A stretch of 48,258 bases of DNA, from the IMG/VR virus record IMGVR_UViG_3300046817_000985, positions 1 through 48,258 of that record; one strand, 5' to 3'. Origin of the DNA: a virus. This document shows positions 1 through 48,258 of the stretch, one piece after another (position 1 is the first letter of the stretch; every line of letters starts with the position of its first letter). The position numbers and the translations under genes are program-made. The notes beneath the pieces were generated by a model that saw nothing but the letters and a program-made list of their open reading frames with translations, was not told the DNA's origin and did no database searches.

Positions 1-127
1 TGAACGGCACCGGAGTGCCGCTGGTGCCGTTCAACTATTATAATGCCGTGAAGGGCGTCGGAGCCCTCGTGGGAGCTGTTTGATGACCGCCCCAACCCCT
101 TACAACCGGCTCACCAACTTCCAGAGC
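1..127. repeat. 127-bp terminal direct repeat, copy 1 (assembly overlap)
   Basis: These 127 bases are identical to the last 127 bases of the window. They hold the last 27 codons or so of the tailspike gene, whose stop is at 81-83, and the first codons of the tail fibre gene. The repeat lies inside coding sequence, and 127 is a common assembler k-mer length. I therefore read it as the overlap of a circular contig, not as a phage direct terminal repeat. Confidence 0.95.
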
Positions 128-1603
128 TACCAGGCCGTCAATCCGACTTCACCGCTCAACGGGGCGTCTGTCGACGGTGAGTACAATCGCCTGAAGATCA
201 CGACTGACAGTCTCATCGCGTCGCTGGGGCTGATCCAGCGCTCGGACGGCGAGCTCGCCAACGGCAGCGTCGGCTCTGATCAACTCAGCTCCGAGCTGTC
301 GCTGACCTTCCTGCCGCCGGTGCCGTGGACGACTGCGACGGCCTACCCGGTCAACCAGGGCGTATTCGTAACGAACCAGTTCTACGTCTCGAGGGTGGCG
401 CATACGAGCAACGTCTTCGCGACGGACCTGGCGCTTGGCTATTGGTATCTGGCGGCTGATTTCACCCCGCCGGGCATCATCGGCACTCTCACCGTCGCCA
501 ACAATCTAAGCGACGTTGCCTCGGTGCCCATTTCACGGGCGAATTTGGGCATTGACGCCATCACCTTTCACGGTGATTCTAACGCCACGATCGCTGCGAC
601 CGATCGCTTCTTGTCGACCAATGCCGCCTTGACGGCGTCGCGCACCTGGACCTTGCCGCTGGCCAATGCCGTTACTGCCGGGCAGACGATTCTGGTCGGC
701 GACACGTTCGGCGGTGTTACTTCCGTCAACACACTGATCGTGCAGCGGAACGGTGCCGACACGATCAACGGGCAGACGGGTTTTGCTTTTACGCGTGCGT
801 TTCAAGGCGCCGGTTTTATTTCGGATGGCGTGTCAAAATGGTTTACTAATCAGCAGCCTGCAGCGGCAACGGTGCCGAGAGGATTGCTGGCTGGATGCCA
901 GATTTTTCCTGCAGGCGGCGCTCTTACCTACAGTGTCGTTGCGGGCACTGCAGTATCCGATGACAATTCGACTTCGATGGTGCTGCCGGCTACTATGCAG
1001 AAGACGATCTCTAGTGTCTGGACCGTCGGCACTGGCGGGGGTGGTCTTGATACGGGGCTTACAACGTCTAGCACATGGTACCATGTCTTCGTCATCAGGC
1101 GACCGGACACTGGTGGCGTAGATGTGGTGCATTCGCTGTCGGCGACGACTCCAACCCTGCCGGCCAACTACACTCAGAAGCGGCGTGTAGGATCGATATT
1201 GGTCAATGCGGGAGGGACGGTCGCCGGTTATGTGCAGAACGGCGATGAATTTTTGTGGGTGAATGCAACACTAGATTACAATACAGGGTTGGGCGCAGCG
1301 TCACGAACATTAATTCCCCTGTCGGTGCCTACGGGAGTAAAAGTCAATGCTCTTTTTTATGCGGGAGCGTCGAATAGCGGGACTGCTTGCTTCGCGTTCA
1401 TCACGTCTCCCGATCAAAACGATGGGAATGCTAATCAAAATATATCCATATCCGTAAATGTAGTTGGTGCATATTCCTTCAGTCAGTTTTCCATCCGTAC
1501 TGATACGTCGGGACGAATCGGAGCTAGGTCTTCTGTCGCATCGAATACGACGCTCATTGTCGGCACTCAAGGGTGGATTGACACCCGCGGGCGGTTCGCG
1601 TGA
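83..1603 (+). CDS. tail fibre protein
   Basis: 506-residue putative tail fibre. The N-terminal stretch of about 65 residues (YNRLTNFQSYQAVNP, then GASVDGEYNRLK and GELANGSVGSDQL) is the kind of adaptor domain seen at the start of podovirus fibres and spikes, and would attach the fibre to the virion. The middle contains a low-complexity beta-rich section (SDVASVPISRANLGID, LTASRTWTLPLANAVTAGQT) typical of fibre shafts. The C-terminal third, from about base 830, is visibly less GC-rich than the surroundings, as expected for an exchanged receptor-binding domain. A TTG at 80 is also open, but ATG 83 overlaps the tailspike stop as TGATG and is the better start. The stop overlaps the terminase GTG as GTGA. 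Confidence 0.8.
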   Translation: MTAPTPYNRLTNFQSYQAVNPTSPLNGASVDGEYNRLKITTDSLIASLGLIQRSDGELANGSVGSDQLSSELSLTFLPPVPWTTATAYPVNQGVFVTNQFYVSRVAHTSNVFATDLALGYWYLAADFTPPGIIGTLTVANNLSDVASVPISRANLGIDAITFHGDSNATIAATDRFLSTNAALTASRTWTLPLANAVTAGQTILVGDTFGGVTSVNTLIVQRNGADTINGQTGFAFTRAFQGAGFISDGVSKWFTNQQPAAATVPRGLLAGCQIFPAGGALTYSVVAGTAVSDDNSTSMVLPATMQKTISSVWTVGTGGGGLDTGLTTSSTWYHVFVIRRPDTGGVDVVHSLSATTPTLPANYTQKRRVGSILVNAGGTVAGYVQNGDEFLWVNATLDYNTGLGAASRTLIPLSVPTGVKVNALFYAGASNSGTACFAFITSPDQNDGNANQNISISVNVVGAYSFSQFSIRTDTSGRIGARSSVASNTTLIVGTQGWIDTRGRFA

Positions 1604-3228
1604 TCGATCCGCGCATCGAGCAGTTAAAGGCGGCGAAACGCCTGATCGCTATTCGCGAGGCGAAGGACAATTTGCTGCCTTTCATCAAATTGACCATGCC
1701 GGACCCGGATGACCCGGATGACGTGACCCGCAGCCGCTACGAAGAGACGCCTGTCGCCCGTCTCCTTTGCGACGTGATGGGCAAGGTCTTCCGGGGCGAG
1801 GAGAAGCGGGTGGCCGTGTCGATCGGTCCGCAGCTGGGCAAGACCGAGATCATCTGCAGGCGCTTTCTCGCGTGGCTCGCTGGCAAGCGGCCAACTGCCA
1901 ACGCCATCCTGGGCACCTTCAACCAGCCGAAAGCGGATGAAGAAGGCGACCTTGTCCGAGATATCATCCAGTCTGACGCCTACCGGCAGGTTTTCGAGGA
2001 CCACGCGCTCCGAAAAGAGGCGACCAACTCCCTCATCACCAAGGAAGGCGGCCGTTTCTCCTTCGTCGGCCGCGGCGGCTCCGGCACGGGGCGCCCGGCG
2101 GACTTCTTCATCGTCGACGACCCGATCAAGGACGACATCGAGGCCCAATCGGACCTGACCCGTGAGGAAGTCTGGCGCTGGTTCAACCGGGTGGTGTTCA
2201 CCCGCTGCCATTCAGGCTCCGGCGTCTGCATCGTGCATACGCGCTGGCACGGGGACGACCTCATAGGCCGCCTTTGCGACCCGGAGCACCCCGATCGCAA
2301 CAAAAAGTATAAGGGAATTGCCGAGCGCTGGAAATACGTCAACGTGCCGGCGGTTGTTGAGGACCCAGGCCTTGCGAAAGCGCTCGGATTGAGCCTGACG
2401 GTGCAATCCGACCCCCTGGTGGTATCGATGTTTGGCACCAAACCGATGTCGGCGCTGTGGCCGGGTCGGAAAGACCTCGATATCCTCGCCGAAGCCAAGC
2501 AGATGGACTCGAGCGGCTTCACCTCACTCTATATGGGCGCCCCGACCGCCGAGGACGGCGAATATTTCAAGGCGGCGGGCTTCGTCGAGTACGATGCGGC
2601 CGAATTGCCGGACGAGACGGAGATGACGCTCTACGGGGCGTCGGATCACGCCGTTTCTACCAAGAAAAGCGCCGATCCGACCTGTTTGGGCTGTGTCGGC
2701 GTCGACAAGGACGATGATATCTGGGTATTGCCCGATCTCGTCTGGGCGCGCATGGCGACCGACCAGACCGTCGAAGAGCTCTTGACCCAGATGCAGGCCC
2801 ATACACCCGCGCTATGGTGGATGGAGAGTGATCTTATCGCGAAATCCTTCGGTCCGTTCCTCTACAAGCGCATGCGTGAGGAGGACGTGTTCACCGTCAT
2901 CGACGACGTGACCGTGGCGGCCGACAAGAGCACCAGGGCTCAGTCGATCCGTGGTTACATCGCCCATCGGCGCGTCCACTTCCCGCGCTACGCCTGGTGG
3001 TGGCCGGATGCGAAGAAGGAGCTGCTGCAGTTCCCGAACGGCGCTCACGACGATTTCGTCGACTTCCTGGCGCATGTGGGATTAGGCCTGCAGAAGATAT
3101 ACAAGCCGTCGGTCAAGAAGGACTTTACCGACAACGTTGTGAAGGTGGGGTCAATTCAGTGGATCTTGGCCAAGACCAAGAAGCGCGCCGAGAAGGATCA
3201 GCGTCTGAAGGCGTTGGCAGGGTGGTGA
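1600..3228 (+). CDS. terL: terminase large subunit
   Basis: 542 residues, the usual TerL length. It packages DNA into proheads using an N-terminal ATPase and a C-terminal nuclease. Visible are a Walker A variant GPQLGKT at 76-82, a Walker B FFIVDD at 169-174, HTRWHGDD around 213-220 after the ATPase core, and an RNase H-like nuclease start GASDHA around 346-351. Later come WWMES and an HDDFVDFLAH acidic motif near 480-490. The GTG start overlaps the tail fibre stop (GTGA), so translation is probably coupled. It sits between the tail fibre and portal, an unusual but workable position in a circular map. Cutting mode (cos or pac) cannot be told from the sequence. Confidence 0.93.
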   Translation: MIDPRIEQLKAAKRLIAIREAKDNLLPFIKLTMPDPDDPDDVTRSRYEETPVARLLCDVMGKVFRGEEKRVAVSIGPQLGKTEIICRRFLAWLAGKRPTANAILGTFNQPKADEEGDLVRDIIQSDAYRQVFEDHALRKEATNSLITKEGGRFSFVGRGGSGTGRPADFFIVDDPIKDDIEAQSDLTREEVWRWFNRVVFTRCHSGSGVCIVHTRWHGDDLIGRLCDPEHPDRNKKYKGIAERWKYVNVPAVVEDPGLAKALGLSLTVQSDPLVVSMFGTKPMSALWPGRKDLDILAEAKQMDSSGFTSLYMGAPTAEDGEYFKAAGFVEYDAAELPDETEMTLYGASDHAVSTKKSADPTCLGCVGVDKDDDIWVLPDLVWARMATDQTVEELLTQMQAHTPALWWMESDLIAKSFGPFLYKRMREEDVFTVIDDVTVAADKSTRAQSIRGYIAHRRVHFPRYAWWWPDAKKELLQFPNGAHDDFVDFLAHVGLGLQKIYKPSVKKDFTDNVVKVGSIQWILAKTKKRAEKDQRLKALAGW

Positions 3229-3229
3229 C

Positions 3230-3478
3230 ATGTGTACGGTTCAGCAGATAGCGTTACTGATGGCGCAAGGCGCTACGCCGGGAAGGCTTCCGACGCCGGA
3301 TGCTTACCCGCCGCAAGGATTGACGCCTGACGATCAAAATCCGACCGGTGGTACGCCGCCTTACACTTCAACGCCGGGAGAGACGAATTTCGGAACGATA
3401 ACCCCAATCCGAACCGTCCCAGGATCTGTTGGAGCTACTCCAAGAAATTTGGCAAGCGCATTTGCACCGCGTAAATGA
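3230..3478 (+). CDS. small proline/threonine-rich protein between terminase and portal
   Basis: 82 residues, starting MCTVQQIALLMAQG and then rich in Pro, Thr and Gly with a basic end (APRK). It starts one base after the terminase stop and overlaps the portal start (ATGATG), so it is a real member of the packaging operon. It begins with Met-Cys like the two ejection-type proteins at 13688 and 14534. I do not recognise the family; a small virion-associated or head-completion role is possible only by position. Confidence 0.6.
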   Translation: MCTVQQIALLMAQGATPGRLPTPDAYPPQGLTPDDQNPTGGTPPYTSTPGETNFGTITPIRTVPGSVGATPRNLASAFAPRK

Positions 3479-5706
3479 TGGACACCGAGATCCTCAACGA
3501 AGGCGACCCGAGCATCCCGGCAGCACCGGTAAGCTCGAGCGACACGACGCCGCCGGACGTGCCGCCTTCGCGTGCCGCGCTTGTCAAGCAGTGGCAGGAC
3601 CGCATTCGCCGCGCCCAGAAATACTGGCGTCCGCGCTTCAAAAAGATGCGTAAGGCGCAGTACCTCTCGACCATGGGCGCGACCGAGGAGTGGGTGAAGG
3701 CCAACCGCTATGTCGTCCCGGTGGTGGTCCGCTACATCAACCAGATCGTCGCGCAGCTCTACGCCAAGAACCCCAAGGCCACGGCGACGCGCAAGCGGCG
3801 CATGATGTACAAGATCTGGGACGGGCAGCCTGAGTCCTTCATGGCGGCCATCCACTCGGTGCAGAACCCGCCGACTGATCCCACGACCGGGCAACCCATC
3901 GTCGATCCGATGACCGGCCAGCCGGCGATCGACCCGAACGCGCTGGCGATCGTGCAGGAAATCCAGCAGGTCCAGCAATACAACCGCATGGTCGACGGCG
4001 CCGGCAAGACGCTCGAGATTCTCTGGGACTATTTCCTCAAAGCCCAAGAGGTGAAGTTCAAGACCCAGTTCAAGTCTGCGCTGCGGCGCAGCAAAGTTAC
4101 CGGCGTCGGCTACGTTAAACTGTGCTTTCAGAGGGTGCTGGAGCAGCGGCCGGAGATCGCCGCCCAGATCGACGATGTCACATCTCAGATATCGGCGCTG
4201 CAGCAGATGATGGACGAGGTGACGGAAGGCGATATTCAGCCGGACGACGCCAAGATGGAGGAGCTCCGTCTTCTTCAAAAGCAATTGCAGGATCAGGCCT
4301 ACATTGTCGTCCGCGAAGGTCCGGTGTTCGACTTCCCGGCCGCTCACGAGATCCTCATCGATCCCAAGTGCCGCAACCTCAAGACCTTTGCCGGCGCCCG
4401 CTGGGTGGCGCACTCTTTCGACTTGATGCCGGATGAGATCGAGGAAATCTACAAGGTCGACGTCGGTTCATCCTTCACGGCTTACACCGGGCCGAAGAAC
4501 GACCAGGAGGGCGCCAGTCGTAGCGATATCATCGACGATTCGGATCGGCGCAACTCGACCGGCGGCAAGGACCAGGCCCGTGTCCATGAGATCCATGACC
4601 GCAAGCTCGGTCAGTGCATGGTGATCTGCGAGGGTTACCCGGACTTCCTTCGCGAGCCTGGCACCCCCGACGTCGTTCTCTCCCGCTTCTGGCCAATCTT
4701 CAGCCTCGTGTTCAACGAGCCCGAATCGGATGTCCAGATCCATCCTGAATCCGACGTGATGCTGCTGCGCGACACGCAGATGGCCTACAACGCGTCCCGG
4801 CAAGGGCTCAAGGAGCATCGCCAGGCGAACAAGCCGCGTTATTTCGCGCCGGCGGGAGCCGTGCAAGAAGAGGACAAGGTCAAGCTCGCGTCCTTCGCGA
4901 CCGGCGCGCTGCTCGAGCTCCGCGGCCTGAAGCCTGGCCAGGACGTCAATAACCTCATCGCCCTGGGTAAGACCTTCCCCATCGATCCGCAGCAATACGA
5001 AGTGGAGGGCGCATTCAATGACATCCTGCGCACCGTCGGCTCTCAAGAAGCTAATATTGGCGGCTCTAGCTCGGATACGACGGCTACTCAATCGAGCATC
5101 GCGGAAGAAAGCCGAACCGCCGCCATCGCGGATAGTGTGGACGATCTCGATGACGTCCTCTCGGACCTCGCGCACGCGACCGGGGAGCTCATGCTCCTGA
5201 ACATGTCGAAGGACATGGTGCTCGAGATCGTCGGGCCCGGCGCCGTATGGCCGGACATGCCGTCATCCCGAGAGGACATCTCCAAGGATCTCTACCTCGA
5301 CGTCATGGCCGGTTCATCCGGGCGCCGCAACGCTTCCGCGGATCTTGCCAAATGGGAACGGGCGATGCCAATCGTGCTGCAAACTCCCGGCGGCAACCCG
5401 AAAGCCATCTGGACCAAGATCGCGCCGCTGCTCGACATGGACGTCGACGACGTCTTCCTCGCCGGCGCCCCCTCCATCGCCGCGCTCAACGCAGCCGCCG
5501 GCCAGGCGTCGCAGCCCGGCGCTGATCCCTCGCAGAACCCGAACGCGCAAGGCCCGCAAGGTCCGCAGAATGCGGCGCGCCCGCAAGGCCCGGTGACTAC
5601 GAGGCCGCAGCCGCAATTCCCCGGCCAGCGCCCGCCGCTGACCGGACCAGGTCATAACGTGCCGACTCCGACTGCCGGGCCCGTGCCTGGAAGTGCGGCT
5701 GCTTGA
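3475..5706 (+). CDS. portal protein
   Basis: 743 residues, the long portal type of podoviruses (P22-like size). It forms the dodecameric ring at the head vertex through which DNA enters and leaves. The basic N-terminal region after a Pro/Ser leader (VKQWQDRIRRAQKYWRPRFK) and PVVVRYINQIVAQLY are typical of portal openings. An acidic coiled section with many Gln lies near 215-270, followed by the wing/stem core and the clip-like TATQSSIAEESRTAA region near 535-550. The last 80 residues are Pro/Gln/Gly-rich and probably disordered. ATG 3475 and ATG 3478 are adjacent; the first overlaps the previous stop. Position between terminase and scaffold supports the call. Confidence 0.88.
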   Translation: MMDTEILNEGDPSIPAAPVSSSDTTPPDVPPSRAALVKQWQDRIRRAQKYWRPRFKKMRKAQYLSTMGATEEWVKANRYVVPVVVRYINQIVAQLYAKNPKATATRKRRMMYKIWDGQPESFMAAIHSVQNPPTDPTTGQPIVDPMTGQPAIDPNALAIVQEIQQVQQYNRMVDGAGKTLEILWDYFLKAQEVKFKTQFKSALRRSKVTGVGYVKLCFQRVLEQRPEIAAQIDDVTSQISALQQMMDEVTEGDIQPDDAKMEELRLLQKQLQDQAYIVVREGPVFDFPAAHEILIDPKCRNLKTFAGARWVAHSFDLMPDEIEEIYKVDVGSSFTAYTGPKNDQEGASRSDIIDDSDRRNSTGGKDQARVHEIHDRKLGQCMVICEGYPDFLREPGTPDVVLSRFWPIFSLVFNEPESDVQIHPESDVMLLRDTQMAYNASRQGLKEHRQANKPRYFAPAGAVQEEDKVKLASFATGALLELRGLKPGQDVNNLIALGKTFPIDPQQYEVEGAFNDILRTVGSQEANIGGSSSDTTATQSSIAEESRTAAIADSVDDLDDVLSDLAHATGELMLLNMSKDMVLEIVGPGAVWPDMPSSREDISKDLYLDVMAGSSGRRNASADLAKWERAMPIVLQTPGGNPKAIWTKIAPLLDMDVDDVFLAGAPSIAALNAAAGQASQPGADPSQNPNAQGPQGPQNAARPQGPVTTRPQPQFPGQRPPLTGPGHNVPTPTAGPVPGSAAA

Positions 5707-5752
5707 CTTGAAACTTGAAAAAGCCGACATTCCTTTAATTCAAGAGGCGTAA

Positions 5753-6748
5753 ATGCCAGAGGGTATCGACCTCACCCCACAAGAACCGGCCGATGTCACG
5801 CCGACGGAGCCGGCTACCGACGTTACTGTGGACTCGTCACCCGAACAGGGCGGGCCTTCTGTCCTCGATAGCGTAAAATCCGCGCTTGAAGCTCAGAAGA
5901 CCGGAAGCGGAGCCTCGCCCGATCCGCAGCGCCAGGATCCGGCCGCCCAGGTCGACCCGGCCAAGGCAGTGGACGCCGTAGGCAATGCCGACTTATCACC
6001 GGACGAGCTCAAGCGTCTCAATCGAAAGACCCAGGAGCGCATCCGCTTTCTGATCGGCGAAAGCAAGACGGCCAACGAGCGAGCCACTACCTTCGCTCAG
6101 CAAGCCAAGGCTTTCGGCGAGGTCCAGAACTTCTTCCGCGAGGGCGGTTACACGCCCGAGCAAGTCGTTCAGGCCATCGAGTTCGTGAAGAACCTGAAAG
6201 TCAATCCTGACGCCGCGTGGGATTACGTGGTGGCCCGTGCGAAAGAGCTGGCCGAGTTCAAGGGCCTGCTGCTTTCGCCGCAGCTCGAGGACCGTGTCCA
6301 GAGAGGCTTTCTGACACGAGAGGATGCGCAACAGCTAGCAGCCGCCCAGGCCTCCGCGAGGAGAGCAACTGAGACGACTGCCGAGCAGCGTCAGCGAGCC
6401 GAGCAGCTCCGGCAGGAGCACATGCAAGGCCAGCTTGTCACGATGGGGACTCAGACTGCCACGGCATGGGAAAGTGAAAGGGCGCGTACGGACCCGGATT
6501 GGGCTTTGAAGCAGCCTCATGTCTTTATGCGCGTCGAAAATGCTCTGCTGAAAAACGGAACGCCGAGGTCGCCGCAAGACGTGCGGCAGATGCTCGACAC
6601 CATCTACAAGCAGGTTTCCGACGAGCTTTCAAAGCTGCGGCCGGCACCACGAGCGATGACCGGTCTGCGTGGGGTTGCTTCGCAACGAGATGGCGTAGCT
6701 GAGCCAAAGACGGCTCTAGAAGCCGCAAGGCTTGCGCTGGCTCGATAG
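5753..6748 (+). CDS. scaffolding / capsid assembly protein
   Basis: 331 residues, acidic and disordered at the N terminus (many Glu, Asp, Pro), with a long helical charged middle (RAKELAEFKGLL, QASARRATETTAEQRQRAEQL) and a basic C-terminal segment (SELSKLRPAPRAMTGLRG region). This composition and its place directly between portal and major capsid gene match internal scaffolds, whose basic end binds capsid protein. AGAGG precedes the ATG. The 46-base gap in front carries two direct ACTTGAA copies and a TTCAAG copy. No sequence family was recognised beyond the general scaffold pattern. Confidence 0.72.
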   Translation: MPEGIDLTPQEPADVTPTEPATDVTVDSSPEQGGPSVLDSVKSALEAQKTGSGASPDPQRQDPAAQVDPAKAVDAVGNADLSPDELKRLNRKTQERIRFLIGESKTANERATTFAQQAKAFGEVQNFFREGGYTPEQVVQAIEFVKNLKVNPDAAWDYVVARAKELAEFKGLLLSPQLEDRVQRGFLTREDAQQLAAAQASARRATETTAEQRQRAEQLRQEHMQGQLVTMGTQTATAWESERARTDPDWALKQPHVFMRVENALLKNGTPRSPQDVRQMLDTIYKQVSDELSKLRPAPRAMTGLRGVASQRDGVAEPKTALEAARLALAR

Positions 6749-6766
6749 ACGATAAGGATCACATCT

Positions 6767-7801
6767 GTGCCTTTCACCCTTGCACAAATCGAGGGCGTGG
6801 CGAATTCGACATTGGACTTCTATATGCGCAAGGGCGGCTGGCGTGACCAGCACATCCAGGCGCGTCCGCTGTTGAGCAAGATGCGCGCCAAGCAAAAGAC
6901 CATCCCAGGCGGCAAAGGCCTGGTGAGCTTGCCCGTCAATATGCAGGTCGAGTCAACCCTGCAGGGCTTCCAGTACGACGACACCGTCACTTACGGCTCT
7001 CCCAACAACATCAAGCGCGTGACCGCCCCGTGGCGCCTGTTCCACGTCGGCATCAACATCACGATGCACGAGCTTCTCCATGATGGCATCTCCGTCGTCG
7101 ACGATGTCGGAGACAAGACTGTCGAGCACACCGACCGTGAATTGACCATGCTCGTCAATATTCTCGAGTATAAAATCAAGGATATGCAGGAAGGCTTCGA
7201 AAGAGGCTTGAACGCTCTCTTCTGGCAGGACGGCACTCAATCCGCCCTCGCCTTCCCTGGCGTTCAAGGTTGGGTAAGCCCCACCCCGACCGTCGGCGTT
7301 GTTGGCGGCATCGACGCCGCTTTGAATACGAAATGGCAGAATCGTGCGTCGACGGCGATCGCGCTCGGTGCTTCCGCGGCGACGCAAGCCGTTCTCCGCA
7401 CACTCGACTTCGAGATCCCGCAGTTGCGCCGCTTCGGTGGCAACCCGAATATTGGTGTTGCCGGCTCGTCCATGATCGATCGCCTGAAGGCCGAATATCG
7501 CGCCAACGGCACTTTCACGATGACCGGTTACGCCCAGAAGAAGGATCTCTCCGTCGGGGACATTCAGATCGGTAATATCGACATCTTCTACGATCCGACG
7601 CTCGATGATCTCAATCAGGCGAAATATCTCTACATCCTCGACATCGCCCGATTGACGCCGTTCGTTATCGAGGGCGAGGATGAGAAAGAGCACACGCCGC
7701 CGCGGCCAGAAGACAAGTATGTCTTCTACAAAGCGAAGACGTGGGTCGGTGGCATGATCGCAGATCAGCGTAATTGCCACGGCGTCTATGCTTTCCCGTA
7801 A
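6767..7801 (+). CDS. major capsid protein
   Basis: 344 residues. Position directly after the scaffold and before a strongly translated head gene makes this the major capsid protein. It has an N-arm-like start (FTLAQIEGVANSTLDFYMRKGGWRD), a mid-region resembling an E-loop, and well-spread beta segments consistent with an HK97 fold. The start is GTG at 6767, preceded by ATAAGGAT; a GTG on an abundant virion protein is a little unusual. The C terminus (YKAKTWVGGMIADQRNCHGVYAF) is Trp/Gly/Tyr-rich, as in capsid proteins that close with a beta strand. The call rests on synteny and general character. Confidence 0.8.
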   Translation: MPFTLAQIEGVANSTLDFYMRKGGWRDQHIQARPLLSKMRAKQKTIPGGKGLVSLPVNMQVESTLQGFQYDDTVTYGSPNNIKRVTAPWRLFHVGINITMHELLHDGISVVDDVGDKTVEHTDRELTMLVNILEYKIKDMQEGFERGLNALFWQDGTQSALAFPGVQGWVSPTPTVGVVGGIDAALNTKWQNRASTAIALGASAATQAVLRTLDFEIPQLRRFGGNPNIGVAGSSMIDRLKAEYRANGTFTMTGYAQKKDLSVGDIQIGNIDIFYDPTLDDLNQAKYLYILDIARLTPFVIEGEDEKEHTPPRPEDKYVFYKAKTWVGGMIADQRNCHGVYAFP

Positions 7802-7825
7802 CTCATAGCAGAAAGGAGGACTAAA

Positions 7826-8725
7826 ATGGCTTGGGATGTACTCTCAACAACCGTCTCCGCTGCTGTGCCAAACGGCGGAACGCTCACCTTCGCCTATCCC
7901 GCGGGCAAGAACGCGGGCAATTACCGTGGCACCTATGGCCAAGAAATGTACGTGGAGGGCTTGCAGGTTCGAGCCTTCTGCCCGACCGACTTCTCGATCT
8001 CTTACGGCGCTTCCGTTGCCACCGTGACCTGGAATGGGGCAACCTCCATTCCGGCGAACACAACCTGCAAGCTGCAAGCCACCTATATCGGCTTCCTCGA
8101 CGAGGAAGCGAACCGGCCCACGGCTTCCACCTTGCGGACGCAGGACTTCCTCACGGTGTTCGTTGATTTTGGCGCCTTGCCCACTGCGGTCACCAACCAG
8201 TTCGCTGCCGCGCAAGCGGTTGCGGGCGCCGCCAACCTGACGCTTGCCGCTGCGGCGAATCTCATCAATGCCCAGCCGGTCAATTGCCAGATCGTCTCGG
8301 CTTCCGCCGGCGACACCACGCAGACGGCGACCGTCTTCGGCCTCGACGAATACGGTCAGGTGATGACCGAGCGCCTGACCCTCAACGGCACGTCGCCGGT
8401 GCTGGGCAAGAAAGCCTTCAAGTCTATCACCCGCATCGCCATGTCGGCGGCGACCGCGGGCAACGTCTCAGCTGGTTTTGGCAAGGTCTACGGGCTTCCC
8501 GTCTATCTGCCCATGCCGGCGCTTGCCATCCGCGAATTGCAGGATGGTGCGATCCCGACGGCGGGTGTCTTCGTCGCTGGTGACAATTCACTGCCGACGA
8601 ACACCACCGGCGATGTTCGCGGCACCTGGACGCCTAATGCCACGCCCAACGGAACCATTAACTTTTCCGTTGTGCTAGCTATCCCATCGGCCCGTTATCC
8701 AGGGCTGGCTCAGAGCACGACGTAA
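7826..8725 (+). CDS. head decoration or structural protein
   Basis: 299 residues preceded by the strongest ribosome site in the window (AAAGGAGGACTAAAATG), suggesting an abundant virion protein. It is beta-rich and low in charge (Thr, Ala, Val, Asn, Gly), with two apparent halves: a start with TLTFAYPAGKNAGNYRGTYG and a second part with VNCQIVSASAGDTTQTAT followed by DEYGQVMTERLTLNG. The second half resembles domains that recur in phage head-decoration and capsid-associated proteins. Following the capsid gene, it is most likely a decoration protein. The exact family was not recognised. Confidence 0.65.
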   Translation: MAWDVLSTTVSAAVPNGGTLTFAYPAGKNAGNYRGTYGQEMYVEGLQVRAFCPTDFSISYGASVATVTWNGATSIPANTTCKLQATYIGFLDEEANRPTASTLRTQDFLTVFVDFGALPTAVTNQFAAAQAVAGAANLTLAAAANLINAQPVNCQIVSASAGDTTQTATVFGLDEYGQVMTERLTLNGTSPVLGKKAFKSITRIAMSAATAGNVSAGFGKVYGLPVYLPMPALAIRELQDGAIPTAGVFVAGDNSLPTNTTGDVRGTWTPNATPNGTINFSVVLAIPSARYPGLAQSTT

Positions 8726-8955
8726 TGGAGGAAATCGCCACGGCGCTTGTCTACAACGACAACATGTATGTGTTCATGCGCCGTGGCGATATCTACCGAA
8801 TGATCACCGACGATCCGTCCGGCATGTACAAGGCGGAACGCCTGTTCTCTTTCTACGAGGTCGTTGGCTCCATCCAGCGGCCTTCGTCCGATGTCGACAC
8901 GACCCTGCCGGAACCCATCGTCAAGGCGCCTGTGGCCCCGGAGATCACACCATGA
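8725..8955 (+). CDS. small head-region protein
   Basis: 76 residues. ATG overlaps the previous stop (TAATG), and its own stop overlaps the next ATG (ATGA). The first 50 residues are compact (YNDNMYVFMRRGDIYRMI, LFSFYEVVGSI), followed by an acidic Pro tail. Function is unknown; its operon position suggests a minor head or completion role. Confidence 0.6.
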   Translation: MEEIATALVYNDNMYVFMRRGDIYRMITDDPSGMYKAERLFSFYEVVGSIQRPSSDVDTTLPEPIVKAPVAPEITP

Positions 8956-9359
8956 AATTGTACAACGCCTTCGTTCACCTCGTGGGCACCGGCATCAACC
9001 ACGAGATCGTCAAGAAGGGCATCACGGCCAGTGAGATTAAGATCCTGAAGACCATTCATGGCGAGGATGCCGTGACCGACATCACGCCCGCCAAGAACGA
9101 GGTCACCGATTTCGTCAACATCGACGAGTTTGCGCTCCCCGAGCAGAAGGGCAAGCCATTTCAGCTCGCCGTCGCCGAGGTCGAGCGCACCGAGGCCGAG
9201 GAGCGGGAGCGCTTAGGCAACATCTACGGATCACGGGTCATCACCCAGGTCTTCGGCGCACCGGTCGCCAAGATCATGGACGACATCGTGCTGCCGGCCG
9301 CGCCGCAAGGACCGGCGCCCATCAAGCGCACCGCGCATGGCCGCGAGGTCGTGTCGTGA
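8952..9359 (+). CDS. conserved head-region protein, unknown function
   Basis: 135 residues. It contains HEIVKKGITASEIKILKTIHGEDAV near the N terminus, a helical segment, then IDEFALPEQKGKPF and an acidic coiled stretch EVERTEAEERERLGNIYG. It ends with a flexible basic tail. It is coupled to both neighbours (ATGA upstream, GTGA downstream). The pattern is that of small head genes downstream of capsid genes in podoviruses; no enzymatic motif is visible. Confidence 0.6.
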   Translation: MKLYNAFVHLVGTGINHEIVKKGITASEIKILKTIHGEDAVTDITPAKNEVTDFVNIDEFALPEQKGKPFQLAVAEVERTEAEERERLGNIYGSRVITQVFGAPVAKIMDDIVLPAAPQGPAPIKRTAHGREVVS

Positions 9360-9850
9360 CCACCATAGGCGAACGCGTCCGGTATTACCCGGCTGCGGAC
9401 GAGCCGGCCGGCAGCGACGGCAAGAACCCTCTCGCCGGCATCGTCGCCTATGTGCATGAATCCGGCGCCGTGAACCTCGGCGTGCTCGACATGTACGGGC
9501 ACATGTATTCGCGCACTGAGGTGCCCGTCGTTCCCGAGACCGAGAAGCCGCCGGACACCGGGGGCTATTGCAGGCTGATCGTGGAGCCGGCGGCAGCCAA
9601 GCCGCACAAGCAGACGGAGCCAAAGCCCGAGCCAAAACCCGAGATGAAAGTCGTCAAGCCTACGCAACGTTTTCGAGATTGGGTCAAGGAAGGAGAGGCC
9701 GAAATGCCATTGAAAAAAGGCACTAGCAACAAGACGGTCTCGTCGAACATCAAGACCGAGATGGCGCACGGCAAGCCGCAGAAACAGGCAGTCGCCATCG
9801 CCATGAGGACTGCGGGCCGGCCGAAGCCGGCCGCCAAGCGAGGGAAGTGA
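9356..9850 (+). CDS. two-part protein with a KGTSNKTVSSNI C-terminal domain
   Basis: 164 residues from a GTG start overlapping the previous stop. Residues 1-60 form a small beta domain (GERVRYYPAADEPAG, LAGIVAYVHESGAVNLGVLD). A Lys/Glu/Pro linker follows. The last 48 residues (MPLKKGTSNKTVSSNI, KPQKQAVAIAMRTAG) resemble a short basic protein that in many phages stands alone. Inside the gene an ATG at 9704 is preceded by a perfect AAGGAAGGAG, so the C-terminal piece is probably also made on its own. The function of either part is unknown; the basic piece may bind nucleic acid. Confidence 0.65.
   Translation: MTTIGERVRYYPAADEPAGSDGKNPLAGIVAYVHESGAVNLGVLDMYGHMYSRTEVPVVPETEKPPDTGGYCRLIVEPAAAKPHKQTEPKPEPKPEMKVVKPTQRFRDWVKEGEAEMPLKKGTSNKTVSSNIKTEMAHGKPQKQAVAIAMRTAGRPKPAAKRGK
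9704..9850 (+). CDS. internal-start small basic protein
   Basis: 48 residues translated in frame from an internal ATG within the longer gene that starts at 9356. AAGGAAGGAG lies at 9687-9696, 7 bases before the ATG, much better than the site for the long form. MPLKKGTSNKTVSSNI and QKQAVAIAMRTAG are the hallmarks of a short stand-alone phage protein family I have seen beside head genes. Seen: the start signal. Inferred: separate translation. Confidence 0.45.
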   Translation: MPLKKGTSNKTVSSNIKTEMAHGKPQKQAVAIAMRTAGRPKPAAKRGK

Positions 9851-9851
9851 C

Positions 9852-10157
9852 ATGGCCAAAGAGCCCGAAGCAAAGCCCAATGTGATTGTGCCGCCGCCCC
9901 CTGTGAATCAGCCCCATGTGGATGGCGGCCCTCTGCCGGACAGGCCCAACGAGAAGCCGATCGACGTCGTGCCGCCGGAAGAGCCCAAGCCCGCAGAGGA
10001 GCCGGTGAAGACTGAAGAGGCCGCGCCGCAGGAAGAGCCGCCAGCACCCCCGCCGGAACCACCGGCGCCGCCGCCGCCAGTCCCGTCAGCTCCTAAAGAG
10101 CCGGTTCACAAAGAGCCAGCTCATAAAGGGCCAGCTGCAAAGGGACATCCCAAATGA
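9852..10157 (+). CDS. proline/glutamate-rich low-complexity protein
   Basis: 101 residues dominated by Pro, Glu, Lys and Ala, with runs such as PPAPPPEPPAPPPPVP and repeated KEP/HKGP units at the C terminus. No signal peptide is visible. It starts one base after the preceding stop and overlaps the following membrane gene (ATGA). It is probably an extended, disordered linker or a periplasm-spanning chain; function is unknown. Confidence 0.55.
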   Translation: MAKEPEAKPNVIVPPPPVNQPHVDGGPLPDRPNEKPIDVVPPEEPKPAEEPVKTEEAAPQEEPPAPPPEPPAPPPPVPSAPKEPVHKEPAHKGPAAKGHPK

Positions 10158-10384
10158 TCGAGACGCTCATCTATCTCGTCATCTACATCCTCGTCCTTGG
10201 CATCGTTCTGTGGCTGTTGCTCTATGTCATCGATATGCTTCCGCTACCCGCGCCTTTCCCACAGGTGGCAAAGACCATCGTCATCGTCATCGCCTGTCTG
10301 ATACTGATCGTCATGCTGCTGTCGCTGGTCGGTGGCATCAAGCCTCTCAGACTAGGCTGCGATAGCTTTCCGGCAATCGGCTAG
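10154..10384 (+). CDS. two-TM membrane protein
   Basis: 76 residues with two hydrophobic segments, about 4-26 (LIYLVIYILVLGIVLWLLLY) and 39-62 (VAKTIVIVIACLILIVMLLS), joined by a Pro-rich loop (MLPLPAPFP). This matches a small two-TM family found in proteobacteria and phages (Thivi_2564-like, from memory). A holin role is possible, but the lysis genes lie about 10 kb away, so another membrane task during infection is equally likely. Confidence 0.6.
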   Translation: MIETLIYLVIYILVLGIVLWLLLYVIDMLPLPAPFPQVAKTIVIVIACLILIVMLLSLVGGIKPLRLGCDSFPAIG

Positions 10385-10415
10385 GTGCAGGGAGATTCCG
10401 ATACCGCCTGCACCT
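10383..10415 (+). terminator. intergenic hairpin between head and tail genes
   Basis: A perfect 9-bp inverted repeat AGGTGCAGG / CCTGCACCT with a 15-base loop begins at the stop codon of the upstream gene. No T-run follows (CCCTCTATTTG), so it may slow transcription, protect mRNA ends, or simply separate the head and tail cistrons. It is not a classical terminator. Confidence 0.4.
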
Positions 10416-10441
10416 CCCTCTATTTGTGATGGTTGTGATCC

Positions 10442-11137
10442 TTGAGAAACCGACCTTTCCTCGAGCTTCGTCAGGGACTGCGCGACGAGCTCGGTCGCAG
10501 CACGGATCCTGCGGTCGGGCCCGACGACATCCCGCGCCTGAACTGGGCTCTCAATCGTGCCTATGAGAAATTGTGGAAAGCCACCAATTGGAAGCACCTC
10601 GAATCTACCTTCACGCCCTTCGTCGCTAATGCCGGGCAGCAGTTCTTCTCCCTGCCCGCTGGTTGTGATTCAACCCGTATCCTCGAGGTGCGCAATTTCT
10701 GGGGATCCTCCAACACCCCTGTTCCACGTGGAATAGGTTTTCGCGAATATGCGATCTGGGATTCATACGCCGCCGCGCGCGGCGGTAACCCCGTCTCCCG
10801 CTACGACATCAAGTGGGTCAACGGCATCGAGATGATGGAGTTGTGGCCGATCTCCAACGACAACGGCCAGCGGATCTACGTCCAGGGCATCGTCTCGATA
10901 ACACCTCTCGTCGCCGACACCGACATCTGCCTTCTTGACGATAAGCTGGTCGTGCTGCAGGCCGCTTGCCGCTTCATCACCAACCAATTGGTCCTGCAGG
11001 AAATGAAGCTCGAGCTTTCCGAGCTCTATACCGACGAGATCGCCAACGCGGCATCCGACCGGCGCACCGTCGCCATCAACGGCGAGCTTCCCTCACAAGT
11101 TCCCAATCGCGTGGTATTACGCGTCCAGGGCGCCTAG
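10442..11137 (+). CDS. head-to-tail connector / tail completion protein
   Basis: 231 residues. The opening (FLELRQGLRDELG, then DIPRLNWALNRAYEKLWKATNWKHLE) is the pattern of P22 gp4-like and T7 gp11-like connector proteins that dock below the portal. An in-frame TGA at 10436 leaves TTG 10442 as the first usable start, and the conserved FLELRQ motif begins five residues later, so a TTG start is accepted. The downstream body has beta strands with Trp/Asp-rich turns (RYDIKWVNGIEMMELWPIS). It abuts the nozzle gene without a gap. Confidence 0.72.
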   Translation: MRNRPFLELRQGLRDELGRSTDPAVGPDDIPRLNWALNRAYEKLWKATNWKHLESTFTPFVANAGQQFFSLPAGCDSTRILEVRNFWGSSNTPVPRGIGFREYAIWDSYAAARGGNPVSRYDIKWVNGIEMMELWPISNDNGQRIYVQGIVSITPLVADTDICLLDDKLVVLQAACRFITNQLVLQEMKLELSELYTDEIANAASDRRTVAINGELPSQVPNRVVLRVQGA

Positions 11138-13201
11138 ATGCCGTCCGTCGTTGTCGCCGATTTCAAATACGGGCTCGACCGGCGCCGCCCAAGAGCTGCC
11201 ACGCCGCCCGGCACCCTCTGGACACTGAACAACGCCGTCATCTCTCGTGGCGGTGATATCGAGCGCTCCAAGAAGTGGGTGTCGACCTACACGCTCCCCG
11301 CCGGCACCTTCGGTCTTTCCAACATCAACGGACAACTGACCGTGTTCGGCTCGGCCAACCTCGCCGGTTCCATGCCGGTCGGCGTGCAGTACCAGCGGTT
11401 GGACCCCGGCACGACCATGACGCGCCTGCTCAAGGTGACCGTGTTCGCGGGCCAGTACTACGTTATTGCCGAATATAACGACGGCAATATTCATCATTGG
11501 TACAACGGCGTGTCGATGACGGCTTGGGACGCACTCTCCGACGCCAACTCTTCACAGACGACGCTCGCGGCCTATCTCGCGAGCAAGATCGACGGCGACC
11601 AGGCAGTGCGCGCGACGGCGTCTGGCTCCGACATCTTGATCACGGCCGATGTCCTCGGTATCCCGTTCACGGCGACGTCCGCCGTCGCAGGGCCTTCGAC
11701 GATCACCCTCACGACGCTTCAGGCCAACGTTCCGGCCGTCGCCGAGGCGCGCTCGAGCGGCACGCTGACCATCACTTCCGGCGTGACCGGCACCCTGATG
11801 GATCTCACCATTTCCGGTGTTCACCTCATCCTGGCACCGGTGCCCTACCTCATCGACAACGCCACGACCGCGAACGCCGTGGCGGTGGAGATCACCAACA
11901 ACACCTCGACCAGCGGCTACCAGGCTATCGTTACGGGCAACGTCGTCACGGTGCTTGCGGCCACCGGCACCGGCGCCACGCCCAACGGCCTGGTCATCGT
12001 GCCGACGGTCTTCGGTGCCTTTGGCATCACGACCACGGCTTTCGCTGGCGGCGTAACCGCGGTGGCTCCCGTCGCCCAGGTCGTTCGCGCTACGCTGGGC
12101 GGCACTTATGCGACCAACTCCACCTATTCGATCACGATCGCCGCCGCGGTGACTACGAATTACTTTGCTACCGGCCGGGCTTCCGGCTATGGCACTTCCG
12201 CCTTCACCTACAAGCAGCGGATTTATTTCCCTGCCGGAAATCTCCTTCGCTATTGCGCACTATCCGATCCGACCGTCATGACCGGCGGGCTTCCAGCATC
12301 GGGCCCAGGCTTCATCTCCGTTGCCAATGATTCTGAAGGCAGCGACCCCATGCTGTGCCTCGCGCCATACCAAATCTATGTGGCGTTGTTCTCCCGCCGT
12401 AGCATCCGCATCTACGACCTGCAGTCGGACGCGACGCAAACGAACTTCCGCAACCCGTTGCAGAACACCGGTACGCTCGCGCCGAATTCGGTCCTCTCTT
12501 ACGGCAACACCGACGTGTTCTATTTCGACGACACGGGTGTACGAAGTGTCCAATCGCGTGACGTGATCAACACGCCGTTTGTCGGCGATGTCGGGAGCCC
12601 CATCGATCTCCTCATTCACGATTGGTATTCGACCGTCGGAGAGGTCGTAGCATCGCGTGCCTGTTCCGCGATCGAGCCGCTCGACGGCCGCTTCATGATG
12701 GCGATCGGCAGCGATATTTTCACGTTGAGCTATTTCCCGAATTCTAAGGTGACGGCGTGGAGCGTACAGCAGCCGGGCTTTACCCCGACGGATTTCACGG
12801 CGAGCAAGCGCCAGCTTTACGCGCGCTCGACGATCGGCGGCGGCGCCAACGATACGATATACCTCTATGGCGGGCTCAACGGGACGACCTATGCCGATGC
12901 CGGCGAGCTCACATCGCTCATCGAGACGTCGTTCGTCTCCGCGCAGTCGCTCGACAAGACCAAGGCCTGGACCGATTTCTCGATGGCCTGCCAGAACACC
13001 TGGGACATCTATTTGCTGGTCGATCCCGACGATGACACCAGGACCATTCACATCGGCAAGGTTAGCAAAAACGCTTACGACTTAACTAGCATCCCCATGG
13101 TCGGCGAATTCCCCTATGTGGCGGTGCGCGCCATCTGCACGGCGGCAGGCCCTGCCAGCATCTCCAACATGACCCTGGGCTACACGGTGGATGAAGAATG
13201 A
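11138..13201 (+). CDS. tail nozzle-like protein (tail tubular B type)
   Basis: 687 residues, beginning right at the connector stop. The start (VVADFKYGLDRRRPRAATPPGT, LNNAVISRGGDIERSKKW) is characteristic of podovirus nozzle or stabilisation proteins, which open with a short fixed N-terminal motif and form a beta-propeller-like hub. The middle 180-330 is Thr/Val/Ala-rich and partly repetitive. The second half has propeller-like strands (AFTYKQRIYFPAGNLLRYC, DVFYFDDTGVRSVQSRD). Synteny with connector upstream and internal virion proteins downstream supports the role. The residues before the C terminus (FPYVAVRAICTAAG) look like a final beta sandwich. Confidence 0.68.
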   Translation: MPSVVVADFKYGLDRRRPRAATPPGTLWTLNNAVISRGGDIERSKKWVSTYTLPAGTFGLSNINGQLTVFGSANLAGSMPVGVQYQRLDPGTTMTRLLKVTVFAGQYYVIAEYNDGNIHHWYNGVSMTAWDALSDANSSQTTLAAYLASKIDGDQAVRATASGSDILITADVLGIPFTATSAVAGPSTITLTTLQANVPAVAEARSSGTLTITSGVTGTLMDLTISGVHLILAPVPYLIDNATTANAVAVEITNNTSTSGYQAIVTGNVVTVLAATGTGATPNGLVIVPTVFGAFGITTTAFAGGVTAVAPVAQVVRATLGGTYATNSTYSITIAAAVTTNYFATGRASGYGTSAFTYKQRIYFPAGNLLRYCALSDPTVMTGGLPASGPGFISVANDSEGSDPMLCLAPYQIYVALFSRRSIRIYDLQSDATQTNFRNPLQNTGTLAPNSVLSYGNTDVFYFDDTGVRSVQSRDVINTPFVGDVGSPIDLLIHDWYSTVGEVVASRACSAIEPLDGRFMMAIGSDIFTLSYFPNSKVTAWSVQQPGFTPTDFTASKRQLYARSTIGGGANDTIYLYGGLNGTTYADAGELTSLIETSFVSAQSLDKTKAWTDFSMACQNTWDIYLLVDPDDDTRTIHIGKVSKNAYDLTSIPMVGEFPYVAVRAICTAAGPASISNMTLGYTVDEE

Positions 13202-13695
13202 CGATAGTCATTCACAACGCGAGTACGGCCGAGATCCGCGAGGTGTTCGCGAATCTTTCGGACGTCTCGCGCGCGGAGATGATGCGCGAGAAAGAAGAGC
13301 CCGATTTCGAGGTTTCTCGCGTCTTTTGCATCCGCGATGAGCTAGGCCCGCTCTTCGTCTTCGGGTTCGGTGCATGGAAGCCCGGGGAATGGTGCACGAG
13401 CTTCGGCGGCACCCAACGCTATTTCGACATGGGCGCGGCAGGGGTGAGGCTCCTGCGCCGTTTCGTGAGAAAGCTGATGGCCGATCATCCAGGCGGCATC
13501 TTCATCAGCCGCACGCGATCGACGCATCCTCAAGTCGTCCGCTGGTATCGCCTGCTCGGCGGCCGATTTATCGGCTGCGAGAACGGCCGCTCTACTTTCC
13601 GATTTGAACCAATCTATGATAGCTTGCCGTCGGCGCGTAACGACCGGTCGTCGCGCCACCGGGCCAACAGTCTGATGAGGGCCCCTCATGTGTGA
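13198..13695 (+). CDS. T7 gp13-like internal virion protein with acetyltransferase-like fold
   Basis: 165 residues. FVFGFGAWKPGEWCTSFGGTQRYFD and ISRTRSTHPQVVRWYRLLG are the recognisable core of the T7 gp13 / DUF2833 family, which has a GNAT-like fold and takes part in assembling ejected proteins. WYRLLGGRFIG is the GNAT-type end motif. ATG overlaps the nozzle stop (ATGA), and the stop overlaps the next gene by 8 bases. The last 25 residues are basic and disordered. Whether it keeps enzymatic activity cannot be told. Confidence 0.68.
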   Translation: MTIVIHNASTAEIREVFANLSDVSRAEMMREKEEPDFEVSRVFCIRDELGPLFVFGFGAWKPGEWCTSFGGTQRYFDMGAAGVRLLRRFVRKLMADHPGGIFISRTRSTHPQVVRWYRLLGGRFIGCENGRSTFRFEPIYDSLPSARNDRSSRHRANSLMRAPHV

Positions 13696-14533
13696 CGTAG
13701 CAAGCATGCTTGGCGGGGGCAATGCCCACACTCAACGCCTGATCGCCATCCAGCAGGCGCAGCAGCAGAGAGACGAGGCCGCAGCGCTACAGGCCCAGCA
13801 AGATCGGCTCTACGCCCAGCAGAAGGCGGCGCAGGATGCGCAGAACGCCGCCCAGCAGCAGCAATTCCAGCAATCGCTGGACGTCGCCAACAGGGCGCAG
13901 ACGGCCGCCGACACGTCGGCCGCCAAGAGGACGGCCGATGTCACCGCGAACAACGCGGCGATCGATCAGCAATTCGGTCAGTTCGACGACAATTACTACA
14001 ACAACCTGGTGAAATCCTACCAGGACGTCAACGATCCCGCAGTGAAGACTGCAGCGGCCAATGCTCGTGACCAATTGGTGGCGTCGCTGGCCGGCCGCGG
14101 GCTCGCCGGCTCTTCCGTCTCGGCGCAGAAACTTTCCGACGTCGACCAGACCACCAACAAGGCACTCGGTGACATCTCGAGCCAAGGCGCGGACCTCGCC
14201 AACACCTTGCGCGGGCGGGTGGCGACGACGCGAGGTAATCTAGCGCAACAGGCGCTGACGGCGGAAGATCCGGCGTCCTTAGGGACTTTGGCAAATGCCA
14301 ATGCCACTGCTCTCGCGAGGTCCGGCGTGTCGCAGGCCGGCATCCCCTCACCGTCGGTGACACCGGTCGCCGGCTCGACACAGACGCCGGTGTCGAGCCT
14401 ATTTGCCTCGTTGGTGCAGCCTTTCCAGACGGCCGCTTTAGCCAACATGAATTCCGGTGTCGGGTTGTCGGCACCAACCGGCGTCAAGGCGCCGGTGCCG
14501 AGCGCGACCGGCTCCAGTTACGTCACGACGTAA
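13688..14533 (+). CDS. internal virion (ejection) protein A
   Basis: 281 residues beginning MCDVASMLGGG, then a long Gln/Ala-rich helical region (about 18-90) predicted to form coiled coil, followed by NARDQLVASLAGRGLAGSSVSA, a motif common in phage ejection proteins. The C-terminal third is flexible (Ser, Thr, Pro, Val). T7 gp14 similarly starts with Met-Cys and a helical body. Together with its neighbour at 14534 it probably forms the trans-envelope conduit. The C2 Cys may be functional, for example for membrane anchoring, but there is no full lipobox. Confidence 0.6.
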   Translation: MCDVASMLGGGNAHTQRLIAIQQAQQQRDEAAALQAQQDRLYAQQKAAQDAQNAAQQQQFQQSLDVANRAQTAADTSAAKRTADVTANNAAIDQQFGQFDDNYYNNLVKSYQDVNDPAVKTAAANARDQLVASLAGRGLAGSSVSAQKLSDVDQTTNKALGDISSQGADLANTLRGRVATTRGNLAQQALTAEDPASLGTLANANATALARSGVSQAGIPSPSVTPVAGSTQTPVSSLFASLVQPFQTAALANMNSGVGLSAPTGVKAPVPSATGSSYVTT

Positions 14534-15481
14534 ATGTGTGACCCGATCACCTTAGGCCTGCTGGGCGCGAGCACCGCCGCTTCCGTCGCCGGCGGGGCGA
14601 TGACCAATGCTGCAACGCAAAAGAACAATCGCAATGCGGCGATTGCGGCGTCGCAGCAGAACGCCGAGAACTTCCAGTACAACCTTGCCGACCAGCAGCG
14701 CTGGGGCGACTATCAGCAGCAAGTCAACCTCGCCAACCTGAAGCAGATCGCCCAGGATTCAGCCGCGGCCAACGCCGAGAATATTCAAAGAGACAAGGCG
14801 ATCGGCGCCTATGACGTCAACCAGGGCACCAACGACAAGACGATCAGTGACTTGATCTCGCGTTTCAGCGGGCCCAACCAGGCTGCGGCCTATGACAAGG
14901 CCGCCATAGGGCGCACCACCGCCGTCAATGCCAACATGCTGCCCACACAGCCGATCACCGCGGCCGAGACTGGCGCCAACGCCTCGCCAGCCGTCGCCGA
15001 AGCGTTCCGCAACGCGGCGGCGACCGGCGATGCCGCAACTCGCGCCCGCAACGTGGCGTCGGGCAATCTCGGTGCCTACAGCGACCAGTGGACCGGCAAC
15101 GACGCCGCGGTGGCGAAAGCCGGCAGCGACATCGCCAACATCAACGCCGCCGCCAACCTGACGAGCCAGATGCTGCCGGGGCAGCAGCAGCTCGCCGGCT
15201 TCAAGGAGCAGCCGCCCATAGCGACGCCGTTCCCGACCCAGGCGCCGGCGCCGCCTGCGCCAGTGTATCAAGCGCCGCCGGTGACGTCGGGAGCCGGCGC
15301 GGCTTTGACGGGACTGGGCCAGTTAGGTGGTGCCATCGCCGGTTCCGGCAAGGCGCCGGCAATAGCCAACAGCCTGGGCAATCTGTTCAACACGACGACG
15401 GGCTATCTGAGTGGTCTCGTCCCGACGACGCCAGCCGCCGTCGGAACAGCCGCCTACGGCCGCGCCGCAGGACCGATCTAG
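14534..15481 (+). CDS. internal virion (ejection) protein B
   Basis: 315 residues that also begin with Met-Cys-Asp (MCDPITLGLLGASTAASVAGG). An initial hydrophobic Gly/Ala segment is followed by a Gln/Asn-rich helical body (NAENFQYNLADQQRWGDYQQQ). The C-terminal half is Pro/Ala/Gly-rich. The start resembles T7 gp14, whose hydrophobic N terminus enters the outer membrane. It begins directly after the previous stop codon, in the same ejection operon. The paralogous start with protein A suggests a duplication or convergent constraint. Confidence 0.62.
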   Translation: MCDPITLGLLGASTAASVAGGAMTNAATQKNNRNAAIAASQQNAENFQYNLADQQRWGDYQQQVNLANLKQIAQDSAAANAENIQRDKAIGAYDVNQGTNDKTISDLISRFSGPNQAAAYDKAAIGRTTAVNANMLPTQPITAAETGANASPAVAEAFRNAAATGDAATRARNVASGNLGAYSDQWTGNDAAVAKAGSDIANINAAANLTSQMLPGQQQLAGFKEQPPIATPFPTQAPAPPAPVYQAPPVTSGAGAALTGLGQLGGAIAGSGKAPAIANSLGNLFNTTTGYLSGLVPTTPAAVGTAAYGRAAGPI

Positions 15482-17251
15482 ATGGCCAATATCATCGGTC
15501 AGCGTATCGCCATGCCGCAGATCGCGGCGCCGCAAGCCGCGCAGGCGCAGTTACTGCAGGTTCCGGCCGATGCGCCGCCGGCAGTCGGTTCACTCGGCGG
15601 ATTGTTTCAGGGGCTGGCCGGGCCGTTCATGGACACGGCATCACGCGACTACAAGAACGCCGAGACGGCACGGGCGCTTCTGCAAGGAACGCAGCTTCGG
15701 CAGGGCATCCAGGGCAAGCAGTCGCTGGCCGATTTCGTCAAGAGCGGCGGCGACATCGCTTCCAACCCGGCACTTGCATCAGCCATCCTCGGCGACGTGT
15801 CGGCCGCGAACCTCGCCGGATATCGCCGGTCCCAGGTCTATGACGATCAGGGCAATCCGGTCGGCGGCGATGTCGCGACACGGGCTTCGCTGGCGGCCGG
15901 GGAACCTTACGGCTCGACCGTCGCCGGCACCAATCAGGCCGAGGCCAATCGCCTCCTGATCAATGATTTGATCACCAAGCGTCAGGCCGCTGCGCAGGAG
16001 CGCGCCGCGCAGATCACTGCCCAGGGACGAATTCAAGAAGCCGGACTCGAGCCGGTCATCGGCGTCGACGCTAACGGCAATCCAACCTGGACCACCAAGG
16101 CCGCGATCGGCGGCGGCACGACGCCAGCCGGCGTCACTCCGGCGCAAAGCGAGGATCAGATCAAGGCGCTGCTGCTCAAGCAATGGATGACCGGTGGCGC
16201 ACCAGGGACGGCCCCGGCCGCACCGACGCTCACGACGGCCGCGCCGGCGGCACCAGGCGCCACGCTCGATGTGAATGCGCCGTTGCCGGCAAGCGCGACT
16301 GCGGCTCCAGTCGCGCCGCGGCAATCTCGCGATCTCACGCAAATGCCGACCGATCTGCGCGCACTGCTCAATCTGCCGCACTCGCCGCAGACCTTTATCA
16401 ATCCGCAGACCAACGAGGTGGCTACGTCGCAGGACGGTGGCCAGACCGGCATCACGACGGACGGCAGGCGCGTCAACCTGCTTGGCGGCGGCTTCGTGCA
16501 GGCCGGACCGGAGACGGGCGTGCAGGAATCCCGCAATGCCGTGGCCAGAGGCGCAGCCGCTGCCCCTTCGCAATATGCGGGCCTCAATCCGCTGCAAGGC
16601 GACGTCGCCAGGGCTGCTCTTGTCGCATCCGGCCTGCCGGCTGCGGTGCGCTCCCACGTCAATGCGGCGGTCGGCGCCGTCACCGGCGGCGCGCTGCCGG
16701 AGCTCGATCCGCAAACGGAGCGGGCGCGGCAGGCGCTGGCTATCTTCGACCAGACCATCAAGCCGGCGCTCCTCAACTCGGCGGCCAAGGGCTCGAAGGA
16801 ACAAGCCATCGTGCAAGGGATGTTGCCGAGCGGCAGCGCCTTTGCCAACCCCGAGACGGTGGCGCGCAACGTCGGGCAGATCCATGCCTATCTGCTGCAG
16901 CAGAACGGGATCATCCGCAACGTCATCCAGACGACGGCAAGCCCGCAGATCATGCAGGATTACCAACAGCGTCTCACCGAGAACGAGGCCGCGCTGGCCG
17001 CGCTCACGCAAGGCTCTGCGGGGCGAGCAGCGGCAGCGGGACGGCCGGCACCAGCCGCACCGGCTGTGCCAGCCGCACCGACTGCGGCGCCAACTGGATT
17101 GCCGGCTGGCGTCACGGCAGACCAGGCCATCGCCGAAGCGCAGTCCGCCATCAAGGCCAACCCGCAGGCGCGCGAAGCCATCATGGGCCGCCTGCGCAAC
17201 TGGGGCATCGACCTCAACACCGCGCAGCCGGCCACCGGCGGAACCTTCTAG
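15482..17251 (+). CDS. large internal virion protein
   Basis: 589 residues, Ala/Gln/Pro-rich, starting immediately after a TAG stop. Helical segments at 45-120 (YKNAETARALLQGTQLRQG) and 140-190 alternate with Pro/Ala linkers (230-285 and 520-550). No catalytic motif is visible. Size and location between gp14-like and the 1120-residue protein match the T7 gp15 position. The C-terminal ITADQAIAEAQSAIKANP-like stretch could be a small helical domain. The function is inferred from order only. Confidence 0.6.
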   Translation: MANIIGQRIAMPQIAAPQAAQAQLLQVPADAPPAVGSLGGLFQGLAGPFMDTASRDYKNAETARALLQGTQLRQGIQGKQSLADFVKSGGDIASNPALASAILGDVSAANLAGYRRSQVYDDQGNPVGGDVATRASLAAGEPYGSTVAGTNQAEANRLLINDLITKRQAAAQERAAQITAQGRIQEAGLEPVIGVDANGNPTWTTKAAIGGGTTPAGVTPAQSEDQIKALLLKQWMTGGAPGTAPAAPTLTTAAPAAPGATLDVNAPLPASATAAPVAPRQSRDLTQMPTDLRALLNLPHSPQTFINPQTNEVATSQDGGQTGITTDGRRVNLLGGGFVQAGPETGVQESRNAVARGAAAAPSQYAGLNPLQGDVARAALVASGLPAAVRSHVNAAVGAVTGGALPELDPQTERARQALAIFDQTIKPALLNSAAKGSKEQAIVQGMLPSGSAFANPETVARNVGQIHAYLLQQNGIIRNVIQTTASPQIMQDYQQRLTENEAALAALTQGSAGRAAAAGRPAPAAPAVPAAPTAAPTGLPAGVTADQAIAEAQSAIKANPQAREAIMGRLRNWGIDLNTAQPATGGTF

Positions 17252-20200
17252 ATGGCCGGTCTGTTCGACGATCTGGTCGCGCCCGGTGCACCGGCGGTGC
17301 CTGCCGCAGCGCCCCCGCGGACAACCGGCCTGTTCGACGACCTGGTAGCGCCCAACGCCAAGCCTCAGGTGCCGCTGCCGCAAGGTGCCGTCCCAGTGCC
17401 GTCGACGCCTGCCGCACAGCCTGGCTTCGGCCTGATCGACGCCGCGGCGCAAGCCGACAAGGCCGACGCCGCCGGCGGCTACAAGCGCGGCGAGATCGAC
17501 CCGCTCACCGACAAGCCCGTCGAACGCCCATTCGAGTTTGGCCGCACCGGCATGGCGGCGCTCGAGGGCGCGAATCGGGCTGCCGCATCCATGCTGCTGG
17601 CACCATCCGCGGCCGGCCACGTCATCGGAGCGCAACTTGCCAAGCTTCTCGGGCTGCCGGCGCCGTTCGATCAGCCAGCGGCTGCCTACCAAGAGCTCAT
17701 TAACCGTGACCCGGTGCAGCCGGAGAACGTCTACGAGCGTGGCGCCATGCGTGGTGGCAATCAGGCGATGTTGAACCTGCCGCTGGCAGCCGCGGCACCG
17801 GCCTTCGGCGCGGCCCTGACGGCTTCACGCACGACCCCGTTCTGGGAAATGCCGATCTGGAAGCAGGCGGCCACGACCGTCGCCGAAACCGGTGCGGCAA
17901 AGCCAGGGAGTTTCGTGGCTGGTGACGTGGCGGCCAATATCGGTTCCGGCGTCGGCGCGGAAGTCGGGAAGGAAAATCTAGGGACAGGGGGCGAGCTCAT
18001 CGGTGGCGCGCTTGGCGGCGTGCTTCCGGCTGCCTATCCCAAATGGATCAGCCCTACCGGCATCATCGCCCGGGCTGTCGCCAAGGTCGCGCCTGGCATC
18101 GTCGATGCCGCCGCCGGCTCCGTGCCGGGTGTCGCCGAGCGAGGGATTCTAGCTACCCAATACGCCAACCGTGAAGGCGTCTTTGCCGATCCAGCGGTGC
18201 CAAACCCCAATTCCGGCTCATGGGTGAAGGAAGCGCTTGCCGCGGCTGCCGAGCGCCAATCGGCGAAATTGCAAAGCCGTGTCGCCGGCAATTTGAGCCA
18301 GGCGCAGGCCGCGCCTGGCGCACAAGGAAACCTCGACGAGGCCGCTGCACTGCGGCAGCAGATTCCTGGCTTCAATCCAAGCGTCGCCAAGTCGATGAAT
18401 TCGCAGCCGCTGCTCAATATGGAGCAAACGCTCGGCCAGACAGCGACCGGAGACGAGTTGACGGCGCTGCGTGCACGTGGCGCAGAGAACGCCGCCGCCA
18501 TCAACGCCTTTGGCGGCGGCCGTGTGCCGCCGGTGCAAGGCGCCGCGCCGGCCGATCAGCAGGTGATCGATCTCTTGACCCGACAAGCGCAAGCCGCCGA
18601 TCGCGCCGCAGCACAAGGTCCGGCTACCATCGAGAACCAGATCCGCGATGCGACGGCCGCGTTGCCGGAGCGGCCTGTGTTCCAGACCGGTGAGCAGATC
18701 CGCGGCGCAACGGACGTCGCCGAGCGGGCCATGAACGCGCAAGTGCAAGCGCGTCGCGCCGCCATCGATCCAACCGGCACTTTCCGCGAGCCGACGACGA
18801 ATTTATACAACGCCATCGTCGGCCGGCTCAATAACATCGGCACGGATCTCACCGACGCGGTGATCCCGCCGAAGGTTCGCGAAATTTTAGGTAACGTTCG
18901 GCCGCAAGCGATTCTCGATGCACAAGGCAATCCCGCCGGCCGTGTCGCACCGACCTACGACATCAACAGCCTGCTCACCGCGCGCGAGCAGGTCGGCCAG
19001 AGGCTAAGGACGCTACAGGCCGGCAATCAGCCGGCATCGATGTCGGGTGCCGATACGCTGCGCGCCGTCCGCGATGCGATCGACGCCGAGGTCGAGCGCA
19101 TCTCGCAAGCGCCGACACCTGGTCCGCAAGCGCCGCAAGCGCCAGTGCCCGGTCTGCCAGCACCGCAAGAGCGCATCTCCGGCCCGCAAGCGCCTGCAGC
19201 TGCTGTCGATCCCATGCGGCAAGCCGGATTTAAATTCGCAACTGATTACTTGGCCCGGTTGAAATCCGTCAGCCAGGAAGATTTGCAGAACCTGATTGCC
19301 GATGCAGAAAAACAGGTCGTCAGGCACGCAAGAACCGAAGCAGAAAGCCAACAATACCGGCAGGGGCTGACAGACGTCTACAGAAAGGCGCTGGCGGACG
19401 CCCAGGGTGCGCCCTCCGGCGCAACGCCGGGGGGCCCTGATGTGCCGACCGTAACGCCGACCGCCCGCGGTGCGGCGCCTGGCGCGCCATTGCCGCCCGA
19501 ACAGCCGAGCACCATCCAGAGCCGGCTGGCCGATTACAACCAGTTCTACCGGGAACAATATGTGCCGCGCTTCCGGCAGGATCTCGGCGCGGAACTCGGC
19601 AAGAACCGGGCAAGCGGCCAAGAGGCCATCAAGAGTGAAGACATCGCGCCAAGGCTGCTCGCGCCGAACGCCGTCTCCGAGATGCGCCAGTTCAATTTGA
19701 TCCACGGCGAAGATCCAGCGGCACGCGACACCGTCATCAATGCCGCCCTCGACGACATTCGCCGCACCAGCGTCGGTCCGAATGGCATGTTAAACCCTGA
19801 CGCCGTAACGGCATGGACGAAGGCGCATTCGCGCATTCTCGACGAAGCCCCTTGGTTGCGCGAGGCCGTGGCCGGGCGCGACCCATCTCAACTCTACCAG
19901 CGGCTAGGCGAGGCCGAGGCGGCTCGCCGTGCTACCGCCGACCAGAACCTCACCAGCATGCTCGGCAAGCAGCCGCATGAGGTCATCGACGCCGGACTGA
20001 AAGATCCACGCACCATGCAGCAGCTGGCCGCCAATGCCCGCGCCGCGGGGCCGGACGCCGAAGCCGCACTACGCCGGGCGGTCTGGGAGAGGGCAACCGG
20101 CGCCGGCGGCGGTGAAGACAGCGCTTTACCGGACCCGACCAAGCTCCGCAAATTCATGACGGACAATGCCCCCTCTCTGAGCCATGTGCTGTCGCCGGAA

Positions 20201-20614
20201 CACATGAGCGACCTCGAGACGATCGCGCGCGCCGCCGAGATCGAAGGCCGGCTACCGCCGCCGAAAGGCGCGGCCGAAGCGCCCACGACGGCGAGCTCGG
20301 TCGTCGAGGGCCTGACGGGTTCCGGCATCCCCAGCGTGCTCAACAAGGCTTTCGCCTTCATGAGCGGACGTGTCCCGAAGGGCTATCTGTCGGCCGACAT
20401 AGGCTTGCGCGTTCTGAACAATTTTTCCGAGAAGGAAGCCGCGCGGGCCTGGCGAGAAGCGCTGTTCAATCCCGACATAGCACGTACCATCGCCGATGGC
20501 GTGCGCAACGGCAAGGCGACGCCGATGCAGCAGCAGAAGCTGAAGAGCTATTTGCTGCAGGCGCCGGGGAACACGATCGAGGACATCAAGCGTCGTCAGG
20601 AAGAGGCGCAATGA
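17252..20614 (+). CDS. very large internal virion protein (gp16-like position)
   Basis: 1120 residues, the largest product of the phage. It begins with a duplicated motif, GLFDDLVAP at 3-11 and again at 26-34, which looks like a repeated short linear signal. Hydrophobic glycine-rich segments lie around 90-130 and 240-290. Long helical regions with Pro-rich breaks follow, including a QAPQAPVPGLPAPQ linker near 630. Its length and order match T7 gp16, which is ejected into the cell, but I see no transglycosylase motif here; such a domain is instead encoded separately at 40101. The stop overlaps the endolysin ATG (ATGA). Confidence 0.62.
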   Translation: MAGLFDDLVAPGAPAVPAAAPPRTTGLFDDLVAPNAKPQVPLPQGAVPVPSTPAAQPGFGLIDAAAQADKADAAGGYKRGEIDPLTDKPVERPFEFGRTGMAALEGANRAAASMLLAPSAAGHVIGAQLAKLLGLPAPFDQPAAAYQELINRDPVQPENVYERGAMRGGNQAMLNLPLAAAAPAFGAALTASRTTPFWEMPIWKQAATTVAETGAAKPGSFVAGDVAANIGSGVGAEVGKENLGTGGELIGGALGGVLPAAYPKWISPTGIIARAVAKVAPGIVDAAAGSVPGVAERGILATQYANREGVFADPAVPNPNSGSWVKEALAAAAERQSAKLQSRVAGNLSQAQAAPGAQGNLDEAAALRQQIPGFNPSVAKSMNSQPLLNMEQTLGQTATGDELTALRARGAENAAAINAFGGGRVPPVQGAAPADQQVIDLLTRQAQAADRAAAQGPATIENQIRDATAALPERPVFQTGEQIRGATDVAERAMNAQVQARRAAIDPTGTFREPTTNLYNAIVGRLNNIGTDLTDAVIPPKVREILGNVRPQAILDAQGNPAGRVAPTYDINSLLTAREQVGQRLRTLQAGNQPASMSGADTLRAVRDAIDAEVERISQAPTPGPQAPQAPVPGLPAPQERISGPQAPAAAVDPMRQAGFKFATDYLARLKSVSQEDLQNLIADAEKQVVRHARTEAESQQYRQGLTDVYRKALADAQGAPSGATPGGPDVPTVTPTARGAAPGAPLPPEQPSTIQSRLADYNQFYREQYVPRFRQDLGAELGKNRASGQEAIKSEDIAPRLLAPNAVSEMRQFNLIHGEDPAARDTVINAALDDIRRTSVGPNGMLNPDAVTAWTKAHSRILDEAPWLREAVAGRDPSQLYQRLGEAEAARRATADQNLTSMLGKQPHEVIDAGLKDPRTMQQLAANARAAGPDAEAALRRAVWERATGAGGGEDSALPDPTKLRKFMTDNAPSLSHVLSPEHMSDLETIARAAEIEGRLPPPKGAAEAPTTASSVVEGLTGSGIPSVLNKAFAFMSGRVPKGYLSADIGLRVLNNFSEKEAARAWREALFNPDIARTIADGVRNGKATPMQQQKLKSYLLQAPGNTIEDIKRRQEEAQ

Positions 20615-21321
20615 GCACTATCCATGCTTTAGACATCTCCCACTATCAAGACGTGCATTCGTTCAACGACGTGCGCGCCACCGGCGTCGTCGGCATCATC
20701 CAGAAAGCCACTGAGGGTACCAGCTACTACGATCCGACCTACGCCGACCGCATGAGCAAAGCGCTCGATGCTGGGCTGAAGTGGAGCGCCTATCACTTCC
20801 TGCGCCACGGCAGCGTGGGGAACCAAATGGATTGGTTCTGCAACAAGTCCAAGTTCCCCAAGGGATCGCGCGCCTGCATCGACTACGAGCATCAGGACGT
20901 AACCCTAGATGACCTGCAACAAGCTATAGACGAGTTGAAGGAGAACGATCCGTCTTTGCAGATCGCCATCTACTCCGGGCATCTGCTGAAGGAGCAAGTC
21001 GGCGCCAAGAAGTATCCGTGGCTCGAGCCGCATAGCTTGTGGCTGGCGCAATACACCACCGGCAAGCCCACCTGGCCAACACAAATCTGGCCGATGTGGA
21101 GCTTGTGGCAGTTCTCCGACAAGGGAAGCGTCAACGGCATCTCGGCGCCGGTCGACGTGAACACCTTCAACGGGTCGAAGGAGCAATGCGCGGCCTGGTT
21201 CGGTCCAGCGTCCGCGCTCGTGCCGATCGTGCCGGAAGTTCCGGCAAGTATTCCGACCGTGTCGATCACCGTTGAGGCACCGCCGGGCGTACAGATCACC
21301 GTCAACGGCAAAGTCATATGA
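20611..21321 (+). CDS. GH25 muramidase endolysin
   Basis: 236 residues. It is a glycoside hydrolase family 25 N-acetylmuramidase that cleaves the glycan backbone of peptidoglycan. The opening LDISHYQ (D8) is the classic GH25 start, IIQKATEG follows at 29-36, and the catalytic acid pair is in IDYEHQ (D91, E93). Later strands WLAQYT and LWQFSDKG and DVNTFNG complete the barrel. The domain ends near 200. A Val/Pro-rich C-terminal beta piece of about 30 residues (TVSITVEAPPGVQITVNGKV) may bind the envelope. No signal peptide is present, so a holin or spanin partner is needed. Confidence 0.9.
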   Translation: MSTIHALDISHYQDVHSFNDVRATGVVGIIQKATEGTSYYDPTYADRMSKALDAGLKWSAYHFLRHGSVGNQMDWFCNKSKFPKGSRACIDYEHQDVTLDDLQQAIDELKENDPSLQIAIYSGHLLKEQVGAKKYPWLEPHSLWLAQYTTGKPTWPTQIWPMWSLWQFSDKGSVNGISAPVDVNTFNGSKEQCAAWFGPASALVPIVPEVPASIPTVSITVEAPPGVQITVNGKVI

Positions 21322-21343
21322 GCGGAGAGGAAAGGAACTAAAA

Positions 21344-21778
21344 ATGGCTACTATTACGGTTAAGCCTGGCCAGACAATCTCGATTATGGGCGTTCCGGCC
21401 GACAGTACGCTCCCGCCGATCGTAGGGCCCGTGGACCCTGGTTACAGCCCGCCTTGGGCGCAAGTGCCCCCCGGCGGGCAGGGAGGTGGACCAGTGGACC
21501 CTGGCTACTCGCCGCCATGGGCACAGATCCGGCCGCCAGTCGATCCCGGCTACTCGCCGCCTTGGGCACAGGTGCGGCCGCCCGTCGATCCAGGTTACAG
21601 CCCGCCATGGGCACAGGTGCCGCCGGTTGTACCGCCCACTGAGCCGCCGCCTGTTCAGCCGCCGGCGGCCGACAGTGGTAATTGGGTGTGGGCTTGGTCG
21701 CCGCAGGCCAATCGCTGGGTCTGGGTCAAGGTTCCCGGTGAAGGCGAGGCCGGGCCAAAGACGGCACCGCCTGCCTAA
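21344..21778 (+). CDS. tandem-repeat proline-rich protein in lysis region
   Basis: 144 residues from ATG 21344, preceded by GGAGAGGAAAGGA; a longer upstream frame overlapping the endolysin is less likely. After a short leader (MATITVKPGQTISIMGVPAD) come four near-perfect copies of VDPGYSPPWAQ at about 29-95, joined by short RPP or PPGGQGGG linkers. A Pro segment and a Trp-rich end (NWVWAWSPQANRWVWVKVPG) follow. No membrane segment is visible. The Trp-rich end could bind carbohydrate or peptidoglycan, and the repeats could be an extended spacer. Function is unknown. Confidence 0.65.
   Translation: MATITVKPGQTISIMGVPADSTLPPIVGPVDPGYSPPWAQVPPGGQGGGPVDPGYSPPWAQIRPPVDPGYSPPWAQVRPPVDPGYSPPWAQVPPVVPPTEPPPVQPPAADSGNWVWAWSPQANRWVWVKVPGEGEAGPKTAPPA
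21430..21622 (+). repeat. four tandem coding repeats (VDPGYSPPWAQ)
   Basis: Four related units of about 40-60 bases encode GPVDPGYSPPWAQ variants. They differ at third codon positions (GGTTAC/GGCTAC, CCTTGG/CCATGG), so the peptide is conserved more tightly than the DNA. This implies selection on the repeated peptide, not a very recent slippage event. Confidence 0.85.
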
Positions 21779-21781
21779 GCC

Positions 21782-22072
21782 ATGGCCGACGAACCGCCAC
21801 AGAGCCTAACGCAAGGCGCCACCAAGGTCGCGACGGGCATCGTCGCGGCCTTTGGTGCGGCGCCGCTGGCGTTAGCGCTATTGCTCGTCAACATGGCGTT
21901 CCTTGGTTTTGCCGCCTACATCCTCGGGGAGGTCAGCGAGAACGCTCGCGAGCGCAACAAGACACAGAACGAGCTCATCGCCGTGCTGGTGAAAGAGATC
22001 CGCGACTGCCACATGCCGGCTACGCGCACACGCCAGCCAACCACGACCACGCCTATCGAGGAGAAGGGATGA
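21782..22072 (+). CDS. holin-like small membrane protein
   Basis: 96 residues with one strong hydrophobic segment at about 20-48 (AAFGAAPLALALLLVNMAFLGFAAYIL), a charged helical part after it (SENARERNKTQNELIAVLVKEIRD) and a Thr-rich end. It follows the endolysin and repeat gene, so a holin or pinholin role is the obvious reading. The topology (one TM, cytoplasmic or periplasmic helix) would also suit a spanin-like or regulatory partner. Its stop overlaps the next ATG. Confidence 0.55.
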   Translation: MADEPPQSLTQGATKVATGIVAAFGAAPLALALLLVNMAFLGFAAYILGEVSENARERNKTQNELIAVLVKEIRDCHMPATRTRQPTTTTPIEEKG

Positions 22073-22263
22073 GCACCCGGAACCCGATCCTGCATGAAGC
22101 GCAGCAGCGCCTTACGCATCAACCGTGGCGCAAGGAGCCTGCCGACCCCAAGCTGCCGGCTCCCGACCGGGTGAAGCTAGGCCTCGATGCGCCGACCGAC
22201 ATCACGCCTGCCGATTCAGCGGCTGTAGCCAAGGCACTGCTGCGACAACACGAACGTGGATAA
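22069..22263 (+). CDS. small hydrophilic protein, end of late operon
   Basis: 64 residues, charged and Pro-rich (LTHQPWRKEPADPKLPAPDRVK), ending in a helical stretch (SAAVAKALLRQHERG). It is coupled to the holin-like gene by ATGA and is the last gene before the lysogeny promoter. I do not recognise it. Confidence 0.55.
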   Translation: MSTRNPILHEAQQRLTHQPWRKEPADPKLPAPDRVKLGLDAPTDITPADSAAVAKALLRQHERG

Positions 22264-22276
22264 CCACGACCCAAAG

Positions 22277-22305
22277 TTGATATTTAACCTCTTTGCCTTT
22301 ATAAA
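22277..22305 (+). promoter_or_regulatory. sigma70-like promoter of repressor-integrase operon
   Basis: TTGATA at 22277-22282 and TATAAA at 22300-22305 with a 17-base spacer is the best housekeeping-type promoter I see in the window. It would start RNA near 22312, about 38 bases before the repressor ATG. The local DNA is AT-rich compared with the flanks. Confidence 0.65.
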
Positions 22306-22349
22306 GCGAGAGTAATGGTGGGGGCACACTCGAAACACTAGATCAACCA

Positions 22350-22769
22350 ATGACCGTTCACGTTACATCCCGCAAACCCGAATTTGATAACCGTCAAGCA
22401 CGGCTGCTAGAATTCGCCAAGCGTCTTCAAAGGGCCCAACTCGACAAGGGCATGACGCAGGCGGAACTCGCTAGAGCTTCCGGCCTCGGTGAAGACAGCA
22501 TCTCCGGCTACGTCCGTGGCCGCACCCTCCCCCGTCCCGCTCAATTGCAAAAACTATGTAAAGTTTTAGGCGTCGAACGCGATGCCTTGCTGCCGCCTCT
22601 AGCTATAGAAGAAGTCCCAACCCATCGAAAACCTTCACTAGATTTTAAAGATTTAGGTGATGGTAGAGCGTGGCTATTTTTAAACCAAGCAGTCGATTTC
22701 AGTACAGGTTTAAAAATCATGCAGCTTTTAAACGACCAGTACGGAGAACTAAAACGAAAAACCGGCTAA
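22350..22769 (+). CDS. XRE-family repressor-like regulator
   Basis: 139 residues. A Cro/CI-type helix-turn-helix lies at about 22-76 (LQRAQLDKGMTQAELARASGLG, then SISGYVRGRTLPRPAQLQKLC). The C-terminal half (LGDGRAWLFLNQAVDFSTGLKIMQLLND) would mediate oligomerisation; no LexA-like Ser/Lys autocleavage motif is visible. As the first gene after the lysogeny promoter and coupled to the excisionase-like and integrase genes, it is the likely prophage repressor. Its coding DNA is more AT-rich than the rest of the phage. The ribosome site is weak, so low expression is likely. Confidence 0.75.
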   Translation: MTVHVTSRKPEFDNRQARLLEFAKRLQRAQLDKGMTQAELARASGLGEDSISGYVRGRTLPRPAQLQKLCKVLGVERDALLPPLAIEEVPTHRKPSLDFKDLGDGRAWLFLNQAVDFSTGLKIMQLLNDQYGELKRKTG

Positions 22770-23086
22770 TGCGATCAGGCGAATTTGCTAAACTTTGTCA
22801 CCTCTCGCCAAGAACTATCCAACGCTACGTTGAAACTGGCCTGCTGATCCCCGCCGGCCGTACTGAGAGACGCCAATCTCTATTCTCAGTTGAGCAGATC
22901 GAGGACATCACATGGCTCGTCCGCAGCGCAAGGTACCCTGGTTTGAAACCCGTAACGGTATCGGCTACGCCGCTTGGTACGACCCGCAGGCTCGACGGAC
23001 AAAGCGCGTATCGCTACGCACTGACACGATTGAGGATGGGCAGAAGGCCTTCGCGGCGTTCCTCGCCAACGGACAAGCCTACATAG
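22769..23086 (+). CDS. MerR/excisionase-type HTH protein overlapping integrase
   Basis: 105 residues from ATG 22769, which overlaps the repressor stop (TAATG). Residues 1-50 form a winged-helix MerR-like motif (FAKLCHLSPRTIQRYVETGLLIP, SLFSVEQIEDITWLV), as in recombination directionality factors. The remaining half overlaps the integrase in another frame (175 bases) and is low-quality protein sequence, so the functional part is probably the first 45-50 residues. An Xis or regulator role is inferred from the fold and position. Confidence 0.55.
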   Translation: MRSGEFAKLCHLSPRTIQRYVETGLLIPAGRTERRQSLFSVEQIEDITWLVRSARYPGLKPVTVSATPLGTTRRLDGQSAYRYALTRLRMGRRPSRRSSPTDKPT

Positions 23087-23940
23087 CCGGGATGCGCATT
23101 GGCGACCGGATGACAGTGCGCCAGGCGCTGACGACCTACGAGTTGGAACAGGGCCCTAACCTCGCCGACCGGAAAACGATGAAGTGCCGCATCAATACGC
23201 TGCTGGCGAATTTCGGCGACGAGCCGTTGGCCGACATCGACATACCCCGCTGTAGGGTCTATGGCGCTGTAAGAGTTAGCCAGGGCATTGCCGTGGCGAC
23301 CATCCGGCGCGAACTCGGCATCCTCCAGGCCGCGACCAATCACGCAAAACGCTGGCGGCGCATCGGCACGCCGGAAAGCCCTGGCCTGCCGACGATCGAA
23401 TTGCCGGCAGCCGAAGAGCGGGCCGGCGAAGCGCCCTGGCTGACCAAGGCGGAATTGGCCGCGGTGCTCGATGCCGCCGACGGGCGGCTGCACGATTTCA
23501 TCGTGCTCGCCTACTACACCGCGTCCCGCCGCAACGCGATCGAGAGGCTGCGCGTCGAACAGATCCGGCTCGATCTGGGCCGGGTCCACTTGGCAAAGGA
23601 CGGAGAACGCAAGACCAAGAAGCGCCGCCCGGTGGTGCCCATCTTCCCGGAGATGCGGGAGGTGCTGGAACGCCGCATCGCTAAAGCCGAGGGGGGTTAC
23701 CTCTTCGGGAGTAGGTGGAAGGCCTACGAGCCTTTCGTGAACCTGCTGCGCAGGTGCGGCATCACCAACGGGCGCTGCCACCCGCACGTCTTGCGGCACT
23801 CGAGGGCCACTCATCTGCTGCTCGACGGGGCTTCCATCTACGCGGTCGCCAAGCTCTTGGGCGACACCGTGTCGACGGTCGAGAGGGCCTATGGCCACTG
23901 CTCCATCGAGTACCTTTCACAGCTCGGACAGGCTGCGTAA
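22912..23940 (+). CDS. int: tyrosine integrase
   Basis: 342 residues. It performs site-specific recombination of phage and host attachment sites. The N-terminal arm-binding-like piece is YAAWYDPQARRTKRVSLRT (19-37). The core-binding domain is about 62-160 and the catalytic domain 175-342. The catalytic set is visible: Arg in TASRRNAIERLR (about R206), Lys near KTKKRRPVVP, HVLRHSRAT (H292, R295) and Tyr327 in STVERAYGHC. The usual LGH histidine is Asp here (LLGD, D318), a known but less common variant. Integrase is the third gene of the repressor operon, an economical arrangement. Confidence 0.92.
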   Translation: MARPQRKVPWFETRNGIGYAAWYDPQARRTKRVSLRTDTIEDGQKAFAAFLANGQAYIAGMRIGDRMTVRQALTTYELEQGPNLADRKTMKCRINTLLANFGDEPLADIDIPRCRVYGAVRVSQGIAVATIRRELGILQAATNHAKRWRRIGTPESPGLPTIELPAAEERAGEAPWLTKAELAAVLDAADGRLHDFIVLAYYTASRRNAIERLRVEQIRLDLGRVHLAKDGERKTKKRRPVVPIFPEMREVLERRIAKAEGGYLFGSRWKAYEPFVNLLRRCGITNGRCHPHVLRHSRATHLLLDGASIYAVAKLLGDTVSTVERAYGHCSIEYLSQLGQAA

Positions 23941-24135
23941 CCCTGGCGCGCCAACCTTGATGGGTGTCGGCAATCTTGATTATCAACTCCAAAAAATGCA
24001 GCGATTTCAACGAAGCAAATTATCAAGAAATGCCTTCCATTGTTTTTCTGAAGCGTTACGATATAGACGGTAAGTTGTTGAAATGATTAGAGTTGATAGG
24101 CCTTGAAAGGGGATTCTGGGGCGCTACGCGGCGCG
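23941..24135. other. convergent intergenic region, possible attP
   Basis: This 195-base gap lies between convergent integrase and Mom genes and is the natural place for attP. It has a TTGATTATCAA palindrome (23976-23986), TATCAACTC at 23981-23989 and its inverse GAGTTGATA at 24090-24098, which could be integrase arm sites. No tRNA 3' end is recognisable. The core cannot be assigned without a host junction. Confidence 0.3.
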
Positions 24136-24684
24136 TTAAAAGTAGCATTCAATCAGCTTCTTAAGCGATACCCCTCCCGGCTCCGTGTACACCGCCGTAG
24201 GAAATTTTCTCAAAAGCGATTCGTCGCGCATCAGTAGAGCCTCGACACGGCCGGGGTCTTTGGCCAGCGGGAACACCCATCTATCCTTTTGGCTTTGTCG
24301 TGCGTCAGTCCAAGCGCCATTGCCGCTCGGCGGCGGTCGCAGGCGATGCCACGTCGGCGCCCACCACCAATTGCATGCACGATAGAGGGCTCCGGTATGG
24401 CCGACGCTTGGGTCGCTATAGCTTACGATTGTAGTGACTTCGGGCCGAAGCTTCCGCAAAGCACGCGAGAACGCGGCCCATTGACGACTGCCGGAGTTAG
24501 TCTCGCGCGATAAAATGCACCAGCGGGCGAGTTCCAACCAATGAAGCGGCAAGCGCCTAGAGGTCGGCGAAGTCACCACGATCACCCCAAATTCGTCTTG
24601 CCATGCCGTCCCGCGTTTGATCGGGCCGAGGTAGTGGTTTGCGGCCAAAACAGATGCCACCGAGGCTAGCGGCACCCAACTCAT
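24136..24684 (-). CDS. mom: Mom-like DNA adenine modification protein
   Basis: 182 residues from ATG 24684, which overlaps the polymerase stop (ATGA). The sequence has the signature of the Mom family: ANHYLG (15-20), an early V-V-T strand (GVIVVTSPTSRRLP), a central LELARWCI, then YSDPSVGHTGALYRACNW (89-106), PTWHRLRPPPSG and DRWVFPL. Phage Mu Mom converts adenine to a methylcarbamoyl derivative that blocks restriction, and it has an acetyltransferase-like fold. Here the gene is the last of the replication operon, so modification would follow replication. The exact chemistry in this phage is not known. Confidence 0.72.
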   Translation of the reverse strand: MSWVPLASVASVLAANHYLGPIKRGTAWQDEFGVIVVTSPTSRRLPLHWLELARWCILSRETNSGSRQWAAFSRALRKLRPEVTTIVSYSDPSVGHTGALYRACNWWWAPTWHRLRPPPSGNGAWTDARQSQKDRWVFPLAKDPGRVEALLMRDESLLRKFPTAVYTEPGGVSLKKLIECYF

Positions 24685-26819
24685 TTCCGGTAGCGCTCCC
24701 CGGACCAGGCACTCGCGGCGATGGGCAATCCGAAGGCCCATTTGGGAATTTCCGTCATAATTTTTTCAAAATTTTCCAGGGTTCCGAAGCCTAATGGCAC
24801 CTCGCAAACGACCTCGTCGTGCACGGACAGCACGACCGGGTAGCCAGCGGCCTCGAGCCGCACCATCGCCTCGGCCATCACATCCCTAGCCACCGCCTGG
24901 GTGATGTTCTCGGCCCACAGCCCGCCATAGGCGTATTGCTCTTCCCACTGCTTCGTGAAAGTGTCCATTCCCTTGTAGGCAAACACCCGCCTAACCACGA
25001 CGTCGCCCTCGTCGTCGACCCACGGCATCGCCTTCATCGCAAAGTGCGGAAAGGGGTAGCAGAGTGAACGGCCGGAAGGCAGCCGCACCCAGAGGAACGA
25101 TCCCGACTTGCGCATCTTCACCGGCTCGACATAGATCACCGGGTGTTCCTTCAAGGCGCCCTTCTGGCCGCGGGGGTTTTCGGCGTCGCGGTGCAGCACG
25201 TCGGTGTTAGAGATGGCTTCCATGGCGCCGCGCTCGAGATCCTTCCACCAAGAGGTGATTCCCTCATGCGCCGCCCGCCAGCGCCGCTTGATGATCTCGG
25301 CCGTCACCCAAGCGCGCTCACCCATGCCGCTCTGCTTGCCGCGGCTCTCATAGGCGGCTTGCGCCTGCGTCAAGAGGCCGGGCGACGTAGCGGTGATCAG
25401 GTCGTAGCTCTCGGCAATGTCGACGCCATAGGTTTTGGCCATAGCACCGAAGGCGCCGGGCCCGCCTTGATAACCCAAGGCCAATTCCTGCACCTTGCCG
25501 ATCTGCCGCTGAGCCTTGGTGACGACTGCAGGGTCTATACCAAAGGATCTCCCATATGCCACTTGGTATAGGTCTGGGCCTTTGCCTTCATCGTAATCCC
25601 TGAAGGCCCTGAGCTTCCAGTTCTCTCCGGCCAGCCAGGCCAGCACCCGCCCCTCGATGTTGCTAAAATCCGCGGCCATCAGGCGGGTGCCCGGAGCGGC
25701 GCAGACCATGCCGCGTATGCAATCGCCCACCACCGAGAGCGGCTCGTCGTAGACCGTCTCGATAAGGTCGAGGGAACCATAGCCGACGAGCTCGATCGCG
25801 GTTGAAACGTTGTCGCTCGAGGGCCGCTTCAGGTTCTGCGGCTGGAATCGCCTGCCGCCCCAGCGGCCCGTGGACGCCGCGTGAAACTGCAGCAGGCCCC
25901 GTGCGCGGCCGTCGAGGCTCATGCCGGCCAGCAGTGCATCGATCTTGGCGACAGAGGTCTTCGCCGTCGACTGACGCAGCTGCAGCGCTTCCCGGACGTT
26001 AGGTGAGAGGTCATATCGCATCAGGATCTCGACGATCTTGTCCTTGGCCAGGCTGTTGCCATCGCCGCCCAAACCCCGAAACCATTTGGTCAGCCGGCCG
26101 ACCTCGGTGCATTTTTGCACCTCGCCGGCAGTGACTTCTTTCATGCGGATATCGGCCTTCAACGTAGCGGCCTTCACAATGCGCTTGGCATTATCGCACA
26201 GCGGCACGTCGACCTGCACCCCCCGCCCATTGATCACCTGGTCGAGGCGCCACAGCGCCTGCTCGGCTTCGCTGAGCGGCATGAGCTTCTCGTAGAGCAT
26301 GCGCTCGACCTCGACATCGGTGCGGCAATACTCGTAGAGCTTCTCGAGCTTCTCCGGCTCGTCCCACCAGGTCAGCGGGTCGGTTGACCGTGGCCGAGCC
26401 ATGCGCAGCATCAACCCTCGCCCCACCATGTCCTTAGGCGTAGTGAGCGAGAGCGCCGCGGCGCAGTTCTCAAGCGAGGCCGGCAGCGCCATGGCCAGCG
26501 CCATGCTCATGGTGCAGCGCCACTGCTCGGGCTTGGGGATTGGCCAGCCATAGCGAGGCGTGAGGATGTGCTGCCAGATGACGCTCTCGAAATTGGCGTT
26601 GTGGGCGACGATCGGCCAGCCACGTCGGACGAATTCGCCAATGGCGATCGGCGGAAGATCGCTTTTTCGCCACAAGAACACGTCGCCGTCATCAATCGCG
26701 AACGCCGCGCACTGCACGTCGGTCGTCGGATCTTCGGCGTGGCGATAGACACCCACCGACTTGAGATCGACCGTGCTACGCGTTTCGAAGTCGAGAAAGA
26801 GCGTGTGGGTTTCAGGCAT
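24681..26819 (-). CDS. family A DNA polymerase with 3'-5' exonuclease domain
   Basis: 712 residues from ATG 26819; an upstream extension in frame is less likely because it overlaps another gene. The exonuclease domain begins with LFLDFETRS (D10, E12). Polymerase motifs are present in order: AADFSNIEGRVLAWLAG (motif A), RQIGKVQELALGYQGGPGAF (motif B region) and SVHDEVVCEVP (motif C, near 667). This is the phage PolA type, which replicates the genome with the prim-pol/helicase encoded at 33880. It is translationally coupled to the small TM protein before it and Mom after it. Confidence 0.93.
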   Translation of the reverse strand: MPETHTLFLDFETRSTVDLKSVGVYRHAEDPTTDVQCAAFAIDDGDVFLWRKSDLPPIAIGEFVRRGWPIVAHNANFESVIWQHILTPRYGWPIPKPEQWRCTMSMALAMALPASLENCAAALSLTTPKDMVGRGLMLRMARPRSTDPLTWWDEPEKLEKLYEYCRTDVEVERMLYEKLMPLSEAEQALWRLDQVINGRGVQVDVPLCDNAKRIVKAATLKADIRMKEVTAGEVQKCTEVGRLTKWFRGLGGDGNSLAKDKIVEILMRYDLSPNVREALQLRQSTAKTSVAKIDALLAGMSLDGRARGLLQFHAASTGRWGGRRFQPQNLKRPSSDNVSTAIELVGYGSLDLIETVYDEPLSVVGDCIRGMVCAAPGTRLMAADFSNIEGRVLAWLAGENWKLRAFRDYDEGKGPDLYQVAYGRSFGIDPAVVTKAQRQIGKVQELALGYQGGPGAFGAMAKTYGVDIAESYDLITATSPGLLTQAQAAYESRGKQSGMGERAWVTAEIIKRRWRAAHEGITSWWKDLERGAMEAISNTDVLHRDAENPRGQKGALKEHPVIYVEPVKMRKSGSFLWVRLPSGRSLCYPFPHFAMKAMPWVDDEGDVVVRRVFAYKGMDTFTKQWEEQYAYGGLWAENITQAVARDVMAEAMVRLEAAGYPVVLSVHDEVVCEVPLGFGTLENFEKIMTEIPKWAFGLPIAASAWSGERYRK

Positions 26820-26953
26820 CAACCCAGCACCAGCCAAGAGGCGAGAATGATGAAAAGGATCAGGGCGCCAATGGCGAGGCGGGCCGGATAGGTTAGGCCC
26901 GCCAGCCAGGCTGGTTCGCGCTGCCATTCGGGTGGATCATGCGGCCATCTCAT
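26819..26953 (-). CDS. 44-residue membrane protein coupled to polymerase
   Basis: Short reading frame from ATG 26953. The N terminus is charged (RWPHDPPEWQ); a single hydrophobic helix follows near 25-43 (ARLAIGALILFIILASWLVL). Its stop TGA overlaps the polymerase ATG, and its start overlaps the stop of the secreted protein gene, so it fills the operon exactly. This supports expression. Function is unknown; a membrane tether for replication or an envelope role is possible. Confidence 0.5.
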   Translation of the reverse strand: MRWPHDPPEWQREPAWLAGLTYPARLAIGALILFIILASWLVLG

Positions 26954-27366
26954 GGATGCAAGCGCTCCGGCGAGAACCAACTGAACGGCTGCACCGGCAC
27001 TTTGCGCAAGAGGAGCGAATTCGGCAAAGGCAGCTCCGGCTCAGGCGGCGCTGGCTTGTCGATCGGCAGGAGCTCGTCCTCGCTCGGTATCCGCTCTTCG
27101 AGCGGCTCGATCGGCAGACGATCGCCCTTCTTGGCCGCCTCGACCTCCGGCTGGCGCTCCCTGAAGGTGATGCGATGGTGTCGGCGGACGTACTGGCGAG
27201 GGGCAGACACCCATACATAGCCCCTCGCCAGCCTCGAGCGCTTGCTGACGCAAATGCCCAAGCTCAAACGCTTGATGTAGCCGGGCCCGCAACGGTGCCC
27301 ATGACGCGCCTCGGCCGGACCGGCAATAGCCAAAAGGACGGCCAGGGCGCAGGCAAGCCACCTCAT
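26950..27366 (-). CDS. secreted proline-rich protein
   Basis: 138 residues. The first 20 form a good signal peptide (MRWLACALAVLLAIAGPAEA, cleavage after AEA). The mature part starts RHGHRCGPG, contains two Cys (near 26 and 39) and a basic beta stretch (YVWVSAPRQYVRRHHRITF), then an acidic Pro-rich tail (IDKPAPPEPELPLP). It is coupled to the methyltransferase (TGATG) and to the next small gene. An exported product within a replication operon is odd; it could alter the envelope during early infection (for example superinfection exclusion). That is inference. Confidence 0.6.
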   Translation of the reverse strand: MRWLACALAVLLAIAGPAEARHGHRCGPGYIKRLSLGICVSKRSRLARGYVWVSAPRQYVRRHHRITFRERQPEVEAAKKGDRLPIEPLEERIPSEDELLPIDKPAPPEPELPLPNSLLLRKVPVQPFSWFSPERLHP

Positions 27367-27989
27367 CAGAAATACTGCCGCAAGCCCGCATCGGGATGGT
27401 CCAGCAGCACCGTCTTGGCGAGCTTCTCGCCTGGCTCCCACAGGCACCACATGAAGCTGATCGTGGGCGCACCCAAATTTAGAAAGTCCAGGCGCCAGGT
27501 CAGCGGGCAGATGAAGGCCGGTGTATGCTTGCGAAAGAGCGCTGCTCTTTTGGCTGCCGTCCAAAAGGTCATCTTGAGCAGCATGGCCACATAAGGCGTC
27601 GCTAACGTCTCGACGGCATGCGTGATGAACTCGGCCGCCTGGTCGTAAGGCGGGTTGGTGATGATCGCCGTGCGTATCTGGATGTTGCTCTTCAGGAAGT
27701 CGAGCTCGAGCCCAGCGCCGCGGAGCTTGATGTCGCTCGAGAAGACCTCGTAGCCCCCGGAGCGCTCGAGCACCCGCGACATCGCCCCGTCGCCGCAGGC
27801 CGGTTCCCATACCGCCTGAGGCCAATGGCGGATGACCGGTAGCAAGGCGCGAGTAGCTTCCGGCGGCGTCGCGTAGAAGTCGTTCTCGCGACGACCACCG
27901 CCGCCAACCATGGCGACCCCGATGTTCATTTGCGGCTCTTGAGCTTGGCGATGGCGGTGCGCAATGCATCCCTCTGTGCGCTCGCTCAT
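27366..27989 (-). CDS. SAM-dependent DNA methyltransferase
   Basis: 207 residues from ATG 27989, or 187 from ATG 27929. Counted from the second Met, GGGRRENDFYATPPEATRAL (9-28) leads to a SAM-binding motif WEPACGDGAMS (41-51), an acidic strand end FSSDIK, and catalytic motif IV TNPPY (91-95). NPPY indicates an amino-methyltransferase, most likely adenine N6. The long start has an AGGA site 7 bases before it and shares a start-codon context with two preceding genes; the short start fits family starts better. It probably protects the phage genome together with Mom. Confidence 0.82.
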   Translation of the reverse strand: MSERTEGCIAHRHRQAQEPQMNIGVAMVGGGGRRENDFYATPPEATRALLPVIRHWPQAVWEPACGDGAMSRVLERSGGYEVFSSDIKLRGAGLELDFLKSNIQIRTAIITNPPYDQAAEFITHAVETLATPYVAMLLKMTFWTAAKRAALFRKHTPAFICPLTWRLDFLNLGAPTISFMWCLWEPGEKLAKTVLLDHPDAGLRQYF

Positions 27990-28219
27990 GGCCGTATCCT
28001 ATGAGCTAGCGCAAATTCAGGGGGGCGCCGCGTCTTCGCTGCGCAGTCGTGTGGCGACCGGCATTCCTGGGCACTCTCGCAATGCGTGCTTGAGCATTCT
28101 CGCCAGCGATCCGGCCGTTGGTGTTTTTCCCATTGGTCGGCTCTATATGCCGCCTCGCTCCGGTCGCAGCCCTTGCTGAGATAGTGGTTATAAACTGAGC
28201 CCCAGGTGCGCTCGGTCAT
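27986..28219 (-). CDS. small cysteine-containing unknown protein
   Basis: 77 residues from ATG 28219, which overlaps the preceding stop (ATGA). It has an N-terminal helical part (SVYNHYLSKGCDRSEAAYRADQWEK) and several Cys and His further on. No family was recognised. Its start DNA (ATGACCGAGCGCAC) is nearly the same as those of the genes at 28794 and 27989. Confidence 0.5.
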   Translation of the reverse strand: MTERTWGSVYNHYLSKGCDRSEAAYRADQWEKHQRPDRWRECSSTHCESAQECRSPHDCAAKTRRPPEFALAHRIRP

Positions 28220-28794
28220 GGCTGCGGCTCCTTGCGGGCCTTGAGCTTGGCGAGGAGAGCGCTGGCATCTTTCCGCGTTGGAGGCCAAATGCCGGCCGAC
28301 TCAGATATCGGCTTCAGCACCTGCTCGGCGCACTCCGCAAGCAGCGCTTCGAGCGCAGCAATCTCGGCTTCGTATTCCTTGGCGTGTTCTTCAGCCATTA
28401 CGAAAGCATCGCTGGCCAAGGCAGCTTCACGGCGCTGCCACAGTCGCGCCTCGTCCCGTTCTGCCTCTGCTTTCAAGGCGCGGGACTTCCAGATCGCGCT
28501 TTCGGCAACCCACTTCATGGCATCGATCTCGGATTTAGGAACGCCCTTTAGAACTTCATAATCCGGCATTTCGAGGATGCGCTTAACCGTTGCGTCCTCT
28601 TGCGCGCGCTTCACTGCCTCGTCCCGTTCTGCGCGCAACGGCTCGATGTGCTCGGCGATGATGCGGTCGGCCTGTTGCTGACAACGTTTCTGCCCCATAG
28701 GCTCTGGGCAGCAGGAGTTATAATTGCTCGGCCCTGTTGGGGAATAATGACAGATGATCCTCGCAATTTTCTCCGCCTCTGTGCGATCGGTCAT
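28216..28794 (-). CDS. coiled-coil protein of replication operon
   Basis: 192 residues from ATG 28794, overlapping the previous stop. An N-terminal part (TEAEKIARIICHYSP) contains Cys residues (ICHY, SCCPEP, RCQQQ) that could bind metal. Residues about 45-160 are almost all charged helix (RAERDEAVKRAQEDATVKRI, AEAERDEARLWQRREAALA), a probable coiled coil. The end reads LLAKLKARKEPQP. Function is unknown. Confidence 0.55.
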   Translation of the reverse strand: MTDRTEAEKIARIICHYSPTGPSNYNSCCPEPMGQKRCQQQADRIIAEHIEPLRAERDEAVKRAQEDATVKRILEMPDYEVLKGVPKSEIDAMKWVAESAIWKSRALKAEAERDEARLWQRREAALASDAFVMAEEHAKEYEAEIAALEALLAECAEQVLKPISESAGIWPPTRKDASALLAKLKARKEPQP

Positions 28795-29000
28795 GATTTG
28801 CACTCGAATACCTTCGGCGTCCTGACCTCGTCGGAGACGTTCACGCACTCCACAAGAGCTCTGCTCTTGTAGAGCTTCCAAGCCGCGACCCAGAGCGGCG
28901 AGACGACATGGGGCTGGCCCCATATCGTCTCGAGCAATGGCTTCAGATCAGACCCAGCGCGTGCAGGTACATGTCGCGGATTTCCTCGTTTTCCTTCCAT
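28791..29000 (-). CDS. small unknown protein overlapping the GapR-like gene
   Basis: 69 residues if ATG 29000 is used, which overlaps the GapR-like gene by 58 bases. A later TTG within the frame would give about 48 residues and a smaller overlap. The conserved-looking part is IWGQPHVVSPLWVAAWKLYKSRALVECV. It ends in an ATGA overlap with the coiled-coil gene. The start is uncertain; function is unknown. Confidence 0.45.
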   Translation of the reverse strand: MEGKRGNPRHVPARAGSDLKPLLETIWGQPHVVSPLWVAAWKLYKSRALVECVNVSDEVRTPKVFECKS

Positions 29001-29212
29001 TGCTCGATGTCCTTGCGAATGGCGATCATCTGCCGGATGGCCTTGGCGTCGAAGCCTTGCGCCTTGGCCTCGGCAAACACCTCACGGATGTCGCCGACGA
29101 TCACGGCGCGCTCCTCGACCAGCTTCTCGACACGCGTGATGAAGGATTTCAATTGGGTTGCCGAAACGGAATTGGCGCCCGGCGCAGCTCGCGGATTCTC
29201 TACAGTGGCCAT
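28943..29212 (-). CDS. GapR-like (DUF2312) DNA-binding protein
   Basis: 89 residues. The pattern TQLKSFITRVEKLVEERAVI, DIREVFAEAKAQGFDAKAIRQM and IRDMYLHALGLI matches the DUF2312/GapR family, an alphaproteobacterial nucleoid-associated protein that clamps overtwisted DNA ahead of replication and transcription forks and aids topoisomerases. A phage copy next to SSB and polymerase probably assists replication of the supercoiled phage circle or mimics the host protein. It is full length for the family. Confidence 0.8.
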   Translation of the reverse strand: MATVENPRAAPGANSVSATQLKSFITRVEKLVEERAVIVGDIREVFAEAKAQGFDAKAIRQMIAIRKDIEQWKENEEIRDMYLHALGLI

Positions 29213-29226
29213 ATCACTTCGCTCCC

Positions 29227-29841
29227 TTACGTGTACAGGTCGTCGATGCTAGCTGGCTTGCCGGCTTCACCGCCAACGCTCTCGAACTCGTCCTCGGCAG
29301 ATGCCCGCACCCGCCCGACCGGGTCGGCGTGGTCGAGCAGCTGCACGTTCTGCAGGCTTAAGGATATGCCCTTGCCCCCGGTCTTGTGGTCGTAGGCGAA
29401 TGGCCGGATGGTGGCCCGCGCCCAGCGGCCGGCATAGACCTCCTCTTCCTTGTCCTCGCCGACATTGGTGCGATCAGCGCGGATGACATTCGGCCGGTCG
29501 TCAGAGCTCGTGCGAATGAACATCTCGTATTCGTCAGGATCGAAGCCCATGTTCGGATGGTCTTTGACGAACAGGAACGGCTTCTTGACCTTGGCATATT
29601 TAGACTTGTAGTCGGCGCCCCAGCGATCGACCGCGCACTTCTCGACGGCTTCGGCCAGCACGCGGAGATCGGCTTCCTTCGGGAAGACAAGGCTCAGTTT
29701 GTATCTCGCCTTCTCAGGATCGGTCTCGCCGGCAGGCAATGACTTCTTGTACAGGGACGGATAGCTCATCCTGGCCCGCGCCGTGATGACGTTGCCGGAA
29801 GAAGCAATAGAGCAGTTGTTCATCAGATTGGTCGTGGACAT
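29227..29841 (-). CDS. phage ssDNA-binding protein (Enc34/DUF2815 type)
   Basis: 204 residues from ATG 29841, preceded by GGAG with good spacing; the longer frame start is less likely. Motifs ITARARMSYPSLYKK, YKLSLVFPKE, PFLFVKDHPNMGFDPDEYEM and the GRWARATIRPFAYDHK strand are typical of the Enc34-like SSB family with an OB fold. The acidic C terminus (EDEFESVGGE) resembles SSB tails that recruit partners. It coats single strands during replication by the polymerase of the same operon. Confidence 0.78.
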   Translation of the reverse strand: MSTTNLMNNCSIASSGNVITARARMSYPSLYKKSLPAGETDPEKARYKLSLVFPKEADLRVLAEAVEKCAVDRWGADYKSKYAKVKKPFLFVKDHPNMGFDPDEYEMFIRTSSDDRPNVIRADRTNVGEDKEEEVYAGRWARATIRPFAYDHKTGGKGISLSLQNVQLLDHADPVGRVRASAEDEFESVGGEAGKPASIDDLYT

Positions 29842-29860
29842 CGATTTTACTCCGTTACGC

Positions 29861-31072
29861 TCACGCAAACTCTTTTGCCGCGTCGGCCTTCACGGCCGGT
29901 CGCGCATCGGCCTCGGGCGCGAGCACCGTGCCGGTCGATTCCTTGATGACGAGAGGCGACAGGAACTTCGCCCGCTCTTCCTTGTTGCGGCCCGGCACGA
30001 ACTTCTCGACCTGGGCCGGCGAGACGAGCTTGCGCGTATAGAGATCGTCCTCCGGCACGATAGCGCTGAGCGCGGCCGCGGCTTCATCGTCTTCGCGCCA
30101 TTTGCGGTTGGCCCTTTTGGCCACCAGCTTCCAGCCGGGCGGGCATCTACCTTCGGTCGCTTCCGCATGAGCGTGCTCGCGCACGCGCCGGCACCATATC
30201 TCGATGAAGTCGACCTCGGCCAGCACGGCCGCCAATAGGTGTGGCGTCAGGCTCACAGGGTCTGGCGGCGGCATCACCTCGTCGAAGTCCGCCATCGCCC
30301 CGGCGAGCGCCTTCTCGCGCATGGCCGGGCAGACGGGAGCCGCCTTGCAGAACTTACACCATTCTCCGGCATTGAGGGCTGCATCGAGCACCTGTGTCGC
30401 CTTGGCGGCCGCCACCAGCGCGGTCGCGAACTCGGCGAGATCCACGACACCAGCGGTCCACTCGCGCACGGGACCGCGAGGGTGCGGCGCGCGTGGCTGC
30501 ACGATGGTCACGGTGACTAAATTGACGCCGCGATTGTGGTAGCGCTCGGCCGCGCCCAGCGCATAGGACATGGCCTGCGGGTTCTCTTGCGGTTGAACGG
30601 CTACCCCGCGGCCGTATTTGAAATCGACGACGACCAGGTGCTTGTGGATGGGGGAATAGAGAAGAGCGTCGGCGGTGCCGCCGTCCAGCCCCTCGATGCC
30701 AAAATGCTGCAGGCTCACATGCTCCTCGAAAGCCTTCTCATAGCCGTCGAACATGGGATCGAAGACGTAGTTGAGATAGGCCCGCACGCCGTCGACCATC
30801 TCCTCGTCGATCCAGATCCCACGATCCGGCTCGCGATGGAACTTGCCCGTCTTGATGTCGACACTGCCACCCAAGAACTCACCCGGATCGATCCTGTTCG
30901 CGATGCACTGCGCAGCAAACTCATGCGCGGCGGTGCCCTCGTCGGCATAGCTCGAAGGTCGATCGGGCAGCCCCGTCTCCATGCGCACACTGCCGGGGCA
31001 GGCCATCCAGCGATGCGCGCCGGACGGGCTCAGGCGCGCATGGACCCGCTGTGAATGAGCATGCTCCGTCAT
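29861..31072 (-). CDS. DUF2800 / Cas4-like PD-(D/E)XK nuclease
   Basis: 403 residues. The family signature includes LSPSGAHRWMACPGS near the start, GTAAHE (47-52), TADALLYSP with D135, and VVVDFKYGRG with D150 and K152 as the D-(X)n-E-X-K core. A likely iron-sulfur cluster is formed by C25 and WCKFCKAAPVC near 238-250, as in Cas4 and AddB nucleases. The product would resect or process DNA ends in recombination or replication. It is coupled to the 161-residue gene (ATGA), and 19 bases separate it from the SSB gene. Confidence 0.8.
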   Translation of the reverse strand: MTEHAHSQRVHARLSPSGAHRWMACPGSVRMETGLPDRPSSYADEGTAAHEFAAQCIANRIDPGEFLGGSVDIKTGKFHREPDRGIWIDEEMVDGVRAYLNYVFDPMFDGYEKAFEEHVSLQHFGIEGLDGGTADALLYSPIHKHLVVVDFKYGRGVAVQPQENPQAMSYALGAAERYHNRGVNLVTVTIVQPRAPHPRGPVREWTAGVVDLAEFATALVAAAKATQVLDAALNAGEWCKFCKAAPVCPAMREKALAGAMADFDEVMPPPDPVSLTPHLLAAVLAEVDFIEIWCRRVREHAHAEATEGRCPPGWKLVAKRANRKWREDDEAAAALSAIVPEDDLYTRKLVSPAQVEKFVPGRNKEERAKFLSPLVIKESTGTVLAPEADARPAVKADAAKEFA

Positions 31073-31554
31073 GGGGCGGCCTTAGCGCCCTCGGCCACAT
31101 AGGCCGCGCAAGCCGCCACGAAGCCGGCCCGCTGGGCATCGGTCAGCTCGCGGGTCTTCTTGACGCCGAAGCCGCCTAGGACATGGCCAGGGGCAAGAAT
31201 GTCGCCGGTGCGGCTCACAAGCGACTTGACCGCTTCGATGCAATCGTCAGGCGTCACCACTGCTTCCGATTCCGGCTGCGCCGATGCTTGTGACGCCACT
31301 TCACTTTTGGGCGGTCGACCGCGCCGCGTCGGCAGCTTGACCTCGGGGAACTGGACCACAGGCCCATTGGGCAAAGGAGGCTCCACGGCTTCGGGCTCAC
31401 CAGGGCTGTTGTAAAGCGGTTGGCCAAAAGGATCGCGGAGCATCACCTCAGGCGCAGCCGGTGTCGGCGCAAAGCCCGTCAGCCGCACCAATGCGGCGAG
31501 ATCGCGAAGCATATCGTCAGTGCTCTCATAGGTCATGGTCAGCGTTATGGGCAT
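31069..31554 (-). CDS. replication-operon protein with AT-hook-like motif
   Basis: 161 residues. A short helical start (STDDMLRDLAALVRLTG) is followed by a Pro-rich linker and RRGRPPKSE (near 78-86), an AT-hook-like DNA-binding motif. The C-terminal domain (DDCIEAVKSLVSRTGDILA, GGFGVKKTRELTDAQRAGFV) looks compact and helical. It may be a DNA-binding partner of the nuclease gene that follows it. No enzyme motif is seen. Confidence 0.55.
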   Translation of the reverse strand: MPITLTMTYESTDDMLRDLAALVRLTGFAPTPAAPEVMLRDPFGQPLYNSPGEPEAVEPPLPNGPVVQFPEVKLPTRRGRPPKSEVASQASAQPESEAVVTPDDCIEAVKSLVSRTGDILAPGHVLGGFGVKKTRELTDAQRAGFVAACAAYVAEGAKAAP

Positions 31555-31566
31555 GATGAACTCCGT

Positions 31567-32862
31567 TCAATTGAACAGTGCGTTGATATCGGCCAGCTTC
31601 CTCGAGCAAGCCCGCGCAATGTCTTCGTCAATGCTGTCGGGGACATGGGCGATGCGCGCGATGCACGCGTTCTGCTGGCCAATGCGGTGAACGCGCATAA
31701 TGGCTTGCTCGTTGTCGCCTGGAACCCAAGAGCTCTCGACCAGCACGACATCGCTCGCGGCGTTCAAGGTGATGCCCGTGCCGGCCGCCTGCAGCTGCCC
31801 AATGAACACCGGGCAGTAGCGGTTGCGCTGGAAGCGCTCGACCGCGGCTTCACGTTCTTTGGGGCTGGACGAGCCGGTGAGCACGGCCGGCGCGTACTCC
31901 TTGAGCGCCGCGGCCATGATCTCGATGACCTCGCGGTGATGCGCGAAGAGCACGACCTTGCCCAGGCCTGACGCCAATTGGTCCCTGACCCAGCGGGCCA
32001 CGGCATCGGCCTTGGCCACGCCCACCGCACGCCGATAGGTGGCCAGCGTCTCGCCAAGACCTTGGAGCCCGGCCAGGCCCTCGGCGTCGAGGGCCGCTCG
32101 CACTTGCGCAGTGAAGGCGGACGACACCTCCGGCGCCGTGGCTTCCAAGGGCAGCATGGCGATGCGCAAAGGCGGCAGGTCCGGCAGCACGTCGAGCTTG
32201 CGGCGGCGCAGCATGACCTGGCTTAAAATCGCCTTGAGCTCCGGCACGCGCTTGGCGCCAACGATCTTGGCACGGCCGAAACCCGTTTCGACCAGGCGGC
32301 AGTAGCGCTGGATAAACTGATGCTGGTTGCGCGGCTTACCTTGGGCGTTGTGAATAAGGGCCGGGAACACGGCATGCAGCATCGGCCACAGCTCCGAGGC
32401 GTTGTTCGGCGTGGGCGTGCCGGTGAGCAACCACACCCGCCGGCATTGCTTGACGAAGCCGCCTTCGCAGTTCTTGCCGAAGATCACCTTGGTGCGCATG
32501 GCGTCAGGCGATTTGAGGAAGTGGGCCTCGTCGATGACTACCAAGTCGAAGTTGGACCTGGGCGGCACCATCCCCTTGCCCATACTCGTGTTGCGGAAGG
32601 CGTCGTAGGACATCACGCGCCAGAGCTTCAGGATCGAAGGACCGCCCCAGCGACGGAGCTCGTCCAGCCACACGGCTCTTACGGAAGCCGGGCAGATCAC
32701 CAGCACATTGGTGAGCTTGAGGCGCAGAGCCGCCACCACGGCCTGGGCGGTCTTACCGAGGCCCATATCGTCTGCGAGCAAGGCATCGGTGCGGTCCATA
32801 AGCCACGAGACACCTGTCTCCTGAAAAGGATAAAGCGCAAGCGGAGGATTGACGTTGATCAT
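31567..32862 (-). CDS. SNF2-family DNA helicase
   Basis: 431 residues. Helicase motifs are in order: LALYPFQETGVSWL (Q motif), ADDMGLGKT (30-38, Walker A), VICPASVRAVWLDE (Ia), VVIDEAH (108-114, Walker B), LLTGTPTPN (III), then in the second RecA-like domain KVVLFAHHREVIE (IV), AAGTGITLNAASDVVLVE (V) and RVHRIGQ (VI). This compact type occurs in many phages and probably remodels or reanneals DNA. It stands upstream of the nuclease and downstream of a coupled gene (ATGA). Confidence 0.9.
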   Translation of the reverse strand: MINVNPPLALYPFQETGVSWLMDRTDALLADDMGLGKTAQAVVAALRLKLTNVLVICPASVRAVWLDELRRWGGPSILKLWRVMSYDAFRNTSMGKGMVPPRSNFDLVVIDEAHFLKSPDAMRTKVIFGKNCEGGFVKQCRRVWLLTGTPTPNNASELWPMLHAVFPALIHNAQGKPRNQHQFIQRYCRLVETGFGRAKIVGAKRVPELKAILSQVMLRRRKLDVLPDLPPLRIAMLPLEATAPEVSSAFTAQVRAALDAEGLAGLQGLGETLATYRRAVGVAKADAVARWVRDQLASGLGKVVLFAHHREVIEIMAAALKEYAPAVLTGSSSPKEREAAVERFQRNRYCPVFIGQLQAAGTGITLNAASDVVLVESSWVPGDNEQAIMRVHRIGQQNACIARIAHVPDSIDEDIARACSRKLADINALFN

Positions 32863-33218
32863 GACACGGTCGGCGCCAGGCCCATCGCGTCCAGGTGTCT
32901 CACCATCTCGTTCACGCCAGCACGCTGGGCCAGCACCAAGCGGCAGAAAGACTGCAGCACGTCCGCCACGGCCTTGTCGCTGTCGATGCAGAAGAGAGTG
33001 AGGCTCATGGCGCGGACGCAGCCGGCCACCACGCCGGTCGGCGAGCCGGAGTGGGCGGCCAATTGGAACATGTCGCGCTCGAGCTTGTGCTCATCGGTGC
33101 CGCTGTCCAAAGCTTGCCGGACCAGAAACGCCTCTAACAGGTCGACGATCGCGAAACCGTCTGGATGTTCTTTGATGAACTCTTCCATGTAGTCGGCAGG
33201 TATGCTCATGGGGCTCAT
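32859..33218 (-). CDS. small unknown replication-operon protein
   Basis: 119 residues, helical throughout (DGFAIVDLLEAFLVRQALDSG, SLTLFCIDSDKAVADVLQSFC). Starts at 33218 or 33209 are both possible; ribosome sites are weak. It is coupled to the helicase by ATGA. No family was recognised. Confidence 0.55.
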   Translation of the reverse strand: MSPMSIPADYMEEFIKEHPDGFAIVDLLEAFLVRQALDSGTDEHKLERDMFQLAAHSGSPTGVVAGCVRAMSLTLFCIDSDKAVADVLQSFCRLVLAQRAGVNEMVRHLDAMGLAPTVS

Positions 33219-33238
33219 GTGTATTCTTTCATGGTGTT

Positions 33239-33718
33239 TCAGGTGTATTCCCGGATGCCGTATTCGACGAGTGCATAGCGGGCTAAAGCGATCGCGTCGG
33301 CTTCGTTGTCGTCCGCGGGATTGAAGCCCAGTGCTCTAGCGGCGGTGATCATCTTCGCCTTGTCGGCGTTGCCCTTGCCCGTGAAGTGCCGTTTGATGGT
33401 GGCCACGGGCACGGCCTGAAACTCGATATTGGCCTCTTGGCAATAGCTTTGCAGCATGGCCACGAGGCCGCCATAAACGTGGGCGGCGCTCGTGCCGATA
33501 TGGCGTCTCACCTCTTCGTAGGCCACGAGATCCGGCCGTATGGATTCGCAAGTCTCCTGCAGGCGGGCGCGGAACTTGACGAAGCGCATGCCCGATGAGT
33601 CATAGCGGCTAGGCTGGAACGACCATGTGCCGGACAGCATCGCGGTGATGACCGCATCACGGGTCGACGCGATGGCGAAGCCGGTGCGCGTGCCCAGGTC
33701 GAGGGCCAAGATTTTCAT
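33239..33718 (-). CDS. RuvC-like Holliday junction resolvase
   Basis: 159 residues from ATG 33718; the frame stays open upstream to a TTG at 33802, but the family starts with MKILALDLGTRTGFA. The catalytic acids are visible: D7 in LDLGTRTG, E68/E69 in AYEEV, and DDNEADAIAL (D137, D141). It would resolve branched replication intermediates before packaging. As first gene of the minus operon it is transcribed from the divergent promoter region at 33719-33879. Confidence 0.85.
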   Translation of the reverse strand: MKILALDLGTRTGFAIASTRDAVITAMLSGTWSFQPSRYDSSGMRFVKFRARLQETCESIRPDLVAYEEVRRHIGTSAAHVYGGLVAMLQSYCQEANIEFQAVPVATIKRHFTGKGNADKAKMITAARALGFNPADDNEADAIALARYALVEYGIREYT

Positions 33719-33815
33719 GGGATAAGGGTTTGGCGAGCCGGAGGCATGCGGCATCTTTCGATTGTCGACGGGTGTGTTCGAATGGATTTCGAGCTCGATC
33801 AAGCTCTACCGAAGC

Positions 33816-33845
33816 AGGCTAGACGGCTTGATTAGGCTGTGTCAA
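33816..33845 (-). promoter_or_regulatory. candidate promoter for replication operon
   Basis: On the minus strand TTGACA (33845-33840) and TAGCCT (33821-33816) are separated by 18 bases. The -35 is perfect and the -10 weak, so activation or repression is likely. GCTTGA and TCAAGC half-sites (33826-33831 and 33842-33847) flank the -35 with 10 bases between, possibly an operator. The half-site matches the core of the origin repeats. Confidence 0.45.
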
Positions 33846-33879
33846 GCTTGAAATTCGCCAACGCCGAAGGACAATCGAC

Positions 33880-35841
33880 ATGCCTGAATCCCCGATGCGT
33901 GAGCATGCAATGGCGCTTGCCGCGAGGGGGTTCAGGGTTTTCAAGCTAGAGGTCTGGGGGAAACATCCCGTCGTCGAGAACTGGCCCGAATCGGCATCGT
34001 GCGATGCGGAAACGGTCAGGGCCATGTGGACGCTGCCCTGGGGCGAAGCTTTAGACAACAACGTGGGGATCTTGGCCGGCGGCGACCTGATGGTCATCGA
34101 CGTCGACATGAAGAACGGGGCTCATGGCGATGCGTCGCTGGACTACCTGGTCGATTCGCTGGAGCTCGATGTGCGCACGTTTACGGTGCGCACGCCCACC
34201 GGCGGCCGGCACATCTACTTCAGGACTAACGGCGTCGAGGTGCGTAACTCGGTACGGGCGCTGAGGCCAGGGCTCGACGTCCGCGGGTGGCATGGATTTG
34301 TCGTCGGGCCCGGTTCCGAAACATGGCAAGGGCGCTATGAGATCCTGGCCGACAAGCCGATCGCGATGGCGCCTGCGTGGCTGGTCGACATGTGCGGACG
34401 CGCGCGCCGGTGCGCGCGGACTGAATCAGGAACACGGCCAGGGGCTAGCGCGGTGGAGCTCGATGCGCAAGCGGATCTGGAGCGAGCCGTGAGGTGGATC
34501 GTCGACGAGGCGCCGATCGCGGTGTCTGGCAATGGGCGGAACAACGAGACTTACAGGGTGGCGGCGCACCTAGGCGACATGGGCGTGTCCGAGGCACAGG
34601 CCGTGGTGCTGCTGATGGAGCACTGGAACGAGGCGAAGGTGTTTCCACCCTACGAATGGGAATTGCTCGAAACAAGGGTGGGACGTTCCTACAAGTACCG
34701 CCGGCGACCACTGGGAGTTGCATCGCCGCTCGTTGAATTCGATGCGGTGGATATTCCCGTGGGGGAATTACCCCGGACAAAAAAGCGAAACAGCAAGCCG
34801 ACAACCGAATGGGTGGACCAGGTCATGCCGGGAAACGACAATCCATACCTCATCAAGGGCTGGCTCGACGCCGGCATGATATCGATCCTCTACGGGGCGA
34901 CGGGGGCCTCGAAGAGCTTCGCGGCGCTCGACATGGGCTGGCATGTGGGCGCCGGGAAGCCATGGAACGGCTGCGAGGTGAAACGAGGGCTGGTGCTTTA
35001 CATAGCCCTCGAAGGCGGCGCCGGCATCAGAAAGCGCTTAGTGGCTTTGCGGAAACGGCATGGGACGGGATGCAAGATGGCCGCGGTGCGCTGGGGCATC
35101 GATCTTAAGCCAGGGAGTAAGGACGCCGCGGAGTTGGTCGCGTTAGTGCGCGAAGCCGAGAAGGATCAGGGGCTGCCGGTGGCCCTGGTCATCATCGACA
35201 CGCTCTCGCGGGCGATCGCCGGGCTCGACGAGAACTCGGCGTCGGACATGAATGGCGTCATGAAGGTCGTCGAGGGACTGTGCGAGACGCTGCAATGCCA
35301 TGTCATGCTGGTGCATCACTCCGGCAAGGATGCCGCTCGCGGGGCCCGTGGCTCATCGGCATTGAAGGCGGCGACCGACACGGAGCTCGAGGTCGTCTCC
35401 GACGGGCCGAACGTAAACACGGGCACGCTGACGGCCACCAAGCAGCGGGACATCGACGGGACGATGTCGCTGGCATTCGAGCGAGAGACGATCGAAGTCG
35501 GCAAGAGCGAAGCCGACGGAAAGCCGATCTTCAGTTGTGTGATGCGGTGGAAATCCAAGGCCGAAAGCGATTTCGAGCCAGGCGAGATGACCGGGCCAGA
35601 AAAGCAGATGATGGGCTTTTTCGATCAACTGGAAAATTCAGAGGGAATTTCCAGCAATGATTGGGACGCACATGCGCAAGAGGGGTGGATAGTGAACAAA
35701 CACGGCAAAACGCGCTTGAATTCGAACTCAAGCGCGGTGTCCGTCAGCAGGGTACGTTTAAGAGCATTGCGCTTGAGTCTACTCAAGCGCGGATTAGTAT
35801 ATAAAGATGAGCAAAATCAATGGTTTAAAAATAGCGCTTGA
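33880..35841 (+). CDS. primase-polymerase / replicative helicase fusion
   Basis: 653 residues. N-terminal prim-pol domain: VIDVDMKNG (D74, D76) and PTGGRHIYF (106-114) are the archaeo-eukaryotic primase acidic and His motifs, within about 1-175. A linker with helical domain follows (195-280). The RepA-like hexameric ATPase has Walker A LYGATGASKS (338-346), Walker B LVIIDTLSRA (D440) and VMLVHHSGKD. The last 100 residues form a winged-helix-like DNA-binding end. Its start has an AAGGA site. The gene's own 3' end carries repeats that continue past the stop codon, suggesting that the product binds the origin, as in phage P4 alpha or lambda O. Confidence 0.9.
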   Translation: MPESPMREHAMALAARGFRVFKLEVWGKHPVVENWPESASCDAETVRAMWTLPWGEALDNNVGILAGGDLMVIDVDMKNGAHGDASLDYLVDSLELDVRTFTVRTPTGGRHIYFRTNGVEVRNSVRALRPGLDVRGWHGFVVGPGSETWQGRYEILADKPIAMAPAWLVDMCGRARRCARTESGTRPGASAVELDAQADLERAVRWIVDEAPIAVSGNGRNNETYRVAAHLGDMGVSEAQAVVLLMEHWNEAKVFPPYEWELLETRVGRSYKYRRRPLGVASPLVEFDAVDIPVGELPRTKKRNSKPTTEWVDQVMPGNDNPYLIKGWLDAGMISILYGATGASKSFAALDMGWHVGAGKPWNGCEVKRGLVLYIALEGGAGIRKRLVALRKRHGTGCKMAAVRWGIDLKPGSKDAAELVALVREAEKDQGLPVALVIIDTLSRAIAGLDENSASDMNGVMKVVEGLCETLQCHVMLVHHSGKDAARGARGSSALKAATDTELEVVSDGPNVNTGTLTATKQRDIDGTMSLAFERETIEVGKSEADGKPIFSCVMRWKSKAESDFEPGEMTGPEKQMMGFFDQLENSEGISSNDWDAHAQEGWIVNKHGKTRLNSNSSAVSVSRVRLRALRLSLLKRGLVYKDEQNQWFKNSA

Positions 35842-35890
35842 GTTAACCCAAGCGCGCTTGAGTTAGTAACCCAAGCACGCTTGTGTCAGG
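35711..35890. other. candidate replication origin: inverted iterons and AT-rich block
   Basis: Nine copies of GCGCTTGAG or close variants alternate in orientation: plus at 35712, 35769, 35834, 35854 and 35877, minus at 35727-35735, 35782-35790, 35847-35855 and 35870-35878. They form four dyads, two of them perfect (CGCGCTTGA/TCAAGCGCG with an 8-base spacer; GCGCTTGAGT/ACTCAAGCGC with 2 bases). Between dyads two and three, 35791-35833 is about three quarters A+T, suitable for unwinding. The array straddles the stop codon of the helicase gene. Dyads plus an AT-rich element beside the initiator gene are the classic form of iteron origins. Confidence 0.7.
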
Positions 35891-35913
35891 GGCCTCTCCC
35901 TTTAGGGAGGCCC
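35890..35913. terminator. strong hairpin after origin repeats
   Basis: GGGCCTC(T)CCC and GGGAGGCCC pair over 9 bp with one bulge and a TTTA loop. No T-run follows on either strand. It lies immediately after the repeats and may end the helicase transcript or form part of the origin. Confidence 0.4.
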
Positions 35914-35952
35914 AAACACGAGCAGGGTGATCGAGTTGGAGAGATTGACCTG

Positions 35953-36504
35953 ATGGCTAGGAGCATCTTCGAAATCCTGATTAACCTCCCGCCACCGGAC
36001 GATCCGCGATGGGACAAGGTCCGGCTGGACCTGGAGAAGCAGCGGCGCGCGGTGCGGCGCAAGCAGTTGGCACTGGCCAGGCGGCAAAGGCGGACGGAGC
36101 TCCGCGGCGCCCGGCAAGCGTCCGCTACGCTGGCCGCTGCCGGCGACCCGGCAGGGCTTATCGGTCCGCCTGGTCAGGTCCCATACGAGCAAGCGCTGAC
36201 GGCGATGCGGCCGGGCGAGTGGTACCGGCCCAAGGATTTGGCGAGGCTCACCGGCACCTGGCGCGGCTGGGCGCAAGGCGCGATGCGGTGGGCGCTGGTG
36301 AGCGGTCTGGTGGAAAGCCACAAGGACGGGTTTGGGCCGGGGCGTGGGCGCGGTTGCTGGCCTTACAGGCTCACGGCTAGCGGGGAAGCGTGGCGGGCCT
36401 GTAGGGTGCCTCTGAAGGCCTTGGCGGGGCTACCCCAAAAAGGGGAACCCGGCGAAGCGTCGCCGGGTCCCGATGTTTCTAGTGCTGTTCAACTTATGGT
36501 TTAG
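35953..36504 (+). CDS. DNA-binding-like protein downstream of origin
   Basis: 183 residues from ATG 35953 (GGAGAG upstream); an earlier frame start is less likely. Residues 15-60 are a highly basic helix (LDLEKQRRAVRRKQLALARRQRR). The middle (AMRPGEWYRPKDLARLTGTW, MRWALVSGLVESHK) looks like a winged helix, with a wing in GPGRGRGCWPYRLTASG. It could be an accessory origin-binding or regulatory protein. No family was recognised with certainty. Confidence 0.6.
   Translation: MARSIFEILINLPPPDDPRWDKVRLDLEKQRRAVRRKQLALARRQRRTELRGARQASATLAAAGDPAGLIGPPGQVPYEQALTAMRPGEWYRPKDLARLTGTWRGWAQGAMRWALVSGLVESHKDGFGPGRGRGCWPYRLTASGEAWRACRVPLKALAGLPQKGEPGEASPGPDVSSAVQLMV
36433..36468 (-). terminator. terminator-like double hairpin at operon end
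   Basis: ACCCGGCGA/TCGCCGGGT (36447-36468, loop AGCG) is followed on the minus strand by a second small hairpin with a run of five T (CCCC TTTTT GGGG). It lies 33 bases after the stop of the last minus-strand small gene, although inside the 3' end of the plus-strand gene, and could stop minus-strand transcription. Confidence 0.45.
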
Positions 36505-36755
36505 TTGTATTCCGCATCGAGATAGAGCAAAAGGCCCATTGCCGTTAGGGCCGCGACGTCCTTCCATATGCCCGGCAGGCTTCCCATCGACACGATGAGG
36601 GCGAGCGGCAAGAGCACAAGCGCCAGCTTCGCGGTCCATTTGAGCAAGAGCCAGGCCAGCCCGGCGACTAGTCCGGCCATGAACAGCTTGGCGAGCACGT
36701 AGCCGAGCGCCAGGATCGCCAAGGCCAACAGGATTCCGCCGGCTATGGTGACCAT
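36501..36755 (-). CDS. small multi-pass membrane protein
   Basis: 84 residues from ATG 36755, which overlaps the stop of a micro-ORF. It has three or more hydrophobic segments (IAGGILLALAILALGYVLA, MAGLVAGLAWLLL, LALVLLPLALIVS and AALTAMGLLLYL). It is the last gene of the small minus operon. A role in exclusion or membrane remodelling is only a guess. Confidence 0.6.
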   Translation of the reverse strand: MVTIAGGILLALAILALGYVLAKLFMAGLVAGLAWLLLKWTAKLALVLLPLALIVSMGSLPGIWKDVAALTAMGLLLYLDAEYN

Positions 36756-36829
36756 CAGCCGTGCTTCCCGTCGAGCCAGTCGAGGCAGACGAGCACGGCT
36801 AGGGCGAGGAGCGAAACGAGGTCTTTCAC
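36755..36829 (-). CDS. 24-residue hydrophobic microprotein
   Basis: GTG at 36829 overlaps the stop of the preceding gene (GTGA), and the stop overlaps the next ATG (TGATG). The peptide KDLVSLLALAVLVCLDWLDG is a possible membrane helix. Exact coupling on both sides is the evidence; the length makes it tentative. Confidence 0.35.
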   Translation of the reverse strand: MKDLVSLLALAVLVCLDWLDGKHG

Positions 36830-37047
36830 GGCGCCAGCGCTTCAAGCTTGGCGGCATTCCAGCGTGCGATGTCATGCAGGAAGAAGAACACCACGCGTCC
36901 CGAAGGGTAAAGCAGCACGTCCGCTCCGAAGGACAGCTCGCCCGTTCGGGTGTTGCCGACTGCGTGGCGCAGCGCGACGATCTCGCCGCGCGTGGTCGGG
37001 CGCGTGCAACTTTCGATGTTGATTCGGTCGCCTATGTCGAAGATCAT
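36826..37047 (-). CDS. small beta-rich protein
   Basis: 73 residues (IFDIGDRINIESCTRP, RGEIVALRHA, FGADVLLYPSGRVVFFFLHD). The strand pattern suggests a small beta barrel or SH3-like fold, like the 74-residue protein at 37274. AGGAC precedes the start, which overlaps the upstream stop (ATGA). Function is unknown. Confidence 0.55.
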   Translation of the reverse strand: MIFDIGDRINIESCTRPTTRGEIVALRHAVGNTRTGELSFGADVLLYPSGRVVFFFLHDIARWNAAKLEALAP

Positions 37048-37235
37048 TGGATTTGTCCTTGGTCTGTTGATTTCAACGTTGATCCGGCTTTGAAGCTTTG
37101 CGGCGCAGTGGACGGTGTAGTCCGGCCGGCGAGTAGCCGATGAATAGCCTTAGCCTCGCGCTTGCCGATCTTGGATCGTGAGCGATTGCTCGCCTCAATG
37201 GCCTTGTCGACTGCGATCGGATTGTAATCGGTCAT
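37044..37235 (-). CDS. small basic protein
   Basis: 63 residues, helical and basic (VDKAIEASNRSRSKIGKREAKAIHRLL), with a Ser/Thr tail. AAGGGAC precedes the start. It is coupled to the next gene by ATGA. Function is unknown; a nucleic-acid-binding role is possible. Confidence 0.5.
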   Translation of the reverse strand: MTDYNPIAVDKAIEASNRSRSKIGKREAKAIHRLLAGRTTPSTAPQSFKAGSTLKSTDQGQIQ

Positions 37236-37273
37236 TGGTCTAGTCCCTTGGGTTTGTGGTTTGTGGTTCGGTT

Positions 37274-37498
37274 TCAGGCCGGCTCAAGGTGAAGGCGGTT
37301 TTCGAGCACGAGATTGCCGATATTGACGCGGGAAATTTCGCCGTCGTCCCATCGGATTTTCGCCAGGGTGAAGCCTGGCGCGATCGTATCGAGCCGGATG
37401 ATGGCGCCTTTGGCGAAAGGCGCCCATCCCGTGAATTGTCCCGTGGCTCGCAAGAAGCCACGAGCGAACATGACGCGGTCGGTTTTCTTGAATGTCAT
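37274..37498 (-). CDS. small beta-barrel-like protein
   Basis: 74 residues (DRVMFARGFLRATGQFTGW, GAIIRLDTIAPGFTLAKIRW, GEISRVNIGNLVLE) with an SH3-like strand pattern typical of small phage early proteins that act on host targets. The ATG follows the micro-ORF stop by a few bases, with AAGGGTG as ribosome site. Function is unknown. Confidence 0.55.
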   Translation of the reverse strand: MTFKKTDRVMFARGFLRATGQFTGWAPFAKGAIIRLDTIAPGFTLAKIRWDDGEISRVNIGNLVLENRLHLEPA

Positions 37499-37504
37499 CG
37501 GGTT

Positions 37505-37594
37505 TCACCCTTGGCTATCGTCAGGATCAAGCATGGCCCAAAACAGAAAGGCGAGCCATGCGCCGAAGAAAGCAAACATGCTGAGTAGCATCAT
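37505..37594 (-). CDS. 29-residue membrane microprotein
   Basis: Starts ATGATG at 37594 after a good AAGGGAG site in the only gap of this part of the operon. The peptide LLSMFAFFGAWLAFLFWAML is a hydrophobic helix with an acidic end. Its position with a dedicated ribosome site supports translation. Confidence 0.45.
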   Translation of the reverse strand: MMLLSMFAFFGAWLAFLFWAMLDPDDSQG

Positions 37595-37612
37595 GGTGGC
37601 GGGCTCCCTTGG

Positions 37613-38404
37613 TTATGCGGCGAGCCGTGATTGCACTGCAGCGAAACGCGTGGCGAATGGGCCATGCGCCGCGATGACGATCGAAGCGCGAGCCTTGGCC
37701 GACGTGCCCCCGCAGGCCTTGCAGCTGCCACATGTCGTCTTGTGGCCAGCCTCTTTCGAGGCAGGGCAAACGACTTCGCCCACTAGTTTGGCTTGCGACA
37801 ACAGTCGAACCCGGAAGGTTCGCCAGCCTGTCGCGAGTGCCGCTCCGTGGTCGTGCTCCGTGTCGGCCGAAGCCATGCACAAAGAGCGAAAGGCCTTGAA
37901 AGCCGGGTTGCGCCATTGATGAGTGTACCCGGCATGGCCGGCGCTTTTCAGGGTGCAGGCGCGCCAAACTTGGAAAGGAATGGCTGCAGGATCACCATAG
38001 GAACCTAGGCGAAACACAAGACCGGCAAAAAGCTCCGGGATGATTCGCGGATCGTAATCTATGCCAGGCGCTGCATAGCGCTTGCGCTCGAAGGCGCGAA
38101 AGATAGAAGCGACGCTGCGCCCGACTTGCACATAGCAGGCGCCGCCAAGCTTAGGCCTTTGCGGGCACATGCCGCAAACGCTACTGTCTAGGCCAAGCTT
38201 CAAGGCCTTGACCGGATCGACATCCGATCGGATGATATAGCTTTGGATCATCGAGCCGGTTTTGCTGTTGCGCGAGCGCCGGAAACAAGTTGCGATCGCG
38301 ACGACGGGCGCTCCGTCAAGTAAGCTTGCGCCCTGCCACAGGATGACGCCAGCATAAGCGCGCTTGCGCAGCGCTCGATGCATGTCGAGTGCAGTCTTGA
38401 TCAT
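37613..38404 (-). CDS. conserved Cys-rich phage protein, unknown function
   Basis: 263 residues. It contains two probable zinc sites: DSSVCGMCPQRPKLGGACYVQ (near 74-93) and VVCPASKEAGHKTTCGSCKACGG (near 211-236). Between them is a conserved-looking YDPRIIPELFAGLVFRLGSYGDPAAIPFQ region and AGHAGYTHQWR. Similar sequences occur in other phages and plasmids without known role, from memory. Together with its strong ribosome site AAGGGAG it is clearly real. The gene lies just after the first hairpin element. Confidence 0.65.
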   Translation of the reverse strand: MIKTALDMHRALRKRAYAGVILWQGASLLDGAPVVAIATCFRRSRNSKTGSMIQSYIIRSDVDPVKALKLGLDSSVCGMCPQRPKLGGACYVQVGRSVASIFRAFERKRYAAPGIDYDPRIIPELFAGLVFRLGSYGDPAAIPFQVWRACTLKSAGHAGYTHQWRNPAFKAFRSLCMASADTEHDHGAALATGWRTFRVRLLSQAKLVGEVVCPASKEAGHKTTCGSCKACGGTSAKARASIVIAAHGPFATRFAAVQSRLAA

Positions 38405-38445
38405 GTCGCTTAGCTCCCTTGGTCTGATTCGGCATTGGCGTGCCG

Positions 38446-38493
38446 CGGCTATTGCCGATAGAGCGGCTCGTGAGCCGCTCGACTGCGATAGCT
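38446..38493 (-). ncRNA. intercistronic hairpin element, copy 1
   Basis: CGGCTATTGCCGATAGAGCG begins the element on the plus strand, exactly as in copy 2. The inner stem is GAGCGGCTC/GAGCCGCTC; the outer stem pairs GCTATTGC with GCGATAGC (one T-G pair). Between them, CGATA and CGACT form an internal loop. It overlaps the TAG stop of the upstream gene and precedes the ribosome site of the next. Probably RNA-level: processing, stability or attenuation. Confidence 0.55.
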
Positions 38494-38719
38494 AGAGAGT
38501 GCGTAATGCTTTATAGGTGAGGCGGCCTTTACCGTTCGCTTCGCGGAAGGCGGCGCGGCAGGTGTCGGAGTTGATGTCGACGCAATTACGATCTGTCGTG
38601 AGCATCCGTTCGATCGAGCCCATGAAGCGCTCGATTTTCTCGGCGTCTTTGGCCCAGTCGTATGTTGCCTCGATTCGGCGCCGCCATGCGGCGAGGAAAG
38701 CTTTCTGGTTCTCGGTCAT
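38492..38719 (-). CDS. small helical early protein
   Basis: 75 residues (AFLAAWRRRIEATYDWAKDA, IERFMGSIERML, CVDINSDTCRAAFREANGKG). AAGGAAC lies upstream. It is flanked by the two hairpin elements. No family was recognised. Confidence 0.55.
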   Translation of the reverse strand: MTENQKAFLAAWRRRIEATYDWAKDAEKIERFMGSIERMLTTDRNCVDINSDTCRAAFREANGKGRLTYKALRTL

Positions 38720-38754
38720 CTTGGGAAGGTTCCTTGGTTAGGCCTTGGTGGCCC

Positions 38755-38803
38755 CGGCTATTGCCGATAGAGCGCTCCGCAGAGCGCTCGACTGCAATAC
38801 CGT
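38755..38803 (-). ncRNA. intercistronic hairpin element, copy 2
   Basis: Shares CGGCTATTGCCGATAGAGCG and GCTCGACTGC with copy 1, but the inner stem has changed on both sides (GAGCGCTC/GAGCGCTC), and the outer stem pairs TATTGC with GCAATA. Paired changes in both stems indicate conserved secondary structure. It begins directly after the stop codon at 38805. Confidence 0.55.
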
Positions 38804-38804
38804 A

Positions 38805-39023
38805 TTAGTTGCGCTTTTGGAGCATAAGGGGAAAATTGCGCAGCATCTTGTCTGCATAGCCTGAATCTTCTAGGCAATGGCCGAAGCGCGCGATGCAATC
38901 CCGATACAGGCTCATGGCGTACATTGCTGCGACTGGCCCGCAGTAATGCGTCGCGTATCGCTCGCTGAAAGCGTAATGAACGGGAGCGCTTAGATGGAGG
39001 TTAGGCGTTGTTTCGCGGTTCAT
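38805..39023 (-). CDS. first gene of small early minus operon
   Basis: 72 residues (LHLSAPVHYAFSERYATHYCG, VAAMYAMSLYRDCIARFGHCLED). AAGGAACC precedes the ATG. As the first gene after the candidate promoter it would be the earliest product. No family was recognised. Confidence 0.55.
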   Translation of the reverse strand: MNRETTPNLHLSAPVHYAFSERYATHYCGPVAAMYAMSLYRDCIARFGHCLEDSGYADKMLRNFPLMLQKRN

Positions 39024-39066
39024 GGTGAGGTTCCTTGGGTTAGGCCTTGGCGGGCCGGGGATAGAA

Positions 39067-39096
39067 TTGATAGAGTAGGGGATGAGCGACAGTCAA
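39067..39096 (-). promoter_or_regulatory. candidate promoter for small early operon
   Basis: On the minus strand TTGACT (39096-39091, preceded by another overlapping TTGACT) and TATCAA (39072-39067) are 18 bases apart. It reads into the gene at 39023. The operator-like dyads at 39116-39160 lie just upstream. Confidence 0.5.
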
Positions 39097-39115
39097 GTCA
39101 AGCGAGAAAATCGAG

Positions 39116-39160
39116 ACGGGTATCAGGGTACCTTACAAAATACGGGTATCAGGATACCCG
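39116..39160. promoter_or_regulatory. paired operator-like dyads
   Basis: Two copies of ACGGGTATCAGG(G/A)TACC, 26 bases apart start to start. The second contains an 18-base perfect dyad CGGGTATC-AG-GATACCCG (39143-39160). They lie between divergent genes, just before ATG 39166 and upstream of the minus-strand promoter. This is a typical arrangement for a repressor controlling both directions. Confidence 0.55.
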
Positions 39161-39165
39161 GCACA

Positions 39166-39540
39166 ATGCCGCGACTCCATCGCGGTAGGCCTACGAAGGC
39201 AATTTCGAAGCTTTTATTGGGGCAAGCGATCGAGCGCTTCAAAGCGCTTCGGCTCCAGATTACGACTGAAGGCGCGGCCAAGGCCTGGCGTATAGCGAAC
39301 CAAATGCTTGACGATGAGACGACGCCAGCAAGAACAAGATGGGACATCGCCAGGACCTTCCTACTCATGGCCGGCCATGTTCCGCCGCGGCCCGCGGCGC
39401 AGGAGCCAGCCAATGATCGGCCTCTAGTCGAGCGATCTACCAATGATCTCCGTGACTTAGTCGACAGGCTCGAGAGCGAGCTTGCCGGGCGCGCCAGGCC
39501 TATCGTCGACATCGCCAAGGCAGTCGACATGTGGTCCTAG
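39166..39540 (+). CDS. possible small terminase subunit
   Basis: 124 residues from ATG 39166; the longer frame from 39082 would run through the operator dyads and is less likely. It is basic and helical (RPTKAISKLLLGQAIERFKAL, AAKAWRIANQMLDDETTPARTRWDIARTFLLMAG), with an acidic coiled C terminus (LRDLVDRLESELAG). Length, helical DNA-binding start and coiled oligomerisation end suit TerS, and it opens the late strand. No firm family match, so the role is tentative. Confidence 0.45.
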   Translation: MPRLHRGRPTKAISKLLLGQAIERFKALRLQITTEGAAKAWRIANQMLDDETTPARTRWDIARTFLLMAGHVPPRPAAQEPANDRPLVERSTNDLRDLVDRLESELAGRARPIVDIAKAVDMWS

Positions 39541-39895
39541 CGCTTGCCAGATGCTTACCCCGAAGCGCCGTAGTGCTCTCATCCCTAGGGGAAATGGCCT
39601 AATAGCACGTTACTGATAGTAGCGTGTCGGCGCCGTCGGCGTCGGCGTCGTTAGTCGGCAATGCGACCCCGACCAATTGCAATTCGCAACCACCCCTCCC
39701 GCCCACCCCGCCCCGGTGTTGGCGTGGCCCAGGCAGGCTCGCACACTAATTTTCCAATTTTTTGGCGGTTCGGGGCTGCACACTAATTTTCCAGAATTTC
39801 CAGCGTTCTAGATCGCTTCGTATTCAGTTAAACTGAAGTGTTCTGTTACAGTGTGCACAGTGTTGTCGTTATGCCGGCCTTGACTTCCATCCCCT
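39541..39895. other. noncoding region with repeats before late structural genes
   Basis: No convincing gene. It contains an imperfect hairpin CACGTTACT/AGTAGCGTG (39607-39627), a run of GTCGGC units (39626-39658), a 16-base direct repeat GCACACTAATTTTCCA (39741-39756 and 39778-39793), and a TTCAGTT-A-AACTGAA dyad (39823-39837). Its place after the possible TerS gene makes it a candidate packaging (pac or cos) or late control region. Confidence 0.5.
39741..39793 (+). repeat. 16-bp direct repeat GCACACTAATTTTCCA
   Basis: Two exact copies 37 bases apart start to start in an otherwise GC-rich noncoding region. Their AT-rich core suggests a protein-binding site, for example for terminase or a late regulator. 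Confidence 0.6.
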
Positions 39896-40080
39896 CAGGC
39901 CCCATCCTTCTTCCCGTTCGGACGGAAGAGCAGGGGCCTGCCCTTAAACGTCAGGGTGCTTCCTTGGTCCCCGATGTGCCGTGTGCTTTGGCGAGCCAGG
40001 CGCCGTTTTCGGTCCGCCTCTCCTTCCGTCCGAACGCCACTAGTGCCTTAGCCGGAGGCGCAGCCGCCGGCCTAGGCACT
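39896..40080 (+). ncRNA. structured leader of transglycosylase gene
   Basis: Three strong structures: an 8-bp stem CAGGCCCC/GGGGCCTG enclosing TCTTCC/GGAAGA (39896-39940); a 14-bp perfect long-range pair CGTTCGGACGGAAG (39915-39928) with 40023-40036; and a hairpin AGTGCCT.../...AGGCACT (40042-40080) with 15 of 18 stem positions paired. The first two are mutually exclusive, as in attenuators. The open frame running through here looks non-coding. Confidence 0.45.
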
Positions 40081-40100
40081 GGCCAACATAGGTTAGCGCC

Positions 40101-40820
40101 GTGGCCACGATCGCAGACCTCCTTCGCGAAGCCGCCCTTCGGTCCTCTCCTCTGGTGCCGATGCAACATCCCGTTGATATCATTCCACAATACGAAAGTG
40201 GCGATCGGAACGTGATGAACTACATCAACGATCCGACCCACACCGCACAGGGCAATTGGCAGATCACCAACACCAATTGGAAGGCCTACGCGCCTCGCGC
40301 CGGCATTGATCTCGCCCAGTTCCCGGATGCCATGTCGGCTCCGCGTGACCTTCAGCGCAGCGTCGCCATCAAGATGTACGACGAGCAGGGCTATAAGCCT
40401 TGGGCCCCATACAACGACAAGCTCCAGGCGGCGTTGAGCGATGGCTCCCAGGCCGGCGTCGGCTACATCAAGCCAGTAAGCCCTCTCGAGCCCCAGTATG
40501 CGACCAAGAGCGGCGTGACCTACCCTGGCTCTAGCGACCCTAACGCCATCGGCGTTGGCAGCATTGGCGCGAGCTTCATTCCCAAGGCCGATACGGCCGA
40601 AGCCCCTGCCAGCATTGCCGGCGAAACCGAGGCGCCCCGGGGTTCCCCCGTGGTCGTCGCCAACCTGCCCAATTACGGCCTGGGCCAAGCTTTTGCGCAG
40701 GCGCTGGGGTCTCTGACCCCTAAAGCGCAACCTTACACCACGGCGCCGCTGCAGGGCGGTGTCCGGCCGAGCTCTCTTGGCAATGGTGCGCCACGCTCCC
40801 AACCGCCTATTATCGTTTAG
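40101..40820 (+). CDS. virion lytic transglycosylase-like protein
   Basis: 239 residues from GTG 40101. Residues about 25-105 carry a lysozyme-like transglycosylase pattern: DIIPQYESGDRNVMNYI with a catalytic-type Glu, TAQGNWQITNTNWKAYAP, LQRSVAIKMYDEQGYKPWAPYN. It would open peptidoglycan during DNA entry. The remainder is Pro/Gly/Ala-rich and flexible, probably for packing in the virion. It lies far from the other ejection genes but is the first gene of the second late block. The ribosome site is weak, so the structured leader may control it. Confidence 0.68.
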   Translation: MATIADLLREAALRSSPLVPMQHPVDIIPQYESGDRNVMNYINDPTHTAQGNWQITNTNWKAYAPRAGIDLAQFPDAMSAPRDLQRSVAIKMYDEQGYKPWAPYNDKLQAALSDGSQAGVGYIKPVSPLEPQYATKSGVTYPGSSDPNAIGVGSIGASFIPKADTAEAPASIAGETEAPRGSPVVVANLPNYGLGQAFAQALGSLTPKAQPYTTAPLQGGVRPSSLGNGAPRSQPPIIV

Positions 40821-40826
40821 CAATCC

Positions 40827-40859
40827 AAAAAAAAGGAGCCGGCGGCTAGCCACCGGCTC
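40827..40859 (-). terminator. rho-independent terminator of PEP-CTERM gene
   Basis: On the minus strand GAGCCGG/CCGGCTC (7-bp stem) is followed by CTTTTTTTT. This is the clearest intrinsic terminator in the window. It faces the minus-strand PEP-CTERM gene and also lies just past the plus-strand stop at 40820. Confidence 0.8.
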
Positions 40860-40937
40860 GAGTTCCATCTTGGGATCTGCGTAGGCTGCTGCTTACTTCT
40901 GCGCTCCTTGGCCCGGGCTTGATAAGGGAGCCCAGCG

Positions 40938-40971
40938 GAAAGACGCCGAAGGGTCATCGACGGCGCCTTTC
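40938..40971. terminator. hairpin in intergenic gap
   Basis: GAAAGACGCCG and CGGCGCCTTTC pair over 11 positions with one mismatch and a 12-base loop. No T-run on either side. It lies in the 220-base gap between the transglycosylase and PEP-CTERM genes, which otherwise holds only the terminator. Confidence 0.35.
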
Positions 40972-41040
40972 CTACCTCTGCATCCTCTGGGAGAAGGCCT
41001 ATGGGGGAACGGGCCTCAGGGCGAGAATGCAGGGGGTTCT

Positions 41041-41667
41041 TTAAACCAATGCAATACCGCGTGAACGGCGGCGGTAACCGGCAAACCCCAAAGCCCCGAA
41101 GCCCAGCAGCATCAACGCCCATGTGGCTGGCTCCGGCACCGCGCCGAGAGTGCTGAATTCTACTTGTTTCAGTTCCTTGAAATCTCCGAGCACGCCGACG
41201 CTCTTGATCGTCTCGCCGTCGTTGGAGATGACGCCGACCCTGGAAAAATCGTCGTCCTTGCCGGAATCGAAGGTAAAAATCTGGGGCGCGTTGCCCTGGT
41301 CGTCCTGCACCACGAAGCTGAACACACCAGCCGTCACGAGCTGACCGCGAAGGGAGAAATCGTTGAAGAGCAGCGGGTCTTCGGGGGTGAAGGTGGCGCT
41401 GGTCAGGTTGCCGTCCTTGACCGGCACGATGTTCGCGAAGCCCGAGGCCACATCGACATTCCCAATGGTCGAGATGTCGATGAAAATGCCGCTCTTCTGC
41501 GTGAAGACTTCACCCGTGAAGGCGTTCGTGTCCTTCAGATCGCCATCGAAGAAAAGCTTGCCGGAGTGTAGGAAGCTCGTCTCGAGCACGAAGGTGGCCG
41601 AGGCCGGCGCCGCGCTTAAAACCATGGCCATCACGGCCAAACCGATAGCCAATGCACGTCCAGCCAT
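41041..41667 (-). CDS. PEP-CTERM sorted exported protein (moron)
   Basis: 208 residues. The signal peptide is MAGRALAIGL to SAAPASA (cut near 24). The mature domain is beta-rich and acidic (FVLETSFLHSGKLFFDGDL, GIFIDISTIGNVDVASGF, FSFVVQDDQGNAPQIFTFDSG). The C terminus is a textbook PEP-CTERM signal: VPEPATW (177-183), a hydrophobic helix ALMLLGFGALGFAG and GYRRRSRG. The host EpsH-type exosortase would cut at PEP and send the protein to the cell surface or matrix. The gene is opposite to the late genes and has its own terminator and probable promoter, so it is probably expressed from the prophage. Confidence 0.85.
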   Translation of the reverse strand: MAGRALAIGLAVMAMVLSAAPASATFVLETSFLHSGKLFFDGDLKDTNAFTGEVFTQKSGIFIDISTIGNVDVASGFANIVPVKDGNLTSATFTPEDPLLFNDFSLRGQLVTAGVFSFVVQDDQGNAPQIFTFDSGKDDDFSRVGVISNDGETIKSVGVLGDFKELKQVEFSTLGAVPEPATWALMLLGFGALGFAGYRRRSRGIALV

Positions 41668-41693
41668 GGTGTTTATCCCCTAGATCAAGCCCC

Positions 41694-41753
41694 ACGCTAT
41701 GCCGTTTGTCGAGTAAGTCAAGATCAAGTCGACTTTCTTGATATTCCTTGATA
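41694..41753 (-). promoter_or_regulatory. candidate promoter and operator cluster of PEP-CTERM gene
   Basis: On the minus strand TTGACT (41721-41716) and TAGCGT (41699-41694) are 16 bases apart, a weak promoter. Just upstream are a perfect palindrome AAGTCGACTT (41726-41735) and two direct CTTGATA copies (41737-41743 and 41747-41753) spaced one helical turn apart, plus two TCAAG copies. This density of half-sites suggests regulator binding. Confidence 0.4.
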
Positions 41754-41793
41754 CTGTGACGTTCAACCCGTCTCCCGCATCGGAGATACGCCC

Positions 41794-42087
41794 ATGCCTT
41801 TCGTCGGAAATCGTTACATCGCCGACGGCACGGGCGTCGGTACGCCCCAGGCCGGCAATGAGGCCCAGTCGGCCCAGACCGCGGTTGCGGTGACCCCTTC
41901 CGACAGCGCCACGGTGTTCTTCGACGCGCTCTATGTCGGCGTCTCCGGCGACATCTCGCTCATCGCCTCGAATTCAAGCTCTGCCGTGGTCTTCAAGAGC
42001 GTCCCCGTGGGCATCCTCCCGGTGTCCTGCGTGCGCGTCAACGCCACCTTGACCACGGCCACCAACATCCTGGGGCTGACCCTGTGA
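41794..42087 (+). CDS. small structural protein
   Basis: 97 residues, beta-rich and low in charge (PFVGNRYIADGTGVGTPQAG, SDSATVFFDALYVGVSGDISL, SSAVVFKSVPVGILPVSC). The pattern is that of a small virion or tail-hub beta protein. It starts the spike block and is coupled to the next small frame (GTGA). No family was named. Confidence 0.55.
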   Translation: MPFVGNRYIADGTGVGTPQAGNEAQSAQTAVAVTPSDSATVFFDALYVGVSGDISLIASNSSSAVVFKSVPVGILPVSCVRVNATLTTATNILGLTL

Positions 42088-42242
42088 GCGCCTACCTGCA
42101 TCTCCATCAGCATCTCCAGTATCTTTCACTGCTCGTCATCGGCATCGGCATCGCGCCCAAGAACTGGCTCGAGCCGGTCGTGGTCATTAGTGGCGGGCCG
42201 ACCGGCGGGGCCGGCACCAGCTTTTTCGTCCTAGGGTTCTAG
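42084..42242 (+). CDS. 52-residue protein in spike operon
   Basis: A GTG start at 42084 overlaps the previous stop (GTGA). The product reads SAYLHLHQHLQYLSLLVIG and continues to a glycine-rich end (PTGGAGTSFFVLGF). It fills the gap between two structural genes exactly and keeps their codon character. Unknown. Confidence 0.5.
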   Translation: MSAYLHLHQHLQYLSLLVIGIGIAPKNWLEPVVVISGGPTGGAGTSFFVLGF

Positions 42243-42246
42243 CACC

Positions 42247-43680
42247 ATGGCCAATCTGCTCACGGTCGGCATCAGCGCTGGTCTTCCGAACAGCGGCACC
42301 GGCACCGTAAGTACCATCGATGGGCTGATGGCCGATGGCGGGCAAGCCACCTTAGGGGCGAAAGCCGACGCCAAATCGACTGCGACCGACCTCACCCCCA
42401 TCTCCGTCGTCTCCATCCTGAAGCAGATTTCGGCTTCCGTGCAGGCGCCGCCGTCCCAGGCCGTCACCAACGCTGGCACCTTCCCTATCCAGGTCGCCGA
42501 TGGCGCGGATACGACCTTCGGCGCCAAGACGGACGCCAAAAGCACTGCTACCGATGGCACGAGCATCTCGGCGATGTCCGTGCTGAAACAGATTTCCGCG
42601 AGCGTGCAGTCGCCGGCATCCACCGCTGTCACCAATGCCGGCACCTTCGCAGTACAGGCGACGCTTGCGGCGGAGACAACCAAGGTCATTGGCACCACGC
42701 GCACCCTGGGCAATGGCGGCGCGGCCATGGATGCCGCGGGCCAGAACGCTGCAAGCCCCGCCAACGAGCTCATTGTCGGTGGCCAGTTCAACACCTCTCC
42801 GACCACGATCACTTCCGGCAACGTCTCACCCCTGCAGCTGGACAACGCCGGCAACCTCAAGGTCAACATTGCGTCGGGTGCGAGCTCGGGCGCCGTGGCC
42901 CAAGGCTCGACCACTTCCGGCCAGACCGGCGGGCTGACCCAGGCCGCGGTGACCACGGCCGCACCGGCCTACACGACGGCGCAGACCAATCCCCTCTCAC
43001 TGGACACGGCCGGCAATTTGCGGGTGCGGGCAATCAACACGGACGGCACCAATAACGCCGCCGTGAAGGCCGCGAGCACTGCCCCCCTGGCCACTGATCC
43101 TGCCCTGGTGGTGGCCATCTCGCCCAACAGCGTCAACGCCAACGGCCAGAACACCATGGCCAACTCGGCGCCGGTGGTGATTGCGAGCAACCAATCTTCC
43201 ATCCCGATCGCCGGTGACGTGGCTTCCGGCTCGACCGACAGCGGCAACCCGCTCAAGATGGGCGGCATCGCCAAGACGGCCAATCCCACCGCGGTAACCG
43301 ACGGGCAACGTGTGGGGGCGCTCTTCGACAAGTCCGGCAAGCAGGTCACCGTCGGCGCCATCCGCAGCCTCAAGGCCGTCCAGGCGACCACGATCACGAG
43401 CTCGACCTCGCCGGTCACGATCGTCACTGCGGTGGCCTCGTTGTTCACCGACATCTACGGCTTGGTGCTGACCAACACCTCCGCGACCGGCACCGAGGTC
43501 GTAATCGGCGACGGCACCAACAACATGAGCTTCTACGTGCCGCCGACCGACACCCGCGGCATGATGCTCCCAGTCGACAGCGCCATCCCGGCGACCACGG
43601 TGAACACGGCCTGGACGGCGACCTGCACCACCAGCGTGGCGAGCCTCAAGGTCACCGCCATGTATGTGAAGAACAACTGA
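42247..43680 (+). CDS. tail/spike-associated structural protein with internal duplication
   Basis: 477 residues, mostly Thr, Ala, Ser, Asn, Gly and Val. An approximately 60-residue unit is duplicated: GAKADAKSTATD ... ILKQISASVQAP at about 38-70 and GAKTDAKSTATD ... VLKQISASVQSP at about 91-122. The section from 160 to 320 has repeated short beta turns (LQLDNAGNLKVN, LSLDTAGNLRVR). The C terminus is a compact beta domain (SLKAVQATTITSS, IVTAVASLFTDIYGLVLTNTSATG). It is likely a virion spike or baseplate-like shaft; exact role unknown. Confidence 0.6.
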   Translation: MANLLTVGISAGLPNSGTGTVSTIDGLMADGGQATLGAKADAKSTATDLTPISVVSILKQISASVQAPPSQAVTNAGTFPIQVADGADTTFGAKTDAKSTATDGTSISAMSVLKQISASVQSPASTAVTNAGTFAVQATLAAETTKVIGTTRTLGNGGAAMDAAGQNAASPANELIVGGQFNTSPTTITSGNVSPLQLDNAGNLKVNIASGASSGAVAQGSTTSGQTGGLTQAAVTTAAPAYTTAQTNPLSLDTAGNLRVRAINTDGTNNAAVKAASTAPLATDPALVVAISPNSVNANGQNTMANSAPVVIASNQSSIPIAGDVASGSTDSGNPLKMGGIAKTANPTAVTDGQRVGALFDKSGKQVTVGAIRSLKAVQATTITSSTSPVTIVTAVASLFTDIYGLVLTNTSATGTEVVIGDGTNNMSFYVPPTDTRGMMLPVDSAIPATTVNTAWTATCTTSVASLKVTAMYVKNN

Positions 43681-43681
43681 T

Positions 43682-45613
43682 ATGGCGGTCTGGTATATCA
43701 ACTACGGCGATGGCGCGACCACCGGCTACTATGCCGTTCCCAAATGGACGACCGGCACCAAGACGGCCGGGACCATCATCCGCCAGTTCACCGCGCCTGC
43801 CGTCGGCAACGAGCGTTGCTTCGTCTGCACCATCGGCGGGGCCGCGTCCGGCACCGAGCCGACCTGGGTTGTCGCCAAAGGCGCGGCGACGACCGACGGC
43901 GCTGCCACCTGGATGGAGTGCACGGGGCAGCCGGGCGTCAACGGGGATCTCACCAATTGCCCGGCCTGGCTGGCGGTGAAGAACACCGCCGTGGCGCTTG
44001 GCTACATCATCAAGGACGGCAGCTCCTTACGACTGTTCATCTGCACCACGGCCGGCACTGCCGGGAATGCTGCCGAGCCGACCTGGAACACGACTCTGGG
44101 CGCCACCACGGCGGACAACACCGTGACCTGGACCAATCTCGGCGTGGTGGCCGGCTTCTCGACGGCTTATGGCGCGCCGATCGCAAGAGCCAACAATGCG
44201 AGTGCGGCCGGCTGGGGCGCTGCCGGTGACACGATGTACATCGCCGACAATCACGCCGAGACGCAAGGCACGGCGGCCGGTATCGGTTCGCCGGGCACGG
44301 CCGTCGCCCCTTGCTATTGGCTGTGCGTGGACCATACCAAGGCGCCGCCGGGGAGCGCTGACCTGAAGACCACGGCGACGATCTCGACGACCGGTACCAG
44401 CTCGATTGCGATCAATGGTTTTATCTATATGTATGGGCTTACGTTCTCCTCAGGTTCAGCGGCGTCCAATGCTCCGATCGTCTTCAACCCTACGACGCTG
44501 GGTGAAGAAGCTTTTCTGGATACTTGCAACCTGATCCTCAATACCACCAGCGCTTCTTCCACTATTACTCTGGGTAATACCAATCGTATTTCTTATGATG
44601 TTAAATGGCGTAACACGACGGTGAAGTTCGGCTCGGTGTCGCAGTCGATAATGCTGACGCAATGCTCTCTCGATTGGCGGAACACGCCTGCCGCCGTTCA
44701 GGGAGCTACGCTTCCAGGCGCCTTGTTCGCTCAGACCTCAGGCGCCGGGCAGGCTTCGTTCGTCTATCTGGAAGGGGTTGACCTGTCGGCACTTTCGACC
44801 GGAAAGACGCTCTTCTCTGCTTCGACCAGTGCGCAGTCGTCCATCATGAAGGACTGCAAGATCGATGCTGCGGTCATTATCGCCACGGTCAACGCTGCGA
44901 CGGCGCAGCGTGTCCTGGGTGTTCGCTGTGATAGTTCAGGGACCAATAACAACAGCTTCGACTACCAGTATCGCGGTCAGATGGTCACCGAGCGCACGGT
45001 CGTGCGTACCTTGGGCGATGGCACGGTTTCGTGGAACATCTCGACCAACAGTTGTTCCTTTGCCTTCCCCTACAAAGGCATCCCGATCGCCATCAACAAC
45101 CTGACGATCGGTACTGTCACGGCGACGGTCGAGGGCATGTACAACGCCGCTGCGCTGCCTTTCAGCGACGAGGTCTGGTTCAGTGCCGAGTGCCTGGGCT
45201 CTGGTTCTAGCCCTCAAGGCTCGTTCGTGTCCGGCGGCAAGGCCAATGTGCTGGCCACCGGCACCGTCCTGACGGCGTCCACGGCGGCTTGGGACGGGCT
45301 CGCCGCGGCACGGATCAGCAGTCATGCCTATAACCTCGGCGACGTCTACAAAGCCGCCAGCAACCCAGGGCGGCTGTTTTTCTGCATCACCGCCGGCTCG
45401 AGCGCCGGCTCCGAGCCGGGTGGCATCGCCTCGGCGGTCGATGGCGGCTCCGTGACCGACGGCGGCGCGGTCTTCCGGGCGGGCGTGCGCTTCAAGCAGC
45501 CCGTTACGATGTCGCCGGCGCAGGCCGGCGACATCTATGTCACGCCGAATGTCGGCAAGACGTCGCTGGCCGCCGGCACGCTCTACATCGATCCCTTCAT
45601 CGTGTTGAGCTGA
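43682..45613 (+). CDS. tailspike-like protein with repeated carbohydrate-binding-type modules
   Basis: 643 residues. Three related modules are visible: CTIGGAASGTEPTW near 55, CTTAGTAGNAAEPTW near 120, and CITAGSSAGSEPG near 570, each followed by a DG(A/T)-type strand (TTDGAATW, TADNTVTW, VTDGGAVF). They bracket a beta-helix-like central body (TATISTTGTSSIAINGFIYMYG and on) rich in Ser, Thr and Asn. The architecture suggests receptor binding, with modules at the base. It starts one base after the previous stop. The enzymatic activity of the body is unknown. Confidence 0.65.
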   Translation: MAVWYINYGDGATTGYYAVPKWTTGTKTAGTIIRQFTAPAVGNERCFVCTIGGAASGTEPTWVVAKGAATTDGAATWMECTGQPGVNGDLTNCPAWLAVKNTAVALGYIIKDGSSLRLFICTTAGTAGNAAEPTWNTTLGATTADNTVTWTNLGVVAGFSTAYGAPIARANNASAAGWGAAGDTMYIADNHAETQGTAAGIGSPGTAVAPCYWLCVDHTKAPPGSADLKTTATISTTGTSSIAINGFIYMYGLTFSSGSAASNAPIVFNPTTLGEEAFLDTCNLILNTTSASSTITLGNTNRISYDVKWRNTTVKFGSVSQSIMLTQCSLDWRNTPAAVQGATLPGALFAQTSGAGQASFVYLEGVDLSALSTGKTLFSASTSAQSSIMKDCKIDAAVIIATVNAATAQRVLGVRCDSSGTNNNSFDYQYRGQMVTERTVVRTLGDGTVSWNISTNSCSFAFPYKGIPIAINNLTIGTVTATVEGMYNAAALPFSDEVWFSAECLGSGSSPQGSFVSGGKANVLATGTVLTASTAAWDGLAAARISSHAYNLGDVYKAASNPGRLFFCITAGSSAGSEPGGIASAVDGGSVTDGGAVFRAGVRFKQPVTMSPAQAGDIYVTPNVGKTSLAAGTLYIDPFIVLS

Positions 45614-45614
45614 C

Positions 45615-45788
45615 ATGGCCGCCACCAAGCAAAGCACGGTTGCCGGCACGACACCGATCTCCGGTGCGACCTACGTCATCCAGACGACCGACGGGCCGGC
45701 GAAGATGAAGCCGGGCGCCGCGGTGCAAGAAAACGCTTCCGCCGGGCCCGACACGACAGGCGGCACCTTGCCGATGATGGGTGTCTGA
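45615..45788 (+). CDS. 57-residue small protein between spikes
   Basis: From ATG 45615, one base after the preceding stop, to TGA 45788, which overlaps the next ATG (TGATG). It reads TKQSTVAGTTPISGATYVIQ at the start and is Gly/Ala/Thr-rich, without membrane segments. It could be a linker or a chaperone for the neighbouring spike; unknown. Confidence 0.55.
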   Translation: MAATKQSTVAGTTPISGATYVIQTTDGPAKMKPGAAVQENASAGPDTTGGTLPMMGV

Positions 45789-48214
45789 TGTCGAGCGGGT
45801 TTCTCGCCTATGGCTGTCCTTCGTCCGCTGGGATTTTCATAGCGCCCGGCATAGGCTGGAGTGGTGTCGCAGGGACAGGCAACACCCAGCCGCCGGCGCT
45901 CGACACCAGCGTGCAGGGCAGTGGCTGGGCTTATAGCGCTGTGGGTGCCTACGACGAATGCAATGGCATTTGGATCGAGAACACTACGACGCAGGTCTGC
46001 GTGGGGGCCGCAACTCAAGATCGCGCCGGCATCAAGCAGGTCAATGTCTACTGCGAATCGTCGACGCCTACCGTGCTGACGACGCAGACTATCAGTAACC
46101 GCGGCTCGCAGGGGTATGTGTTCACGCCGATCTCGCGATCGGGGCAGAACGGCGAAGCTACTTACACGATTGACATCATCCCCTACAACGGGTTGATCCA
46201 GCGCCTCACGGCTACCTGGGTGCTCAATACCGACGTTGGTACGCTGATTTCGCGGGCGGCCCGTTACGTGGATTACTCCACCGGCAACGATAACACCGGG
46301 GATGGGCTCAGCGCTGGCACTGCGTGGAAGACGTTCTACAAGGCGACGCAGAACGTTCCTTCTGGGGGCATTATCTATTACGCGGGTAACCTCTCGCATG
46401 GGGGCGGCGCGGTCTACCTTGAAGAAACGACGACCGGCAACGCGCAAACCGTTGCACGGCCGGTCGACATCCGTCCCCTTATTGCCGGCGACACTGCAAC
46501 GGTTAGTCGAACGGCCAGCAAGCAGACCTTCAATGGTGCTTCCAACGGCGGCTCGGCAGTCAACAATTGGCGGATCATGTGCAGCAAGCTGGGCATGGAG
46601 GGCCTGACGATCGACCTCGCCAAGCTCACCGGATTAGGAGGCGGCTCGACTGCGATTACGTATCTGGTCCACAAGCGTTGTGCGTTCGTCGATCCCAATG
46701 GAGTTCTCGGCCCTCTTTATTCTTGGAACCCGAATGAGTCTATCGAAGGCTATGCTGGGTCTTGCGTTGATTGTACGTTCAGCGCTCCTATGGCGCTCAG
46801 TGCAAGCTTTATTCGCAACTGCTCTGGATATTTCTCCTGGGACTCGATGTTCATGTTTTCGCCAGGGGGATACACCGTATTCAACTATAGTGCGTATGCG
46901 CCCGTTGGGTATCAACAACGTGGTAGCGATGCTACGATCCTGACGGTATCCACCATTACCTACAACGGTAACAACACATCGACGATCGTCTGGGTAGGAT
47001 CACCATTGCTGGCTAACCTGACACAGGCTGGGATCAACCTTATCACGAACACGACCTATCCGGCTCGCACGATAACGAACGTCGCCAATAACGGTTCTGG
47101 TTTAATCCGTTTGACTATGGCATCGACCACAGGGCTGGCAACGGGAAACGTCGTTATTGTTCGCAGCGTGGTTGGGAATGAGACTGTTCTAGGAGGCAAT
47201 GAGGCCAACGACACTTGGATCATTACCGTAGTAGATGGCACCCACGTCGATCTGCAGGGGTCGACGTTCTTGCACACTTACGTGTCTGGGGGCGTCATGA
47301 TGAACCAATTTGGTGTTACGTCAACGAGCGTGGCGGGCTTCAGCACTACATTTGGGGATGCCGGTGGTACCGTCGCTGCGCTTATTTCCCCTGGGAATAC
47401 TGCTTGGATCTCAACTCCAGGCCACTCGGATGTGGCACAGTTCGCGTTGGGTGACTACGCGAACAACTATTTCCAGCGTTACAAATGCACGGGTAAGAGC
47501 GTCCAGCTTGTGCTGTTGCAGGCGACCCACTCGACGCTGAGTGGCACGATATCCACGACCGGCACATCGGTGACCTTCTCGTCAGCGCAGTCTTTCTCCC
47601 AGGACCAATTTATTGTGCTCTCGTCTGGCCCACAGGCCGGTCAGGCTCGCCGGGTGGTGGCCGCTACTGTCTCCTCGACCTCGGCCACGCTGGTCAGCGC
47701 CTTCACGGTCGACCAGTCCGGTGTCTCGGGCTTTCAGACCAAGACCGTCAAGAACACCGCGTTCGTCAACTGCATATTTGATCACTTCGGCGTCGGCCCC
47801 GAGATCGGTCAGGTGCAGGACGGAACGTTAAACGTCTTCTACCTGCAGAGTACTCTCCACGGTGCCTCGGTAGCTTTCCGCACTGACTTCGCATACACCG
47901 CTGTCGAGGCATTTGGCGCCATCGATTGCGTGTTCAACAACCTGGGCACGTCTGGCGGCGGGGGGTTCCCTGCGTCGGTCAATATCGACGGGGATTATTT
48001 CGAGTCCGGAACGCTGCGTGGCACCAATGCGGGTGGCACCGGCATCATCACATACAACTCTACCGACGGAACGTCGGGACCGAATGCGTCTTATACACCT
48101 ACTTCTGGTCTGACACAGACGGTCAGAGGCCTGAACGGCACCGGAGTGCCGCTGGTGCCGTTCAACTATTATAATGCCGTGAAGGGCGTCGGAGCCCTCG
48201 TGGGAGCTGTTTGA
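45788..48214 (+). CDS. large tailspike, parallel beta-helix type
   Basis: 808 residues. The N-terminal part of about 150 residues is a beta domain. Then RYVDYSTGNDNTGDGLSAGTAW leads into TFYKATQNVPSGGIIYYAGN, the typical entry (Y-V-D-x-x-x-G-N-D) of right-handed parallel beta-helix pectate-lyase-like spikes that bind or cut surface polysaccharide. The Asn/Thr/Ser/Gly-rich body runs to about 760 and contains lower-GC patches (46650-47300), as expected in an exchanged receptor-binding region. The C-terminal end lies in the terminal repeat. It is coupled to the small gene before and the fibre after (TGATG). Confidence 0.75.
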   Translation: MSSGFLAYGCPSSAGIFIAPGIGWSGVAGTGNTQPPALDTSVQGSGWAYSAVGAYDECNGIWIENTTTQVCVGAATQDRAGIKQVNVYCESSTPTVLTTQTISNRGSQGYVFTPISRSGQNGEATYTIDIIPYNGLIQRLTATWVLNTDVGTLISRAARYVDYSTGNDNTGDGLSAGTAWKTFYKATQNVPSGGIIYYAGNLSHGGGAVYLEETTTGNAQTVARPVDIRPLIAGDTATVSRTASKQTFNGASNGGSAVNNWRIMCSKLGMEGLTIDLAKLTGLGGGSTAITYLVHKRCAFVDPNGVLGPLYSWNPNESIEGYAGSCVDCTFSAPMALSASFIRNCSGYFSWDSMFMFSPGGYTVFNYSAYAPVGYQQRGSDATILTVSTITYNGNNTSTIVWVGSPLLANLTQAGINLITNTTYPARTITNVANNGSGLIRLTMASTTGLATGNVVIVRSVVGNETVLGGNEANDTWIITVVDGTHVDLQGSTFLHTYVSGGVMMNQFGVTSTSVAGFSTTFGDAGGTVAALISPGNTAWISTPGHSDVAQFALGDYANNYFQRYKCTGKSVQLVLLQATHSTLSGTISTTGTSVTFSSAQSFSQDQFIVLSSGPQAGQARRVVAATVSSTSATLVSAFTVDQSGVSGFQTKTVKNTAFVNCIFDHFGVGPEIGQVQDGTLNVFYLQSTLHGASVAFRTDFAYTAVEAFGAIDCVFNNLGTSGGGGFPASVNIDGDYFESGTLRGTNAGGTGIITYNSTDGTSGPNASYTPTSGLTQTVRGLNGTGVPLVPFNYYNAVKGVGALVGAV

Positions 48215-48258
48215 TGACCGCCCCAACCCCTTACAACCGGCTCACCAACTTCCAGAGC
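48132..48258. repeat. 127-bp terminal direct repeat, copy 2
   Basis: Exact repeat of the first 127 bases. It includes the end of the tailspike gene and the first codons of the tail fibre, whose full copy begins at 83. The fragment after 48214 is therefore not a separate gene. Confidence 0.95.

Follow-up and report, generated by a model that had tools for sequence, protein, structure and literature searches.

Phage morons and superinfection-exclusion proteins acting at the cell surface are known as lipoproteins, inner-membrane proteins or O-antigen enzymes. A second system to be considered is that of the PEP-CTERM proteins, the substrates of the host exosortase (EpsH/Xrt), which present a signal peptide, a body of low homology and a C-terminal PEP motif followed by a helix and an Arg cluster, and whose genes form single-gene units with an upstream intergenic region (PMC1569441). 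Moreover, a sigma-54-type GG-N10-GC element is found upstream of most proteobacterial PEP-CTERM genes (Haft et al. 2006, PMC1569441). The same protein architecture and the same single-gene organization were found in the viral DNA analysed here, a stretch of 48,258 nucleotides (hereafter, the window), although, unlike most of the proteobacterial genes, no GG-N10-GC spacing was seen by eye upstream of the phage gene.

The gene encodes a protein of 208 amino acids comprising a signal peptide, a body of about 150 residues and a PEPxxWA-CTERM tail. Its N-terminus (MAGRALAIGLAVMAMVLSAAPASA, followed by TF) combines a hydrophobic run with an AxA site, and a hydropathy peak falls on residues 1-30. The C-terminal tail (AVPEPATWALMLLGFGALGFAGYRRRSR) reached 41.6 bits against the PEPxxWA-CTERM profile NF035944 (curated NCBIfam cut-off of 35) and 33.9 bits against PF07589 (curated Pfam cut-off of 20.7), and a chance tail of this kind (PEP..W, hydrophobic stretch and basic residues) would be expected 0.0025 times per genome, as estimated with Markov-random genomes of the same composition. 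Both hallmarks of a PEP-CTERM exosortase substrate were hence present, namely the signal peptide and the PEP motif with helix and basic cluster above curated cut-offs, as the preliminary description had claimed (VPEPATW, helix, RRR); judged from its sequence, the tail is a bona fide exosortase sorting tail. The body is free of cysteines, and neither a solved or profiled relative nor a recognisable family was found for it by profile and structure comparison; the AlphaFold model of the protein (pLDDT of 32) was not usable, so that no activity could be read from the fold. Kinship with the flocculation protein PepA was rejected, as floc_PepA gave only a weak profile match (31 bits, with a cut-off of 80), which disappeared once the tail was removed.

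The window ends in an exact direct repeat and represents a complete phage genome (Table 1), which also contains DNA polymerase and recombination genes. Since this complete genome harbours terminase, capsid, endolysin, repressor and integrase genes, the PEP-CTERM gene is phage-borne and does not belong to a host flank; contamination with such a flank was ruled out by the 127-bp terminal repeat and the phage genes on both sides. The suggestion of a prophage was supported only indirectly, by the integrase and repressor genes of this terminally repeated genome; the record is not an integrated copy. The closest named phages, both of similar genome size, were Rhizobium phage RHph_N65 (related terminase and capsid, 37% and 34%) and Microcystis phage Mae-Yong1326-1 (39% and 42%, respectively). 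No PEPxxWA tail was found in either of these genomes, and phages of this type can hence do without the gene. The host is likely an alphaproteobacterium, given the Rhizobium phage relative and the PEPxxWA variant of the tail, which presumably points to such a host. Furthermore, phage OP028995.1 (L118), recorded from a Microcystis culture, had its capsid and terminase type in common with a Rhizobium phage, and an alphaproteobacterium associated with that culture might be its actual host. The window also encodes a Mom-like DNA modification protein (24136-24741), which suggests modified phage DNA, and contains in a low-coding stretch (39741-39793) an exact 16-bp direct repeat (GCACACTAATTTTCCA) with copies 37 bp apart, a possible replication or regulatory element.

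Table 1. Features of the window relevant to the PEP-CTERM gene.
Feature	Position	Strand	Basis or remark
Direct terminal repeat, identical to 48132-48258	1-127		Marks complete genome
Terminase large subunit	1600-3228	+	
Major capsid protein	6767-7801	+	
Endolysin; lysis cassette far from PEP-CTERM gene	20611-21321	+	
Proline-rich repeat protein (PVDPGYSPPWAQ)	21344-21778	+	75-79% homologue in G003, directly downstream of PEP-CTERM gene
CI/HTH-type repressor	22350-22769	+	
Tyrosine integrase	22912-23940	+	
Transglycosylase-like protein (PF06737, just above cut-off)	40101-40820	+	
Intrinsic terminator of PEP-CTERM gene: 10-bp stem, T8 tail	40836-40859	-	Hairpin search
PEP-CTERM protein gene, 208 aa	41041-41667	-	Profile matches, homologues, dN/dS about 0.2
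PEPxxWA-CTERM tail, residues 177-201: VPEPATW, hydrophobic helix, RRR	41065-41139	-	Profile matches
Sec signal peptide coding region, residues 1-24, ending AAPASA before TF	41596-41667	-	Sequence reading and hydropathy
Divergent intergenic region, 126 bp; probable operator/promoter region	41668-41793		
Tail fibre protein (phrog_12296)	41794-42087	+	
Three further large proteins (477, 643, 808 aa), tail-fibre/appendage region	42247-48214	+	Position and weak matches suggest the role

The PEP-CTERM gene is, as previously described, a lone minus-strand gene between plus-strand genes, and the terminator of its own that had been claimed was found as a hairpin with a T-run about 180 nt past the stop codon. 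With its divergent upstream region and this terminator, the gene has the anatomy of a separate transcription unit. Four ATCAAG/CTTGAT half-sites (41684, 41723, 41737 and 41747) lie within about 70 bp of the divergent region and constitute the densest cluster of the genome, while no match to the sigma-70 consensus was found in these 126 bp. An FNR/FixK-type operator was rejected because of the orientation of the half-sites (TTGAT-N4-ATCAA being expected). As to control by the phage's own CI, no comparable cluster was found near 22350. No PEP gene was found adjoining the related tail-fibre genes of other phages, so the pairing of fibre and PEP genes is not fixed.

A sister phage (G017; 84-86% DNA identity to the window) also carried a PEP-CTERM gene, located on the minus strand at the start of its contig (L164 3-518), directly before the homologue of window 80-1603, which was followed by the terminase. 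The bodies of the two PEP-CTERM proteins showed no similarity, and only their last 38 residues aligned. One phage lineage thus presented two different PEP-CTERM proteins, both encoded on the minus strand of the fibre-side region, and nothing else hints as strongly that selection may act on the tag and on surface display.

Three full-length homologues of the protein (69-70% identity) were found by searching viral contigs (G001, G002 and G003). Among these, G003 is a second complete phage genome, with an end repeat of 159 bp (one mismatch) and a PEP-CTERM homologue of 70% identity. Apart from two proteins, one with proline-rich repeats and the other a small membrane protein, as well as an HTH repressor domain and a portion of a fibre, almost no other sequence was shared between these three contigs and the window; the occurrence of a homologous PEP gene in otherwise nearly unrelated phages therefore indicates that the gene has moved between phages. 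The dN/dS ratios of three homologue pairs were 0.16, 0.21 and 0.17, with dS near saturation in the pairs that include the window gene. Moreover, the body and the tail were conserved while the signal peptide drifted, and the tail was the most conserved part between the window protein and its homologues. By this substitution pattern, the protein is maintained by purifying selection, as would be expected of a functional exported protein. An antisense artefact or a decaying frame was rejected by the codon-position pattern and dN/dS, and the purifying selection on the coding frame makes it unlikely that the gene is expressed only as antisense of the late genes.

In G003, the PEP-CTERM gene was directly followed by a proline-rich repeat protein (L003 5770-6189). 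Proline-rich proteins of the PDQGLPG type, such as that at L051 3081-3710, also adjoined the PEP-CTERM genes of three other families (L051/L071/L075, L086 and L095/L096). Furthermore, two proteins next to the G003 gene, namely L003 6241-7302 and the protein beginning MFSNRLLAAAAVALG (inside the ORF 7019-8689), had signal peptides and were fibre- or appendage-like; exported fibre-like phage proteins would be unusual.

The preliminary description had considered phage examples to be few, which was corrected by scanning the IMG/VR viral contigs for PEPATWA-coding DNA. A total of 94 stretches matched, most of them with a complete PEP-CTERM tail, and together with other loci about 72 distinct PEP-CTERM ORFs were obtained, a number that sets the maximum of phage-borne copies in this collection, as some contigs may be prophage flanks or plasmids (e.g., a 416-kb contig with a histidine-kinase-like neighbour). 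These ORFs were grouped by their N-terminal parts into 56 families, which indicate many independent acquisitions. Out of 28 long contigs tested, seven had exact end repeats (G007, G046, G047, G048, G066, G069 and G072) and four inexact ones (G011, G054, G057 and G073), the window and G003 being two further genomes with end repeats. Terminase_6N was found in half of the 18 PEP-bearing viral records (9/18). Two or three PEP-CTERM genes were present in each of the contigs G063, G053, G058 and G010. No exosortase (EpsH/PF09721) was encoded in the 18 records, the phage of the window included, in a search whose positive control matched only in the archaeon M. jannaschii among 14 control genomes; sorting would thus depend on the host enzyme. 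Cellular homologues were not matched in genome contigs by scans for exact short patterns, which do not imply absence, and a tblastn search with the short tail, probably masked as low complexity and hence uninformative, gave no matches in either phages or plasmids.

On balance, we lean towards reading the gene as a phage moron, that is, a self-contained cargo for a surface protein sorted by the host exosortase, which would alter the envelope of cells that the phage infects or lysogenizes. The gene lies inside a phage genome, with the terminal repeat and phage genes all around it; it is accessory, given the lack of the tail in the named relatives and the different PEP gene of the sister phage; and of an own promoter and terminator, the terminator and operator-like repeats were present, without a match to a promoter consensus. 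In the mechanism proposed, the host Sec system would export the protein and signal peptidase would cut after ASA24, as suggested by the signal peptide. As the tail family suggests, the PEPxxWA tail would then keep the protein in the inner membrane until the host exosortase cuts at the PEP motif and the body is passed to the outer surface or the exopolysaccharide. Finally, considering the neighbourhood and the repeated acquisition, the displayed protein may alter phage binding to the infected or lysogenic cell, most likely by reducing the adsorption of rival phages or the re-adsorption of progeny, and secondarily by changing matrix or aggregation. Regarding the earlier proposal of a phage PEP-CTERM gene that alters the host surface, the phage-borne gene and its real sorting tail stood, and the gene proved to be under selection, whereas expression in a lysogen, processing by a host exosortase, and receptor masking or matrix change are what we infer.

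An unlikely alternative, though the one that fares best, keeps the display mechanism but moves its action from the lysogen to the lytic cycle. Synthesized along with the structural proteins, the protein would be sorted onto the surface of a cell that is already dying and would block re-adsorption of progeny to the lysing host and its debris. In G001-G003, the portal and late genes share their strand with the PEP-CTERM gene, which agrees with such a role, is at odds with a purely lysogenic function and means that expression in lysogens cannot be assumed as a general rule. Moreover, the gene adjoins tail-fibre genes in the window and in G017, and an integrase was found in only 8 of the 18 PEP-bearing records. 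However, in the window and in G017 the gene runs antisense to the late genes. Furthermore, the start of the gene in G001-G003 is preceded at about 30 nt by a hairpin with a T-run, and in G003 this terminator hairpin, situated between the gene and its upstream neighbour, cuts the two apart.

Less probable still is a cargo that benefits the host of the lysogen through floc or biofilm formation, with no part in competition between phages. Host PEP-CTERM proteins have been linked to exopolysaccharide and to the formation of flocs (PMC1569441; PMC9850573), and floc_PepA was weakly matched; but this match was lost without the tail, and the site beside fibre genes suggests an adsorption theme. A membrane-anchored envelope protein or lysis helper, whether spanin-like or membrane-disrupting, with no more than a resemblance to exosortase substrates, is very improbable. 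The protein would be anchored at both ends before processing and the adjoining gene encodes a transglycosylase-like protein; a lysis role is nevertheless unlikely because in both the window and G003 the lysis genes, namely those of the endolysin and of the membrane protein next to it, are located away from the PEP-CTERM gene, and the tail both exceeds the curated sorting-tail cut-offs and is the best conserved part. Finally, a neutral hitchhiker, i.e., a host PEP-CTERM gene recently acquired without benefit to the phage, or an antisense artefact, is scarcely credible: some hosts have many PEP-CTERM genes and the two named relatives lack the tail, yet dN/dS is about 0.2 between phage copies, the same family occurs in otherwise different phages and the sister phage has a second, different PEP gene.

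Beyond the moron reading of this single gene, it is tentatively proposed that phages of exosortase-bearing hosts repeatedly recruit unrelated PEPxxWA-tagged proteins, in some lineages beside receptor-binding genes, as an interchangeable, phage-controlled display system in which the host exosortase would be the 'printer' shared by proteins that block adsorption or change the surface. If so, phages would need to carry nothing but the tagged substrate to make use of an entire bacterial pathway for surface sorting, known mainly from biofilm and floc formation; exosortase systems would be under phage-related selective pressure; and the extreme diversity in sequence and the scatter of PEP-CTERM proteins would in part be accounted for. 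Phage genes now annotated as hypothetical would also gain a simple test of function, based on expression with and without exosortase and then adsorption.

No moron using the exosortase route and no description of phage-encoded PEP-CTERM proteins was found in a literature search, most subscription journals lying outside it; phage morons and exosortase sorting are each known, and their combination and recurrence appear to be undescribed. Compared with these known systems, the gene is like phage morons and superinfection-exclusion surface proteins in being stand-alone, accessory in related phages and presumed to change the envelope (reviewed in PMC11436027), and it differs from the host PEP-CTERM/exosortase systems in that the substrate is encoded by a phage without an exosortase of its own.
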